From Cercospora beticola (lineage: Eukaryota; Ascomycota; Dothideomycetes; Mycosphaerellales; Mycosphaerellaceae), in the NCBI RefSeq assembly GCF_033473495.1, contig NC_088943.1, positions 62,001-126,000 of the forward strand: a stretch of DNA of 64,000 nt, given 5' to 3'. Position 1 is the stretch's first letter; the number at the start of each line of letters is the position of its first letter. This document shows positions 1 through 64,000 of this stretch, one piece after another. Made by a program: the position numbers and the translations under genes. The notes under the pieces were generated by a model that made no database searches, was not told the DNA's origin, and saw only the letters and a list, made by a program, of their open reading frames with translations.

Positions 1-518
1 TGAAATTCCATCGACCCGGATCTAGACCTTATCCGACTCATCTTCCAAAGCTCTGGACGCTTTTCGAAGAGACCATCGAATACGAAGGTTCCATCAGGCG
101 TGGTCAAAGCTGCCGTGCCGGCTCGAGACATACGAAAGTCTACGATGGCAGCTTGGGTCCGAAAAAGACATGGTGCACATGGTGCTTTCCAATCTTCTTC
201 CACACAGCAGGATGGATCGTCAGTAATGTCGAATGGTTCTTCTGCAGGCGATGTTGTCGTTATGGCGACTTGGCTGACTCGACGAATTCTCTGATTCTGT
301 TGGCCCTATGAACGGCTCGTCGTGGCTTTCAGGCGCTGACAAGGTCGCCGTCTAGACCTCGCCAGCGAAGCTCGTGTTTTAGTGCTGACAATATGAAGAA
401 CGAACTGGTGTTCAGCAGCAATAGTGCTGGCTTGGCGCGCGCACGAAGCCAGTGACACCGTGTTGCCGTGCTTTGTTCAGTCTTAGGCTCCATGACTAGG
501 TCATGAAATCCCCTTCAT
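1..518. other. Left edge, no gene supported
   Basis: Ordinary-composition sequence before the transposon. Only short ORFs without recognisable domains are present. It could be the 3' end or flank of a gene lying outside the window, but nothing in the sequence shows this. Confidence 0.4.
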
Positions 519-520
519 TA

Positions 521-567
521 ACGTGTTTGATAAGCATGTGAGCCAGATAGGCATGTAAGCTAGTTTT
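521..567 (+). repeat. Left terminal inverted repeat of the transposon
   Basis: Matches the reverse complement of 2301-2347 except for a few C/T or G/A transitions. Its outer edge abuts the TA duplication. Confidence 0.88.
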
Positions 568-2300
568 ATGAGGTAGATAACCTTGATTCTTGATTTCTCA
601 GGCTATATAAGTCAGAATTACACCAAAGTTGGATCAATTGAATGCTCAGAAGTCACTCTATCTGATGGACAACCTCTTGAGTTATGACCTTAAATACCAC
701 ACGTGCTGCAGGTTGGTTTAACCCTTAGCTATTTCTTAATCTAACTAACTAACTGCATTGCCTATCGAGCCTATGCCTAAGCAGTGTCTCTAGCAGCTAA
801 TTTAGTAGTATTAATTCTAAGAGTAAGCTTAATTTTCTTCCTTAGAGCTCTATAAGACTATAATTCTTTAATTATAGTCTTTATATTCTTATGTTTAGCC
901 TATAGTAATATCGCTATAGCTTATAACCTTTAGAACCCTTTTAATAACCTATCTACTATATCTAAGATTAAAGTTAGTAAGCTGTTTTAATAGTTTATAA
1001 CCTTAGCCTTAATCTTACTTATTTGCCTCTTAATCTGCCTTAGATTCTAAGAGGTATTCTAAGTATCTAATAAATAAGATAGTAGTAGAGTTAGTGTTTT
1101 ATAACGTAGTATTAGCTTAGATAATATAGCCTATAGATCTAGTAGTAATAAGCCTAAGCCTCTAAAGATACTTTTAATCGTATTTAGAGTAAATATAGCT
1201 TAATATACTTACTAGAACTTAGAAAGGAAGTCTTCTTTAATTAGATAGTAATATCTAACTATACTAAGCCTTTAGATTCTAGCTAAATATACCTTCTTTA
1301 ATAGACTAAAATAGTTAATATCTAAAGGCTATAATAGGTAAGAGGAATATAGTAGTATATAGAGAGTAATAATACTTTATTCCTTATAGAATAACTTAAA
1401 CTCTAGAGTTATATAGCTATTATAGCTATCTAGAATTAAGATCCTCTTCTAACTAATAGTCCTATACTTAGTAAATTTATTAAAGTACTAAATCTACTAG
1501 ACTATATACTTATAGAATATCTAGCCTTTTAGACTAACTCTAAGCTTCTATATTAGCGGTAGGTAGTAGAACTAGGCTTTATTTATTTCCTTACCTAAGA
1601 AGATAATATATAGAGATACTAACTAGCCTTCTATATTAATATAGGCGATAATAGTCTACTACTACGTTAAATTAGAAACTAAGGCCTTAGGTCGCTACTT
1701 CCGCTCGATAGTAGTAATAACTATAGTATTCTAATAGTATCTAAGCCTATATCTACTCTTATTAAAGTTATACGTATTATACTCTATAATTCTATAGTAG
1801 GTTTTTACGTTTTAAACGAGCCTAAACTACTCTATAATAACTTCTAGATCCTTATTCTTAGCTCTCTAGTTTAATAGCCTTTATAATAACTATATTTCTA
1901 AGCCTATATAACGCTTAATAAAGTTATAAGCCTATCTTTAGCTAACTTCTTATCTATTCTATACTTTAGTTATTAAGGAGGCCTAGCTTCTAATTATAGC
2001 TTATATTAGCGAGTAACTATACGAATCTAGGTCTAGAATCTTCTAATAAACTACCTCTTCTTTAATTAGAGTAAGAGCTCTATTCGGTAGAAGTATACTA
2101 GTCTTTAGAGCCGTACCTTTAAGCCTCCGGCTAAGCGTTATATAATCGACTCCGTACGTAGTTATAGCGCGTCGTACGCTTCGAAAACGACCTAATTAGT
2201 AGCTACGGATAGTATACTAAATAGCTTCTTCGTTTAGAGGTACTATCGCGTAAGGTAGTAGAATAAGTAACGCGTTTAGTAGTAGTAGTAGATACGAGAT

Positions 2301-2347
2301 AGAACTAGCTTATATACCTATCTAGCTCACATGCTTATCAAACACGT
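2301..2347 (-). repeat. Right terminal inverted repeat of the transposon
   Basis: Inverted copy of 521-567. This copy carries T or A where the left copy has C or G, consistent with RIP acting more strongly on the right end. Confidence 0.88.
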
Positions 2348-2635
2348 TAGTGCTAATTTCGTATTCAGAAGGTATTGTCAGATTGGCTGCAGAAGGACGC
2401 TATCGATCGAGCCTCGGATAGTAACTGTCCATAGGGCTAAACTAAGGCAACGGGAGAAATATCCCTGCATCACTTTCACCTAAGCTACATAGAGCTTGGC
2501 GCATACGTTCTGGTCGCAGACTATATCAGACATGCGGCCAGCTCCTCAGTAAGGAGGTGCAACTCCAGCTATCTCACTTACTCAAAATTCATTCCATCCG
2601 ATCGGTCCACTCGCAGCCGCCGCCAAGTACACAAA

Positions 2636-3079
2636 ATGCAGATTCCCCTTAGCCCTGCCACGGCAGTGGCCATTATGCTAGCCGCTTTCGCACCCGGCAC
2701 ACAAGCCGCCGTCAAACACGACATGGCAATCATCGCATACAGAGGTGCCTCCTTAGGCGACTGCGAGTACTCCCTTCTACACGAGAACTCGCTCGGCGGA
2801 AACCAAGTCACAGCAAGCAAATTCCGAGGTCGTCGAGCGATTTGCACCAACGACGCAGCGAACGGCTGCGACGCTTCTCTCATCGGGTGGAAAGCAACAC
2901 AGTGTGTTGAGCGCATAGATGTCTATTACAACGACGGACAAGCACCAGACACGGCTCAAGTCTTCGTCAACAGCCATGGGCTCTGCCAGTACCGGGCTTA
3001 TAGCGACAACGCTGGGGGCCAGGTAAATCGCTTTGATGCTTGCTTTTGTTCGGACGTTGGCATCCATGATAATTGTTAG
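2636..3079 (+). CDS. Small secreted cysteine-rich protein, effector candidate
   Basis: Single-exon ORF of 147 aa. Residues 1 to about 24 form a signal peptide (hydrophobic TAVAIMLAAFAPGTQA with an AxA-type end). The mature part of about 120 aa holds eight cysteines (GDC, AIC, NGC, TQC, GLC, DAC, CFC, DNC), which could form four disulfides for an apoplastic protein. I recognise no named family. The ATG is the first in frame after an A-rich leader. The gene starts only about 290 bp from the end of a RIP-degraded transposon, a typical setting for fungal effectors. The effector role is inference; signal peptide and cysteine content are seen directly. Confidence 0.72.
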   Translation: MQIPLSPATAVAIMLAAFAPGTQAAVKHDMAIIAYRGASLGDCEYSLLHENSLGGNQVTASKFRGRRAICTNDAANGCDASLIGWKATQCVERIDVYYNDGQAPDTAQVFVNSHGLCQYRAYSDNAGGQVNRFDACFCSDVGIHDNC

Positions 3080-4301
3080 CGATTGAGCTGGTGCGAAGGA
3101 TGGGCAGTCCGATGAAGGCGAGAATAACAGACTGCTAAGCCCGGGATCCCTTTGATGTTCATAGTTTTGAGAGGGACGTCGTCGCATAGTGGGCAAAAGC
3201 ACACAACTCCTTGGAAGTTGGTCGGAGCAGTCCGCCGTTCTAAAGCTTGAGAAGATATTCGTTCCATCACAACTTTGAGCATGCAAGGCCTCAAGTCGCG
3301 CTACCTGGTAACAACGTATCGTACTTCTTCTGTGCGCAAGGCGCGTGGTACAACCAGACTGTCTGGACAACTAGACGCAACTGCCATAGCATTTGTCAAC
3401 GCCGTTTCGATAGTTGGTTCAGATTCCGCGTATGAGGAGCTTCAACGCCAGGTTTTCGGGTGTATGGGAATTCGGTAGATGGATTCGACTGCAATGTGCC
3501 ATTCCGGCAGCGTATTTCATGCTTCAACTTCATTCCAGCATCATGACTAGTCAAACGCGCAATTGGAGCCTCATGTCATGTTGTCCATCGAGCAAAGTGG
3601 ACCCCAACTACTGAGACCGGTCTGTTCTTCGCCACGGCGGACGAGAAAATATTGAAAAGATCTGAACTGTACCTTCTATACGGTATCTTCAGCATACACA
3701 ACATCAACGAGTGCCAAGCGCTGCTCGCAAGAGACAGTGGACTCACAGATATTCTAAAACTTGGTAACAGCCGTAGTGCAATTGCATATTGCGCCTCCCA
3801 GAGGATCGAGAAGACCCAGGCTCTGAAAAGGCGTTGCCCGTTCCCACGGCCAAATGCCACTCAAGCCGCTCTAGCGACGTGGAGAATGTTCCATCTGCCT
3901 TTGAGAAGGTCAAAGAAGTCGCAGACAGTTTCGCAGTAAGACTTGGAAAGCTTGAGGGTTAAGCCTTCGGTCAGCACCATCAGACGGACGGGACGCTCCC
4001 TTTGCTGAGTCGTCCTGCTGATTTTGAAACTCTCGTCCACTGTGTTGGCACGTTCCTCCATCTTCGGATCGTCGCTCCCACCAGAATTCCACTTGCGTAG
4101 GCTGCTTTCTAGTCCCGAAAGTTTCCGGCGACACTGCCCACAATACCGCTTAGCAGTGTGATTCGATGCAACACATGCAGCGAATGATGCGCGGGACTCG
4201 GAGGGTCGTTGAAGGCTAGCAAATAGCTCGAACAGCAACAACGCCGGGCACGATGCTGCCTGATCGTAGGGAAACAGCCGCCGGAATTCCACGTGTTTGT
4301 C
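3080..4301. other. Gene-poor interval, no supported gene
   Basis: Several overlapping ORFs of 60-145 codons lie on both strands (longest on the minus strand, 3861-4292), with no domain, signal peptide or convincing splice structure. One may be an exon of an unrecognised gene, but I cannot support it. Confidence 0.35.
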
Positions 4302-5192
4302 TCAGAATGGTGGCACGCGGCTTGAGTCGAATGCCAGACCTGTTGAGTTATGCATTGGAGCATAGGAGCTCTGCGTTGGAGCATTGGCCTCGGTTACGGG
4401 CACAGTCAGCCTGCCGTTTTGCGAAAACCCACCGTGTGAGGGATAGTGTGCCGGCGCATCACTGCCATGCTGTCCACGCTGGGAGGCATATTCGCTCTGG
4501 TACATGGCGGGATCGAGAGGCACGTATCCTGGCAGCGGCTGCTGCTCGACAGACACGGCATTTGCAGTTTCTGGCGACTGCTGCGTCTGGTTCTCCTTGG
4601 CGGCTCGCTCTTTCTCCAAGCCTGACCTCCTCGCGGCCCTCCTCTGCGCTCTCAGACGCCGGTCCGGACCTTCGGGATCCAGCTTTTTGGCAATGACAAA
4701 CATGCGGTCTCTGCCAGCGACATTGTACTTCTTGCGCATGTAGCGATACAGCTGCTTGTGGCCCATGTTGCGAATCTCCTCGTTCTGGAACTCGAGCTTC
4801 AGCAGCTCCTCCACTGTGTTCTCGGCCACGTCCCTGCGGTCAGCATCGACCCGCTTGTAAAGGCCCATGTCCTTGCGCAGCTTCCGGACACGCACGCAGG
4901 TGACGTCCATGCCATCGGCAGTGAGCAGGGCGGCGATCTCAGCATCCGTCTTGGTGGTCTGGTGGAAGTAGTTCTGAAGGCGCATACGAAGGGCGGGCGT
5001 ATCCTCGAAGTTGACGCGTCGCGTGCGGAAGCCCCATCGGGCCAGCGCCTTCACGAGCGTGCTGCGGCCGATGTTCAGGTCATGGCTGTCGCGTAGTTCG
5101 GCGCAGACTTCGGCTTGGGTGAGGCCGAGGACGTCGATGCTGTCGATGATGAAGTCTTTGTGATCGTCGAGCGGCGCCGGTGGTCGCGGCAT
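4302..5192 (-). CDS. HTH protein resembling the N-terminal part of fungal integrase-core proteins
   Basis: 296 aa, one exon. The ATG at 5192 (MPRPPAPLDDHKD) is chosen because residues just before it are low-complexity, while the conserved part begins directly after. Residues about 10-55 look like a helix-turn-helix (ILGLTQAEV-like start ending RWGFRTRRV). Residues about 65-105 are a second helical segment that ends RKLRKDMGLYKR. Residues about 120-175 include GHKQLYRYMRKKYNVAGRD followed by KKLDPEGPDRR. This order resembles, from my knowledge of the family, the region preceding the integrase core in fungal integrase-domain proteins. Here the catalytic core is absent and a Gln/Pro/Ser-rich disordered tail of about 110 aa follows. 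A DNA-binding role, perhaps domesticated from a retroelement, is inference. It is divergent from the BTB gene at 5684. Confidence 0.6.
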   Translation of the reverse strand: MPRPPAPLDDHKDFIIDSIDVLGLTQAEVCAELRDSHDLNIGRSTLVKALARWGFRTRRVNFEDTPALRMRLQNYFHQTTKTDAEIAALLTADGMDVTCVRVRKLRKDMGLYKRVDADRRDVAENTVEELLKLEFQNEEIRNMGHKQLYRYMRKKYNVAGRDRMFVIAKKLDPEGPDRRLRAQRRAARRSGLEKERAAKENQTQQSPETANAVSVEQQPLPGYVPLDPAMYQSEYASQRGQHGSDAPAHYPSHGGFSQNGRLTVPVTEANAPTQSSYAPMHNSTGLAFDSSRVPPF

Positions 5193-5683
5193 GGTGGCAG
5201 GATGGGAGGGCGGTCGATATGTATGCAATGTCGGTGTCCGGTATTCGTATGTTGTCAAGAACTGGAGGAGCGACGCGGGCTGTCGGCGGAAATGAGTCCG
5301 TGCCAAGCCTCGCATCCGCACGACTTCCACAGTTCCACTTCACGACTTCTTTTCGACCAGCACCCACCACCGCTAACAGACCATCGCCGACATGTAAGTT
5401 TGCTCACGACAGAACCGCGTGGTCGGGAGCCACCTCCTCCGCTCCCTGCATGATCCCAATACCGCCCATGGCTGTCACGGACCGCGTTCGTTGCCTGCCC
5501 TTCGACGCGTTCCTGGCAGTGGTTGGGCTGGTCCGAAAGCATAAGTATCCCCAATTCCACGATGCATCCTTGCCCATCAAATTTCCTGTCGCCCAGTATA
5601 CTCCTTGATCATGTTGCTCCTCGCCAACGCCAACCACCTCTGTCCGACTCTCATGCTCCCTCCACCTCTCGACATGCGCCGCC
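5193..5683. promoter_or_regulatory. Divergent intergenic region between HTH and double-BTB genes
   Basis: A 491 bp spacer between two divergently transcribed genes, so it must hold both promoters. Pyrimidine-rich tracts lie upstream of the plus-strand start. I see no defined motif. Confidence 0.45.
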
Positions 5684-8659
5684 ATGGCGACCCAAACCGC
5701 CATCAACAAGCGCCTCACGCTTGTGATCAATGCTCCGCTCCGCGAGAAGGAACACAAGAAATCAAGATGGACCATTCAATATGAGTTCAAGCTCTGGCGC
5801 TTGTACGTCGCGTGTCCAGTTCTGCCGTGGCACGTTGCAAGATACTGACAATCGCAGCGGCGCATATCAAGAAGTCCATACATTCGTCGTCGGCCCCGAA
5901 GCGGTGCCCTTCACGCTGCATACGAATCTTCTGCGAGAACGATGTCCCACCTTCCTGGACGAGCTGCTTCAGCGCGAAGGGCAAGTGCAGCCCTCACCTG
6001 CCGGCAAGAGAGAGACCTGCCTGCTCGGCGATATCAGCCCGTGCCCCACCGACCGTCCACTGGATCTACGGACCCTCCGCGTGACACTGTTCCGCGTCTT
6101 CGCCACTTGGCTGTACACCGGCCAACTCGTTTTACCAGAGGAATATGCCTCAAAGCCACCACAAGCGACCAGGCTGGTGGCCAAGGCACCACACAAAGTC
6201 ATTGAGGCTGCGGGCACATGGAGAGACGAGGATCTGATCGACCTGTACCTGTTCGCGTCGCGGTACGAGCTATGGGAGCTGGCCAATCTTGCCATCACGC
6301 GTCTGTGGAAACAAAACGACCAATACTGCAGGACCACCGCACTACCCGCCATCGAAAGAGCGTTCGCGGCGGGTGCCTTTGGATGGGACGACAGTCTTGG
6401 CTGCTCCGGGCCGAATCAGAAGCCGTATGTGATGCGCTTGCAAGACTACCTGTTGTTTGAAGGTGCGCGTCGACTTGGAGACATCAAAGACTCCTGGCTA
6501 GACCTCATGCTCACGACGCACCTGTTTCCGCCCCCGTATAATCGAGCACTGCACGCTCGATACCACGAGTCACCGAGAGCCATCGAAAAGAGGCACCACG
6601 ACATGCCGGAGCCGTTCTGGGAGTACGAGCCGTGCTATTTTCACTGCCACGAAGAAAAGGAAGAACAAAAGAAGTGCGCTGCTCGGGATGCATTGTCACT
6701 ACCAGACTCTCCCAACGTGGTTCCTCGACCCTCACCTGTGGTCAGCCCGACATTTCAGTAAGTGCAGAATTACATTGATGAGTAATCGCCACTGACTCTA
6801 TCTACAGCACCCTCCTGCGCGGAGTGTGCACCGTCTTGGTGGGCCGTGGTCAAGTATCTTTCACCTTACATAAAGAGCTCGCATGCCACGTCTCCGACTT
6901 CTTCAGGGACACTTTCGGCGATGCATGGCATGGACCGCCAAACGACACCATTCAGCTACCTCATGAACAGCCTCGAGACTTCGCACTTTTCGCATCCTGG
7001 CTTTATTCAGCCGAGATCTGTCTTCCGACACTGCAAGAGGTACGCGGCACGGATGGCCTGCCTGCCCGCCCCAAAACACCCAAAGGAAAGGATCGGGTCC
7101 GTTCCGACGAGGACGGAAACCAGACGAACCACGATTCGGGCGTCGATGTCTCCTCCGAGACTGATGCCTGCGAAGCTGCCAAACTGCGCAGCATTCGCGA
7201 GATGGCCGACGATGACTCTGCGGACGACGATGAGACGACCGCCGCCCGTTGTGCTCGAGAGCCGGATGCCGATCGCGAAACCAATGAAGCACGCTTCCTC
7301 GTTCGAAAGCACCAACAAGATCTGATCCGATTGTACGCTTTCGCCATCCGTATGAAGATCCCTGCTCTGCGCAACGCCGTGATGGATAAGTTTGTCGAAC
7401 ATCGAGAGAGCGGAATTCCGTATGCGAGCTCATCACCTGAAATCCTTCGCCTGGCCTACAAAATGAATCCGCCAAACTCTCTCATTTGCAGCTATCTCAT
7501 ACAAGAAGCCGCTTTCACGTTCCGAGGTCTGCCGCGCGACAAGTCGGGCTACGCGCAGCTACTGCCACCACAGTTCCTGCATGATCTCCTGGAGTATCAG
7601 TTCACTCGCGGCATCTTCCCAAAACTCAGAGAGCATGTTCCTAGCTGGCGCGTTGATCTCTGTGAGCTTCATACCCATGCCACGGAGGAGGATGCATCCG
7701 CGTGCAAGGCCAGAAATTCTGAATGGCAACAAGCGCTGCGAGAAAAGGGCAGTACCTGGGAGCCCATTCGAAAGGAGTTCGGCCAACGCCAATCTTACGC
7801 TGCAGCACAGCCAAACGTCGCGGGCAGGCGCATTGAGCGCACCCCAACTCCACGCGGCTCTTCGAGCAGGGAATCGCCAGCTCGCCGCCCTGTCGCCACA
7901 CCGCCCGCCACTGACATCCCCAGTAGCATGTCACCAACATTTGCGCCTACGATACCTCCCGCTGGTGCTCCGCCAGCTATCCCGAGACCCGTCAGCATCA
8001 TGAGTCAGGCAAGCTCAAATATGTCTTCAATATCGTTGTTAGAGACTCAGCGCACTCCGCAAGCGAAGCGCCCAGAATCTTTCAGAAAAGACTCGGCTGT
8101 CACTTCTATGGAGATCAAAATCACACCGCCACGTCCCGATTCCATCTCATCGGCAGACGATGCTGACGAAGAAGAGGATACTGATATCACTCCACCGCAT
8201 ACTCCCATCAAAGATGCTCACTACCGAACCGCCCCACCGATCCCGCATAAAGCTTCATACAACGAACTACACGATCTTCAGCGTGCTCTGCCACCCTGCT
8301 TTGGACCCCGCAGCCGTGCTTCCACCTTCCATGCAAACCCGAAACTAGACTTGCGTCGGTCAGGCATCGACGTGCTAGCTTATCGCGCGCCAGATCCTCC
8401 TCCTCCGCCGCCTCCAGCACCGTCGAGAGCTTCACAGCCTCCTCCCTCAGCACCAACCAGAGCTTCGCAGCCACCGCCCCAAACGCAACAGGCTAGAGCC
8501 GTGCATTTCAGCCGCAATCGGATCACGACGACTGTGAATCGCTTGCGCAATCGCCCTTTCACGCACCCGAAGAGTCCTGTGAGTAGCAGTAGTGGAGAGA
8601 AGGAACATGGACCGGGCGAGGAGAGTGAGGCGGCGAAGACTTTACGGACCAGTATGTGA
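5684..8659 (+). CDS. Large protein with two BTB/POZ domains
   Basis: Proposed exons 5684-5802, 5858-6757 and 6808-8659 give 956 aa. Introns of 55 and 50 nt have GTACGT/CGCAG and GTAAGT/TACAG ends with CTGAC branch sites, and phases agree. The first ATG sits in a strong context (gccgccATGG). BTB domain 1 spans about residues 40-190 (FTLHTNLLRERCPTFLDEL, then FRVFATWLYTGQL and IDLYLFASRYELWELAN). BTB domain 2 begins right after the second intron, about residues 340-520 (VSFTLHKELACHVSDFFRD, FALFASWLYSAEICL, IRLYAFAIRMKIPALRNAV), with an acidic insertion inside it. The last about 270 aa are Pro/Ser-rich and probably disordered, including a polyproline run. BTB domains mediate dimerisation and cullin-3 binding. 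A specific partner cannot be inferred. Confidence 0.8.
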
Positions 8660-9173
8660 AACTCAATTCGATTCTCGCTCCTCTATCTTTCTCTTCTCTA
8701 GCTGATCTTTCTTCTGTGCAGTGATTGATTCATTGAATCCGCTGTGAAAATTGAACGAATGAGTGAACGACGAGCGCAAAATTCGAAATTTCTTTTGTCC
8801 TATATCTCTTAGGAGGTTTCGAGTTGAAACATCGAACGACTATCTGTACACTAGCTTCTGGGCACCACTTTACGCTATAGCTTCAAGTAAAAGAGACGGC
8901 CGCTTTGAATTGTATGGTCTCACATATCAAGGTAGCTTTCGGCTTGCAGATGGGTCAGACTTTCATCCAAGGAGATCCTAAACCTCTCCCGCGGACGTGG
9001 ACTGCGAGGCCACAGAAGTACAACAAATTAGCACAAAGGCTGGCCTTGATCTATCTGTCATAATCTTCTCTCGTGAAGAAGAACTTTGTCTGCCTACGCT
9101 TGGCTCTCACAACTCAGAACTCTACTCTCGCAAACCGCGCAACACGACATCGTCGAATCGACATCTTTCCAAC
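8660..9173. other. Intergenic spacer, nothing recognised
   Basis: 3' flank of the double-BTB gene and 5' flank of a pseudogene. Short ORFs only. Confidence 0.4.
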
Positions 9174-9480
9174 ATGAATTGTACGACGCTCGTCAGTTTC
9201 ACCACACTATCGACGCTCGGATCATACTCCTGGTCCTCCGAAGCCTTCAATGCGAATTCAACCTAACTCGCCCAATGCGTCTAAGAGACGAAGGCCATGA
9301 TGGAAACTTTTCCCACAAGTATGTTCTTTGATATCGCTTCCTTTTCTACATATCCTCGAACTGCTACTAAATACTACCACCAACCGTGCAGCCAGCCGCC
9401 TCGGTGGATATGAAATGCGGCAACCGCTGGTAGCAATTTGGTCGCGACGAGCGACCTCGCTAGGAACTAACGAAGAACAA
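9174..9480 (+). pseudogene. Decayed member of the local secreted cysteine-rich protein family
   Basis: Starts with ATG and a weak signal-peptide-like segment (MNCTTLVSFTTLSTLGSYS), then follows the family pattern ANST-x-L-x-Q-C that marks the two intact neighbours at 9952 and 10678. Two in-frame stops interrupt this first exon, at the positions of the Glu after NST and shortly after the Cys. The exon still ends at a GTATGT donor in phase 1 (9318/9319), the same phase as the paralogues, and an acceptor TGCAG lies just before CCAGCCGCC. The second-exon remnant shows GGY then, after a frameshift, CGNRW, matching the family start GYRCGD/YQCGNHSW, followed by more stops. It is the most upstream, dead copy of a tandem array. 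Confidence 0.72.
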
Positions 9481-9951
9481 TATTAATGCGTGTCGAAATG
9501 TTAGTAAGATTTGAGCTAGGCGGCGTATACGGCGAAAGAATAGATCTATTCTGGATTTCACGGCCTATGGATATGGGTTTTGTTATGATAACTATAAGCC
9601 GGATCGGGTGCCTTGTAGTTATTATGGGCATTGGGAATGATGGGGCCTGCGGCTTTTAAGTAGGACGTCTGGGCTGCGTGCTATACTATGTGCTGGACTC
9701 AAATTTCAACCCGATGCCGAAGACAGGATGGGGACCAACGAGGAGCGGGACTATCCTGTAGGGGCATCTAGCGTGCCAATTTCCTGCATTTGGGTTCATA
9801 TGACCTCTGGTACTGCCAGGCCGGAAGATGGCGGAGGCCCAAGAGCTGGCAGTGGCCACTTGTCAAGGTCGCACAATACGAACAGTCCATCGTCGACATC
9901 GTGCAAGTCAAGGCAAGGTCGACATTGCCTAACTCAATATCTCCAGTCGCA
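9481..9951. other. Spacer between tandem paralogues
   Basis: About 470 bp between the pseudogene and the first intact copy. It must contain the promoter of the gene at 9952. No motif recognised. Confidence 0.35.
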
Positions 9952-10469
9952 ATGCAGTGGACGAGCCTCTTCACCCTCGCGACGCTGGCAAGCCTGGCTT
10001 CGGCAGAGTTGAGGAAGCACTACTGGCAGGCAGAGACTACCTATGCCAACTCAACAGAACTCGTTCAATGCATGAATGAGATGAAAGCAATGTTAGAAGC
10101 AAAGCCCAAAGGTGAGCTCTGCTAGCACATGCCGCAACAACAACTGCTGATTCTCAATCAAAAGCGAACCACCTCGAGCCTTACCAATGCGGAAATCACT
10201 CATGGCAGGTCGGCAGTACTGCCAACTGGCAACCCATTCATACGAACTTGAAGGGTTTCCGAAAGTGCGAAAAAGACCTCTCGAACGCTGCATATGCCGG
10301 TAGGGACTGGTTCCAATGCCACGCATCAGACCTTTTCGGATATCGGGTTGTGGCATACTCGCCTTTGGGCCTTGAGGCGTGCCTTCACAAGAAACCGATC
10401 AATCACGCACCGTGTAAGGAAGGCGTATGGGTGATGATTCCCGTGATCTGCGTTTTGGGTTTGTGTTAG
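9952..10469 (+). CDS. Small secreted cysteine-rich protein, tandem family member 1
   Basis: Exons 9952-10111 and 10165-10469 (intron 53 nt, GTGAGC..AAAAG, phase 1) give 154 aa. Signal peptide residues 1-18 (MQWTSLFTLATLASLASA). Exon 1 ends with the family signature NSTELVQCMNEMKAMLEAK. Exon 2 carries YQCGNHSW, NWQPI, FRKCEKDL, RDWFQC, VVAYSPLGLEAC and HAPCKE. Together these give the six framework cysteines shared with the member at 58745-59414, plus two extra near a hydrophobic C-terminus (VICVLGLC). Exon 1 is exactly 160 nt in both this gene and the next one, a sign of tandem duplication. I do not recognise a published family. An effector-like extracellular role is inference from size, secretion, cysteines and copy-number dynamics. 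Confidence 0.8.
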
Positions 10470-10677
10470 CACTGCAAACCTATCAGATGACAAGTGAAAA
10501 TAAAAGGCTCAGGGGTAGAACCAGCTGTCAAGATCTTGCCCGGATATACAGCAAACTTTGGAGCCCTCAGTACATTTTTTTTCGCACTCTGACAAAATCC
10601 AATCCAGATCTAGACTCTCATTCTCACATCTCTCACTACACAAAGGCGAAATCGAATCGAGCACGAACAGGAACATC

Positions 10678-11157
10678 ATGAAGCTGCTCAACCTCCTCAC
10701 CCTCGCTACACTCACAACTGCTGCCGCGTTGCGTGGACAAGTTGAGTCCTGTTCCTCAGAAACCGAAGGCGCCAACACCACTGCCCTCCTCGAATGCATG
10801 GACGATATACGGACAAGGCTCGAAGCAAAACCCCTGTGTAAGCCTCCCCGTCCCTTGCATTCATCTCTCCTTCACCCACTGATCTCTCCTTCCTCAGCGA
10901 ATAGCTTCCACGGCTACCGCTGCGCAGACAGAGTGTGGAGATATGCAGGCCCAAACCAGTGGCAACCAATCAAGCACAGCTTGCATATGTTCAAGAAGTG
11001 TGGACCTACAATGAGACAGGCGGCCAAGAGTTCGAGGGATTGGTACCAGTGTGTTGTGACGAGTTTTATGGGTCGTAGGTTTATTGAATGGATGCCTGAG
11101 GGGCAAAAGCTTGTCCCTGAGATGGAAGATTGTCCTCTGTGGGGGTCGGATGAGTGA
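10678..11157 (+). CDS. Small secreted cysteine-rich protein, tandem family member 2
   Basis: Exons 10678-10837 and 10898-11157 (intron 60 nt, GTAAGC..CTCAG, phase 1) give 139 aa. Signal peptide MKLLNLLTLATLTTAAALR. Exon 1 holds the family motif NTTALLECMDDIRTRLEAK. Exon 2 holds GYRCADRVW, QWQPI, MFKKCGPTM, SRDWYQC, FIEWMPEGQK and a late Cys (MEDC). Compared with its neighbours it lacks the RAC/EAC cysteine and gains one near residue 24 (ESCSS), so the disulfide pattern may have changed. It sits 208 bp behind member 1 on the same strand. A CT-rich leader and a short 5' spacer suggest its own promoter. Confidence 0.8.
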   Translation: MKLLNLLTLATLTTAAALRGQVESCSSETEGANTTALLECMDDIRTRLEAKPLCKPPRPLHSSLLHPLISPSSANSFHGYRCADRVWRYAGPNQWQPIKHSLHMFKKCGPTMRQAAKSSRDWYQCVVTSFMGRRFIEWMPEGQKLVPEMEDCPLWGSDE

Positions 11158-11341
11158 GTCATCAATGCTCACCATCAAAGACAAGACCGACACTCCTTGG
11201 ATGTATCTCGGAATACGTACATTAATAGACGTTGGGAGCTGTTGCTGGTAAAGATTCCAAATATTTTCTGCTATCATTACCGCAAAGCTCACATCAAACG
11301 AGCGCCGCGAGCTTCTCACCCCACGATGACGACTTTCCATC

Positions 11342-14300
11342 TCAAAACTCCGATGGACATTCCCCCCCGCCCTCGACCAGCTCTCCACGTTCCATCACGA
11401 GAACCCTGTCAAAAAACTCGAGCGCTACAGGATCGAGTCGATGCAAAATCGCCACCACAGTGTAGGATTGAAACTCCCGCCTGATAATTTTCCAGAGTCG
11501 ATCGTACATTTCCGCGTCGAGAGCAGAACCGACTTCGTCGACAAGTAAGATCCCGCCGCTTGCTCGTGCTCCCTGACCCACCATCGCTGCTGCTGCTGCT
11601 GTGTCTAGCTTCTCCGTCGTCGCGTGAAAGCGGGCGGCGGCCTTTGCCCGCCGCTCATCAGCTTGCTTCTTCCGCAACAAAGCTCTGGCAAGCCCCAACG
11701 ACTGCAACTCACCGTGCGATAGCATGTCGGCTGACACTTTGGAGTCGAGACCACCGCGATTGCGAACGGGATCTGCTAAACCCACGACGTCGAGTGCTTC
11801 GAGGCAACATTCCTGACTGCACTGGTTGTACGGATCGATATTTTGGCGAAAACTGGAGTCGGGAAGGGGTACAGATCGCTGTGGGATTGCAATGATGCGT
11901 TCTCGCACCAGTGAACGGGGAATGAGGGAAAGAGGGACGTTGTCAACGAGGATGGTGCTTTCTCGGTGAGAAGTCGAAGGAAGCGGATCCAACAGGCGCA
12001 GCAGAAGTCGGAACAGCGTGGATTTGCCACTGCCGCTGCGTCCGACGATGGCGACTTTGCATGCGGCGGGAACAGAAAAGGTCACGTCGTGGAGTGCGAG
12101 ATGTGAATGGCGTCTGTGCTCGGAGGGCCGACGCTTCTTCATTGTTGAATCAGCATCATCATAGCTGGCACTGACGGAACGGACTGCGATTTCGCCTCGC
12201 GATGGCCAACATGATTCGATTTCGTCACCATGGCCTTCCTCCTTGATCTGTGCCCCGGATGCAAAGGCCCGCAACCTTCCGACTGTCCCCATCGCGATGT
12301 CCATCCTACTGCTGAACTCGACAACAGCAGACAGAGCCTCGCCCAGACTCAACAACGAGAGCAACGAAGCACCGGTGATGGCGGCATCTGATCGCAAAAT
12401 GACCGCCAGTGCGACCGGTATCGTCGCCATTCCCGCCACGACCATGCCCAGAACGTAATCGAGCCATCTCTGCACCATGGCGAGTACGTAGGCTGCTCTC
12501 TGGGAAGTTTCGATCATCCCACTGTTGAGCTTCACAAAGTGCCTTTGCCAGCAAAACGCTCGGATGGTGCTGATGCTTCGGACTGTTGCCAAGAAGTGTG
12601 TATACAGAGGCTCCTTGGCCTCGAGATCCAGAACACGAAGTCGTCGAGCGGTATGAAGATAGACTCGCTGCACAATCCAGAGCACGAGGAGGATAACAGG
12701 AAGACTGATCAAAATATACGGAGACGCGATAGCCAGGACGGCGGTCACGCCAATTGCAACAACAGTATTCAAGACGGCATTCATCGCAGCTTGCGGCAAT
12801 TCCGAGTCGATGATATTTAGGTCTTGCGAAAACAAAGTGGTGATCTCTCCCTGGTTCATTCCCGAGAACAGGCGAAGGGGAGCCTACACGAGAGCTTGGA
12901 GCGTATCGCGATGTATCTCTCGACTGGAAATTTTCATCATCAGCATGAGACACGTCATCATGCTGGCGAAGAGGAAAATCAAAGTGGTCGCTTTCAGAAG
13001 ACTAAAGATACCAAGATAAAGAGACTTCGACTGCGAGAAGCGGTCCTGCGCCAGAATGAGAGCCATGCTGTTGAGAAGTTGCTGCAGAATGCATAGACGA
13101 GTGCCGAGCATATGAACAGGACGAGAGGCACCTTGCCGCTCGCTCTGAGGTAGTACGCATAGAAGAGCAAGTTGTTGTCCGCCGCTGATGTCTGCTTCGA
13201 TGCGGCCTCCGACAGAGTGGACGATGCGTAGCGAGAATCATCGTCCTCTTTCTCATTCAACACGTCGGAGGGTTTCTCGATAGTAGACCTTCGACATTCA
13301 GCGTGGATGCGATGAGCTTCATCCACGAAAGCAAGAGAACCCGGAGAACTGTCGCATGGAACTTGTGTGCTGCTGGCCTGCTGCGATGAGAGTGCATCCC
13401 GAGGGACACTTTCGGCTATATTCGCATCATTGAGCGTGCCGCGCGCATCACACGGCGGATCAGGTGTGCGTGTGAGATGAATGACATGATCAGCAGCATG
13501 CAAATATTGTCTGGAGCTGGTAGCGAAGACGGCTGTTGCACCACGACGCTTGAGGAGACCTTCAGGCCCAAGAACGTTATCAAAAACGTGCTGCGCTGTT
13601 TTCGAGTCTAGGCCACCAAGAATTTCGTCCAGGATGTAGATGCAAGTTGACTGATATAGTGCACGAGCCAGAGCAACTCTCTTCCGTTGTCCTCCACTCA
13701 AGTTGGCGCCGTTGCTGCCGATATCAGTCTGGTCACCATGCTCCATCTGGCGGAAGTCTTCTCTAAGCATAACAGCACAGGTGATATCATGGTAGAGGTG
13801 TTGGTCGAACGCTGTGAATTCCACGATGTTGTCCATGATCGTCCCGCCGAGCAACGCAGGGTCTTGTTCGCAGAAGCCCATCGCCTGACTGGGCTCCCCT
13901 CTGATAACAATCCTGCCACCTGCATATGCACATTCACCAAGCAGGGTCCTGCAATGTCGATTTCCCCGAGCCAGTCGGCCCGTAAATTATGGTCAGGCGT
14001 CCCCGTGGAAGGCTCGCATGGAGATTGTGCAATACTGGAGCTGCATCTCCCCATCCGATGTCAAGCCGGCGATAGTGATGGCAGCACAGGATGCCAAAGA
14101 GTCGGAAGGATATCGTTCAAAGTGTCGGAGGTCAGTCTTCTGCTCTGCTCTGAGGTACCCCTGCATGCGCCCAAGACAAGCACACGCCGCGAGGAATGGA
14201 GGCGCGCGCTGGAACAATTGCGCGAGTGGCGTCGCGATCAGCATCATGAGAGCGACTGATTGGAACATGGTTGATACAGTCAAGTCACTGCCAGTGAAGG

Positions 14301-15939
14301 CAAATGTCAGAGCTGGACTCAGATGAGTAGGAACGAAAGCCAACGTCACGATGAGCAGCTGGAGCAGGCGATATCGTTGTCCGATATCGATCTCATGCTC
14401 CCGCAGGAGCTGAACGCACGCCTCAGCGGCATCTGCCAACTGCGTGGTCTGCAGGGACTCTATGTCGATGACGAGGTTCGCCGTGAGCATTGTCCGCCGT
14501 TGCCTCGCGTGAATCCAGGCGCGCTGATGTCTGGGAATCACTCGCCCAAGGAGTCCAATGCAAGCGGTAACGAAGCACACCAGGACCAAGGGAGCGGCTG
14601 CTGCGAGACCCAGACGTCGGTATAGCATCCAGAGCGCAAATGCTGCTTCGAGTGGACAGCACCACAGGTCATGCAGGCCTGCAAAGCCTACTCGCACCCG
14701 CTCCACTTCCGTGCCCATCAGTGTCAAGCCCTCTGCCTCTGACACCATCTCGACAGTCCGGGTGAGGGTGTGCGTGTACAATGCCTCGATCAGGATTGAT
14801 CGTCCCAAGGACAGTACACGTTCGTGGGAATACCAGTACCATGTCGTTGCTGTCTCCGATCCGGCATATACCAGGAATGTGGCCCCGACAAGGGCCCAGC
14901 CGACTTTTCTCGTGTCGGCATCTGCTGGGCCTCGCAGGTGCTGGAGGATGGCGTTCAGGAGAAAGACTTGGGCAAAGGAGAAGACGGCGAGCAGGGCGCG
15001 GGGAAGAACAGTGGCCAACAGTGGCAGCAACAGTGGGGCGCCAAGCGACCTCAGCGAATGAATGGACGTGCGAGCCCGCACGAGATTGATCCGCGGCGGC
15101 GAGGCCGAGGCGTCGAGGTCGGAGAGGAGTAAGGGCTTCACGTAGCCGGTGCGAAGCAGCGGAAGGAGCCAGGCGAAGGAGGCGAGACTGAACAGCCCCG
15201 CTCCCTCCTCTGGGCTCCGGGGTAGGGTCAGGGTTGCAACACGGTGCGGCAGACATTCCAAGAGCAGAGCGATGAGGTCCACGAGCACGATGGCGCTGGA
15301 CAGGGCAGCGTAGAGGGTGAAAGTCGAACTGCTGGCGACGAGCCACGACGTGCGCACCTGGACCGCGCGCCAGCTGGCATCGAGGACCAAATAGGTCTGC
15401 ATGACGACGGGCGGGCGCAGAGAGCAGCGCGCTTCGAGATGAGCAATCGGAATCAGCAGCAGTGCTACGAGCGACGCAAGACTACCCGAAGCAATGTACG
15501 CGTGCGACTCGGGCGTGTCCAGGGTGGCGCAGACGGCGAGGGCGCCTACATGGCACGCCGCGAGGAGCAGGTAGGCGCACTGGTACGTGTCAGCCAAGAA
15601 TGCGGAGGGGGCGGAGGGACAAAGGAAAAGGGGGAAGGGGGGGGTGGTGCAGACCCGCTTGCACGCATGCGGCCAGCCCAGCGTCACGATGCGTGGTCGA
15701 TGCCAGAGTTGTCGCGCTCTGCAGCATAGGAGCACAACGGCCAGCAGCGATAATGGGACGGGCACGATCACGTGCTCGAAAGTCACGATGAAGTCGCAGT
15801 CGTGGCGGCAGCCGCGCACGAACGGTCCCCAAGCGGCGTCATTGCGGCAGATGGGACGCATGGCGGCACGAGTAGGCTGAGTGGAAGGCTCGCGGGCACG
15901 GCTTTCCACCAAGTACTGCTGCGCCTGGCTGCGAGGCAT
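11342..15939 (-). pseudogene. ABC-C (MRP-type) multidrug transporter, multiply interrupted
   Basis: Full-length ABC-C layout on the minus strand. The likely original start is at 15861 (MRPICRNDAAWGPF, matching the family's C..D..FGP N-terminus). TMD0 and TMD1 follow, then NBD1 (Walker A GPTGSGKST, signature LSGGQRKR, Walker B IYILDE), TMD2 and NBD2 (Walker A GRSGSGKST, signature LSHGELQS, Walker B ILLVDE). The frame breaks near 14066-14072, again near 13943-13952 (these two compensate each other), and again near 13046-13053 (a base missing at WLSFW/AQDRF). A TAG at 12884-12886 lies inside the conserved ALV-APLRLFSG segment. Introns cannot explain these because the conserved protein runs straight through. 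Either the gene is dead or the assembly has several indel errors; I favour a pseudogene. The role would have been ATP-driven export at the plasma or vacuolar membrane. Confidence 0.78.
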
Positions 15940-16210
15940 GCTCCATGGAACATTATGGACGGTGCACGGAGAAATGGGCCGGAAAATTGCACGCGCCAGG
16001 TGGAAGCGTGAGTACCTCTGAATGCAACTAATGCAACCGCAGGTCGCTCAGTCAACCAGCCAAGCTGTCCATGGATCGAGAGCCAATCTGGTTGGGCGCT
16101 TGCACTCAGAGGGAGTCGCAGTCAGAGGTGTCCACGGTTATTTGATCCGTTGTCGTCCGTCCTGCGAGTGCAACGGCGCACCGGTCGGAAGCACCCGCAC
16201 CCGCTCACCG

Positions 16211-18786
16211 ATGTTCGCACTCGCACTCGCACTCGCATGGCTGCTGTGGCTCTGCATTGCCACCGCCACCACACACCGATACCTCATCATCGAGCTGGAC
16301 CGCGCGACGGCGCTGGTGAGTCTCGCATGCCACCCTCCCCCCTCCTCCCCGCTGAGCGCATTGCCTAGAGCACCGAGCACGTCGTGCACGACCTCGCTGC
16401 TCTCGCTGCACAAGAAGCAGCACATGGCTCGAGCATCGTCGTCCGCAAGCGTCGCGACTTGCACTCGGATCTCTTCCACGGCTTCTCGCTGGATGTCACG
16501 TCTCGCAACGGACTGGAAGACATTGCTGCCGTCCACCGCGCCATCCGCCGCCATCACGCCGTGCACAATGCCTGGATCGGCGCCGCAACAGCAGCCCGTC
16601 CTGCGGCACAGCCACTTGAGCAATCGAGGCCACATACACGCCCCGCCCGATGGGAGACCGCGTCCCATCCCCCGCACGCGCAGATCGGCGTAGACCGACT
16701 GAACGCTGCTGGCGTCCGAGGCAAGGGCATCCGCATCGCCATCCTGGATTCGGGCTTTGACTACAAACAGAAGACCTTCCAGTATGCCATTGGGCCTGGC
16801 AACAAAATTACATATGGCCGCACATGGATCAACGGCTCCAGCATCCACACCGGCACCGACGACGACCATGACCCATATGCCGAATGCTCACATCATGGCA
16901 CCCATGTGCTGGGCATCGTGGCAGCCAACCCCACCGACTTTGGCGTCGTGGGCGTGGCGCCAGACGCGACCATCGAGTTGCACCGAGTCTTCGATTGCGA
17001 CGACAACACGGACGAGGACACGTTGCTCAGTGCCCTCACTGCTGCATGGCAGCGAGGCGTGGACGTGATCAACTGCTCGTGGGGCTTGAGCGACCCCTAC
17101 GAAAGTGCGACGTCCATTCTCGCCGCCAGGATCATGAAGAATGGCACGTATATGCAGTTTACTGCCGGCAATGCGGGCCCTCGAACCTTCACCATCCACG
17201 CTCCTGGTGCGACCCACGGCATTCCGGCTGTCGGATCGGTCGACTGTGCCAGCAGTGCCGCATATTTTTGGAATGGATCGCTGTCCTCGGATGACGTGCA
17301 GCGCCGCATTCGCTGGGTCCCGGGACGCACGAATTACACCGTAACCGCCTTCCCGCCGCATCTCGACGTGTGGGCACCCCTTGAGAGCACACCAGAGAAC
17401 ATGCCGTGGCAGCCCGATGCTTTTCCTGCGCACCTGGCAATGCCAGACATGGATAAGACTCTGTTCATGGTTCGACTGGATTTCTTCGCGATCCATCATG
17501 AGCGGATCGTTGCCCGCATCAAGCCGCGATATGTGCTGCTATACCATCCCGCAGGCGGCGATCTTGCCTTCCCCGGCATGTACTTTCCATCGTGGCCGTT
17601 GTCGGAACTTCCAGACACGAGCGCTTTGGCTACTATAGAGCACGCGACCGCAGTGAAGATGCTGCACGACATCATGCAAGGCAGGCGGGTAACCATTTCC
17701 CTCGCGCGCGAGGATGCCCATGCTGACCAGGTGGCATATGCCGTCAACACCCGCACCGGTGGAAGGATGACGGAGAATAGCGGCTGGGGACCAACTGTAT
17801 CCGGGGAAGGTGGAGTGACCTTTGCTGCCCCGGGGGGCAGGATTCTCTCCACACTGCCGCGACTGTACGGAGGCTTCGGACAGCTCACTGGCACGTCGAT
17901 GGCCGCGCCACTGGTGGCTGGAGTCGCTGCATTGCTGAAACAACTTCACCCCTCTTGGACCCCGGATGACATACGCAATGTGCTGGCTACGACTGCTCGA
18001 CCAATGCCCTACACGGACAATAGTACTCATGACTACGGCTTCCTGGCGCCCGTCATTCAACAAGGAGGCGGATTGATTGATGCTTGGAGTGCTGCTCACA
18101 CCACGACCGTGGCCAACGTCTCGGCCCTCGACTTTCTGGATCTTCGACGTCAACCGAAATCGCTTGCTTTCTCCTTGACGAACATGGGCGACGAGACTGT
18201 CACATTCAATGTAGGCCACATCGGTGCGGCATCTGGATATGCGAAGGCGGCTTCTCCGGACATCCGTTCTGCTGATGACAAACATCTCGAGCAATCGCGG
18301 TCGTTGATGGCAATATACGCCGACGTCCAAGTACATCCCGAGGCCCTGCGCCTAGTGCCTGGAGAGACGGCCGTAGTGCGTGTGGCTGTCATGGCGCCTG
18401 CCAGGCTCAATCCGTCGCGCCTGCCATTCTACGGCGGCTACATCGCGCTCAACTCCACTGACAGCGCACAGAACCTGACAGTCCCATACAGTGGCATCGC
18501 TGCTCGACTCCCGGATGATTTTCCTCTCGTCACGCCGAAGACCGTCCGATCGGCGGTGTATTTACCAAGCAAGAATGCACTTGTGAACTGTCCTTACAAC
18601 ACTACCTTCAAGCTGGCCCTCGTTGATAACACAGCGAGATTCCTCGCTAATGCTTGGCCGGTCGTGACATTTGGAACGCCCCCACTCGTACCACGAGAAG
18701 CCCGTGTTTCGATTATTGACACTGCCAGTCAGCAGGCGATTGTCACGCATACCCTTACTCATTCGGATTGGAAAGCGAGGCGATAG
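16211..18786 (+). CDS. Secreted subtilisin-like serine protease (S8, minor extracellular protease Vpr type)
   Basis: Exons 16211-16315 and 16369-18786 (intron 53 nt, GTGAGT..CCTAG, phase 0) give 840 aa. Exon 1 encodes a signal peptide (MFALALALAWLLWLCIATA), and a propeptide follows (YLIIELD ... DLFHGFSLDV). The catalytic triad is visible: Asp in IAILDSGFDY, His in HHGTHVLG, Ser in GTSMAAPLVAGVAALL, with the oxyanion Asn in FTAGNAGP. A protease-associated-like insertion precedes the Ser, and an Fn3-like domain follows (SLAFSLTNMGDETVTFNV ...). The frame stops at TAG 18784-18786, but 76 further codons in the same frame resemble the usual C-terminal beta domain, so the protein is either truncated or a short intron of about 45 nt removes the stop. 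It probably degrades extracellular protein. Confidence 0.85.
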
Positions 18787-19017
18787 CACTGGGACGGGAG
18801 CAGCATTTCCAGTACTGCTGTCCCGGGAAGCCGTTACGTGTGGAGGTTGCAATACCTGGGCCTGCTGGCCCGCGAAGAGGAAGAGTGGACGACGATCGAC
18901 ACGGAATCCTTCTCGATCGAAGACAGGAGACAGCTGGAGCAAAATGGTGCGACTCTCCCTGAGCTTGAGAATATTCCGTGCGATATTGAAGCTTCGCAAG
19001 GCTTCCGAAGCTGGTAG
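18787..19017 (+). other. Open C-terminal extension of the subtilase beyond an in-frame TAG
   Basis: After TAG the same frame stays open to TAG at 19015. It begins HWDGSSISSTAVPG and includes YVWRLQYLG and WTTIDTESFSIED. This follows the WDG...G.Y.....RAL.IFG...W...ETESFSI pattern that ends Vpr-like subtilases. The preceding GTCACG...GATAG stretch is 45 nt, phase 0, and could be a very short intron. Confidence 0.5.
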
Positions 19018-20491
19018 GTTCAGCATAGGTCGATAGCCAGGCAGTATCGCGTGAATCAGCACACCTGGACTGTCGCCCAACTCTGATCGAGCCACAACGA
19101 CATGCACAGTTGTCAGTCTGACGAGATTTCTTCCCAAGTTGCTGCCAGATGGCCGTGGGCAAGTCAAAATAGAGTTTACTTATAGTGTCGCGCTAATTAG
19201 CGCGGAGGTCACGGGTATCGTTCGGAGTCACTCGGTGGTCATCAAAAGTATATTCAACAGCAAGTGCTCATCTCTCTGCCCGATTCTACAGTGTGCGTGC
19301 CTATACAATGGTGGGCTCTTGGCACGCCAGTGCCCAATTCAGATACTGCCGCAGACCAGCCGTCTCTCAGGGCTACCAACCCTAAGCCCCACAAATCCTC
19401 CTCTCGCAACATATAGTGCGGGCTCCGGGTCGCCGGCGCAAGGATACTAAGCCTGATCCACAGGGCAAATCTTTTACCACCACAATTCGTATGCATGACT
19501 GTGTCAATCATGGTTTATCTTCAAGTCCGAGTGAGCACCTACGCTGTATTAGAAGCCAACTCCAAGTTTTGAAAAGGCTCTATAGGAAAAGCTAACAGCG
19601 AAGCGGAATCTCCACAGACACACTGCTAATCATTCGCGGTTGTCGCATCGTACCCATGCATACGAATAGCAGTCATAGGCACTAATGTTCGAAGTGATCG
19701 CTACTAAATAGCCCTAACTACACTTCAAAGTCCGCATATAAGGGCTGGGGTCTGAGCTTGCACGCAATCCGGTCGCCCGCGACTGTATTCGGGTCTTACT
19801 CGTACAATATGTCATCTGCATTCGCGGAACCAAGGAATATAAATTCAAGCTTCTTTCGGGGCTATCCTGCCTAGAAGCTGCCTCGAATACGCTGTCAAAC
19901 AGGTTGCGAATACCTCGCATTCGAGATATGTCCTGCTATCCATTCCACATGTGCAGTTGGCACATTGTACTATTCGTGATCCCGGGGCTTCGCAAGATAG
20001 GCTAAGTGCCGGATCGTCGCCCAGGTTTGGTGAGGGCCTATCTCGGCACTTCTTCGAGACAAAACTGGTACCACCGTCTACGCCTCCGAACACTATGTAG
20101 GCAAATTTGCTTACACAAAACTAATCTTGTTGCACGTCGTCGTCGCCGTGTAGAGGGCGTCGAAAAAGCACAACTTCCGCCCTCAGCCGTGGGCATCGCT
20201 TGCTTTAAGTTGTAACACCCGGCGCGTCACTTTTGCAAAAGCTGAATCCAAAGTTTGACGGCTCAGCAATCGCATTCGTGGTATTACAGTGTCTGCAGAC
20301 CGAAGGCAACCCCGGACTCCGTTCTTCAAGTCCGCTAACCTCAAAATGCGACCAACGGAATTCAAATAAGCGCGCTAGGTCGCATGGGCTATAGCATCGC
20401 GAGCTCACATTTACTAGCATCATCTGAATGGCACTTTCTGGCTCACATATTGCCTTTGAACTGCAGTTGCGGAGAGTGCGGCGGCTGCATA
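19018..20491. other. Intergenic, upstream of the cluster regulator
   Basis: No supported gene. ORFs are short and overlapping. The last few hundred bases are the presumed promoter of the Zn2Cys6 gene and include isolated CGGAA and CCGGACTCCG-like triplets, which could be regulator sites, but this is weak. Confidence 0.35.
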
Positions 20492-23028
20492 ATGGCGAAT
20501 GCAGGAAAGGAAATGGAGGGTGCCGCCTCCGAATTCAACGTCGATTCCACTCATCCACGAGCCATGAGCACTACGAAAGATTACAAGCGAAGACCAGGAG
20601 CATGCCAGTACTGCCGAGCCAAGAAGTTTAGATGTAAGTCCGGTATCGGCCAATCGAGACGTCCAGCATGCTCTAATGTTGATTCAGGCGATGGCAGACT
20701 CCCGCGATGCCAACGCTGCGAGGTGAGTCCCAGAGGCAACTCCTGTATCCCACCTACGATTGGCACTGACACTGCATGATCACAGTCGACGCAGCAGGAA
20801 TGCATCTATCGGCCTTGCAAAAAGCGAGGACGGCGGAGCAAGCTTGCTCCACCATCAACGATCGACGACCCAGCGACATTTGATACCCTCGACGAATGGT
20901 GGTGGCCGTTGGTACCACCATCTGCCTCACCGACCCCATCGACACTGCTTTCCACTGTCTCTGCTGGTTCGATGTCACAAGATGTGGAGCGACTCTTCAC
21001 ATCGGACGGAAATGACCCATTGGATAATGGCATTTTCTTGAGCTCAGAATGCCACGATCTCGATCCCTCGGTAGCCCAGCCCAACCAGTTCGACGTATCT
21101 GATGATGCTGATGCTAGAGACTGGCAGTGTCTTCTGGCAACATTGCCATATCAGGTGCAAGTGTTGGAAAGCAACATCTCCGTTGCACGGGGTATGGAGA
21201 GCACGGGTCACTCTCGGCATGTTTCAGGTATGGAAGCTTTCGACTCATGAACGAAACACTCTAAACATTGCGTCAGTGCCTTCGGAAGTCCCGTCTGGAG
21301 AACACGGCGGGAGCGACGGCGGGATAACGAATCGACAAGCCACAGCCAATGCCGGGCCGTTCAATTTTGCGTACCTTGACATCATGCAGTCTGTGATCCA
21401 CTCGTGGCGACAAGAGGGACATATCGACCATAGATTGAGTGCAGCGATTGGACAAACCTTGGCGGCATGTCCATCACTAGTGAGCAGAACCGGAACAGGG
21501 CCGCAGAATGCGCCTCTGCTGGACCTGAAGCGCGCAAAACTTGCGCTGGAAGGTATGGAGAGCACCGGGAAAATCGACCCTAATGCAGAGCACTGAACAG
21601 CTGATGCTGATATTTATCAAAAAATAACAGACTTCTGTCATGACCCTTTCCGGTAAGCCGCAGGCTCCCTGTCCCAAACCGTCGGGCCACCACTGTTGAC
21701 CATGCCAGGGGTGCCCGCTGCATTAGCCGCGCTTCGCTTATGAAGATGGCTGAAGAGGTCTTTTCGAACCACGACCGCATTGCGGAGAAGGTAATCGTGA
21801 TTCACGCTGTGGTTGCTACCAGCATGGCACTCACCCATACAAGTGACGACAGCGAAGAGCGGAATAGAACGGCTCTGGCTCACTATCGCCAGGCGTTTGC
21901 ACACGCAGGTCTATTGCAGTGCTACAAGGCGTCTGCCTTGGCATTCAAAGTAAGCGTACCGGAACATCATACTTTCCGCGGCTGTCATGCTGAGTTGTGC
22001 AGGCCGTGGTATTGTTGGTAGTCTTCCCCACCAAGACTCACACTACCAAGCCATCGCTGATCTTTTCCACCATCTAGATTGTTGCTGCCTGTCACTGGTC
22101 ACCGTGGGATGACGATCAGCTATTAGACATGGCCTGCTCGCGCGCTCAAGCCCTGAGAGCTCACCTTCACGGAGGCGCGGATGATGGCTTGCACAAAGAT
22201 GAAGATGTGGAGGAACTAAGGCGCGCGTTCTGGTTGTTGTACTCCATCGAGAAGCCCGCTCGGATGCAAGCGGGATTCGTATCGGCAAGCGTGCACTTCC
22301 AGCACCCTCTGACCATGTCAAGACTAACGCTGGGAAAGGCATTGAATGACAACTTTTTCACACCCGAGCTGCCATGTTCCCAAGACCATCCGACTCATGA
22401 CAGGGGCCACGAATTCTTGATGCACATCCGACTTGCTCAAGCATGCTCACAAGTGCTGGATCAGCTCTACAGCCGCACAGTCCAAGAGGCCACTGTCGAA
22501 CAAGTCGAGGCTGCAATTGCTACTACGGCCGACTGGATCACCGACGCGGGTCAGATAAGATCCGACGTCAAAGACGTGCTGGATTGCAACACACGATGGA
22601 CTCTATACACGATATTTCTCTACATTCATCGTCGCTCCTTGATACTGCCGGCAGCTTCGCCAGCGCGGCAGAGGGTCGAGAAAGCCGTGAGCACGCTCAC
22701 GTTCGAGATCCTGGAGTCCTTGGTCTACGCAGACCCGCTCGCTGTGCATCGAGAACCGTGAGTGGAGACCGAGGAAACGCAGGTCTTCATGCCGCTAAAT
22801 TTCACATGCAGAACGTTCCTCCGGGCAGCATTGACTGCATTCTGTGTTTCGGCGTGGTCATTGGAAAGCATCGTGATCCACACCGCGCAATTCCGGCAGT
22901 TGGGGTTTGCGCTCGGCTTCTTTGCACGGCTGGCCCGAGACGATGACTTTGCACTGGATCAGACTGCCACCATTTTTCGACTTGTGCAGGAAAGAGCAAT
23001 GTCACAGGTCTGCAGCTCAAAGCAATGA
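20492..23028 (+). CDS. Zn(II)2Cys6 transcription factor, putative regulator of the RiPP cluster
   Basis: Nine proposed exons: 20492-20633, 20688-20722, 20786-21227, 21277-21552, 21601-21652, 21709-21949, 22003-22017, 22078-22757 and 22812-23028. All have GT..AG ends with consistent phase and give 699 aa. The binuclear cluster lies at about residues 38-66, spacing CX2CX6CX6CX2CX6C (CQYC, RAKKFRC, RLPRCQRC, QQEC), interrupted by two introns. A basic stretch KKRGRRSK follows. The C-terminal half resembles the fungal middle homology region (YRQAFAHAGLLQCY ... HWSPWDDDQL ... ELRRAFWLLYSIEK). The 15-nt exon 7 is the least certain element. It lies at the edge of the biosynthetic genes, a usual place for a pathway-specific activator. 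Control of the cluster is inference. Confidence 0.82.
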
Positions 23029-23145
23029 GCATATTTTTCCCAACCCTTTCTAATAACTAAACCGCCGACATAGACAAAGATTTTCGCATTCTCACCAGCT
23101 CTGCGGTCTCCTTGATACATCAGTGAGAGAGGTGTAAGTTGTGTT

Positions 23146-24073
23146 TCAATGCTCGAAGGCCATGGACTTCAAACCCTTCGCCAACGATTCCTTCGGAGGC
23201 AGCCACACACCAGCGACACAGGAAACGGAATCTCCGGTGCTACTTTTCCCCAGCACAGTCTTGCTTGAGGTCTTGTTGCTAATGTAAGTGATGTCCGACT
23301 TGGCTAGCATATGAAGGCAATGCAGAGAGTGCTGCACGTTTCGGGATTTGCTGTCGAGAAGCATGTGCTTTTTCCCCATGGCGCGCACATGTTTGTGCCA
23401 GACATAAGCGCAATGACTGAAATGGTATGCGCCCTGAGATGTTGCGGCTCCTCGTTAGCATGGGATCGATGTATGCGCAAGGGGCTTTGGGAAGAGATTT
23501 AGTACCTCGGTGTAGTAGGGGGAGACTCTGCCCTGGAGTAGCTCTTCGTGCGGAATGACTTGGGTCGCTTCTGCATCCCTATAGAACGTCCAATTCCCTT
23601 GCGCAAAGAGCTGGTCTGACAAATCTTTGTGTTTGCATTCCGCACGAATCCAATCGGTTGCCATGACGTCGAACACACAGCCTGAACACTTTGTCGTCAA
23701 TCATTGCAAGCGGACCACAACGGAATTCCGTCGTTGGTTTACCTTTCGACTCAGCTTCCTGCCAGGAAGATCCGCAGTCGCCCAGATCGAGCGTCCGTAA
23801 CTCATGCATGAAATGAGTATCCACAATGCGCGCGGGAAAGGAGGCAATGGCGACACTGAGCGAAATCGTCGCGATAATCAAGCCCAGAAATGATACTGTG
23901 CATGTCTGCGGAAGAATCTTTCGCCAGCGCGGTCGCGATGCCCTGGAGCCCGCTGACTGCCGCCATCCGACTTGCGGAACGCTGGCTTCATCTATGCTAG
24001 ACGTATACTTGAGGTCGTCGTCGTCGTCGTTGAAAGAGCACAGGGAGTGGGTCGAAGATTCTGCAAATGCCAT
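23146..24073 (-). CDS. UstYa-type membrane oxidase homologue A (two HxxHC motifs)
   Basis: Exons 24073-23743, 23681-23506 and 23433-23146 (introns 61 and 72 nt) give 264 aa. A cytosolic acidic N-terminus comes first, then one membrane span (about residues 60-85, VSFLGLIIATISLSVAIASF), then a lumenal domain. It contains GDCGSSWQEAESKGCVFDVM, CKHKDLSD, NWTFYRD and IPHEELLQG. The two HxxHC motifs expected for UstYa-type enzymes are HFSHC at 173-177 and HSLHC at 204-208. It is clearly paralogous to the divergent neighbour at 24455 throughout, and both share the intron in front of G-[AT]-YHFSHC. UstYa proteins catalyse oxidative cyclisation or halogenation-type chemistry in fungal RiPP pathways. 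The exact reaction here is unknown. It shares a 381 bp promoter with its paralogue. Confidence 0.82.
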
Positions 24074-24454
24074 ATCGGCGGTGACAACCAATTGTGGAGC
24101 AGCAGACACCTGGAGGCTTCCGTATTAAGAGAAGACAATATGATAGGGGATAAGCTCGATCGGCTTGTCCAGATAGGCCGAATTCGTGAATGGCCACGGT
24201 CGGAAATTGTGCGCACTCTGGAACAATACGTGGCCAGGATTATTATCGAGCCAGTGCCATAATCGGAAAATTCTTTTGGACCGGAAACGAAACCAAGAGC
24301 TTCAAGATGCACATGACACGGGTGAACCTGCCCCGGCTCACTCGTAGAATCCGATAACTATGGAGAATGGTGCACCTCCGACTACGGTCCCACAGCTTTT
24401 ATCCCTCTAAAATCGTTCCTTACATACGTGACCCATCCGCACCCATTCTTCACT
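24074..24454. promoter_or_regulatory. Bidirectional promoter 1 of the RiPP cluster
   Basis: Separates the divergent UstYa-type pair. Contains TCGGAA at 24200-24205 and 24263-24268, CCGGAA at 24281-24286, and the 10-mer CCGGCTCACT at 24333-24342 that recurs exactly in promoter 2. Role as regulator sites is inferred. Confidence 0.5.
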
Positions 24455-25272
24455 ATGGCTCCGACCGGCCCTGGTTACACACGCGTTGAGGAGAACCTGG
24501 CCAAACATGGCACCGGATCAAAGTCAGAAGAGTTCGATGATGTTGGCTACTCATATCGAAGGCCTGACCCTGCTTGGACCAAAGTGGTCACGGGCAATGC
24601 ACTGGCCATTTTACTTTCGCTGTGTGCTCTGATCTTAGCACTGGTCGCGTCCTTTGGCATCTATGAACGCCACGCAAAGTTCGAGGTTCCAAGTGAGCGT
24701 ATCAATCTCGGGACGTGCGGCCGGAATTGGCAGGAAGCAGAAGCGAACGGGTGTGTGTACGATGTCATGATGACAGCCTGGTTGAAGCCGCAATGCTACG
24801 ACAAAGAGCTTTCCGATTCGTTCTTCTACCGCGACTCCGCCAACTGGACGTTCTACCGCGATCCTGAGGGAAAAGATGTCATGCCGCATGAAGAACTCTT
24901 CCAAGGTCGCTATGAAGAGTATTGGGTTCAAGTGCGTGATCAGCCTCACAGGAAGTCACAATGTAGAAAGTGGATGCTAATCATCGACAGGGGACGTATC
25001 ATTTCAGCCATTGCTCCTACATTTGGGCAAAGCAGCTTCGACAGATGGGTAAAAAGCCGATGACACTAGACTCGAAGTTTCGGAACTGGTACCATACCCT
25101 CCACTGCGCCAATATGCTGGCGGAGGCAAACGTCACGTACATAGGTGGCCGGGCTTCTTCCCATGCAAAACTTGGCACGAATTCAATTGACTGCATTGTC
25201 GGAGACTGGATGACGTTCGAGTCGATACCAGCTGAGCTACAAAGGGGAGCCGGCCCATCCAAGGAGGAATAG
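24455..25272 (+). CDS. UstYa-type membrane oxidase homologue B (two HxxHC motifs)
   Basis: Exons 24455-24931 and 24991-25272 (intron 59 nt, GTGCGT..GACAG, phase 0) give 252 aa. The ATG at 24455 is the first methionine in frame. One membrane span at about residues 44-70 (ALAILLSLCALILALVASFGIY). The lumenal part has GTCGRNWQEAEANGCVYDVM, PQCYDKELSD, NWTFYRDPEGKDVMPHEEL, HFSHC at 163-167 and HTLHC at 194-198. Length and order match the minus-strand paralogue, except that this copy lacks the first of its two introns. In the family, HxxHC histidines are thought to bind metal for radical or oxidative cyclisation. Which bond is formed here cannot be told. The two copies form a sub-type distinct from the classical UstYa-like gene at 29108. 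Confidence 0.82.
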
Positions 25273-25470
25273 GCCTCGGAATATCACGCACTCGGCATGC
25301 GATATAAAGAGCTGGTGCGATGACTAGCTTTTTCGGCCGGAGACACTCACGACTTGGAGGCATGGCATATAGCTGAGATGGTAACGATTCTTTGCGTAAA
25401 AGTTCTACTTTCGACACATCGATCTGAGAAACTCTGAAAGCAATAGCCACAACCAGTACGTATACGCTTC

Positions 25471-26292
25471 TCAGCCCTTGAGCAATCTTCCCCCGTCGAC
25501 AATGATGGTGGTACCACTTGCATAAGAGCTCTTCATGCAATACAAATACGCTTCTGCCACATCCTCCGGGGTCCCAACCGTGTTCGTCAGCGTAGTTCTC
25601 CGGAAAGCTTCGAGCCTCTCCTCCAGTAGTGTCGGGTCCATTTTGTTGCTCGCTGTGCTGTGGACAGCCCCTGGAAACACAGTGTTTACGCGGATGGGCT
25701 GCAGATCTACGGCAAAGCCGAGTGTGAAACCCGAGATACTCGACATGATGCCCGCCATGACACTCCAGCCCGGAGAGGGCTTCATTGCTTGCGTGCCGCC
25801 GGTGAGCGTCACCGAGCTGTGAGCCGACTTGGACATGTAGGCAGGAACCAATTTGGCCAGGAGGACGGGAGCCAAGACTCGTACAGTCTGCATCAGCTCG
25901 AAGTCATGCGGGGTCACATGCTCGAGTGGTGAGATTGTGATGTTATTACCGGCTGTGAAGACGACGTGGTCCAACTTGTGCCTCCCATGCACAGTTGCTG
26001 TGTCTAGCAATGATAGGAGGGCCGACTCTTGTAAAGATGGATTGCTGAGGTCGCATATGCTGCCAGATACTGTTGGTTCCCCAGCGTGGGGTGTCTGTTG
26101 GAGCGGGCTTTCGATCTTGCTTAAATGTTGTAGGGCGGTATGGAGCTTGCTCGCAGTGCTGCCGCTGACGGTGACACTCGCTCCATGCTCCAGAGCGGCT
26201 TCTGCGACACAAAGCCCTATACCGGACGTGCCTCCGATGATTAGAATGCGATGACCGCGCAATTTACTGATATACTGTGGTGTATGCCCCAT
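25471..26292 (-). CDS. Short-chain dehydrogenase/reductase with atypical active site
   Basis: Single exon, 273 aa, the normal SDR length. The Rossmann nucleotide-binding motif is intact (ILIIGGTSGIGLCVAEA, residues 16-32), an NNAG-equivalent is seen as FTAGNN, and the C-terminal SGTTIIVDGGRLL is standard. The catalytic YxxxK is missing. Where it should stand, after SVTLTGGTQA, the protein reads MKPSPGWSVMAG, a PGW variant known in some fungal cluster SDRs. It probably still binds NAD(P)(H), but the chemistry may differ from simple carbonyl reduction. It is head-to-head with the AsaB-like gene across 525 bp, inside the RiPP cluster, suggesting a tailoring step on the peptide. Confidence 0.85.
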   Translation of the reverse strand: MGHTPQYISKLRGHRILIIGGTSGIGLCVAEAALEHGASVTVSGSTASKLHTALQHLSKIESPLQQTPHAGEPTVSGSICDLSNPSLQESALLSLLDTATVHGRHKLDHVVFTAGNNITISPLEHVTPHDFELMQTVRVLAPVLLAKLVPAYMSKSAHSSVTLTGGTQAMKPSPGWSVMAGIMSSISGFTLGFAVDLQPIRVNTVFPGAVHSTASNKMDPTLLEERLEAFRRTTLTNTVGTPEDVAEAYLYCMKSSYASGTTIIVDGGRLLKG

Positions 26293-26817
26293 GACGCCAA
26301 GTTCGTCTTCTCATGATACGAAGGGCGACGCTTCAGCACGCGGGCAGGGGCTCGTGAACGCGATCCCTCACGTGTAGAGAGCACTGTGACCACTTGGCAT
26401 GAGCAGGGCTTGGAAATGGAAAAAAGGAAATGCAGGCACAGTCGGGTGAACAATTCCAGACGTGTCGCGCCCAGTCGCTATCTGCCCTTTCCGAAGCCAC
26501 GATATCAAAAGAAAAAAGAAGGACAAAGCGCCCCGGCTTCGTCGAACTTTGGCGTACGACGAGGATTTGCGAGCTCGGAATTATACCGGCTCACTATGGA
26601 ACATGTCTGCGGCTGGAAATTCTCCGTGCGCACAGTTTGTTCCGGGTATGCCTGTAACTCTTCCATTTCGGGAGCACTGTAGGAACAATGTCTCTGTCAC
26701 GGAATTTCATGGCGCAAAGCTGGCCGCTCGGACTGACAGACAATGGGCCTCAAGTCTCGGTGAGCTGCTGGCCCGGTCGTCGATCAAATCCTCACAATTT
26801 GCGAACTAGCCGCTGCC
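26293..26817. promoter_or_regulatory. Bidirectional promoter 2 of the RiPP cluster
   Basis: Between the SDR and the AsaB-like gene. Contains TTCCGA at 26489-26494, TCGGAA at 26575-26580 followed by CCGG (CGG-N7-CCG palindrome-like), and the 10-mer CCGGCTCACT at 26586-26595 shared with promoter 1. Confidence 0.5.
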
Positions 26818-27877
26818 ATGGCTCCCACTGTCGTAAAAGCAAGCCTCAATTATGTCAAACCACCAGAGGAAAGCGAGGAATGGCTCCAACACTATATTCC
26901 CGGCTCAGTGGGCATCCATCGACTCAAAATCGATCCGCACCATGTGGAGATTACAGACATTCGAAGTACAGAAGAACCATGTCTTCTGGATGTTCAAGGC
27001 TTTCAGATCATCAAAGGGAAGCCTGTCGATCGTAGAATATTTGACCAGGACAATACAGACATCGCAAGCCGGATGGCGGCTCAGGCGGTGGAGCTCTTGA
27101 AAGAAACGTGAGTGACACGCGGCGATAGCGCGGCGGCGATAGCGCGGCGGCGATGCTTACGTTTCTTCATAGTACCGGGGCATCATATGTGCTGATGTTC
27201 AATCATGTTACACGGTTTGAGCCACCAGAGAAGCTCAACGGCTTGTCCCCAGACATGCCAAATGAGGCAATGTTTCCATACATGGGCCCATTTGCCTCTG
27301 TGCACGTCGGTACGTATCATCGGTCTTCGCCAGTGTGGTGCACACCAAAACTGAATGTCTGCTTCATCTAGATCAATCATACCGTGGTGGAAGGTACATT
27401 GTCAATAATTTCAAGCATATACCTGAAGTTGCTCAGAGGCTCACGGAATCGGGAACCACTTGCCGCTTCGCTGTGATCAATGTCTGGCAGCCCGTGTCGC
27501 CTGTCACACGAGACGCATTGGCTCTCTGCGACCGTCGAACAGTCGATGAACAAGACCTTCGACCCTGGCGGAGTCATCCAGATCCCAGTCAGTGGGATCC
27601 CAAGCTACCCCTGCCGCTTTCGGAGATTTGGAGACCGATGTACAATCCCAAGCACAAGTGGTATTATGCGAGTAAGATGCAGACCAACGAAGCCTTGCTT
27701 ATCAAGTGCTTCGATACCAAGCTTGATGAGCACTCGAGAGCAGTGCCACATTCTGCTTTCCGGGCACCGTCGGACTCCGGTCCCCCGCGGGAGAGCGTCG
27801 AATTTCGGTGTCTCGTGTTCTGGGACAGTCAGCCGTTCAGCGACGAGACGGCTTTCTTGAATCCTGTGCGGGTGTAG
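26818..27877 (+). CDS. AsaB/CmcJ-type (GA4 desaturase-like) oxidoreductase
   Basis: Exons 26818-27107, 27173-27309 and 27372-27877 (introns 65 and 62 nt, phases 2 and 1) give 310 aa. The protein follows the fungal hydroxylase/desaturase AsaB pattern, the family often named CmcJ/NvfI or GA4-desaturase-like. It has YVKP near the start, then DIRSTEEPCLLDVQGFQ, SYVLMFNHVTRF, an HxD pair in VHVDQSY (His141, Asp143), FAVINVWQPV, and a late FRCLVFWDSQP. Members act in secondary-metabolite clusters as oxidising tailoring enzymes, by analogy with non-heme Fe(II)/2-oxoglutarate enzymes. The substrate is probably the peptide or a side chain of it (inference). The first intron contains a short GC-rich tandem repeat. 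Confidence 0.82.
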
Positions 27878-28325
27878 GTCATTCTCGCTGGCGTAGAATT
27901 GAGATCTCATGTAGGCAAAGGAAAAGATGAAGTAGTGAACAAGAGAGCACACCACGGGCATCAAATCTCGAATATTGCAGACAGTAAAAAGGCAGACAGT
28001 GAACAGAACCTTCTTGAGATATGCAATAGAAGGACAATGGTCAGTGTGTGAGACTGCGTTGGCACATCGTGATGATGGAGGGAATGAGATCAATTTTGCG
28101 CAGTATCACTCCACTCACATCCCGCTCACTAAGTGTTTGGATAATTCCTACGCTTGTTTGATCCGATTTTGCACCATTGTTTACAAGATGACGAAAGTGT
28201 CGGCTTGTGGGTCACTATCTGCCAACTACTGCAACCTGACTTATCTCTGAAGCACGACTCGCCCACTCAATGCGTGCGCCTCGATCGTCTCGCTATTCGG
28301 TTCGATCGCGCGGCTCAGAACTACT
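27878..28325. other. Spacer between converging 3' ends
   Basis: Lies between the stop of the AsaB-like gene (plus) and the stop of the precursor gene (minus). No ORF of note; it should hold both 3' UTRs. Confidence 0.45.
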
Positions 28326-28562
28326 TCACACCAGGTATTGATAATCCGGTTTTGCGACATCCTCTCCAGCGCCCTTCCTCACGAGATACTGGTAATCTGG
28401 CTTGGCCACATCCTCTTCGTGCTTCTTGACCAAGTATTGGTAGTCGGGTTTTGCTACATCTTCTTCGTGCTTCTTGACTAAGTACTGGTAGTCAGGCTTG
28501 GCGACATCTTCGACGCCTTTCTTCACAAGGTACTGGTAGTCGGGCTTCGCAACGTCCCCGTT
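28326..28562 (-). repeat. Five tandem core-peptide repeats in the precursor gene
   Basis: About 48-51 nt units, each encoding DVAKPDYQYLV plus a dibasic linker. Units differ by synonymous changes and in the linker residues, not in the core. Confidence 0.92.
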
Positions 28563-28631
28563 TGGCATTGGTGCGGCGAAGACGGAGCTCAGAGAGAGCG
28601 AGAGGATTGCACAGGTATGTTTGATGCGCAT
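28326..28631 (-). CDS. Repeat-containing RiPP precursor peptide (dikaritin-like)
   Basis: 101 aa, one exon. The ATG at 28631 gives a good signal peptide (MRIKHTCAILSLSLSSVFAA). After PMPNG come five copies of DVAKPDYQYLV separated by KKGVE, KKHEE, KKHEE and RKGAGE; the last copy ends the protein. KK and RK suit Kex2-like proteases of the Golgi. Every copy has the same 11 residues, yet the codons differ between copies (for example Leu is CTT, TTA, TTG, CTC and CTG in turn), so selection keeps the peptide constant. Signal peptide, dibasic-bounded identical repeats, Tyr in the core and neighbouring UstYa-type genes are the hallmarks of dikaritin precursors. The core is probably within PDYQYLV; its exact borders are not visible. 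It is head-to-head with the UstYa homologue at 29108. Confidence 0.92.
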   Translation of the reverse strand: MRIKHTCAILSLSLSSVFAAPMPNGDVAKPDYQYLVKKGVEDVAKPDYQYLVKKHEEDVAKPDYQYLVKKHEEDVAKPDYQYLVRKGAGEDVAKPDYQYLV

Positions 28632-29107
28632 CTTGTCTTGGTTTGATTTCTTTGAAAACACTGAATTTGTTTTTGTTTTGGCGTAAAGGTGTGTGACAAT
28701 GGGCTTTACGGTCAACAGCTTTATAAGTCTTCGTTCCAATATTTTGGCATGTCCTGCCGGCCATCTCATTACTCGGAATAAATCTTCACGATGTTGGCTA
28801 TTTCCCATGCGAAATGGTGTGCTACAGTCCTAGCTAAGAATAAGACATAACTTGAGCCGAAGGATTGTCGAATCCGAGTCAAGATTCGGAACATAGATCC
28901 AACAGCGATTTGGGCTTTCCAGATCCTAGAGATCATTGACCTCAGCTCGGAAAAAGACATGCTCACCCTTATGCTAATATTTTCCGTTCCCCGGAGCAAA
29001 TCTGCCGAAGACGTGCACGTTCCTAGCCCCAGCACTTGGCATTCCAGAAAGGTCACGTACATCATGCAACTGCCTCAATTCGATTGCATTGCGCGTGGAC
29101 GGACAAG
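28632..29107. promoter_or_regulatory. Bidirectional promoter 3 of the RiPP cluster
   Basis: Shared by the precursor and the UstYa homologue C. TCGGAA occurs three times (28773-28778, 28886-28891, 28947-28952), and TCCGTTCCCCGG lies further downstream. This is the densest promoter for the motif, in front of the precursor. Confidence 0.55.
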
Positions 29108-30108
29108 ATGAACATGCTCCCTCGATTGCAGAAACTCCAGGAGAGTGCACTGAAGACGTTTGCTGCAAAACGAATCGATCTTAATTCGAACATTGAAAAT
29201 GCACACCTGCTGGCAGCAGATGAGACCAAGATCGATGCTGAGCTGCGGTTCGATAAGCCACAGCGCAAATGGCCCAGACGCACTTGCAAAATCATGTTGA
29301 TGCTCTCGTGCACTATCCTGCTGTGGCTGTACATCCAAGCTGTGAGAAGCAAAGGCGAGACAAATGGAGTTCTCTTTCTCGGCAACGAAGGTAAACCTCC
29401 GGCCCGCTATAGCCTGCAATGCGATGAAGCTGACTGGGCCGATACGAAGTCATCTACAGTGACGCACCTACTGCGCTAGAAACTCACCCCTTGGATCGTG
29501 CCGGCTTCCATCGCAACGATGGAAGCGACCCAGATACGGCATTCGAAAGCAGACCGAACGAGAAAAACGACGCAGCATGGCATCACATCCTGAACGTGGG
29601 CATGATCGCAATCACGGAAGAAGAGAACGCGCGTCTTCCAAATGGCGGCTCATCAAGGGTACGAAACGATCCTGAACACCGCGTTGTGCTCCTCTCACTA
29701 TTCCACCAACTGCATTGTCTTGTAAGTTTCGACCGAGCAGTTCATCTGGTCCTTCCAAAAAAGACAAACTTTTCTGACAAAAATCTTTCCCATCACCAGA
29801 AATACCTCCGTGATCTTATCTACGACTTTGATGAAGGCGCCGTAATTCCAGGTGCCAGAAATGAATATCAATTGATGCACGGCGACCATTGCATCGACTA
29901 TCTGCGACAAGTCCTTATATGTCACGGCGATCTGACGCCGATTAGGCAACATTGGGAGCCGAGTCTCCACGCTTATGCCGCGGAACAGGAAACTGTTCAT
30001 CAGTGTCGGGATTTCCAGAAGATCTGGGAGTGGGCTGCGGAGCGGAATACTACGGGCCTTCGAGCAGACGGCAAGCACGAGAAGCACGAGAAGCACGAGA
30101 ATGAATAG
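29108..30108 (+). CDS. UstYa-like (DUF3328) oxidase, homologue C
   Basis: Exons 29108-29390, 29450-29721 and 29800-30108 (introns 59 and 78 nt) give 287 aa. The second intron stays in frame if unspliced, but removing it joins HQLHCL to KYLRDLIYDF, the classical UstYa context. One membrane span at about residues 63-82 (KIMLMLSCTILLWLYIQAV) follows a cytosolic N-terminus. The lumenal domain holds HQLHC at 180-184 and HGDHC at 212-216 (DHCIDYLRQ), the canonical HxxHC pair. The tail ends in three KHE units. Known relatives (UstYa/Yb, PhomYs, AprY) oxidatively crosslink Tyr-containing cores in fungal RiPPs; this is the best candidate for macrocyclising the peptide from the adjacent precursor. The bond made is unknown. 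Confidence 0.9.
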
Positions 30109-31144
30109 ACAAGAGGAATCAAAGGTACTTTGGAGGGGACAACACCGTTTTGCATTACGCTCTGCTGCAGGCAGAAGTTCGCGTTCTAAGTATTTGTTTT
30201 AGTGTAAGGTGACGGATATTTGGAGTTTTAGGTTTTTGGCTCACTCGCCTTAGGAAATGGAGGTTTGTTCTGGAACGAAGGATCATTCGCCATGTCATGT
30301 GCCGAGGTCGGAGAATTGAGGTGTTTCTGATGGGTCGGGATTGGAGAGTGATGCACTGACCACATAAGTACAAAGTAGAAACGCACGGATTGACAATAGA
30401 GCAATAGTACGGCAGATGACCAACGGGGAAAAGAAAGCAGTAGAAATAGGGAAAGTGAGAGTTGCAATCAGGGAAGATGTCGAAAACAGCGGCACAACAA
30501 GAGCGCTCTAATGAAGTCGATGAGCAGAGATCGTGAAAAGTGCTGATATCTGACGGATTTACAATCGATGCCCCCATTGTCATTCTGTTCCATGAGGCTG
30601 AAGAGACAAGGTCAGGTCGAGGAGAGACACATGCGATAGAGCACACTGGACGAATTGGAGCTTCAGATACTCGAGTATGAGCAGCGTGGGTAAGGGTAAA
30701 TGGAGCAAGGCAGCTTCACTTGCTTAGCGGATAAACTATCCTTCGAAGTGCAAACGTCGGCACAGGAGATTATACAGAAGAAAGAAAACATCGGCAAAGT
30801 TAATAATCAGCAAAAGGCAAGGAGACTGGCATCGATTGTATGGTCTTGTCGAACATGCAGGACGCTCGCTCTGCGTTCGACCGAGTTCTCGGTCATTCTA
30901 TGCGTCACGCTCCGCTGCATGCAGGCGCTCGCTTCGGGCGTCGCCCAGCCTCATCGTTTGCACCTGACTGATCTTAGGCGCGCTGAGCAAGCTTGCGTTA
31001 CGTTGAAAATCAGCCGGGTGCCGCTTCTGCTGTTGTTGTCAAACGCTCAATCTGCTTCAGTTCGATCTTCAATACACAAACAACCGAACCATCCGCCGCC
31101 AGCCGCCTCAGCTACGACGCCAAAACGAGTGGATCCGCTTCACC
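30109..31144. other. Cluster right flank, no supported gene
   Basis: ORFs of 66-183 codons on both strands, all without domains or plausible starts. I see nothing to annotate; the final part is the promoter of the zinc-finger gene. Confidence 0.35.
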
Positions 31145-31813
31145 ATGGCACTGACGTGCGTCCCATGCAATCGACAGTTCGCCTCCGACCAGGCTCTGCA
31201 GCAACACACCCGCGATTCTCCAGCCCATTCCGCGCCAGTCGCCCGCCGTGACTGCATTCGCAACTTCGCCTCCGCTGAGGCCCACCCGCAACAAATTCGA
31301 GCCTCGCCTGCCCATCACAAAGCCGTCAGGCCGAATCAGGTCTCATTCGACATGCGGCCCTCGCTGCACGACGAAGTAACGCGCTTCCTCGCAGATTACG
31401 GCATCTCCTTCAGCTTCCTCGCAAGCGACAACTCCAGAAAGTGTGTTCGCGAATTCGACTCGCCTGTCATCGGGTCATTCGTATGCACCAGCAGTGCTTG
31501 TGGGTTTCGCAAATGGACGAGCAAGCAAGTTGCCATCACCATCCGCATGTACAAGGGGCAGAAGTACAACGTGAGAGTTTACTATCAGCGCTGTGAGAAG
31601 TGTCACTCCCGTCGTCGCCCCAAGCTGGATGTGGGGGTGTACGCAGATCGGGTGGCGTACCGTTTGGCGAAATGGTCGGGAGTCGATGTGGAGGATCGTC
31701 GGGGCTCAGGCCGCAGTGAGAGACCACACCTGATTGATCTGTGCGAAGGATGTCGCAATGGGCACTGTTGGGTGAAGAGGGCCAGACTGCAGGGCTTGAG
31801 GGTCGAGTCATAA
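31145..31813 (+). CDS. Zinc-finger protein: C2H2-like N-terminus plus 3CxxC-type domain
   Basis: Single exon, 222 aa. Residues 1-25 read LTCVPCNRQFASDQALQQH, a C2H2-like finger, and a second degenerate one follows (RDCIRNFASAEAHPQQ). Residues about 105-215 match the zf-3CxxC pattern: GSFVCTSSACGFRKWTSK, then VRVYYQRCEKCHSRRRPKLD, and LIDLCEGCRNGHC near the end, i.e. several paired cysteines for zinc. The family occurs in vertebrate receptor transporters and in many fungal proteins of unknown role. Binding of nucleic acid is possible but not shown by the sequence. The ATG is the first in frame with the finger. Confidence 0.75.
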   Translation: MALTCVPCNRQFASDQALQQHTRDSPAHSAPVARRDCIRNFASAEAHPQQIRASPAHHKAVRPNQVSFDMRPSLHDEVTRFLADYGISFSFLASDNSRKCVREFDSPVIGSFVCTSSACGFRKWTSKQVAITIRMYKGQKYNVRVYYQRCEKCHSRRRPKLDVGVYADRVAYRLAKWSGVDVEDRRGSGRSERPHLIDLCEGCRNGHCWVKRARLQGLRVES

Positions 31814-33069
31814 GGTTTTCTTTACTGGTTGAAAAGGGAGGGTGAGTTACTGCTCATATTCGGCGACATGCTCCAGGAGCAGAGGACAGTGCTCCATGAG
31901 CGAAGCGGTGGGTGATCAAGAGTGGGATACTGTGGGCGAAGCATCAGAATTGCCAGTACTCTGAATCTTCCCCATTGTGCTGGAAGGAATCAACCCAACA
32001 TAGCGTACTGGACGGCAACCGATACTCACTGTAAGGCCATGAAACATGCGCGGGGGTGAGACGGAAGGCTGAGCAATACAGTGGTTTGCCTTCCACTATG
32101 CGATAGCTTCAATAAGGAGGCCCCAAAGCGGCCAGATCGCCATCTCAGAGACTCTGAAACAGACGAATTGTGCCAATGTGACGTACACTATTTGATCGTA
32201 CTTTACTTTGTAGTACTTCGTCTGCTGCCTCAGGCATCATTAGCTTGGCATTCGGGTAACTTCTCTTTCTTCCACCGCCACCACAACCTCCACCTTCCCA
32301 ATACTTCCTGGCCGCCCTCTGACGAACAACGACCTCGACCCTATCAACTCCAAGTTCAACTCGCGCCGTTGTTATGGCACCAGAGGCTGACAGATAGTGA
32401 CGCGTCGGAGACGCATGAAAGCGACCTCTGCGGCCTCGCACCGTCGCACGACATTATTTACGGCTGGCACGAGACGCGCTTCTGGTCTGCCACTCGACGC
32501 ATTGAACGCCGGAGGATTGGCTCACAATGATCAGCAGGTTTGCTTTCAGCCTTGCGCTTACCTCTTCCAGTCGTTGTGCATGTCGTTTCGATGCTGCGGC
32601 CCCCGCATTGTGGCTGATTCGTGGAATTTCTGGGCAATGCTGCGGGCCCGAAGCCTGAATATCATCAATGAAGATAGGACAGCACAAAATTCCATGACAC
32701 TCTGGGCAGTAACTCCATCTCGCAACCTGCGAGGAGCATAAGGGCCGCGAGCGGGAGTCCACACCCTTATTGACATCCAGCTGAGTCTCGACTATTGAGC
32801 CTTGCAGCTCATTGCGCATCTGCAGGCGCCACAAGGCTGTGTCCAGGAGGTGTTACCTCTCCGCCCCAACTATCCCGCACAGCTGGCACATGTGGTTTTA
32901 TCACTACTTCCCGTCGTGCCATCTCTCGTTTCCTTGTCGCATCGCAAGCTGGACCCATGAGTCTCCTACATTGACTCACTACTGAAACTGCAGCGCACGG
33001 CCGGCTCACCTCATTTGCGACACCTCGATTGCGCACAAGTGATGTGCCAGATTCGAGGAGCTTCTCAAC
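31814..33069. other. Intergenic, no supported gene
   Basis: ORFs at 32081-32530 and 32397-32741 lack domains and codon patterns I would trust. Includes the promoter of the NLR gene. Confidence 0.35.
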
Positions 33070-36000
33070 ATGTCAGGCCTTGAAGGCGGAGCTGCGGTCT
33101 TCTCGCTAGTCGTTGGAGTCATCGAGATCATCCACAGAGCTATCGAGATTTATGAGGCTGTCAACGACAAGTCGGGCATTCCAAAAACGCTCAAGAAGGT
33201 GTCAGAGAAGCTTCCTTCGGTGGAGGAGATACTCAAAAGTGCGGAAGCTCAGCACAAGGCGGGAGCTCTCAAAGATATAGACAAGGACACGTGGGCCAGC
33301 GCGGAACGAGAGGTCGAAAAGTGCAAGCAAGCCTGCCAGGAACTGCACGACCTGCTTCAGAGCGCCTATCCCAAGGCTGACTCGGGCAGATCAGAACGGC
33401 TGTGGAAAGGCGCAAAGACAGTACTCAGCGGCAAGGGCAAGACCGCCGAAGCGCTGCTGAAAGAAATCTCGGACTATCTGACCTTTCTGGCTCAGAGAAA
33501 GATCGTCAACAACGCTGCTCTGCTTGAAGACATCAAGTCTCTCGTGGAAGAATTATGCCCAGAAACTACGACCACCCACATGCACAATGTCAACGGCGAC
33601 AATATCGGTACTCTCCATGGTGACAAGAATGTCAATTCCGGATCTGGCTTTCAGTTCACCGGATCGGGCGGTACATACAATTTTGGTGGAGGTATGTTCA
33701 AGTAGAATCCTGAACACGGTACTTGATTCTCGCCTCGCGGAAAGAAAGCAATATCGGTGTTGTCGTGGTCCAGGAGGCAGTTTTCGTAGCGAATGACGAC
33801 TCTGTCGAGTACTTCTCTGGGCGTCCTGTTGTTTTGCAGAAACGATCTGTAATCAGAGCCACTGCTGATTTGATCGCGTGTTCCTAGCACAGAGTGAGGA
33901 TAACCAGTGGGCTCTACTATCCCTGAGGCATCGACACCATAAACCATTCTCGGAAGAGAACTCTATCATTCTACGAAAGTGGATCTCACGCTCGTACGGC
34001 CATTCTCAGAGCCTCACAGTACCAGGTAAGGTCTCATCATCCGGCAGTCACGTGGCACTTATAACTTCATCGATCGAGTGCTGATTTGCCTTGTGTATAG
34101 ACTCCAGTCCTGTCAGATTCGAGAAGATCTACAAAAGGATATCCAACGATGATCCGATCGCCACATATCAGCGGCTATCGGGGAGGAAAGCTGACAATAC
34201 AACCAGGTGGTTAGTCGAGCATGAAGACTTTCAATCCTGGCTGTCCGAAGATCCCGCGAAACATCGTCTGTGGCTCTCGGGTAAAGGTGTGAGCGGGCAA
34301 TGACCAGCCATTTGGCAGAATGCTGATTCAGGTGCACAGTCGGCTCGGGCAAGAGTACTCTTGTGTGCGTCCAATCCCTCTGATGCATTGTACGCGCCCT
34401 TTGGTTGTCAGCTGACTTTGATAGGACTACCGTCATCGACGAGTGTCATGCCAACCTCAAATCCGGCGAATCTTCCGCTGTGTTAATGTTCTTCTTCAAC
34501 AGCCACGACGACACGGCTCTTTCGTTCTTCGAGAGTCTGACGAAGCAACTCATCGCTACCCTGATTGGTATTGACGTGCCGAGTTCCCGGGATATCCTTT
34601 CAGCTCTCGAAACGGCATATGGCAACGACATTTCCAGACCTCACATCGCACAAGTCTTCGAAGATCTTGTCGTCCCACTTTGTCAAATACTCCAGCAAAT
34701 CACTCTGGTGATCGATGGCATTGATGAATGCAGAGCAGCGGAGGTGAAGCAGCCCTGGCATTGGCTGGAGAGGCTTCTAAAACTTGTCCAGCCAAGGATC
34801 TTGATCACTAGTGAGGACCAGGCGAATATTTCACCTCGCTTCAAGGGTTTCCACCGAATCCGAATTGATCACCTGCACAACCAATTCGACATTGACACAT
34901 ATATTAACGAGCGGATCGCCAGCAAATCCAGTGCTGGCCAAGTACTGTACGACGAGTCGTTGAGGGATGAAGTCAAGGTGACGCTACATCAGAAAGCTAA
35001 CGGGATGTGAGTCCATATGCTGCAAGAAGATACGCAGCATTTCTGACAAGCTCAGGTTCCTCTGGATCCATTTAGTCCTGAACATCATCTTGGAAGACTG
35101 TGAGACCCCTGCCCAGGTGAGGAAAGCCGTCGATGAAATTCCGCCTGATCTTCAAGCTGTATACTCGCTCTGTCTGGAAAACAGGCGAGGCACCGCGCGT
35201 CCCATCAAGGCCAATCTGTTTCTCTGGACTTGCGCTGCGCCCAATCCCTTGAGCATTGGTGCTCTTGGAGAACTGATAGCTATGGATTTAGAAACCGGTC
35301 ACGTGGACACCGACGAGATTCCCTTCGCAGATGTGCTGCTAAAATCAGGGGCCGGTCTAATTACCCTGGACACAAGCGCCATACCAAATGCACAGTCCGA
35401 CGAGCATCTCGTTATACCTGTACACTCAACAGTGCGGGACTTCATATTCTCTGAGCGCTTCCGTTCGCTGGCGGCCAAAGCAAGTCACCAGGAATCGTGG
35501 CCACTATGTGTCGAGACTGGCCAGTGGAGCGAGAATACATTCCGGACTGCGTTAGGATCACTTTGTTTGTCTCACATCAAGCAAAGAACTTCCCGAGAAC
35601 TGGGTTCGAGACCACCGCCGACCAGGCTTGTCGTACCTCAGCCTAAGGTACTACAGTCTGTTGCATGGGTCCAGAAGATCCTGATCGGAGTTCGCTCGAA
35701 ATCAGCAGAGATGACAGCGTTTTTGCCCGTTCCCGGACGTAACAAAACCAGGGTTTCTACCACCAATTTTCTACGTTACTCCATTGAAAACTGGTTGGTC
35801 TGCAACACCAATCTCGCATCAGCTACAGCAAATTTCCCATGGCTTGCCAAAGAAAACCAAAAGAGCGACTTACACACGGCAGCAGAATTTTTCGAGGAGA
35901 TTTCCATCGAACGCAATGATTTTTATGGCATTCATCCTTGGAAAGCTGCCGCTCGGACGTCAAACTCACACCTTTCACAAATGTTCGCGTATGCGGTAGC

Positions 36001-37345
36001 AAACAACCACGTGCCACTTATGTAAGTTGTCCGAAAACATCGCCGCCGTCTGCCTAAAGAAGTTTTCGACAGCCCTCTTGCGCAACATGGCCAAATGCTA
36101 GCCATACACGTTGCAGCCAAAAAGGGCTTCGCTTCAATCATTGAGGAACTTGTCAACATATGCAACGTGAACGCAATGTGTCCTTCAAGAAGGCAGCATG
36201 TACTTCACTTTATTGCAGAGAATGGAACGGAGGACTGCCTCCAGCCCATCCTTTCGATGAACCTCGATTGGAACGCCCGCAATCGGGACGGGCGTACTGC
36301 ACTGTTTGTAGCGATGGTGGCTGGCCATGATGACATTGTGAAAGCCTTACTAGAGGCAGAAGGTTTCGAGGTTGACGAAGAAGCGACATTCTGTCAGGTT
36401 CTGCTCCACTGGGCCGTTTATCACGGCCACGACAAGGTCAAGCAGCTTCTGCTGGACACTGGCAAAGCCGCCATCGACGAAGAGAAGGAATGGTATTACG
36501 ATCTACTGTCGTGGGCTGCGCGGAATGGTTATGACAAGATAGTGCAGCTGCTCCTAGACATCAGCAAAGCCGCTTCTGATGAACAGAATAAATGGTACGA
36601 CGCTATACTGTCGTGGGCTGCACACAATAGCTACGATGAGATTGTGGGGCCACTCCTAGAGACAGGCGCTGTCAATTCAACAGACAAAGATGGCCTGACT
36701 CCATTGTACCGGGCTTCACTTAGGGGTCTCGACAAGGTAGTGCAGCTCCTGCTAGATACAGGCGAAGTCGACGTTAATGCAGCGACCAAAGATGGCCGGA
36801 CTCCGTTCTACTGGGCCGCACGTTTTGGTCACGACAAAGTAGTACAGCTCCTCATAGAGACAGGCAAAGTCGATGTTAATGCAGCGGACAAAAATGCCGA
36901 GACTTCATTCTACCTAGCTATATATTGGGGTCACGATAAGGTCGTGCGGCTCCTACTTGAGACTGGCAACGTCAATGTTAATGCAGCGAACAACAACGGC
37001 GAGACTCCATTACATTGCGCTGCATCGAGGGGTCACGAACACGTAGTGCAATTGCTACTAGGGAAAGGCAAGGCCGAGGTCGACGCGGCCGACCATGCCG
37101 GCCGAACCGCATTGATCTCTGCTGCGAGTTCAAGCCACGACAAGGTGGTGCAGCTTCTCTTAACAAGGAGCAACGCCGACATCAAAGCAGCAGATCATAA
37201 GGGGCAGACTGCGCTGGATTATGCCAGATCACAGGGTCATGAAAGGATAGTGCAGCTCCTAGAGAGACTGTCTAGCGATGATTTTTTCGATAGAACGATG
37301 GCGATGATAGAGTGCACGTCTGCATATGGCTCGACTGAGGAATAA
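33070..37345 (+). CDS. NLR-type protein: SesA-like domain, amyloid-like motif, NACHT, ankyrin repeats
   Basis: Seven proposed exons: 33070-33691, 33888-34025, 34101-34286, 34340-34364, 34425-35006, 35056-36021 and 36073-37345. Phases are consistent and give 1,263 aa. Residues 1-170 are helical and resemble SesA/NACHT_N (VFSLVVGVIEIIHRAIEIYE start). Residues about 170-207 are Gly/Asn/Ser/Thr-rich (GDKNVNSGSG, FQFTGSGGTYNFGGG), like the amyloid-type signalling motifs beside such domains. The P-loop GSGKST is at about residues 318-323, on a 25-nt exon; Walker B VIDGIDECRA is at about 420. Ankyrin-type repeats run from about 850 to the end, many nearly identical (HDKVVQLLL.TG). NLRs of this type control non-self recognition and cell death in fungi. 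Exon 2 is the least certain. Confidence 0.82.
36250..37270 (+). repeat. Ankyrin repeat array within the NLR gene
   Basis: About ten units of roughly 33-37 codons with recurring HDKVVQLLLDTG and VDVNAA segments. Several neighbouring units are highly alike also in DNA (CTCCTAGAGACAGGC-like stretches), which favours unequal crossing-over or conversion. Confidence 0.75.
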
Positions 37346-38821
37346 AGTACAGAAAGGAGATGTGACGATCTGTAGCAAAGGCGCAGGCCATTGGATGTTG
37401 AGTATTGCCCGAAGCTGAACCACGGCCGGAGGCCATGACAGGTCTCGCTTGAGCGACAACGTGAGCGCACGGAACTTCAAGCATGGGACGTGCACGGGGC
37501 ACCTGTAAGGCACGTGCGCGAGAGGCGAGGAAGGCAGGAACTCGCAGCCATGAGAGCACGTAACCAAGAAAAGCGTGAGGAGTTCCCATTTTCTTCTCGG
37601 ACCCGTCGAATCGAGAGTGTGTGCGGCTGGTAAGGCGTCAGGCCCAAAAACCAGTTTGAGCCTCGGCCAACCACATTCCAGCTACTCCAGTAACAGGCTA
37701 TCGTAGACAAGTCTGCTTGTACCGTTCGGGTTGCTCTCTTCGAATCGGTTGTGGAAGTCATCCGGTTGTAGAGCCATTGTATCACGAACACGAAGTCAAG
37801 TAGAGGTCTGGTTCTACCCCTTGCTTTCCTTTTGCAGGGCCGGAAGATGGGTGATCAGCCGCCCTTCCTTGACCGGTCTGATTCGCAATCTTTCACGATT
37901 ATTCATAGCGTTAGATTCAGGTAGCGTTGCATTTCTCCTCCGTGTCCTCGCAGAATTAAAAGGATTATATCGTCGATGAGCAGCACAAGACACCAGCACG
38001 ATTGACCAAGAGCATGATCGGAGTTCTGATGGCGCCGACGGCCAAACGAAATGGATGGATTCTTCAAGGCACTATGGTCGCGGATAATCCAGATCGGTGT
38101 GCAATATGCTATACTGCTGGGTATGTGTGCACAACACTGTTGATCCCCAATATCTCAAAGCTGCTGTCTTCTGCTTTCTGTGTTCTATCACTCTAGACCT
38201 CCGTTTGTCCCGTGTGGCCGTCTCGTCCCACTCCCAACTGCCGTCTCATCAAGTTCGCTCGACTGCCAGGTCGATATAGGCTCACGTTCAATGTGACAGC
38301 TTCTTGAATATTCGGTCTCCCAGATTGCTCCTCAGTATTCCAATGGCATGGCGAAGTGTTCTGCACCTAAGTACGCCAGACTTGTATGTCAGGCGGAGCT
38401 CCAGCGCACGATGCTGTCCCTCAATCCTGAGCCCAAGATGGCTCGAAGTGGGCGCTGAGGCTCTGTCTAGGGGGTGCTGTTTGCAAATTGTTTGCTTTCA
38501 ACGGGCGTGGATATGCATCCGCCAGATCTTTGCGGGGCCGTCATGCCACATCGTACAGTCCAACCGGCGGGCAAGATCTGATTTGGGCCAGATCTTAGTG
38601 CTTCACTATGCGTGGAACGTGATCCTGCTTCATCCAGGGTTTTCTGTCCGATCTGGCATCACAGTCTCCGTCGACCCAGTATCAGAGCCGCGAGAGGACG
38701 GAGGCGCACTCCCATAGCCCTCAATCAGCGATGCAACCCTGCTATACCCAGCCTCCTGCTCCTGCTCTTCACGATCATCATTTGCTCCTCCATCCGAAAT
38801 CGAAGAAGCCCTCGTTGATTG
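37346..38821. other. Intergenic between converging NLR and peroxiredoxin-like genes
   Basis: No gene supported. ORFs are below 140 codons and show no domain. Confidence 0.35.
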
Positions 38822-39841
38822 TCACTCATCCAGCTCCAACAACTTCCTCAAAACCTTGACTTCGGCATGATTTCTGTAATTCTTCATCCGATGACACCAA
38901 ATCGCTTGTCCATCTTCAAACAAAAACTCGCCTCCAATCTGGAAGGGATTCCCGCCTCGAATCACATCCCTCTTCCGAATACCCTCAGGATCGCCCAAGC
39001 TTTGTTTGATCTGCTTGACTTGTCCGTTCGCCCACGCGACAGGGCTGATATCTTGCATGTACTCGGGTCGCGAGCTTCCGATATTGAAACTGATATTCAT
39101 TCCTAGCTTTCTGAAGAGCATTCTCGAAGGGTCCGCGAACATCGGGAAGGGACAGTTCGTGAACTTTTTGTAGTGCGCAATCAAATCAGGTTTGCCGCAT
39201 CCGATTACAATGATTGATGTGGGGATTGGGATCGAGAAGTATTCTCGCATGCTGATCGATTCTGTGAGAGCTTGGAGGTATGCTTGACAAGCTCCACAGT
39301 AGAAATGCCGCACGAAAATGATCAACTGTCGTTGATGTGTAGCTGTCGCGGGATCGTAGAGCGAGCCGAAGGGCATGCCTTTCCCCTCCGCATTGTATAT
39401 CGGAATATCGTGAACTGCTGCGAGGGTCGCTCGATCGGGACATTCGTCTGAGACCGCTGCACCAATATCGTCATCGGAGTGAAATCGAGCGAACCAATCG
39501 TCGGGAGAGACAACATCCAGTTGCTTGTCTCTCGTTGTTGAGCCTGCGTCCCCCGACACGATCGAGGGCGCTGATGTTGCCGTGGTCTCCATCGTCTGGT
39601 TTGAGAAGACAGAATCGGCAGCGGTGTGCCTCGAGAACTTGCTGAAGCTGCTGTAATTGGTGCCAGCACTGTTGGGCGTCGTGGGACTGGCAGCCGATGT
39701 GTGGTTGGTCTTCACTGTCCTGACCTCTGGAGGAGGATTGTATGGTTTCTCGAAGCGAGATGCGCCCACCGGAGATACATCTCGAATGGCACTATTCGCC
39801 CTCCCTCGGTCGTGTGAGCTCATGTCTGCCACCAGCGACAT
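38822..39841 (-). CDS. Peroxiredoxin-like (AhpC/TSA-type, thioredoxin-fold) protein
   Basis: Single exon, 339 aa; ATG at 39841, with an alternative at codon 7. The first about 130 aa are Ser/Thr/Asn-rich and probably disordered. Residues about 140-330 form the AhpC-TSA_2 domain: HDIPIYNAEGKGMPFGSLYD, then QLIIFVRHFYCGACQAYLQ with the CxxC-like redox site, TSIIVIGCGKPDLI, FPMFADPSRMLFRKLGM and a C-terminal GGEFLFEDGQAIWCHRMKN. Relatives (PRXL2/AAED1 type) are thought to act in thiol redox control in the cytosol. The substrate is unknown. It runs convergently towards the NLR gene. Confidence 0.82.
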   Translation of the reverse strand: MSLVADMSSHDRGRANSAIRDVSPVGASRFEKPYNPPPEVRTVKTNHTSAASPTTPNSAGTNYSSFSKFSRHTAADSVFSNQTMETTATSAPSIVSGDAGSTTRDKQLDVVSPDDWFARFHSDDDIGAAVSDECPDRATLAAVHDIPIYNAEGKGMPFGSLYDPATATHQRQLIIFVRHFYCGACQAYLQALTESISMREYFSIPIPTSIIVIGCGKPDLIAHYKKFTNCPFPMFADPSRMLFRKLGMNISFNIGSSRPEYMQDISPVAWANGQVKQIKQSLGDPEGIRKRDVIRGGNPFQIGGEFLFEDGQAIWCHRMKNYRNHAEVKVLRKLLELDE

Positions 39842-42249
39842 ATGGGTCGGAGAAGGATACAGAAAGGAAAAGATGGTGGGAGAGCTGTGTGACAGAGAGA
39901 AGAGCCACCCGGCAAATGGGGAGCAGAAGGAGGAAAAGTCACCGCCCTACGCCTCCGTGATCGCGTTGCACGTTCGTCTCAAACGGGCAGCGGTGCATGT
40001 CGTGCAACGGGCACAACGAGAACAGAGTGGAGCGCTGGCAGCACGCGCACTCCCGTGTCACACGTCGTCGCTTGTGGCACATCGTGGCGAGTAGAGTTTT
40101 CGGTGCAGCGCCAGAACGGGTGGCCCAGAAGTTCTCGACTTCTCGACAGAACGTCACAGCCGTCGCGCGTCCGGCGTGCAGCCATGCGACGAGGTGTGCA
40201 CGCGAAGTCGCGAGGCAACCGAAGCGACGGCCTCGGGTGGCCGAGAGCTGCAGATTCTGCGACGACCTCCTGCGAGCTCATCCCAGGCCATACGCAGCCC
40301 GACGACGACGTGAGGTTGCGTGCTGCTGATCCCGAAACCTGGGCATACCACGCGCGGCGGAGTCCGCTGCTGCCGCTGCTTCTGCGCCCGCCGATAATCT
40401 CATCACCGCGGGGCGCGCACAGGTGGAGCCATCTCCGGGAGCAATGCCGTGGACGGCTTTTCGTGCAGGGCAAAAGCTTCGCACGTGCGGAATCGCTCGA
40501 TCATGCATCTGGCGGACTGTCTCGACGACTCGGCGCTCAACTGCAGGTCATCATTCCAATTGGCACCGCGACTCGCAGAGCCTGGACGCCGGCTTTGCTG
40601 GCCAAATTGCGACGTTGTCAATTCAAAATATGCACCAAAGGCGATGAAGTCGAGCTGCTGGCGTTTTGGGCCTCTCGCAACTGTCAAATGTGCCAGACCG
40701 CAAAAGCTTGCCACGATGCACAAAGCACCACATGGCGGTGCTGTGTGTATATGCGGCTGCTGAGACAGGGCCAGTGTCTCGAGATTCCATTTCTCTGCTC
40801 TGCACGTCAAAGATGATTGAAGTATAAGGATGCAGTCGGCGGCATCTGAAACAAATCGGAGCTTAGATTCGCAATTCTGCATGCCGTTTGCTGGTCGCCG
40901 TTCGCTATTTGTGAGCCCCACGAGTCGTGTGTCCAGCGTGCTCGGGTACACAAGATCCGCTGTGCGCGTTCAATGATGTATTACCTTGCTTTTCCCACTG
41001 ACAATGTCGATGCGCGCTGATTGCACAAACATATCTTGATGAGATCCGGAATCGCAATTTCTCTGCCCTGAAAGGAAGATCGACATGACGAGTTCGACCA
41101 CTTACCGACCCACATGCAACTGCCGCTGATAGATGTGCTCGTAGGCCACGTACGATCCCCGGTCTCTCTTCACAAGCACTGTGTCCTCGTACAAGTTCGT
41201 GAAGTGCGTGTTCGGAGTTGCCATTCTGTCATTGCTGAAAAAGTGCCGCGCGTGCATCCGGCCATCTTCATCCTGCTCTGGTTTCCGATATCATGATGCA
41301 GGCCTTCACGTAATGCCGATGCGATGGAGTCGTCCAAAAAGATCTGTTCAGCAAGATGAATATGTTGTTGTCGAGATGCACTTGGAAGAAGTGTTCAGTG
41401 TCGACCGAGAAGGAAAGAACCTCGCTCCTTCCTCAAACATCACAAGTCTCGGCACTTTCATCCCATTCGCCTAAATCGGCTTCACGCTAGCTCATGACCT
41501 TAAACAGCGGCGTCGCACACGTTTCACAACATGTTCTGTTTACCTCCCCCATACAACCAAGAGCATGGCATCGGGTACGAACGGGTCGTACGAAAGATCC
41601 GCGGGCCCGGAGCTCTTCAAATCTCCCACAATACTGTAGGCCAGCAACATTCACAGAGCGGAGCAAACCCCAAAGACTGTCTCAACAAGTCACAATGTCC
41701 TCCATCGTGCTATCTTCCATCGAGCCTGAATCCATGAGGTGAGGTCAGTCGTACTGCTGGGATATCTCACGATTAGTATAATTCCCATGCTCCACAACAA
41801 GATCTCTCCTAGCCTCCAAGGTTTGTGATTAGTGAGCCAACACCTATTCCCTACAATGCACACTTAAGCTTATCGTGTCTGGCGTCTGGCGTTGTTGCTT
41901 GGGTGCCTTGTCGTTTTGATGAGTGACTTGATTGTAGACGACACCTCAACATGTCAATCTGATCGAGGTGCCTTCAAGGTCTGCGGACTTGGAGAATATG
42001 TGGACGTTGAAATGTTGTGTTCAGTTTCATAAAAATGCATTCGCCATGATGCTGCATATGCAATATACTAGAAATATGTCCATGAGATGAATTCTCTTTC
42101 CAGATCGATAGCCTTGGATATCTTTGTCAGATCCACCTCTGGACCGTTTGCCCATCTCCACTTCAAAAACCGTCGTCATCATCATTCCTCGTCATGATTA
42201 ACATCTGTACAAATTTCCTCCTCCTAAATTCTTTTCCATTTCGCTCTCT
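39842..42249. other. Long gene-free interval
   Basis: About 2.4 kb with overlapping ORFs on both strands of 40055-40951 but no domain, no signal peptide and no consistent splicing. I see nothing I can call. It contains the promoter of the peroxiredoxin-like gene and the 3' end region of the MFS gene. Confidence 0.35.
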
Positions 42250-44129
42250 CTACATGTAGTGTCGAATATCGCGCATGAAGCACGCGCAAATGAGAGAAAT
42301 GACACCAAATGCAATACTGATCCAATATGGCCATCGGTATGCGAGCGCAAAAGCTTCTTGCAAGTTCTCGATAATGATATCGTATGCCACGTCCTTGCGG
42401 AAGACAAGAGGGCTCTGCTCAATGTATGCGCGAAGGTCGGCATATTGTGCTTGGGCGCCCAATGTGAGGAGTCGGAACAGCGTTGGGTAATCGGATGTGA
42501 TGCCTGCGACGGCGACGTTGAAGCCGGCTGGTAGAACGTACTCAGTCTCGAACTTGTGGAAGAAGGCGTTGTAGTATGCGGTGAAACCGATGGCACCACC
42601 AATGTAACGGATCGAGAGGGTGACGGCGGTAACGACACCAATGTACTCGACGGGAGCGACGACCTGCGCGATAATCGAGATGGGAATGATGACCGCACCG
42701 ATACCGATGGCAGAGAGTGTGAGAATTGCGTAGATTGTGGGGTTCAAGTTGGAGGTGGTGGCAATCGACATGGCTCCGGTGAAAGCCGTCATGAGGGCGG
42801 TCCAGAAGATCATGAGTGCAGTAGTGCGTCCTTTGGCGACACCGAACAAGACCAAGCTGAGCACGGATCCGAAAATGATACCGAAACCAATGGGCAGTGT
42901 CCTGATACCGATTTGCAGAGGGTCATTGCCGTACATGTTGTAGACCTGGGTGGGCCAGAAGAGCAAGACCACGAAGAAGTTGCCACCGCTGAAGAATGTG
43001 ATGAGGAGAGCGGCGATCATGGTGCGCTTGTCTTTCTTGAACACACCAGCGGGGACCATAGGGTATGGAGCCAGCTTAATTTCCCACACGAAGAAGCCGA
43101 TGATGATGAGGATACCGAGAATGAAGGGCACGAGGACGTGAGCAGAGCCCCACTCGTACTATGAAAAAGTCAATGCCTGCCACCTTCGGCCTCGCGAAAT
43201 GCATTTTCGACTCACCTGACGAGCACCCCATTGCAGACCCATCATGAACAGAGTGACACCGAATGTGCTGAGAAGACCACCGATGTAGTCGATCTCGCGG
43301 AGAATCTCCTTGGCCGGACGAGCAGCCTCCAGACGAACGGGATCCTTGTAGAAGAAAACGACCAAGATCAGGCCGATGAAATTCCAGACACCGACGAGAA
43401 TACCAACGAATCGCCAGTTGCCAGCAGCTTGCGTAATAAGCTGTGCCCAGAGTGGTGAAGGACAGAATGGCAGAATCGTGAAGACGACCAGTCCGACGTA
43501 CATTCCACGCTTGGCGACAGGGACCAACTCAGCAGTACCAGCGAGCGCGATCAGCTCGTTGAATCCAGCGCCGAGACCGCAGATGACCATACCGCCAATG
43601 GCCACGTTCATGTCGTGTGCGGTAGAGACGATGATGGGACCGATGAGGAGACATACTTGGCCGAATGCTGCGACCCAGCGACGACCGAAGAGATCAGAAA
43701 GCGCACCGACGAAGGGGCAGAGCGCAGAGTTGGGAATCAGGTATCCGATGACCATCCATAGGTATTTGCCATCGGCACCTCCAATTTCGGCGTAGATGTC
43801 AGGCAGGACGGATCCATAGAGATAGAGAGGAATTTGTGAGCCGACCCAGAGGAAGGACATGGCAGTCAACGCCACGAAGAGCTGCCAGCACATCTGGTCG
43901 CGTGGTCAGCTGTCGCTCAACTTTCTTCCCGGTCGCACGACGCGCGGGTGTTACCTACGTGAGGGTAGACATTGGGATTGTCCTCTTCGCGGATATCCGC
44001 ACGGTTGTGTGCATCGCGCTCCTCGCCATATCCCAACTTGTTGTTGAGGTCCTCCACCATGTCTTGAGAGCCATTGCTGCTGGCCGCAGTGCCGTGGCCG
44101 GCTTCCGCGTGTTTGTCGTACGTCGCCAT
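42250..44129 (-). CDS. MFS transporter of the TRI12/siderophore-transporter type, 14 membrane spans expected
   Basis: Exons 44129-43959, 43893-43216 and 43158-42250 (introns 65 and 57 nt, both phase 0) give 585 aa. The N-terminus is hydrophilic (57 aa). Then come membrane segments starting MCWQLFVALTAMSFLWVGSQIPLYLYG, a motif-A region GALSDLFGRRWVAAFGQ, and GGMVICGLGAGFNELIALAGTAELVP, as in TRI12-like pumps. The C-terminal half has FFSGGNFFVVLLFWPTQVYN and ends WISIAFGVISLICACFMRDI. TRI12-type proteins export toxins or move siderophores at the plasma membrane. The substrate here is unknown. It lies 12 kb from the RiPP cluster with unrelated genes between, so a role in exporting that peptide is only a possibility. 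Confidence 0.85.
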
Positions 44130-45558
44130 GGTCGCGGTATCCAGGTGGTGCAAAGAAAGGGCAGAGCTTGCGGCAACGACCTTCAAAGAAGTACAACCGG
44201 GCGCGGAGATGATCTGGCCATCATATAGAGCAAACAAAGGTACACCAGATCGATGCCTCGGTGCTCGCGTCGCATCGCCGCCGCAGCATCTCCAGAAAAG
44301 TGGCTGCTTGGCGACGCTGGAGTCCCCACGAACCTCAAAGCTTAAAGCGAGACCGTGCAGGGTCAAGCCAGGCCTCGGCCAGTGCGTTCGTTTCCACACC
44401 TGACCTGCAGCGAATCACGCGAGCGAGCGGATGCTTTGTTGCTCAAAGAAGACTCATCGCCGCCCAGCAGGCTTTCACTAACGCCGATCGATTGGGTCTG
44501 GTGCCAGCTGCTTCGGGACTCCCCTCATCATGCGCCAGCGATCATTGGTTGTGCTTCCGGAGCGAGGAATGCTCGCTGTGCCGTTATGATTGGATCTTTC
44601 GTACGCCAATGCCATCCCTTGCAAACAGAACAAAGCGTGATGAACGTCGCTATTCCGTGGTTCAAGTTATGCAGCGACAGGGTAGACTGCAGCGTCGCCC
44701 TGCTGGCATATACGAGTGCAATCAATTCCACTCGGTGACAGCGTGTCGCAGTGTTTGATGAAGGATGATGCATCGGACATGGGAGCTCAATTGACTTTGC
44801 GACCGCTGTTGCTGGTCTGATTTGGTACACGGCCCGCCTGGCTGGGACGATAAGAAGCCAACAAGCACAACCAACTCGGCCCAAGACGTGGGTTGTTGCG
44901 CTTCGAGAACAACTGTGTCTGAGAACAGACTGGAGAAACCTCAAAGTGCGACTTCCGAAGTCTCGAAGACCGGTACTCTCCGGCCCAGAAGCGTCCAGCG
45001 TACACTCTCCGCAGTGGCTGTGAAGCTGGCCCCTCGGAAGAGCTCCAAAGTAGAACCTGCCTCGGACGACCTGTAGACCGCGTGCGCTAGTGGCAATTTC
45101 TGGACCTCAGCGCATGTGACAGCTGTGAATTTTATGCTGATGTATGAGGATTGATGCTCGCGAATACGCTGCTCGGTTTCGTACGACCGCGCGTTCCGAC
45201 ATCACACTTACCGGCTCACCACGGCATCGCAACGACGACGATCGAGCTGCTAGCAATGCAGCGCGTGAAAGAATGATGTACAGCTCCACCACGAACGGAC
45301 ATTCGGATCAAGAGAAACGCGAGAGTGCGCGATTATGTTCCAGTCAAGCGGCAGTCAATATGTCGACGAGAAGTTCTCGCAGAGTGGTCATTGCAGCTTC
45401 ATCTTGCAAATGTCGAGCTCATCGGCAGAGGCTTCGGCTGTTTGGGAAGAAGTTGTACCGGCAGTCCCAGCTCTGATTGAGAGTAGTGTCGACATTGACG
45501 TCTCGGGAAAGAAAGAGATGTTCGTTGGCAATTGCTCGGAAGCTGAGGATATCGTTGA
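44130..45558. other. Intergenic, no supported gene
   Basis: Small ORFs on both strands without domains (best 44261-44758, plus). Contains the MFS promoter and the 3' region of the second double-BTB gene. Confidence 0.35.
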
Positions 45559-47960
45559 TCATCCCCGTTCGAAGTACTTCTTGGCGAAGGCGCCGTATTT
45601 GGCAATGTACTCATCTTGGCTTCTTACCTCTAAAGCCGTATACCACGTTTGGAGCGCCTCCCGACAGTTCACCTTGTCGAACTCGGTCTTGTGGTTGTGG
45701 TATTTGCAGAGATTGGTACGCCATGGTGTGTTCAAACATGTGATGTCCCTATCGTGCTTGAGCACAGCCTTGATAAATGCAGCGTAGAACTCCTTGGGGT
45801 ACGATTCGAGCGCATCTGTGTCCATCGGGTTTGTAGACCAACACCAGACGGCCTCATCAACCACAAAGCCACACATTGCGGAGCTGGACGGCAGTGAGCT
45901 GTAGATTTTGTCGACCAGCTCGTGATGCAAGGATAAGAGACGCCAACCGTCTTCGCGTGTCCTGGCCAGAAGCGTCATGATATCGTTTCGTAGTTTCTCG
46001 ACGCCTCTGCGGTCCGCGAAAGCGAACAGATCCACTAGCATCGACTGTTGGCGGGGATGAAGAGCAAGGCCTCCGCCGAACTCCTCGTCGTCATCATCAC
46101 TGTCTTCGTCATCAGACGCCTCGGATCCTGCTTCGGATGGCGAGTCAAGGGCCGGTTTGGCGTCTTGATTTTGCACAGTATTCAAAGCATCGGCGACGCT
46201 GTCCTTGCTGGCGCTTGCTGGCGCATTTTCCTTCGGCGAGACTGTCTCGAGAATGAATTCTATCTCATCCTGGTAATCATCAAGATCGCTGTAGTCACCA
46301 GCGCGAGGAAGGCAGAGCTTTTGTTCATACAGCCAGTTCATGAACAACGAGAAGTCTCGAACGGTTTCTTCGTGTAAGTCGACCTTGCTCTCCTGCGCTT
46401 CCTTAAAGACAGACCAGGAGATAGGAAAGGCGCCTGCGAAATAATCCGAGTGTTTGCAGACCAAGCCTTTGTGCACAGTGAAAAGTAATCTTTCGGGGCC
46501 CACTGTAACGGTGAGTACACCTCCGTACAGGTCACTGCGATTGTCAGTTGGTTCCGTGGCTTCTCGCTGAAGCGAGACTTACTGAGTCGAGCTGTTCAAG
46601 ATCTTTCGCCCTGTCCGATCAACAAGTTCTTTCTGACACGCTGTAGCTTCTGCCATGGTGCGATGGGCGTGCGCTTCGCACACCTGCCGCCTGTGCTCTT
46701 TCTTTTGCTGGTTCTTTGAAAGCTTTGGTCCTTCGGGCTTCTCTCGCTGCTTGAGAATCTCTTTGAGAACATTCTGCCCATACTCTCTGGGAAAGTCGCC
46801 GAGGCTTGCAACCACATTGCGGGAAGTCATGCGACGACAACACTCATATACGATTTGCATATGTATCGGATCTCCACGGGAAACGTTGTCCACCAAGAAA
46901 GATATGGCCCCTCTGGACGCTGTTTTGCCGTTCTGGTCGTTCTGCACGAATAGCGTGGTCACAACTAAGTTGGCAACATCTTGGATTTTCTCGTCACAAG
47001 CAAACTTGTAGAGTCGCACCAAGTCAATGTCGTGAACCTGATCGACAGAGATCTTCGAGCCCGCTACCATGCGCCGCATATTTTCTGGTTCGAAATCTTC
47101 TGGATGATCGCGACACGAAAGCGGCAGAGCAATAATTTGGCCCGTGTACAGCCAGCTTGCAAAGAGGCGGAACGTGGACTTCGCACATGATGTCAAGATG
47201 GCCTCTTGCCGCTGATCCTCGTCGGAAATGTTGTGCAGCAAGTTCTCGTCGATCAGTTTGTCGTAAAAGGCATCGGCTCGCTCACGCAGCACGGACGTGT
47301 GAATCCAGAATTCGCTTTCCCGTATCCCTTTGCCCACACGGAATCGAAGTGCTTGGAAATATTCTTCGAATACGGAGCTCTCGAACCAGTACTCAGCAGC
47401 TTCTTGTACGGTTCGCAGATTTGGGACATCCGAGTCGCTTACTTCATCGCAAATTTTGGGAGAGCCTCCTGCTTCGTCCTGCTCGAGGACTGTCGTGGCT
47501 GGCTCCTGCTCAGTGATCTCCGGTTCAGCTTGTACCCTCAGCGGCAACGCCGCGTCGACTTCATTTGGACCAGTGTCTTCACTGGGCGGCGCAGCCGCCT
47601 TTGATGCTTCTGGCTCCGCAGCGGTCTGGGGTTCCTGGCCGCATGGTTGTGGCGGAGTTACTTCTTTGGCAGGCTCAACAGGCGAGGCGGAGTCCAAATT
47701 TTCAGCCGGCGGTTGATGGTAGCTGGCTCGACTGGAACATTGCCCTCATCGGGTCCAGTCACTTCTGATGTCGTACAGGTCGCGGACTCCAGCTGAGAAG
47801 ATGTTTCCGTTGCCGTAGATATCACCGTTGCTTGGACATTGCAAGTAAAAGTGAAGTTTGTGCTGACTGCAGCTGCAGCTGTCAGAGGTTCAAGCGAGGC
47901 ATCAGAAGTCCGAGCTGCGACTGCGATTGTAGTCTTGTTATCTTGCCCAGCTTCCTCCAT
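45559..47960 (-). CDS. Second protein with two BTB/POZ domains (5' end unresolved)
   Basis: Well-supported exons: from about 47745 down to 46583, then 46534-45559, joined by a 48 nt intron (GTAAGT..CGCAG, phase 2) at the same place relative to the second BTB as in the gene at 5684. BTB 1 includes FWIHTSVLRERADAFYDKL, FRLFASWLYTGQI and LVRLYKFACDEKIQDVAN. BTB 2 includes LLFTVHKGLVCKHSDYFAG, FSLFMNWLYEQKLCL and LVDLFAFADRRGVEKLRN, with an acidic EDSDDDDEEF insertion. The acidic/Pro-rich N-terminus is open in one frame from 47745, but the nearest ATG (47960, MEEAGQDNK) is in another frame. Either an unrecognised intron or a frameshift lies at 47660-47800. It is paralogous to 5684-8659; partners are unknown. 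Confidence 0.75.
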
Positions 47961-48357
47961 TGTGGCTGCCTGATGATGCAGCTTACGCCAATCGAAGAGG
48001 AAGGGGTCCCAACGAAAGTCGCATCCAGATGCGTGTGGAAGTTCAGCCTGACCGGGATGTACGGCTGATCGACCCGACGCGTGATGTTCGCGTTTCCAGC
48101 AGATGTGGATGCAGCGCGACAGAAGCATCACGGTACGACGAGAATTATATGCGCTCCCAAGAGACGATGCTCGTTTGACCTTCGTTCACTCATTATTCAT
48201 ACGTTGAGCGCGTAATCGCATATCATCTAGAGGTCCGCAGCGTCTAGCTCATCTGCTCCACTGCCGGTATTGCCCACCCTCCGAACGCCTCGCTATGTCT
48301 TATGGAAGCAAAAGCACACTCAAACAACCCATATCCATGCCCAGAGCATGTGGCTGG
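47961..48357. other. Short spacer, nothing seen
   Basis: Between the start of the second double-BTB gene and the 3' end of CSN1. It must include the BTB promoter. No motif recognised. Confidence 0.4.
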
Positions 48358-49870
48358 CTAGAAGCCACCTCCTCGATACTCTGACCATCCACCCTTAGCC
48401 TTTGGTATTTCCAAGCCCGCCAGAGCCATGTTGACCTTGTGCAGCCGCAACAGCAGTGTTCGCTCCACCTCTTCCGCGGTCTTCTTCGCTTCATGGTGCG
48501 TAGCGGCACGGATCTCCGTTCGAGGAGCGATCAGGATACCGTTGACGACATCCAGCCTTGCATCGAGCCTTCCGCTCTGGATCATGCCCAGGATTTCGAG
48601 CTCCATAGCGTTCGGTGCATTGGAAATGGGGGGAAAGGTGTTGGCCAGCGCGGCGAGGCTGACCTCGGAGAAGGGCGAAAAGTATGCAGTGATGCTGCAC
48701 TCGCGGATGTGGGCGAACAGCTGGTCGACGTGCGAGCCAGGGTAGTTGCTCGCTTTCGCGCCGAGGAAGATGTCCATACTCCAATCACTGTAGTATCGTC
48801 GCAGTGTCTCGATGCACGCTTGGTACTTGGCTGTCGTGTACAGTGTGATGGCCTTGCGCATGTGCGGCTCCAGTTCGAGGAAAGCTCGAAACGGCCCTCC
48901 CAGCACGCGCTCCATAAGCTCATCGCGGGTCATGGTCGCCAGGGCGCACAGCCCACCGTAAATCGCAACATCATTGGCATTGGCCACGGTGCGCTCGAAG
49001 TTCTGGCCCAGTACCACTCCTGAGTTGTGGAAGTCGAAGGGCGTCTGCAGAAACGCCGCTGCAGCCTGATAGTACTCACTGTGCCCTAAGTGTGCGATGC
49101 CCGTGCCAACGTGGTAGATCGGTATTACCTGCTTCATCTCTTCTTCCTTGCTCCCGCTATTCCTTAGCCGCGTTGCGTTGGCGAGAAGCCCTCCAAATTG
49201 TGTATTGGCCAAGCCGCCGTTCAGCTGCGCCTGCACTGCTTGCAGCACCGATGTGTAGATCAATCGCAGGTACATGCTGTTCATGTGCGTGGGCATGGTG
49301 CAGTAGTCGCGCATCTTTCCAAATGCCTGAAACGCCGCATTGTAACCGGAAGTGCTCACTGACTGCGGATTTGAGGGATCTGGGATCGGCCCTCCGGTCT
49401 CAAGCAGGTGTGTGGCCAGATCTTCTTGACCCATGCGAATGCTTTCGCGGATCAGGTTATTCTTATACCCCCTCAGCTCACTCTCCAAACGACTCTGCTC
49501 CCGTCGATTCTCCTCGTCCTTTTGCGATGCCCAATCCACATCCACGCCAGCCAGATCTGACAGGCCAAGGTTACCAGCGAGCTCGGTCAGGCGATTGTAG
49601 AGTTGGACGTCTCGGCCGGCTTTAGCTTTGGCGAGGGCCATGGTGAGGGCTTGGTGCGAGAGCGAGGGACATCGAATTGCGATATGTGCGAGGCGGAAGG
49701 CGAGCAGCGTGCCTATATCACGCATGTCAGTGGATGTGGTCTTGCAATGCAGCAGGTGGCACACCTTCGTAGTTGTTGGCCCAGTTCTCGAGATCGAAGG
49801 TCGGCGGAGGCAGATTGCCCATCTCCACAGCGACAGGCTCGCTCGCCGGAGCACTGCCTTTGCGCGCCAT
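48358..49870 (-). CDS. csnA: COP9 signalosome complex subunit 1
   Basis: Exons 49870-49765 and 49712-48358 (intron 52 nt, phase 1) give 486 aa, the usual CSN1 length. Diagnostic stretches are NWANNYEG at the exon junction, KAKAGRDVQLYNRL, ESELRGYKNNLIRESIRMG, GKMRDYCTMPTHM, NDVAIYGGLCALATMTRDEL and the PCI domain (FRAFLELEPHMRKAI ... IRECSITAYFSPFSEVSL ... LEILGMIQSGRLDARLD). The N-terminus is somewhat shorter than in animals. CSN1 is a scaffold subunit of the nuclear complex that removes NEDD8 from cullins. In filamentous fungi it affects light responses, development and secondary metabolism. It is a conserved housekeeping gene and a useful orthology anchor for placing this contig. Confidence 0.93.
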
Positions 49871-50437
49871 GTTGGAAGTGCAGTTGATGTGGATGTCTGG
49901 TTGGAGGATGTGTTTGGAGTTCGTCGGCTGCAATCAAGCTGTCAGGCACCGGCGCGATGATGTTCCGATGTGGGGTCATTTTCGCATGCGTCACTTCCTC
50001 CCTTCTTCGTTCACTTCTGCATTGTCTACGGAAATCGCATCGCCGGCATGTCAATGACTCTTGTGCATCGGACCTCGAATATTCCTCTGAAATATCGTGA
50101 TCCACGTGACCATCTGAAGCGACGCGGACGCGCTCGGATGCCTGCACGAGTGAAGAGGGACGGGGCATGGTTTGCGGGCAATATATTAGACAGTCTAAAA
50201 GCTTTGCGGCTGTGCCTGCATCGTGTATCTCTTGCAGATCAAGTATACTGCTACTGCCCGATCATCGACCCACCTCAAGCATCTCCTTGCCTCTCAATCG
50301 GACGCAAAAGCAATCCCAAGAATCCGAGAACCCACCAATGCGCATAATTCGTTTCTCCAAGCACCACGAGAAGACAATTCCTCCCGCGTAGTTCCATGCG
50401 CCACCTCTGAGATATCGCTGACATTGGAGTCACTCCC
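49871..50437. promoter_or_regulatory. CSN1 upstream region
   Basis: 567 bp between the CSN1 start and the 3' end of the MARVEL-like gene. No ORF or motif that I can support. Confidence 0.35.
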
Positions 50438-51293
50438 TTACAGCTCATGTCCGACTGGGCCAGAAGTAGAGCGCTTGCCGCTGGCTCGACCACTGAAGAA
50501 AGCGAGGGCCGAGGCGACGAGCGTAGCCAGTAGCCCAATGAAGAGGAAGGCCGTGGCGGCTCTGGCGCGAGAACATGGTGGTAAGGTCAAGATATGCTCC
50601 TTGGGTGGCGAGTCGCATGGGATCACGTCGCCGGCGTATTTGACGGCAGAGGTCTAGTCATTTGGTCAGAGATGTCCTCCACAATGATACGTGTTGTTCA
50701 CTTACCACTCCACCAGCCAAGAAGAAGAGAGCAGCGAGCACGTCGAGGATGGTGGTCACCAAGGCCACGATCTTCTTTTCTCCGAGCGATGTGACCGTGG
50801 CAATGATGCCGATCGCAGCACTCAGCAGCCCGACTACCCCAACGCAAGCAGAGAAAGCGTGTACTGGCGTCCATGGATCGATCGCTTTGCCGCAGTCGCG
50901 TTTGGCGTAATAGTCGTGACACAAGCCCAGGAAGTGCTTCAGGTGCTTGTAGATGGAGATGGAGAGGCCGAGAACGATGGCCGCGGAGAAGAACTGCGAT
51001 CGCATTAGTATCGCTGTCTCAGCAGGCGCGCTGGCGCCGACTTGAATCCAAAGTCGAACGAACGAGCTGAGAACCGCGACTGGCCGCGGAGAAAGAAGGC
51101 TGTCGATGCCACATACCTGAACACAGCGCGCAACCAGCGAGCCCAACTTCTTCTTCTCCATGATCTTGGTGTTGCCCTCGAGTATCGCTTGCGAACCCGA
51201 TGTGGGTGGGTGGATAGACGACGCAGCCGGCGACGGAGGCGGAACGAAAAGAGGTGCAGGTTTGTTGTTGTCGAAGAAACGGAATTTCCGCAT
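50438..51293 (-). CDS. Four-span MARVEL-like membrane protein
   Basis: Exons 51293-51117, 50993-50706 and 50653-50438 (introns 123 and 52 nt, all phase 0) give 226 aa. The ATG at 51293 (MRKFRFFDNN) is used because the upstream frame has no earlier ATG. After a Pro-rich N-terminus come ARCVQFFSAAIVLGLSISIYKH, VHAFSACVGVVGLLSAAIGIIATVTS, KIVALVTTILDVLAALFFLAGGV, a Cys-containing loop, and a last span ATAFLFIGLLATLVASALAFF, i.e. four helices as in MARVEL proteins of fungal plasma membranes. The tail is short and basic. A role in membrane organisation is family knowledge only. Confidence 0.75.
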
Positions 51294-52403
51294 GCTCGAG
51301 CGAGAAGAATTGAACGAGCCAAGCGAGTGTTTGTTCTCATGCACGGTTCACTTTAGCGTCGCGCTAAAGCCCACATGCGCGTTGCCTTCACTTCTATTCT
51401 CACTGCTGTTTTAACAGCGCTGATGACGACGCAGATACCGTGGGAGACGAAGAGTTGTCTAGACAAGGACATTGTCCTACTCTTTCGTCGCAGAGTTGGT
51501 TGCACAGCGCGACTTCCGTGTCTGTGTGATTGCAAACACTTGCTGCTGCCCGCGGGCTGTGCCATGCGAACGGGGAAGAATGTCGTCCAAGAAACTTGGT
51601 TCCTGTTGTGTCTCATTCCGAGCGGTTCTGGAGATTATGGACTGCGCTGTGGAGATGCTTTGCGCTGTGCGGAGGAACGACCGGTCCCATCGTCAGGAGA
51701 AGGTGGTCGCATCCCAGTCCGATTCAGGTGGCACAACTGTGTTCATGTTTGAGCTGAGCAGCAGAGAAGCATGCAATCGCGTGGAGAATGGTAGTACTCC
51801 GGGTCGCATGCGTGCTTCGGATCTACCTCTCGTACGATGGAAGTGACATGAAGTCCAACATTAGAGCGCTGCTGTCAAAGGCAAAGCATCCCCTCACTCT
51901 CTGGATTATCCAACACGTGCAATGAGCAGGCTTATCGCGAATTTTTGACTGTGTTCACTCGACACGCTTTCGGAAATTGCCCTCGAATGTCTCCAGCACT
52001 TGAAAAACGATTTTGTATCTTATCAGAGTGCCTGCAAGCTTGCTAAAGACATTGAACAAAATTGTGGATTTTCCTGAGCGCTGACTCTCCTGAGCTGTAC
52101 GATCTCGAATCTTGGGTAAACCGAGTCTCATTGAGCTGGGAATGTTCCAATCCAAAGTCGCGACGCACGAACTCAGAAAATTTCGAGAACGTGCCAAGAA
52201 ACAGGACTGTCGCAGACCATAGATTCGCCAATGTCGTTCCCTGTGCCAAAGTCAGCATGGGAGGTCTCGCCCAAATAACTTCACCACCATCCTTGACCGA
52301 CTGCAAGCTGGTCAGCAGGGACCTGCGCACTTTTCCAAAATCGAACTTGCGTTTCGCCCAGGCTGCTGGCAGCCAGCATTTAGTGATATACTCCCATGTC
52401 CGA
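51294..52403. other. Intergenic, no supported gene
   Basis: About 1.1 kb. ORFs of 110-173 codons exist on both strands but with no domain. Likely promoter of the MARVEL-like gene plus the 3' flank of the S28 gene. Confidence 0.35.
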
Positions 52404-54094
52404 TCAGCCACGATAATCTTTCCTCTTCTTCGGCCACTCTTTCACCCAAACCTCCAACTGCTTGACAATCCTCTTCTGGACTCTCCTCACGCGCTTATTT
52501 TCGATACCATTCCAAATACTCATATCACTGCAATGGAAGCCACCCGGGACAATCTCGACAGGCACTTGTGGAGTACTCTGTAATGGTCCTCCAGGCAGGA
52601 CTTCAGCGTCTGCCGAGACACTTGCCTCACGCCAGGGATCGAATTCGCCGTTGACAAAGATCAGGCGGCTCGTATTGATATTGCTCCAGCCACCCGTGTA
52701 TGCATTGACATCCGCTTCTGTGCGGCCTGCTGCGAGGCCATATGTCTCTCCATTGGGGCCTGGGGGGAACATGAGACCGCATTGCCGCAAGGCGTAGTCT
52801 GTTGTCAAAAGACGTGACACTAAAGTAGGTCGACCTGGAGGGCTTCCGTTGTGCCAGTAGCCGAAAGGCTCGTTGCAGGTCATCCAGATCCACTGACGGT
52901 TGACCTGATTCGCCGGCGAAGTGTCAGTAAAGAGAGGAGAGGAAGCATTGTATGTGTCGTAGCACCGTGTGTTGTTGGTGGTGTTGAATTCGGCATATTT
53001 GTACGTCGATGAGCAGAAGTCAGGAAGTTTGACGTCTTTCCACCAGGCGGCGTAGCCATTGAGAGCTTTTTCGAGACCCACACCTTCTGGACCCGGGATG
53101 GTGATCTTCCGTTTTTTCGCATTGACAGCATTCTCGATGTAATCACACCACTTCCAAAAGCCTGTATCATCGCCGAACTGGTTGCCTTGCCAAGACCATG
53201 GGGCCAAAGCTAGGGCAGCCATGAAATCGTCGTTGTGCTCAACGTCCTGCATGCCGAAACGAGATTTGAGAGCACGCTGCTCTTCCTTGGAGCCGTGCGT
53301 CAGGATGCCGTCCATATGTTCGATGACGAGTGATACATCCTTGCTGCAGTTCTGAGGCATGCCTTGCTGTATGGGCAGATAGTAGGCCCAGTAGTCTGAG
53401 ATGGCCTGCACAGGCGCGCTCGAAGCAAGGTATGCCCAGAAAGTTCCTGGGTCGACTCGTGCAACAGCTGCCGTGAGTACACCGGCATAACTGCCGCCCA
53501 TCATTACCCACGGCACGTCTTGAGCATTGCTCCCGCCTTTCGGAGCAAATGGCAATTGTACTTCGCGAGCGAAGTGAGTGACGTCTTTGATGCTGTTCTC
53601 CAGCGTGAGATATGTTAAATTCGCAGTGCTCAGATCCGTGAAGGGACTGCTGTTGCCCCAATAGCGGTGTTCAAGCACAATCGTGGCTGCCCCAATGCGC
53701 TCCGCCAGGTGGCCCGTCATCTGAAAGGAGGTTAGCCATCTATTCGTTGCATTGGTCTCGCCCGGCGTGTAGAAGACTACTGGCGACCCGGGACCCTTCC
53801 AGTGTGTCGTATCGTAAAAGTAGAGCTGGTCAAAGGTGCCCAGATCTGGATTCTTGTGATCGATCAGCTGCTTGAACGTGCTGTGATGGTGCCTTGGCTT
53901 GAGAGCCACTTTGCCACCTGGCAGATCCGGTTGATGTCCCCAGGCTGCTACTGTGTTAGGTGCCGTCTCGATCGGACGCAGGGAATGCTTATTGTCTGCT
54001 TCGTTGGATTCTCACCCGCGGGAGGAGACTCACCAGCCATGGCTCGGCCATTCACAGACAGCGTGGCTGCGACCAATAATATAGAGAATTTCAT
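52404..54094 (-). CDS. Secreted serine carboxypeptidase of family S28
   Basis: Exons 54094-54034 and 53950-52404 (intron 83 nt, phase 1) give 515 aa. The signal peptide (MKFSILLVAATLSVNGRAMA) is encoded almost exactly by exon 1. FKQLIDHKNPDLGTFDQLYF and ERIGAATIVLEHRYWGNSSP are typical of S28 (lysosomal Pro-X carboxypeptidase / fungal acid prolyl peptidase). The nucleophile is Ser in MMGGSYAGVLTA, the acid is Asp in NGEFDPW, and the base is His in GGFHCSD. Several N-glycosylation sites (NSS, NLT, NTT, NTS) fit secretion. It probably trims proline-containing peptides outside the cell or in the vacuole. Confidence 0.9.
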
Positions 54095-56368
54095 CGTTAC
54101 CCGTTACCGTAGACGGACCAGCAGAATATCTGGCAGTGTGCTGTTCTCGATGTTGCTTCGTGAAAGCAGAGAGGGGGAAGGACTGAGTGGTAGTTCCGTG
54201 CAAAAAGAAACAAAAAAATCCAGCTGTCGCTGTCACGTAGATTTCAATTCACGGTCCGTGCCGATACGCACCGAGTGAAGTTACCACACAGTGAGGGACG
54301 AACGCTCCACTATCACAATCAACTGCAACCACGAATGTCGAGGATGAGTTAGTTCCACAGCTCACCAATCACGCACGGTTTAGGTCATGGACATTCCATC
54401 TCCGGCTTGGTACAGTGCTGCCCATGTATAGACTCCAGGATTCGCAAGAGCTTATTTCAACGTGCCATCTTCTCATGCGCCAGCTAACACTCTCCGTCAC
54501 AACAGTGCATCGAATGTTGTCCTGTCGTGGCAGCCCGCATGTCCAGGGTTGTTGACGCAGCCAGAGAGCGCTGAACGCCTTCCCTCCATCTTGTGCGATG
54601 TGCTTGCAAGTTGTCGCGACAGCATCGGTGCTACTTTCGCCTTGTCGAATCGAACTCGTGCGAGGCTGGCAATGTCGCGGTGGGAGCTGGAGATATCAAG
54701 CGATTTCACAACCGGTGCTGGACTTAACGCTTCGCAGCGACGTAGCATGGCAGGTCGCTGTCAGACGCCCGTTGGAGTCGATGGCACAAAAGACCATGTG
54801 AGTTGAAGTCGATGGAGGAATGCAAAGACAGCGCGGCTTTGCGGGTTGAAGAAGAGGAAGATCGCAATGCCCGGCTCGTCGGCTACGCGCTTCCGAGACC
54901 CACCTTCCCGACTTCCTCCTCCGCTCTCGACTTCTCTCCTCTTCCCTCGTGCCAACAGCACCCAGATACCGCGTACCACGCATCTCCTCCAAGCCACGCG
55001 ATCCGCTACCACGTCGCCATGTCTCACAACACTGCAAATCTCCGCCGGAACGAGGCACTTCGCGAGGTTGAAGTGCTCCGCCTTGAGATGACAGACCGGC
55101 TTCGCAGTCCCGTCTGAGGCACAGTCGGAACAGAAGACAGCGAGTTCGCGCGATGCATGCCGCTTCCAGACTACTACACCGCGCACCAGCCGGGTCGATG
55201 GATATCATGGGCAAGACTTGGCCCTTTTCGACATCACTGAGGGAACCGGAGGGGCTCCCGCCGTGCCAGGGCATCTTCGCTGCCTTGCGAAGCCGCAGAC
55301 GCGTTTTGCTTGGCCGAGCCTGTCCAGAACACGTGATACTGGACCAGCCTCGTGACCTTCGAGATGTAACGCGTGCGGTCATCTTTTGTTCTGGACGCTG
55401 ACATGCGAGGCTCACATGGCAGGTCAATTTCGTGCAGAGACAGACGTTGGGGCAATCGTTGGCTCCATGTGATTGCTTGCCTCCTACCACGCACGATTTC
55501 TTCTACAGTGGCGAAAAACTCCGATGAGCCAAGATCGTACTGCATTCACGTGCTGCGCTTTGACACTGCTCCGCTGTTGACGTCTCGAACGGTAGGAGAT
55601 CGCCGCCATCACCTGGTGAGGATGTCTCATCGCGAACTGGCACGCGCAACTCCTTGGCTAGCGAGAGGAGATCCATGGCTTGCCCAGGTGCACAGGAGAA
55701 GTATCACCAGCAACGAATCTGTGGGTGCTATTATCAGTGGGATCGTCACTTGCAGTCCATGGAAGCTGTTCGCCAAGCAAGCTGTAGACCCTCCGCGGCT
55801 TCGGCTCGTGACTTCCGCGTGCCGCCATGACAGCGAGTCCGGCACATACGAGGGCTGATCATGTCGTCGACGATCAAAGACATCCGGTGTGGATAGCTGC
55901 ACTCTGCCCGAACGCTCACGCTACTGTGCAGATGCTCGAGCCGCCGACTCCTGAATTGTGGCACCATGATCCCGTTGCCAAACTTGCAGAAACGTTGTCA
56001 TGGCTGAGACTCTACAGACGCCACACGACTGCCACGCATCCTTTCGCTTGTTGAACCGCAAGAGACGAACGTTTTCCAAAGCCTGCGTTGTGGCTGATCG
56101 ATGCAATCAATGATGGACCCGTCTTGCCGGCACGGGAGACGGGACTGCGAGCTATGCACAATCATCCAGCTGCGAAGCAAGTACGAGCTCACAATAGGAA
56201 CGCCAATACATTGCCCCTGTGCAACGGAAGGCATATATACTGCGGTCATTGCCCACGAATTCATTCTCATCAGCACCAGCACAGTCTTCACAACACTCCT
56301 TCCGCTTACCGCTTCACACTCGTCACAATCACACTTGTACCAAACATCACCCTCACAACTCAACCAAA
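54095..56368. other. Long interval without a supported gene
   Basis: About 2.3 kb. A 264-codon minus ORF (54696-55490) and several others have no domain and an arginine/serine-rich composition typical of random frames. A pyrimidine-rich stretch before an ATG in good context at about 55019 (plus) could mark a gene start, but only 32 codons follow before a stop and I cannot join exons. Confidence 0.35.
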
Positions 56369-57140
56369 ATGCAGTTCTTCCTCCTTGCTGTCGCCTCTAT
56401 GGCCATCGCTACTCCTGTTGCCCTCAAGCGCGAGGCAGAGGCTGAATCCAACACTGGCCTCGCAGCTCGCCAATTCGAGGCCTATGGTGGCTACTACCCA
56501 CAGGGCCAGGGCCCCAACATCTACAACGGCAACGGCAACGGAAACTCCGGTGATGGCAATGGCAACTCTGGCAGCGGAAACGGTAACTCTGGCAACAACT
56601 CTGGCAATGGTTCGTTTCGGCATGCTCGTGTGCCCATGTGCATGGATGATCTGACAGTTCTCAGGCAACGGCAACAACATTGCTATCGGCGGCGACGACG
56701 ACATCACCAACAACGATGACGATACCGTTGGAAACGACGACGGTGCCATTGGCGGTGATGATGACATTATTGGAGGCGACGATGGCAACAACGGTGGGGA
56801 CGACGATGCCGTTGTCACTCCATTCGACGCATGCACTGGCCTCTCCGACACTCCCCAGTGCTGCTCCACCGACGTTCTCGGCGTGGCCGACTTGGATTGC
56901 GCTCCTGGTATTCTACCCCAGCCGCTATGAAACTGCAACAAAGACTAACATATCAACAGTCGAGGAGACAATCACGTCCCGTGACAACTTCATCGCTCAG
57001 TGCGCCGCACTTGGCCAGCGCGCCCGCTGCTGTGCCGTCCCTCTCGTAAGCGTCTACTCCACAGATTGATTTGAGCCCTTCAGACTGACATCGCACTCCA
57101 GCTCGGCCAGGGACTCATCTGCACCGCCCCAACTGCTTAA
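56369..57140 (+). CDS. Class II hydrophobin with long Gly/Asn/Asp-rich N-terminus
   Basis: Exons 56369-56609, 56665-56907, 56960-57045 and 57102-57140 (introns 55, 52 and 56 nt) give 202 aa. The signal peptide MQFFLLAVASMAIATPVA is followed by a KR processing site. About 110 residues of NGNGNS-type and GGDDD-type low complexity come next, then the hydrophobin domain. Its cysteines are spaced C-8-CC-11-C-16-C-8-CC-10-C, the class II pattern (DACTGLSDTPQCC, STDVLGVADLDC, ARCCAVPLLGQGLIC). Class II hydrophobins coat aerial hyphae and spores and help adhesion. The length is about twice that of a minimal class II protein because of the repeat region, which may be variable among strains. Confidence 0.9.
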
Positions 57141-58069
57141 ACGATCGAACACCAGTGACACGATACGACATCACGGACGAGGTCAATTTAGCTTGGTCTC
57201 GATGATCGATGACACGGAAGGCTGGAATGGAAACGGACGCACACACGCATGAAGAAAAGGAGTTGATGAAAACACGAGTTTACTTGGATGGAAGGGGACC
57301 TCATTCTGCTTCGTCTTGGGAGGATTTGGTGCTGCATTCTTTGAGGTTTTATTTTTTTGCTTGTCATGTAATGATAGACTATAGCTACGCTGGTGCATGA
57401 AATATAAGTTCCTTGGTCCTCAGTCGACTTCCCTTCTTGCCTAGCCTTCAACTATTCGAGTTACCTTTTTAGAGGCATACGCGATTGACTAAAAGGGGTT
57501 CTGCCGCTAATTAGTGCTAGAGATCTAAGTTCGGAAAAGGTAGGCGACCGAGGAATAGGCTAAACGTGCTCGGCTCAGAACTCCGGCCTGATGCTCTATT
57601 CCCGAGAGTTTGGTCCCATGTATCGTCGAATTCAGATGACTTGGTAGTGCAGTAAACTCGTACTGCACTTGAAGCTCAAAGTAAGGGAGGTCCGCAGACG
57701 CCCGCTTGTATTATGGCGCATCCAACACATTGTCTGGATATACGTTGTGAAGGAAAAGAGACTGTCGACACGGGAAGCGGACCTCAGGGATACGAAGGGA
57801 GAGTGAGACATAGCCCTGATGCCGGGGTTATCGATGCCTAGTCTCTCGGCGCTTGCCATACTAGATAGTTCTAGACCTAGACGGCGTATGGGGACTGTCG
57901 GTCTGAGAATGCTTTACGTATTGTGAACTCTGCGGCCGACTTGAGGCTAGGGCGTGGAAGTACATATGTACGGTGGAACACCATAAATAGTGCACGTGCA
58001 GGAATATCTTTTGTATTCACCACCCACTTTTGACTCAACATTATCGAAACTCCATTATACTACATCAAC
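57141..58069. other. Intergenic, nothing recognised
   Basis: About 930 bp with only short ORFs. The last about 100 bp before 58070 contain a TATA-like segment (ATAAATAG at about 57984) and a leader typical of a highly expressed small gene. Confidence 0.4.
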
Positions 58070-58494
58070 ATGAAGCTCTCCACTACCATTCTTGTGACGT
58101 TGTTCTCGTCGTTCGCACGGGGACAGAACTGGGTACGCCAAGCACAATGCAGTTGCAGCCGGCTGTATTGCATTGCACGCATGCTGACCTGTAAATTGAC
58201 AGAACTGTATCAACGATGATCGCACCGGTGACAACGGCGCTTGTATTCCGGACAACTGGAAGCAGGGTGACAAAAGGAATCAATGCTCTTGGGTACGTAA
58301 GAAAGGTCCAAAGATTGATATTCTGTCTTCTGTCCTTCAAAATTGAACGACCTGATGGAAGGCTTATGTTATACTCGCGTGGTGCTGACGTTGCTGGAAT
58401 ACAGAATTACCCGTGCGCTAATCCTGGGAACGGATGTTATCCATACGCTGATGGAACGTGGGCGCATTGTGGTCCTTATGTACCGAATCCATGA
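58070..58494 (+). CDS. 80-residue secreted protein with six cysteines, effector candidate
   Basis: Exons 58070-58132, 58203-58292 and 58405-58494 (introns 70 and 112 nt, all phase 0) give 80 aa. Exon 1 is essentially the signal peptide (MKLSTTILVTLFSSFARGQNW). The mature peptide has six cysteines: NCIND, GACIP, QCSW, YPCAN, NGCYP and AHCGP, with three Trp and several Pro and Gly. No known family recognised; the pattern is compatible with a small disulfide-knotted protein. Exon-intron borders fall between cysteine pairs. Only about 250 bp separate its stop from the 3' end of the next secreted protein gene, so two secreted-protein genes converge here. Confidence 0.75.
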
Positions 58495-58744
58495 GAAATG
58501 AACAAGTTGATTAATGATTTTCGTTGTTCTGAGCGTTGTTTCAAGACTTTCGTGATTCAAAAGTATCTCTTTTCTGTGCTCCAGGTACGATACTATCTGA
58601 GCTGGAAGAGCCTTTCACCTCAAGAACGATCATAGCGAATCCCTGAGAGTCCTTCCAAGCCCTTGTTGCTCTCTCGCTTCTCTGTTCTTCATTGCATTCT
58701 TTCCAAGCACTTGTCACTTCCTCGCTCGTTCGCTGCTTCGTGGT

Positions 58745-59414
58745 TTACATCGTAGTGGTGAATGGAACCTTGGTGGTCATGGTGATGACGCTCTCTTTGA
58801 TGCCGGTGCTGACGATAGGTTTCTGAGTAGTCGTCACTTCTTCCCTGTAGGAAGTGGTTGGTTGGACGATTGTGGCTGTGATGGTTTCGACGGCGGTGGT
58901 TGCGATGGTCTTCTCGGGATTCTTGGTCTTTTTCTTGCGCTCCTTGCACGGGGAATGGTCATTCAGGTCCTTCTTGTAGCAAGCGCGCTTTCCGTGCGGC
59001 GAGTAAGCCATCATTCTCTTGTTGAAGCCACCTGTGACCTCGCACTTGACCCAGTCCTTGGAATGCAGAGCAGCATCGAAAATCTGGTCTTTGCACTGGT
59101 TGAACAGCCACAGGTTCGTCTTTTCGTGGACGTAACCTAGGGCTTCTCCCCATTGGATCCAGAAATCGCCGCAGCGGTAGCCCTCGTGGGCGGTAGCTAC
59201 AAAGACGTATTAGCACAGAACTCTAACGTGTGCTTGGAAGTGGTGACTTACAGTTGGGGTGCTTCTCCAAAGTGGCTTGCATTCTGCGGATACATAGCGT
59301 AAGTTCTGTTCCGTTAGCGGTGTGGGTGTCCGAGGACCAGACGTTCACTGTCCAGGCGGACGATAGCGGAGCCAGAATGGCGAGCATGATAGCGAAGAGC
59401 TTTATGAGCTTCAT
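58745..59414 (-). CDS. Secreted cysteine-rich protein, dispersed member of the 9-11 kb family
   Basis: Exons 59414-59252 and 59196-58745 (intron 55 nt, GTAAGT..TGTAG, phase 1 as in the paralogues) give 204 aa. Signal peptide MKLIKLFAIMLAILAPLSSA. Family marks: NGTELTLCIRRMQATLEK in exon 1, then GYRCGDFWIQW, LWLFNQCKDQ, SKDWVKC, MMAYSPHGKRAC and HSPCKER in exon 2, giving the six framework cysteines. Unlike the tandem copies it has a C-terminal extension of about 60 residues rich in Lys then Thr (TTAVETITATIVQPTTS), which may be O-glycosylated. It is about 48 kb from the tandem array and on the opposite strand. An effector-like role is inference. Confidence 0.8.
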
Positions 59415-62400
59415 TTTGGCGGTAGGTGTATTGAGCTGGTGATATTAAGTGGTCCGAGTTGTGAAGGTCGAGCAAAAGCACTTTTTGATATAATGGGAAA
59501 AGGTGGGCAATCGAGTAGTACTTATACTTGCCTCGAGGAAAATAGCTCCTGATGCTTGGCGCTTGTCCTCAGTAAATCTACCCAAGGTATAAAACTTGGT
59601 ACCAGAACTTGAGGCCGCAAGCAAACACATCGAACCAGAACTGGACTCACAAGGTGATGGACCATGAGGATGCTCACGCGGAAAAGCTTCTTTGGCCTCT
59701 GACACTATCATTCCTTTGGCGCATTCTCGCCATCCTTGTAGGTCATGATCTTCCTGCTTGGACCTTGATACGCCGACCAGGGAACGGCAGCTATTCAACA
59801 CTTTGCGCGGATCGACACTTCATTTGTGAGCTCATACCCATTTGCAGATATTTTGTTGCATGACTCCGACGCAGAGTCTGAAAATGAGAGGCAAAAGTGC
59901 TTGCAGTATCGTATAGCTGATGTAGTTGGAAGTTTGTCTTTGCAAAGGGTATTTCTTGCATGCAGCTCAACATATTCCTGTACTTTGAGGTCTGTCTCCT
60001 GGTCTGTGTTTACTGTAAAGCCATGCCCAATCTTCCGTTGATTTGGTTCAAGCCCAGTCGTCCTCACCTCCTGTCCCTAGCTCTTGATTTCTACTCTAAA
60101 ATGTCTACTCATCAGCTGGCATCATGCTTCACTTGTCCATTGCAGCTTCTTCCCATCGTCCACCGGAGTCATAAACATCGTCTTTCATGTGCCATAGCCA
60201 TGCAAGCTCTTCAGCTACTGTAAACAGAACTCTCGAGCGACCGGGTGCTGAGCTGTAGTGCAGCGTTTCGCTTGATTCCCAATCGAAGCAATTAAACACA
60301 TAGCATGTGTTGGAGCACATTGTGGACTACAACCGATGGAACGAAAAATTTGAGTACTCGACCTGCGACTACGCTATACCTGGTATGGTACTCGTGCAAT
60401 AGCGTGTATGCTCCGCTTTTCACAGTACTCAGCGCTCCATTCATAGAGAACAACTCGACCACTGCAAGTGGGCTTTGTCGCTCCAGCTGCTGCGCGCAGG
60501 CACTATGTAAATACGCTAAGCTACAACATCCACAAACCCACGGCTTGATCGTCCCTCCCGGGTGTTGTTCGTCTTTTCGTGCCAGTGAACTGCTCAAATC
60601 GTGTATTCGATAGATTTTATTAATTCCCACATCGGATTCGACCACGGTGCCTTGGCTGTACCTAGGAGCAAGAGTCTGCCCCGGTAGAAAAAAGAGCTCA
60701 TTTTTACATGGTGGAAGACTTCCGAAGGCTCCCTTTATTAACCTCAACTTTTCTCTGTCGGTTCTTCCTCGTAGTGGTACAATGTTGCGGTAAGAAGAGC
60801 TATTGGTGACAACGCAGCTGGCCGACCTCGAATGTCAAGGAATTGCCTCGCACTATCTCCCAGAAAATCGTTGTTCGCATTCGATCCGACCCAAGCAGGA
60901 TGGCCATGATCAACAAACATATCCACTATGAAGGCTCTGAGTGGCGAGCTCTCAGGGGTAGCTTCTTAGGCGCGATCTGCATGACTAGCTGGGAAGTATA
61001 CTGTGCTATCTTGGTCATAGTCGTTTACGCATGCAATCAAGCTGTCGATAGTCGCGGGTTTCTAGACTCTGTCTTCAAGCTTCTCGCCAAGAATGAAGCT
61101 CTTGACCAGGAGTCACAGCTCTATCGGGTTTTTGGGATCCACACCGTGGGCTTACATAAGGAGTCTACTTCCATAGAGCCATTGTACATAGATCTCAAAG
61201 ACGTCCAGGTCATCTTCAGGCTTCGCGATCATTCCGTCCTCGCGAGTGGCCCTTTTTTTTGTTGCAGCCCTGGAAAACGGCTGAGTCTTTCAAAAGAAGC
61301 TTTTCATATATCGTCCACCGCTGGGTCTCGTCTCCAGCTCCAACTTCAACAGTGCGGAATTCCCGTTAGAACCTGTCGAGCTTAGCGATGTACTGAAACC
61401 TCCCAGGTTTCATGTACCCACTGCTTCTGATTGTTCGTATTGCTTCTCAAGTCGATTGCCATATTGACTCGCAACAATGCTGGATATTGCAAATGAGTTG
61501 AATGGCTGTGAATTGCCAACACGCACAGTAGGCGACGGTGACAGCTGGACCGCAGCCCACCACGAAACTCAGGGTCGGGCGACAGAATATCGAGCTCACT
61601 TGATCCTTGCACTTGCAGCTCACTGTCAGCGCCCTGCGAAGCACCATCGTTACCTCTAGATCAACTCATCGATTGTCGGGTTCGTTATAGCCGACCTACG
61701 ACTCGGAAAATAGATTCCTGCAGGTGCACCGTCCGCTACAGTGTAATGATTCTTGCAACTATGACTGACAGCGACTCACACTTCTTCCAGCAGTCTCTCT
61801 TCACTAGATACACAAAAGTTGATGCCTGGTGATGATGCGAGCTCCCGAAGGTCTACCATCGTCCGCATGCAGGACATCCACATCGGTGTTACGTGGTGCA
61901 TAGAGATTGGTCGCTGATCCGAGCGCTCGCTTCGCTGCCGATGCAGTAGTAGCAAGGTGATCGGGTGTCGGACTACTTCTGCGTATCAAACACAAGCATG
62001 TCGCATATGCGTGTCGTATATAGAGCTGTGGTGCAAGGTGGGCTTCCAACCGAAGAAACACTTCGCATCGGGCGGGCGACGCATGGCAAGAGCGAAGCGC
62101 CTAGGTTGGCCCGTGGTTCGCAAGACGCTCCGAAATTATGCATACGAGGTTCGACCGACGGCTTGCCACAACCACTTGGCTGACTAGAAGCCAGTGATCT
62201 TTCATTTAATATGTACATGGGAAGCTGAACCACGCCTGTACTGCAGGCAGGGCATCAAATCTGCATGTTGGTGGATATCATTCCGCCCCCGGCCTGTTGG
62301 AATCGTGCATCCCGCGGGCGCATGAGACTGACATGGCCGACTGGGTTGGGGAAGTTGTGATTGCGTTGCAGCTGGGTCTTCGCGGTGCTGCCGAAACCGT

Positions 62401-63035
62401 GCCTCTGAACCAGACTTTCCAGTGAGCTGTCGTCTAGATTCTCGCCGAAGATACTTCAGGATATATCAATCAACGTTCGATCTTATACCGCGCTGTTGAC
62501 CATGGACCGATCCACGCTTGCGGTGCTAATTGGACTGCTTCGAATACTTAGATTGCGGCTTCCAGTTACAATCTTGTCCCGCATTCTGTGTGAGTTATGG
62601 GTGCTAGATATCGGCTCGTGTCTACCCTCTAATTGATGGTATCTTTTGTCTGTGGTGTTCGGATGCCAGGGTTTGAAATTGGCTATTTTCGGTGTCGTTC
62701 GAGTGTGCATGGCATCGTAAATGGAGTTCCGTAGCCACCAATAATCTCCATTCGCCTCTTCACACTGCGTACTGGTGCGGGAATGCTTCCACGAGCATAT
62801 GAGGAGTACACATAATATCCTTGGCAACGTGACGGCTGTGCCAGGTGCATGACGCTAGGTATGCCGCACACCACCTTTAGAGTTGTCCCGTCTAAGCCAT
62901 GGATGCACATAGGATGTTAGCGCGGTAGCCCCAGTCAATCTTAAACGTGCGCATCGTGGCGTGATGTAACCCACAATGACATACATGAAATCGCTATAAT
63001 TTGGCCGTGTACCAGATCAGAGAAGCTGGTCTGAC
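59415..63035. other. Gene-poor region next to the right-hand repeat
   Basis: About 3.6 kb. The longest frame is 60843-61385 (plus, 180 codons), with a possible hydrophobic segment (TSWEVYCAILVIVVYACNQ) but no family I know and no clear gene structure. Other ORFs are short. Nothing else recognised. Confidence 0.35.
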
Positions 63036-63551
63036 ATGGTACTTCTGTGCACGACTATGAAGACCACCGAGAACGGACGTCACGAACCCGATACTGCACC
63101 CAGAAGTAGATCAATTTGGAAGGACGTCGATCGCAAGCGTATGGAGCAGCAAATCCAATTTTTGTACAGGAAACATCATGTTGCTGGCCGTGTATCATAC
63201 ACCGAGACTTCCACTTCCGATGTCGAAGAGAATTACCCCATCCCGTTTGAGTTAGAGAGAAGCCTCGCAGATGATTTCGCATTCATCGCGGCATCTCAGC
63301 CTTAAGTGGGTTATGTTACTGCTGCAGTCGTCGAGCAGAGGGTAGGTGAAACTGCGCTGAAAGTGAAGCTGGCGGCGAATGAAGGCATATGCCCAGCTGT
63401 TCGAAGAAGCTTTAATGGAATAATGGAATTGCTTACAAAACGCGCGACGAGAGGTATGGCTTTAGCTTACGTTCCGCAGGCCTTTAGTAAAGCTTACAAG
63501 ATAACGAAGGTCTATCGCGACAAAGCTATTAGACAGCGCTTTTTGATTTAA
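63036..63551 (+). pseudogene. Broken ORF of an unnamed fungal protein family
   Basis: Two ORFs in one frame are separated only by TAA at 63303-63305. Upstream: IWKDVDRKRMEQQIQFLYRK ... PFELERSLADDFAFIAASQP. Downstream: VGYVTAAVVEQRVGETALKV, LAANEGICPAVRRSFNGI. The flow SLADDFAFIAA...V..V.AV.LEE......LA.NEG resembles a fungal family of unknown function that I have seen but cannot name. Beyond 63551 the sequence becomes AT-rich with many stops, as if RIP had destroyed the rest. The loss of function is inferred. Confidence 0.4.
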
Positions 63552-64000
63552 TCTGTCGGCTTAATTGTAACCGAATCCTAGGACGATTAGGGTCTGCCCG
63601 GTTTTAGCTCCCTCGGCACTTGAATTCTATTCGGCATATATTATATACTAAGCTTCGCAATTTATTTAGCAAGAGTAGTACGAAGTATATATAGTAATAT
63701 ATAACGTCCGATATCGAAGAGCTAAATAACGAGATTACTAGTTTCGAGGTAGCTTTTAACGTACTAGAAATAAAGAGCTTCGAAGAGGTTATTAGTAATA
63801 TATAATATATTATCCGCTAGGCCTTTCTTTTAACTATAGATAGATCGTAATTACTAGACTACTTTTATACTCTAGGTCTATCTATAGCCTAGCTCGATAT
63901 AAGAGAAGTTAAAGAAGTATAGAAAGTTACGAACTATTAGCGTATTACTCGATATCTATCTACTTATACTAAGCGCTTTTCTTCTTAATTTATAGGCAGA
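63552..64000. repeat. RIP-like AT-rich block at the right edge
   Basis: Composition shifts abruptly to TA-rich sequence (TATATAGTAATATATAA-type words) like the inside of the left transposon. It runs off the window, so element type and ends are unknown. Scattered readable stretches (IEELNNEITSFEVAFNVLEI) suggest former coding sequence. Confidence 0.6.

Follow-up and report, generated by a model that had tools for sequence, protein, structure and literature searches.

Does the group of genes at positions 20492-30108 of the window, that is, of the whole stretch of 64,000 nucleotides analyzed here, encode a RiPP pathway, and are all of its paired-HxxHC proteins UstYa-type oxidases? The DNA comes from Cercospora beticola, a plant-pathogenic fungus of sugar beet, and the cluster core lies 82-92 kb from a telomere. 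The first-pass annotation had described a dikaritin-type cluster at these coordinates, with a precursor, three paired-HxxHC proteins, an SDR, a CmcJ-type enzyme and a Zn2Cys6 regulator. All of these genes were present, and the coordinates fitted the cluster core. The features are as follows.

11342..16047, minus strand: ABC transporter, three frames with ABC_membrane and two ABC_tran matches; candidate member only
16369..18786, plus strand: subtilase (Peptidase_S8 and fn3_5), 805-aa stop-to-stop frame; proposed cluster member
20492..23140, plus strand: Zn2Cys6 regulator, several exons, 3' end approximate, N-terminal part hand-spliced
23146..24073, minus strand: UstYa1, Pfam-less HxxHC(x)26HxxHC membrane protein, 264 aa, 3 exons (24073-23743, 23681-23506, 23433-23146)
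24074..24454: divergent promoter of UstYa1 and UstYa2
24455..25272, plus strand: UstYa2 (CB0940_12145), Pfam-less HxxHC(x)26HxxHC membrane protein, 252 aa, 2 exons (24455-24931, 24991-25272)
25471..26292, minus strand: SDR-fold protein, 273 aa, without YxxxK at the aligned catalytic position
26293-26817: divergent promoter of the SDR and the oxygenase
26818..27877, plus strand: CmcJ/NvfI-family (AsaB-like) oxygenase (CB0940_12147), 310 aa, 3 exons (26818-27107, 27173-27309, 27372-27877)
28326..28631, minus strand (28631 to 28326): precursor, 101 aa, one exon, five DVAKPDYQYLV copies separated by KK/KK/KK/RK
28632-29107: divergent promoter of the precursor and UstYa3
29108..30108, plus strand: UstYa3, canonical PF11807 UstYa, 287 aa, 3 exons (29108-29390, 29450-29721, 29800-30108)

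The spliced models of UstYa2 and the CmcJ-type oxygenase were 100% identical over 100% of the length to the public C. beticola proteins named above; the models of UstYa1, UstYa3 and the regulator are predicted.

The N-terminus of the precursor is hydrophobic and signal-peptide-like, as judged from visual inspection and a simple rule for hydropathy. The five copies had been described as dibasic-bounded, and they are indeed identical, but flanking dibasic sites on each side are not found for all of them: there are four such sites between five copies, the first of these copies comes right after the N-terminal segment, and the last is closed by the stop codon. Tandem Repeats Finder counted 4.5 copies of a 48-base unit in the array. 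The five 33-base units have a mean DNA identity of 77%; 12 sites vary without changing any amino acid, and only 21% of random single changes in these units would be silent. That is, the DNA of the repeats differs and all differences are silent, which indicates selection on the peptide and not chance or fresh duplication. The repeat is under strong purifying selection. The precursor matched the 36-Mb genome once, and a degenerate version of the repeat unit hit exactly these five places (control, 0); no relative was found among 5.8 billion proteins. Its linkage with the enzymes is therefore known from the C. beticola genome alone.

A dikaritin precursor has a secretion signal and repeated cores between Kex2 sites. 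Both were found here, the signal by hydropathy only and the separators being KK/RK, not KR. Kexin is said to use KK/RK less than KR/RR (PMC6339444), and these separators count against the RiPP reading of the precursor. The Tyr residues of the core fit the Y content of 65.6% reported for repeats beside DUF3328 genes (PMC7329392).

Could the repeat protein simply be a source of secreted peptides that stay linear and unmodified, such as hormone-, wall- or pheromone-like ones, with the neighboring oxidases acting on something else? No homologue shows a conserved linkage of the precursor, and in PMC7329392, 78% of repeat precursors are without a DUF3328 neighbor, both of which would suit such peptides. 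The STE13-type dipeptides VA and KP (STE13: PMC6339444) directly precede DYQYLV as well; however, the residues after the KEX2 sites are GV, HE, HE and GA, and VA and KP come only later, without an XA/XP run. The core also lacks the features of alpha-type mating pheromones, namely the Cys pair and the PYGXPXG given for Dothideomycete groups in PMC6339444, and the mating factors in PMC7329392 have no DUF3328 neighbors, with three exceptions. In this cluster, three paired-HxxHC genes lie within 5.2 kb of the precursor, and one shares its divergent promoter region. We think linear peptides a very unlikely explanation.

All three proteins do carry the motif pair (HFSHC/HSLHC in UstYa1, HFSHC/HTLHC in UstYa2 and HQLHC/HGDHC in UstYa3), with spacers of 26, 26 and 27 residues, respectively. 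The name "UstYa-type oxidases" was right for one of them. UstYa3 matched PF11807 with an E value of 7.2e-38 and is thus the DUF3328 enzyme that defines the dikaritin class, but UstYa1 and UstYa2 had no PF11807 match even at E <= 1, nor had any of the 11 members scanned of the Pfam-less family that includes them. When the profile of this family was compared with that of UstYa, both motifs were aligned, with a probability of only 21.6%. The motif pair of UstYa1 and UstYa2 sits behind an N-terminal TM segment. The six motif residues were invariant across 11 aligned family sequences, an alignment from which C8:304k and C5:292k, two of the seven further members in the genome, were omitted because just one HxxHC of each could be read in frame, as was the truncated P0006; the same alignment showed extra conserved positions, CG..EA..C..W..C. 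An AlphaFold model of UstYa2 built from six homologues had a mean pLDDT of 44.2, too low for a fold search. As judged by their sequences, UstYa1 and UstYa2 share the metal motif with UstYa and not a recognizable sequence, and they belong to a separate Pfam-less family, whose putative copper role is suggested by the motif.

The Pfam-less family occurs at six loci of the C. beticola genome. A PF11807 match lies within 10 kb at five of the six; at the other, C8:304k, the nearest is about 42 kb off. Four of the six loci lie near a repeat precursor of the KEX2 type whose start resembles a signal peptide, and none was found at the other two, the detection being uneven between loci: the exact-word repeat scan with a hydrophobic start covered the window and L001-L051, the looser scan the window and the 20 loci L032-L051, and Tandem Repeats Finder the window plus no more than 5 of the latter. 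The two-copy precursor at C9:454.7k was found by Tandem Repeats Finder only. For this one and for the C5:849k precursor, the start was identified by eye in a different frame, across an unmodelled intron. Among loci with PF11807 only, C9:621k has a precursor, and C1:966k and C8:1450k have none by the looser scan. As the background for these counts we took the published density of 5.25 repeat precursors per ascomycete strain (PMC7329392), and the chance figures for precursors are post hoc.

These counts bear on what UstYa1 and UstYa2 do. If they were accessory proteins that share the metal motif, such as copper carriers, partners or chaperones of UstYa3, and not copper oxidases themselves, a PF11807 protein would be expected near them, as at five of the six loci, and the missing PF11807 matches and weak profile similarity would fit. 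The authors of the CctR study themselves hypothesize an accessory protein delivering Cu(I) or electrons (PMC12435403). On the other hand, all six motif residues are kept throughout the alignment, at a spacing close to that of UstYa3 (26 versus 27), and the C8:304k member has no PF11807 match close by. We regard an accessory role as rather unlikely.

The remaining enzymes also agreed with their earlier description. The SDR is atypical, since GWSVMAGIMSSISGF occupies the aligned catalytic position in place of the usual YxxxK; its fold matched PF23441 (4.7e-41) and PDB 6nkh (3.8e-53), which we take to be MalC/PhqE. The AsaB/CmcJ-type enzyme scored 192.5 bits against NF041278 (cut-off, 80). Its HxD...H and R..(V/I)E motifs, which like this score it shares with the CmcJ/NvfI/EfuI family, were kept in all five full-length relatives looked at, and it carries VHVD and PH, presumably the Fe ligands as in CmcJ/NvfI. 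We dropped an unverified identification of PDB 7eus as the aziridine enzyme TqaL. A brief literature search found no characterized CmcJ/NvfI member in a RiPP cluster. The hand-spliced N-terminal part of the regulator matched PF00172 (E 8.9e-8), and a Fungal_trans match downstream was below its cut-off. TCGGAA occurs seven times in the three divergent promoters; at least seven were seen in 8 of 100,000 random segment triples, but the dyad was chosen afterwards from 18,197, among which about 0.7 such dyads are expected by chance at its P of 3.7e-5. CGG-N-CCG dyads showed no consistent enrichment there.

Relatives of two of the enzymes, UstYa2 and the oxygenase, were found in other Dothideomycetes. 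Their species lists share only C. beticola and one source in which both proteins are given with a 5,574-base contig; no oxygenase was found in Pseudocercospora at E <= 1e-40, and no UstYa2 in C. zeae-maydis at E <= 0.01. This small overlap speaks against the single-pathway reading, and the shared contig for it. The UstYa2 relative of P. fijiensis bears the number 173540, which PMC5006380 gives to a gene with reportedly strong induction in diseased banana (log2FC 9.82 in infected leaf). That contig links the two genes without evidence of a precursor, and DUF3328 enzymes such as CctR also act on non-ribosomal peptides (PMC12435403). One might thus suppose two adjoining functions, UstYa1, UstYa2, the SDR and the oxygenase making a non-ribosomal or small-molecule product and the RiPP unit being the precursor and UstYa3 only. 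No backbone synthase, however, was among the window ORFs scanned with Pfam, and the Pfam-less family recurs near repeat precursors as counted above; we hold such a division to be quite improbable.

The annotation had found no dedicated transporter, which is true inside its coordinates, but an ABC transporter and a subtilase, candidates for the transporter or peptidase of a dikaritin-type cluster, lie directly upstream. Neither had been recorded in it. The genome yielded only two fn3_5 subtilases, each adjoining such a cluster (chance for two of two about 1.6e-5, post hoc; the genome counts of fn3_5 and PF11807 are lower bounds). The cluster therefore probably reaches upstream as far as this subtilase. 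The single kexin found in the genome lies away from the cluster.

As in the ustiloxin B and phomopsin clusters, there are a secreted kexin-cut repeat precursor, UstYa/DUF3328 oxidases and a Zn2Cys6-type regulator, and the D that precedes the core Tyr is reminiscent of the EDYXI repeat motif (PMC6339444). In contrast to those clusters, the core here is (D)YQYLV, and two Pfam-less HxxHC proteins, a CmcJ/NvfI oxygenase, an SDR and a subtilase stand in place of tyrosinase, methyltransferase and P450. The last three are absent from the ORFs scanned, as had been noted for tyrosinase and P450; for tyrosinase and methyltransferase, there was no match in the 39 scanned ORFs or models of the window. These two belonged to the original dikaritin definition, later relaxed (as cited in PMC12048977), and asperipin-2a likewise lacks them (PMC6514808). 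Its small cluster (aprA, aprY, aprT, aprR) resembles ours in having a repeat precursor with a Tyr-rich core (FYYTGY), a DUF3328 enzyme, a reductase and a transporter. It has one DUF3328 protein, whereas ours has one and two Pfam-less proteins; its reductase is described as isoflavone-reductase-like, and the excerpt of PMC6514808 mentions no CmcJ/NvfI enzyme or subtilase. In the epichloecyclin (gigA) cluster, a repeat precursor is accompanied by a DUF3328 gene and by kexB, which encodes a protease of the subtilisin type (PMC7317419), but that protease is a kexin and ours an S8/fn3_5 subtilase. CctR and other DUF3328 copper enzymes likewise have a TM segment at the N-terminus and, on the luminal side, HxxHC(x)nHxxHC, which in CctR binds two coppers and when mutated gives inactive enzyme (PMC12435403). 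UstYa3 shares PF11807 with them, whereas UstYa1 and UstYa2 lack it and add the conserved CG..EA..C..W..C.

The dikaritin-type reading is best supported because a repeat precursor with kexin-type sites, a PF11807 UstYa and tailoring oxidoreductases occur together and a similar mix recurs at other loci of the genome; it needed correction for the two proteins outside PF11807 and the upstream genes. We consider it likely that C. beticola makes an oxidized peptide from (D)YQYLV by a dikaritin-like RiPP pathway. The precursor would enter the secretory pathway, and the housekeeping kexin would cleave after KK/RK, a carboxypeptidase then trimming the lysines to give peptides such as HEEDVAKPDYQYLV. 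In the Golgi lumen, oxidation of the core would fall to the three copper-motif proteins; its most likely form is a cross-link from one of the Tyr side chains of YQYLV, or from both, to a side chain close by. The N-terminal DVAKPD flank would be removed by peptidases, plausibly the subtilase; afterwards the oxygenase and SDR would oxidize or reduce the peptide, for which the ABC protein may serve as exporter.

The label "undescribed" agrees with the literature searched, but many published repeat precursors have DUF3328 neighbors (1758 of 7878; PMC7329392). Clusters of this kind are thus numerous in print, and the unrecognized oxidase family and the recurring subtilase are the parts of interest. 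We tentatively propose, while thinking it somewhat doubtful, that the paired-HxxHC membrane copper oxidases of Dothideomycetes include a second family, which the Pfam UstYa model fails to detect. On KEX2-repeat precursors, this family would act together with a canonical UstYa and, at some loci, with an fn3_5 subtilase dedicated to the task, and it would define a distinct fungal RiPP class that includes plant-induced peptides of crop pathogens. If this is true, genome mining by PF11807 only would miss fungal RiPP pathway enzymes, as at the six Pfam-less loci, four with a precursor nearby. The cluster offers a defined core with computed masses and a candidate maturation protease, so that the role of each paired-HxxHC protein becomes directly testable. 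It may also explain a gene with reportedly strong induction in black Sigatoka that had been left as 'hypothetical, no conserved domains'.

The cluster lies on contig NC_088943.1 (2,471,293 bases of a 36.07 Mb genome), of which the window covers bases 62001-126000. Because this contig opens with telomeric CCCTAA repeats, the core cluster is located 82-92 kb from the chromosome end. It contains three head-to-head pairs, namely UstYa1/UstYa2, SDR/oxygenase and precursor/UstYa3, and the Zn2Cys6 regulator claimed in the first-pass annotation is indeed present, flanking the pairs on one side. Two of the spliced models were identical to the public Cercospora beticola proteins CB0940_12145 and CB0940_12147. 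The statement that the cluster has no tyrosinase or P450 was borne out: when 39 window ORFs or models were scanned with Pfam, there was no match to either, nor to a methyltransferase or a backbone synthase. The precursor is listed below together with two downstream genes; these two lie past other genes and are not claimed as cluster members.

Features of the window
28631 to 28326, minus strand, precursor of 101 aa with a signal-peptide-like N-terminus and five DVAKPDYQYLV copies
42250-43905, TRI12-type MFS transporter
52404-54011, S28 peptidase

Directly 3' of the cluster is a fungal NLR-like gene (window 33043-37345) with SesA, NPHP3_N/NACHT and ankyrin-repeat frames, and with 102-base repeats inside it at 36462-37071.

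The five repeats of the precursor were confirmed to be identical. Their coding units are variable at 12 of 33 sites (mean identity 77%) with zero amino-acid changes; by computation, 21% of random single changes in these units would be silent. To judge from the coding sequence, the repeats are under selection at the peptide level. Since all eleven residues are constant, and not just the last seven, DVAK belongs to the peptide or acts as a recognition element. The precursor gave a single match in the genome, and a protein search, which depends on shared five-residue words, found no relative at E <= 10 other than itself (1063 candidates out of 5.8 billion proteins). According to PMC6339444, ustiloxin-type repeats contain EDYXI, and the C. 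beticola precursor likewise has D before the first Tyr. Because of this D and of the basic pair straight after Val, we prefer YQYLV as the probable core. The computed [M+H]+ values are 685.356 for YQYLV (683.340 minus 2H, 681.324 minus 4H) and 800.383 for DYQYLV (798.367 and 796.351).

All three proteins annotated as UstYa-type oxidases carry paired HxxHC motifs, and UstYa3 matches PF11807 (UstYa, or DUF3328; E 7.2e-38), but UstYa1 and UstYa2, 39% identical in alignment, had no Pfam match at E <= 0.1. Both show one hydrophobic segment followed by HFSHC(x)26H[S/T]LHC. When UstYa2 was searched against the genome, 12 matches came up: five belong to the window pair, and the other seven, single-gene matches, lie at five further loci. 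An 11-row alignment of this Pfam-less family, from which two of the members in this genome and a truncated relative were omitted, has thirteen invariant columns; an upstream C-G...E-A...C...W...C pattern is among them, and so are the two HxxHC motifs. None of these 11 sequences matched PF11807 at E <= 1. Compared against nine of the genome's PF11807 proteins, the family profile placed both motifs in register, but at a probability of 21.6%. The metal motif is common to both groups, and shared ancestry is likely. PMC12435403 reports that the HxxHC(x)nHxxHC motif of CctR binds two coppers per monomer and that mutants are inactive. At least 63 exon-level PF11807 matches are spread over more than thirty places in the genome, a large number of UstYa-type genes for a single fungus.

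A PF11807 match lies within 10 kb at five of the six Pfam-less loci; at C8:304k (contig and position) the nearest is about 42 kb away. KEX2-type repeats behind a signal-peptide-like start occur at four of the six, the window cluster included, and none were seen at C8:304k and C5:292k. Given a published density of about 5 per genome, obtained with stricter criteria than those applied here, the 142 kb in question should hold about 0.02 such precursors.

Repeat precursors at the other Pfam-less loci
C4:726.8k, 30 copies around APQYVWSPKAAEKR
C5:849k, 9 copies of DGGELSTADPEGDQSADAVENNKVNH
C9:454.7k, 2 copies of QGYPDGYYEDEAYVPP

The C4 precursor, a 603-aa secreted-type protein (L033:4812-6623, minus; G000:C4:726812-728623), sits between two Pfam-less HxxHC genes, with PF11807 matches and a 2OG-Fe(II) oxygenase nearby. 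By its gene content, this locus is a second RiPP-like cluster. At C5 (L037:5142-5969, L036:7318-9987; G000:C5:841-850 kb), the neighbours of the nine 28-residue repeats, which have no Tyr in the main part of the unit, include an fn3_5 subtilase and two Pfam-less HxxHC genes as well as a PF11807 match. At C8:301k a CmcJ-like match is next to a family member. Scanning the outer parts of C9:443-447k (L039:5456-9300) found heavy-metal-associated domain and HAD hydrolase frames, apparently a P-type metal ATPase, a possible copper supplier beside the HxxHC/repeat-precursor locus at C9:448k. At C9:621 kb (L051:77-481, L050 upstream), a precursor with EVPYEVGLTYADYG units lies beside PF11807 matches at a locus with no Pfam-less HxxHC gene.

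An S8/fn3_5 subtilase frame is located 1.7 kb ahead of the regulator. No fn3_5 match was found in the genome apart from this one and the one beside the C5 locus (30% identity between the two over 819 aligned positions), and the chance that both fall within 10 kb of the six Pfam-less loci is near 1.6e-5 (post hoc). Because both adjoin Pfam-less loci, we suggest the window subtilase as a maturation protease. The core parts of the cluster placed at 20492..30108 stand, and the proposed extent reaches further upstream, to 16369. An ABC transporter still further upstream is only a candidate member. The sole kexin-type P_proprotein match in the genome is away from the cluster, at C4:1.466 Mb.

The AsaB/CmcJ-type oxidoreductase was confirmed by its match to NF041278 (CmcJ/NvfI family); the first intron of its gene holds a perfect 14-base tandem repeat of 2.6 copies (window 27119-27154). 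The SDR is atypical, as had been noted, in that YxxxK is missing; its nearest PDB entries are 6nkh, 6nkm and 6nkk.

Going beyond the observed parts, repeat selection, motifs and gene company, we propose that the precursor would be secreted and cut by kexin after KK/RK, and that the Tyr-containing core would be oxidised, copper-dependently, in the Golgi lumen. The subtilase or others may trim the peptide; if the subtilase has this role, its cut in HEEDVAKPDYQYLV would fall just before the core. The oxygenase and the SDR would act later, and the peptide would then be exported.

Outside searches gave six UstYa2 relatives at E <= 0.01 (357 candidates) and six oxygenase relatives at E <= 1e-40 (646 candidates), C. 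beticola itself included in each.

Relatives, with identity
UstYa2: Pseudocercospora musae, 69%
UstYa2: P. fijiensis MYCFIDRAFT_173540, 74% over 91%
UstYa2: Periconia macrospinosa, 78% over 57%
UstYa2: two further sequences, P0006 among them
Oxygenase: C. zeae-maydis, 82%
Oxygenase: Phaeosphaeriaceae isolate, 64%
Oxygenase: further sequence, 59% over 66%
Oxygenase: Colletotrichum siamense, 42%
Oxygenase: C. beticola paralogue, 39%

UstYa2-like P0006 and oxygenase-like P0011 come from the same source, each on a 5,574-base contig, and thus very likely from one contig. That source aside, C. beticola is all that the two lists have in common, and the argument for a single conserved cluster is weaker for it. 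In Table 1 of PMC5006380, P. fijiensis protein 173540, tied to our relative through the identifier alone, has a log2FC of 9.82 in infected banana leaf, and the preceding gene model, 173539, one of 10.6; both are labelled 'hypothetical, no conserved domains'.

DUF3328 neighbours are common, beside 1758 of 7878 repeat precursors (PMC7329392), and nine dikaritin clusters were reported in Venturia inaequalis (PMC9632046). The core string and the cluster locus tags were not found in the main texts of the open-access papers searched, and among these the Cercospora papers matching RiPP or DUF3328 terms that were listed (20 of 78 and 9 of 9), judged by title or abstract start, include none that describes the cluster. 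We therefore regard it as a novel variation on a known cluster type, of which the Pfam-less proteins, possibly a new enzyme family, are the most interesting part.
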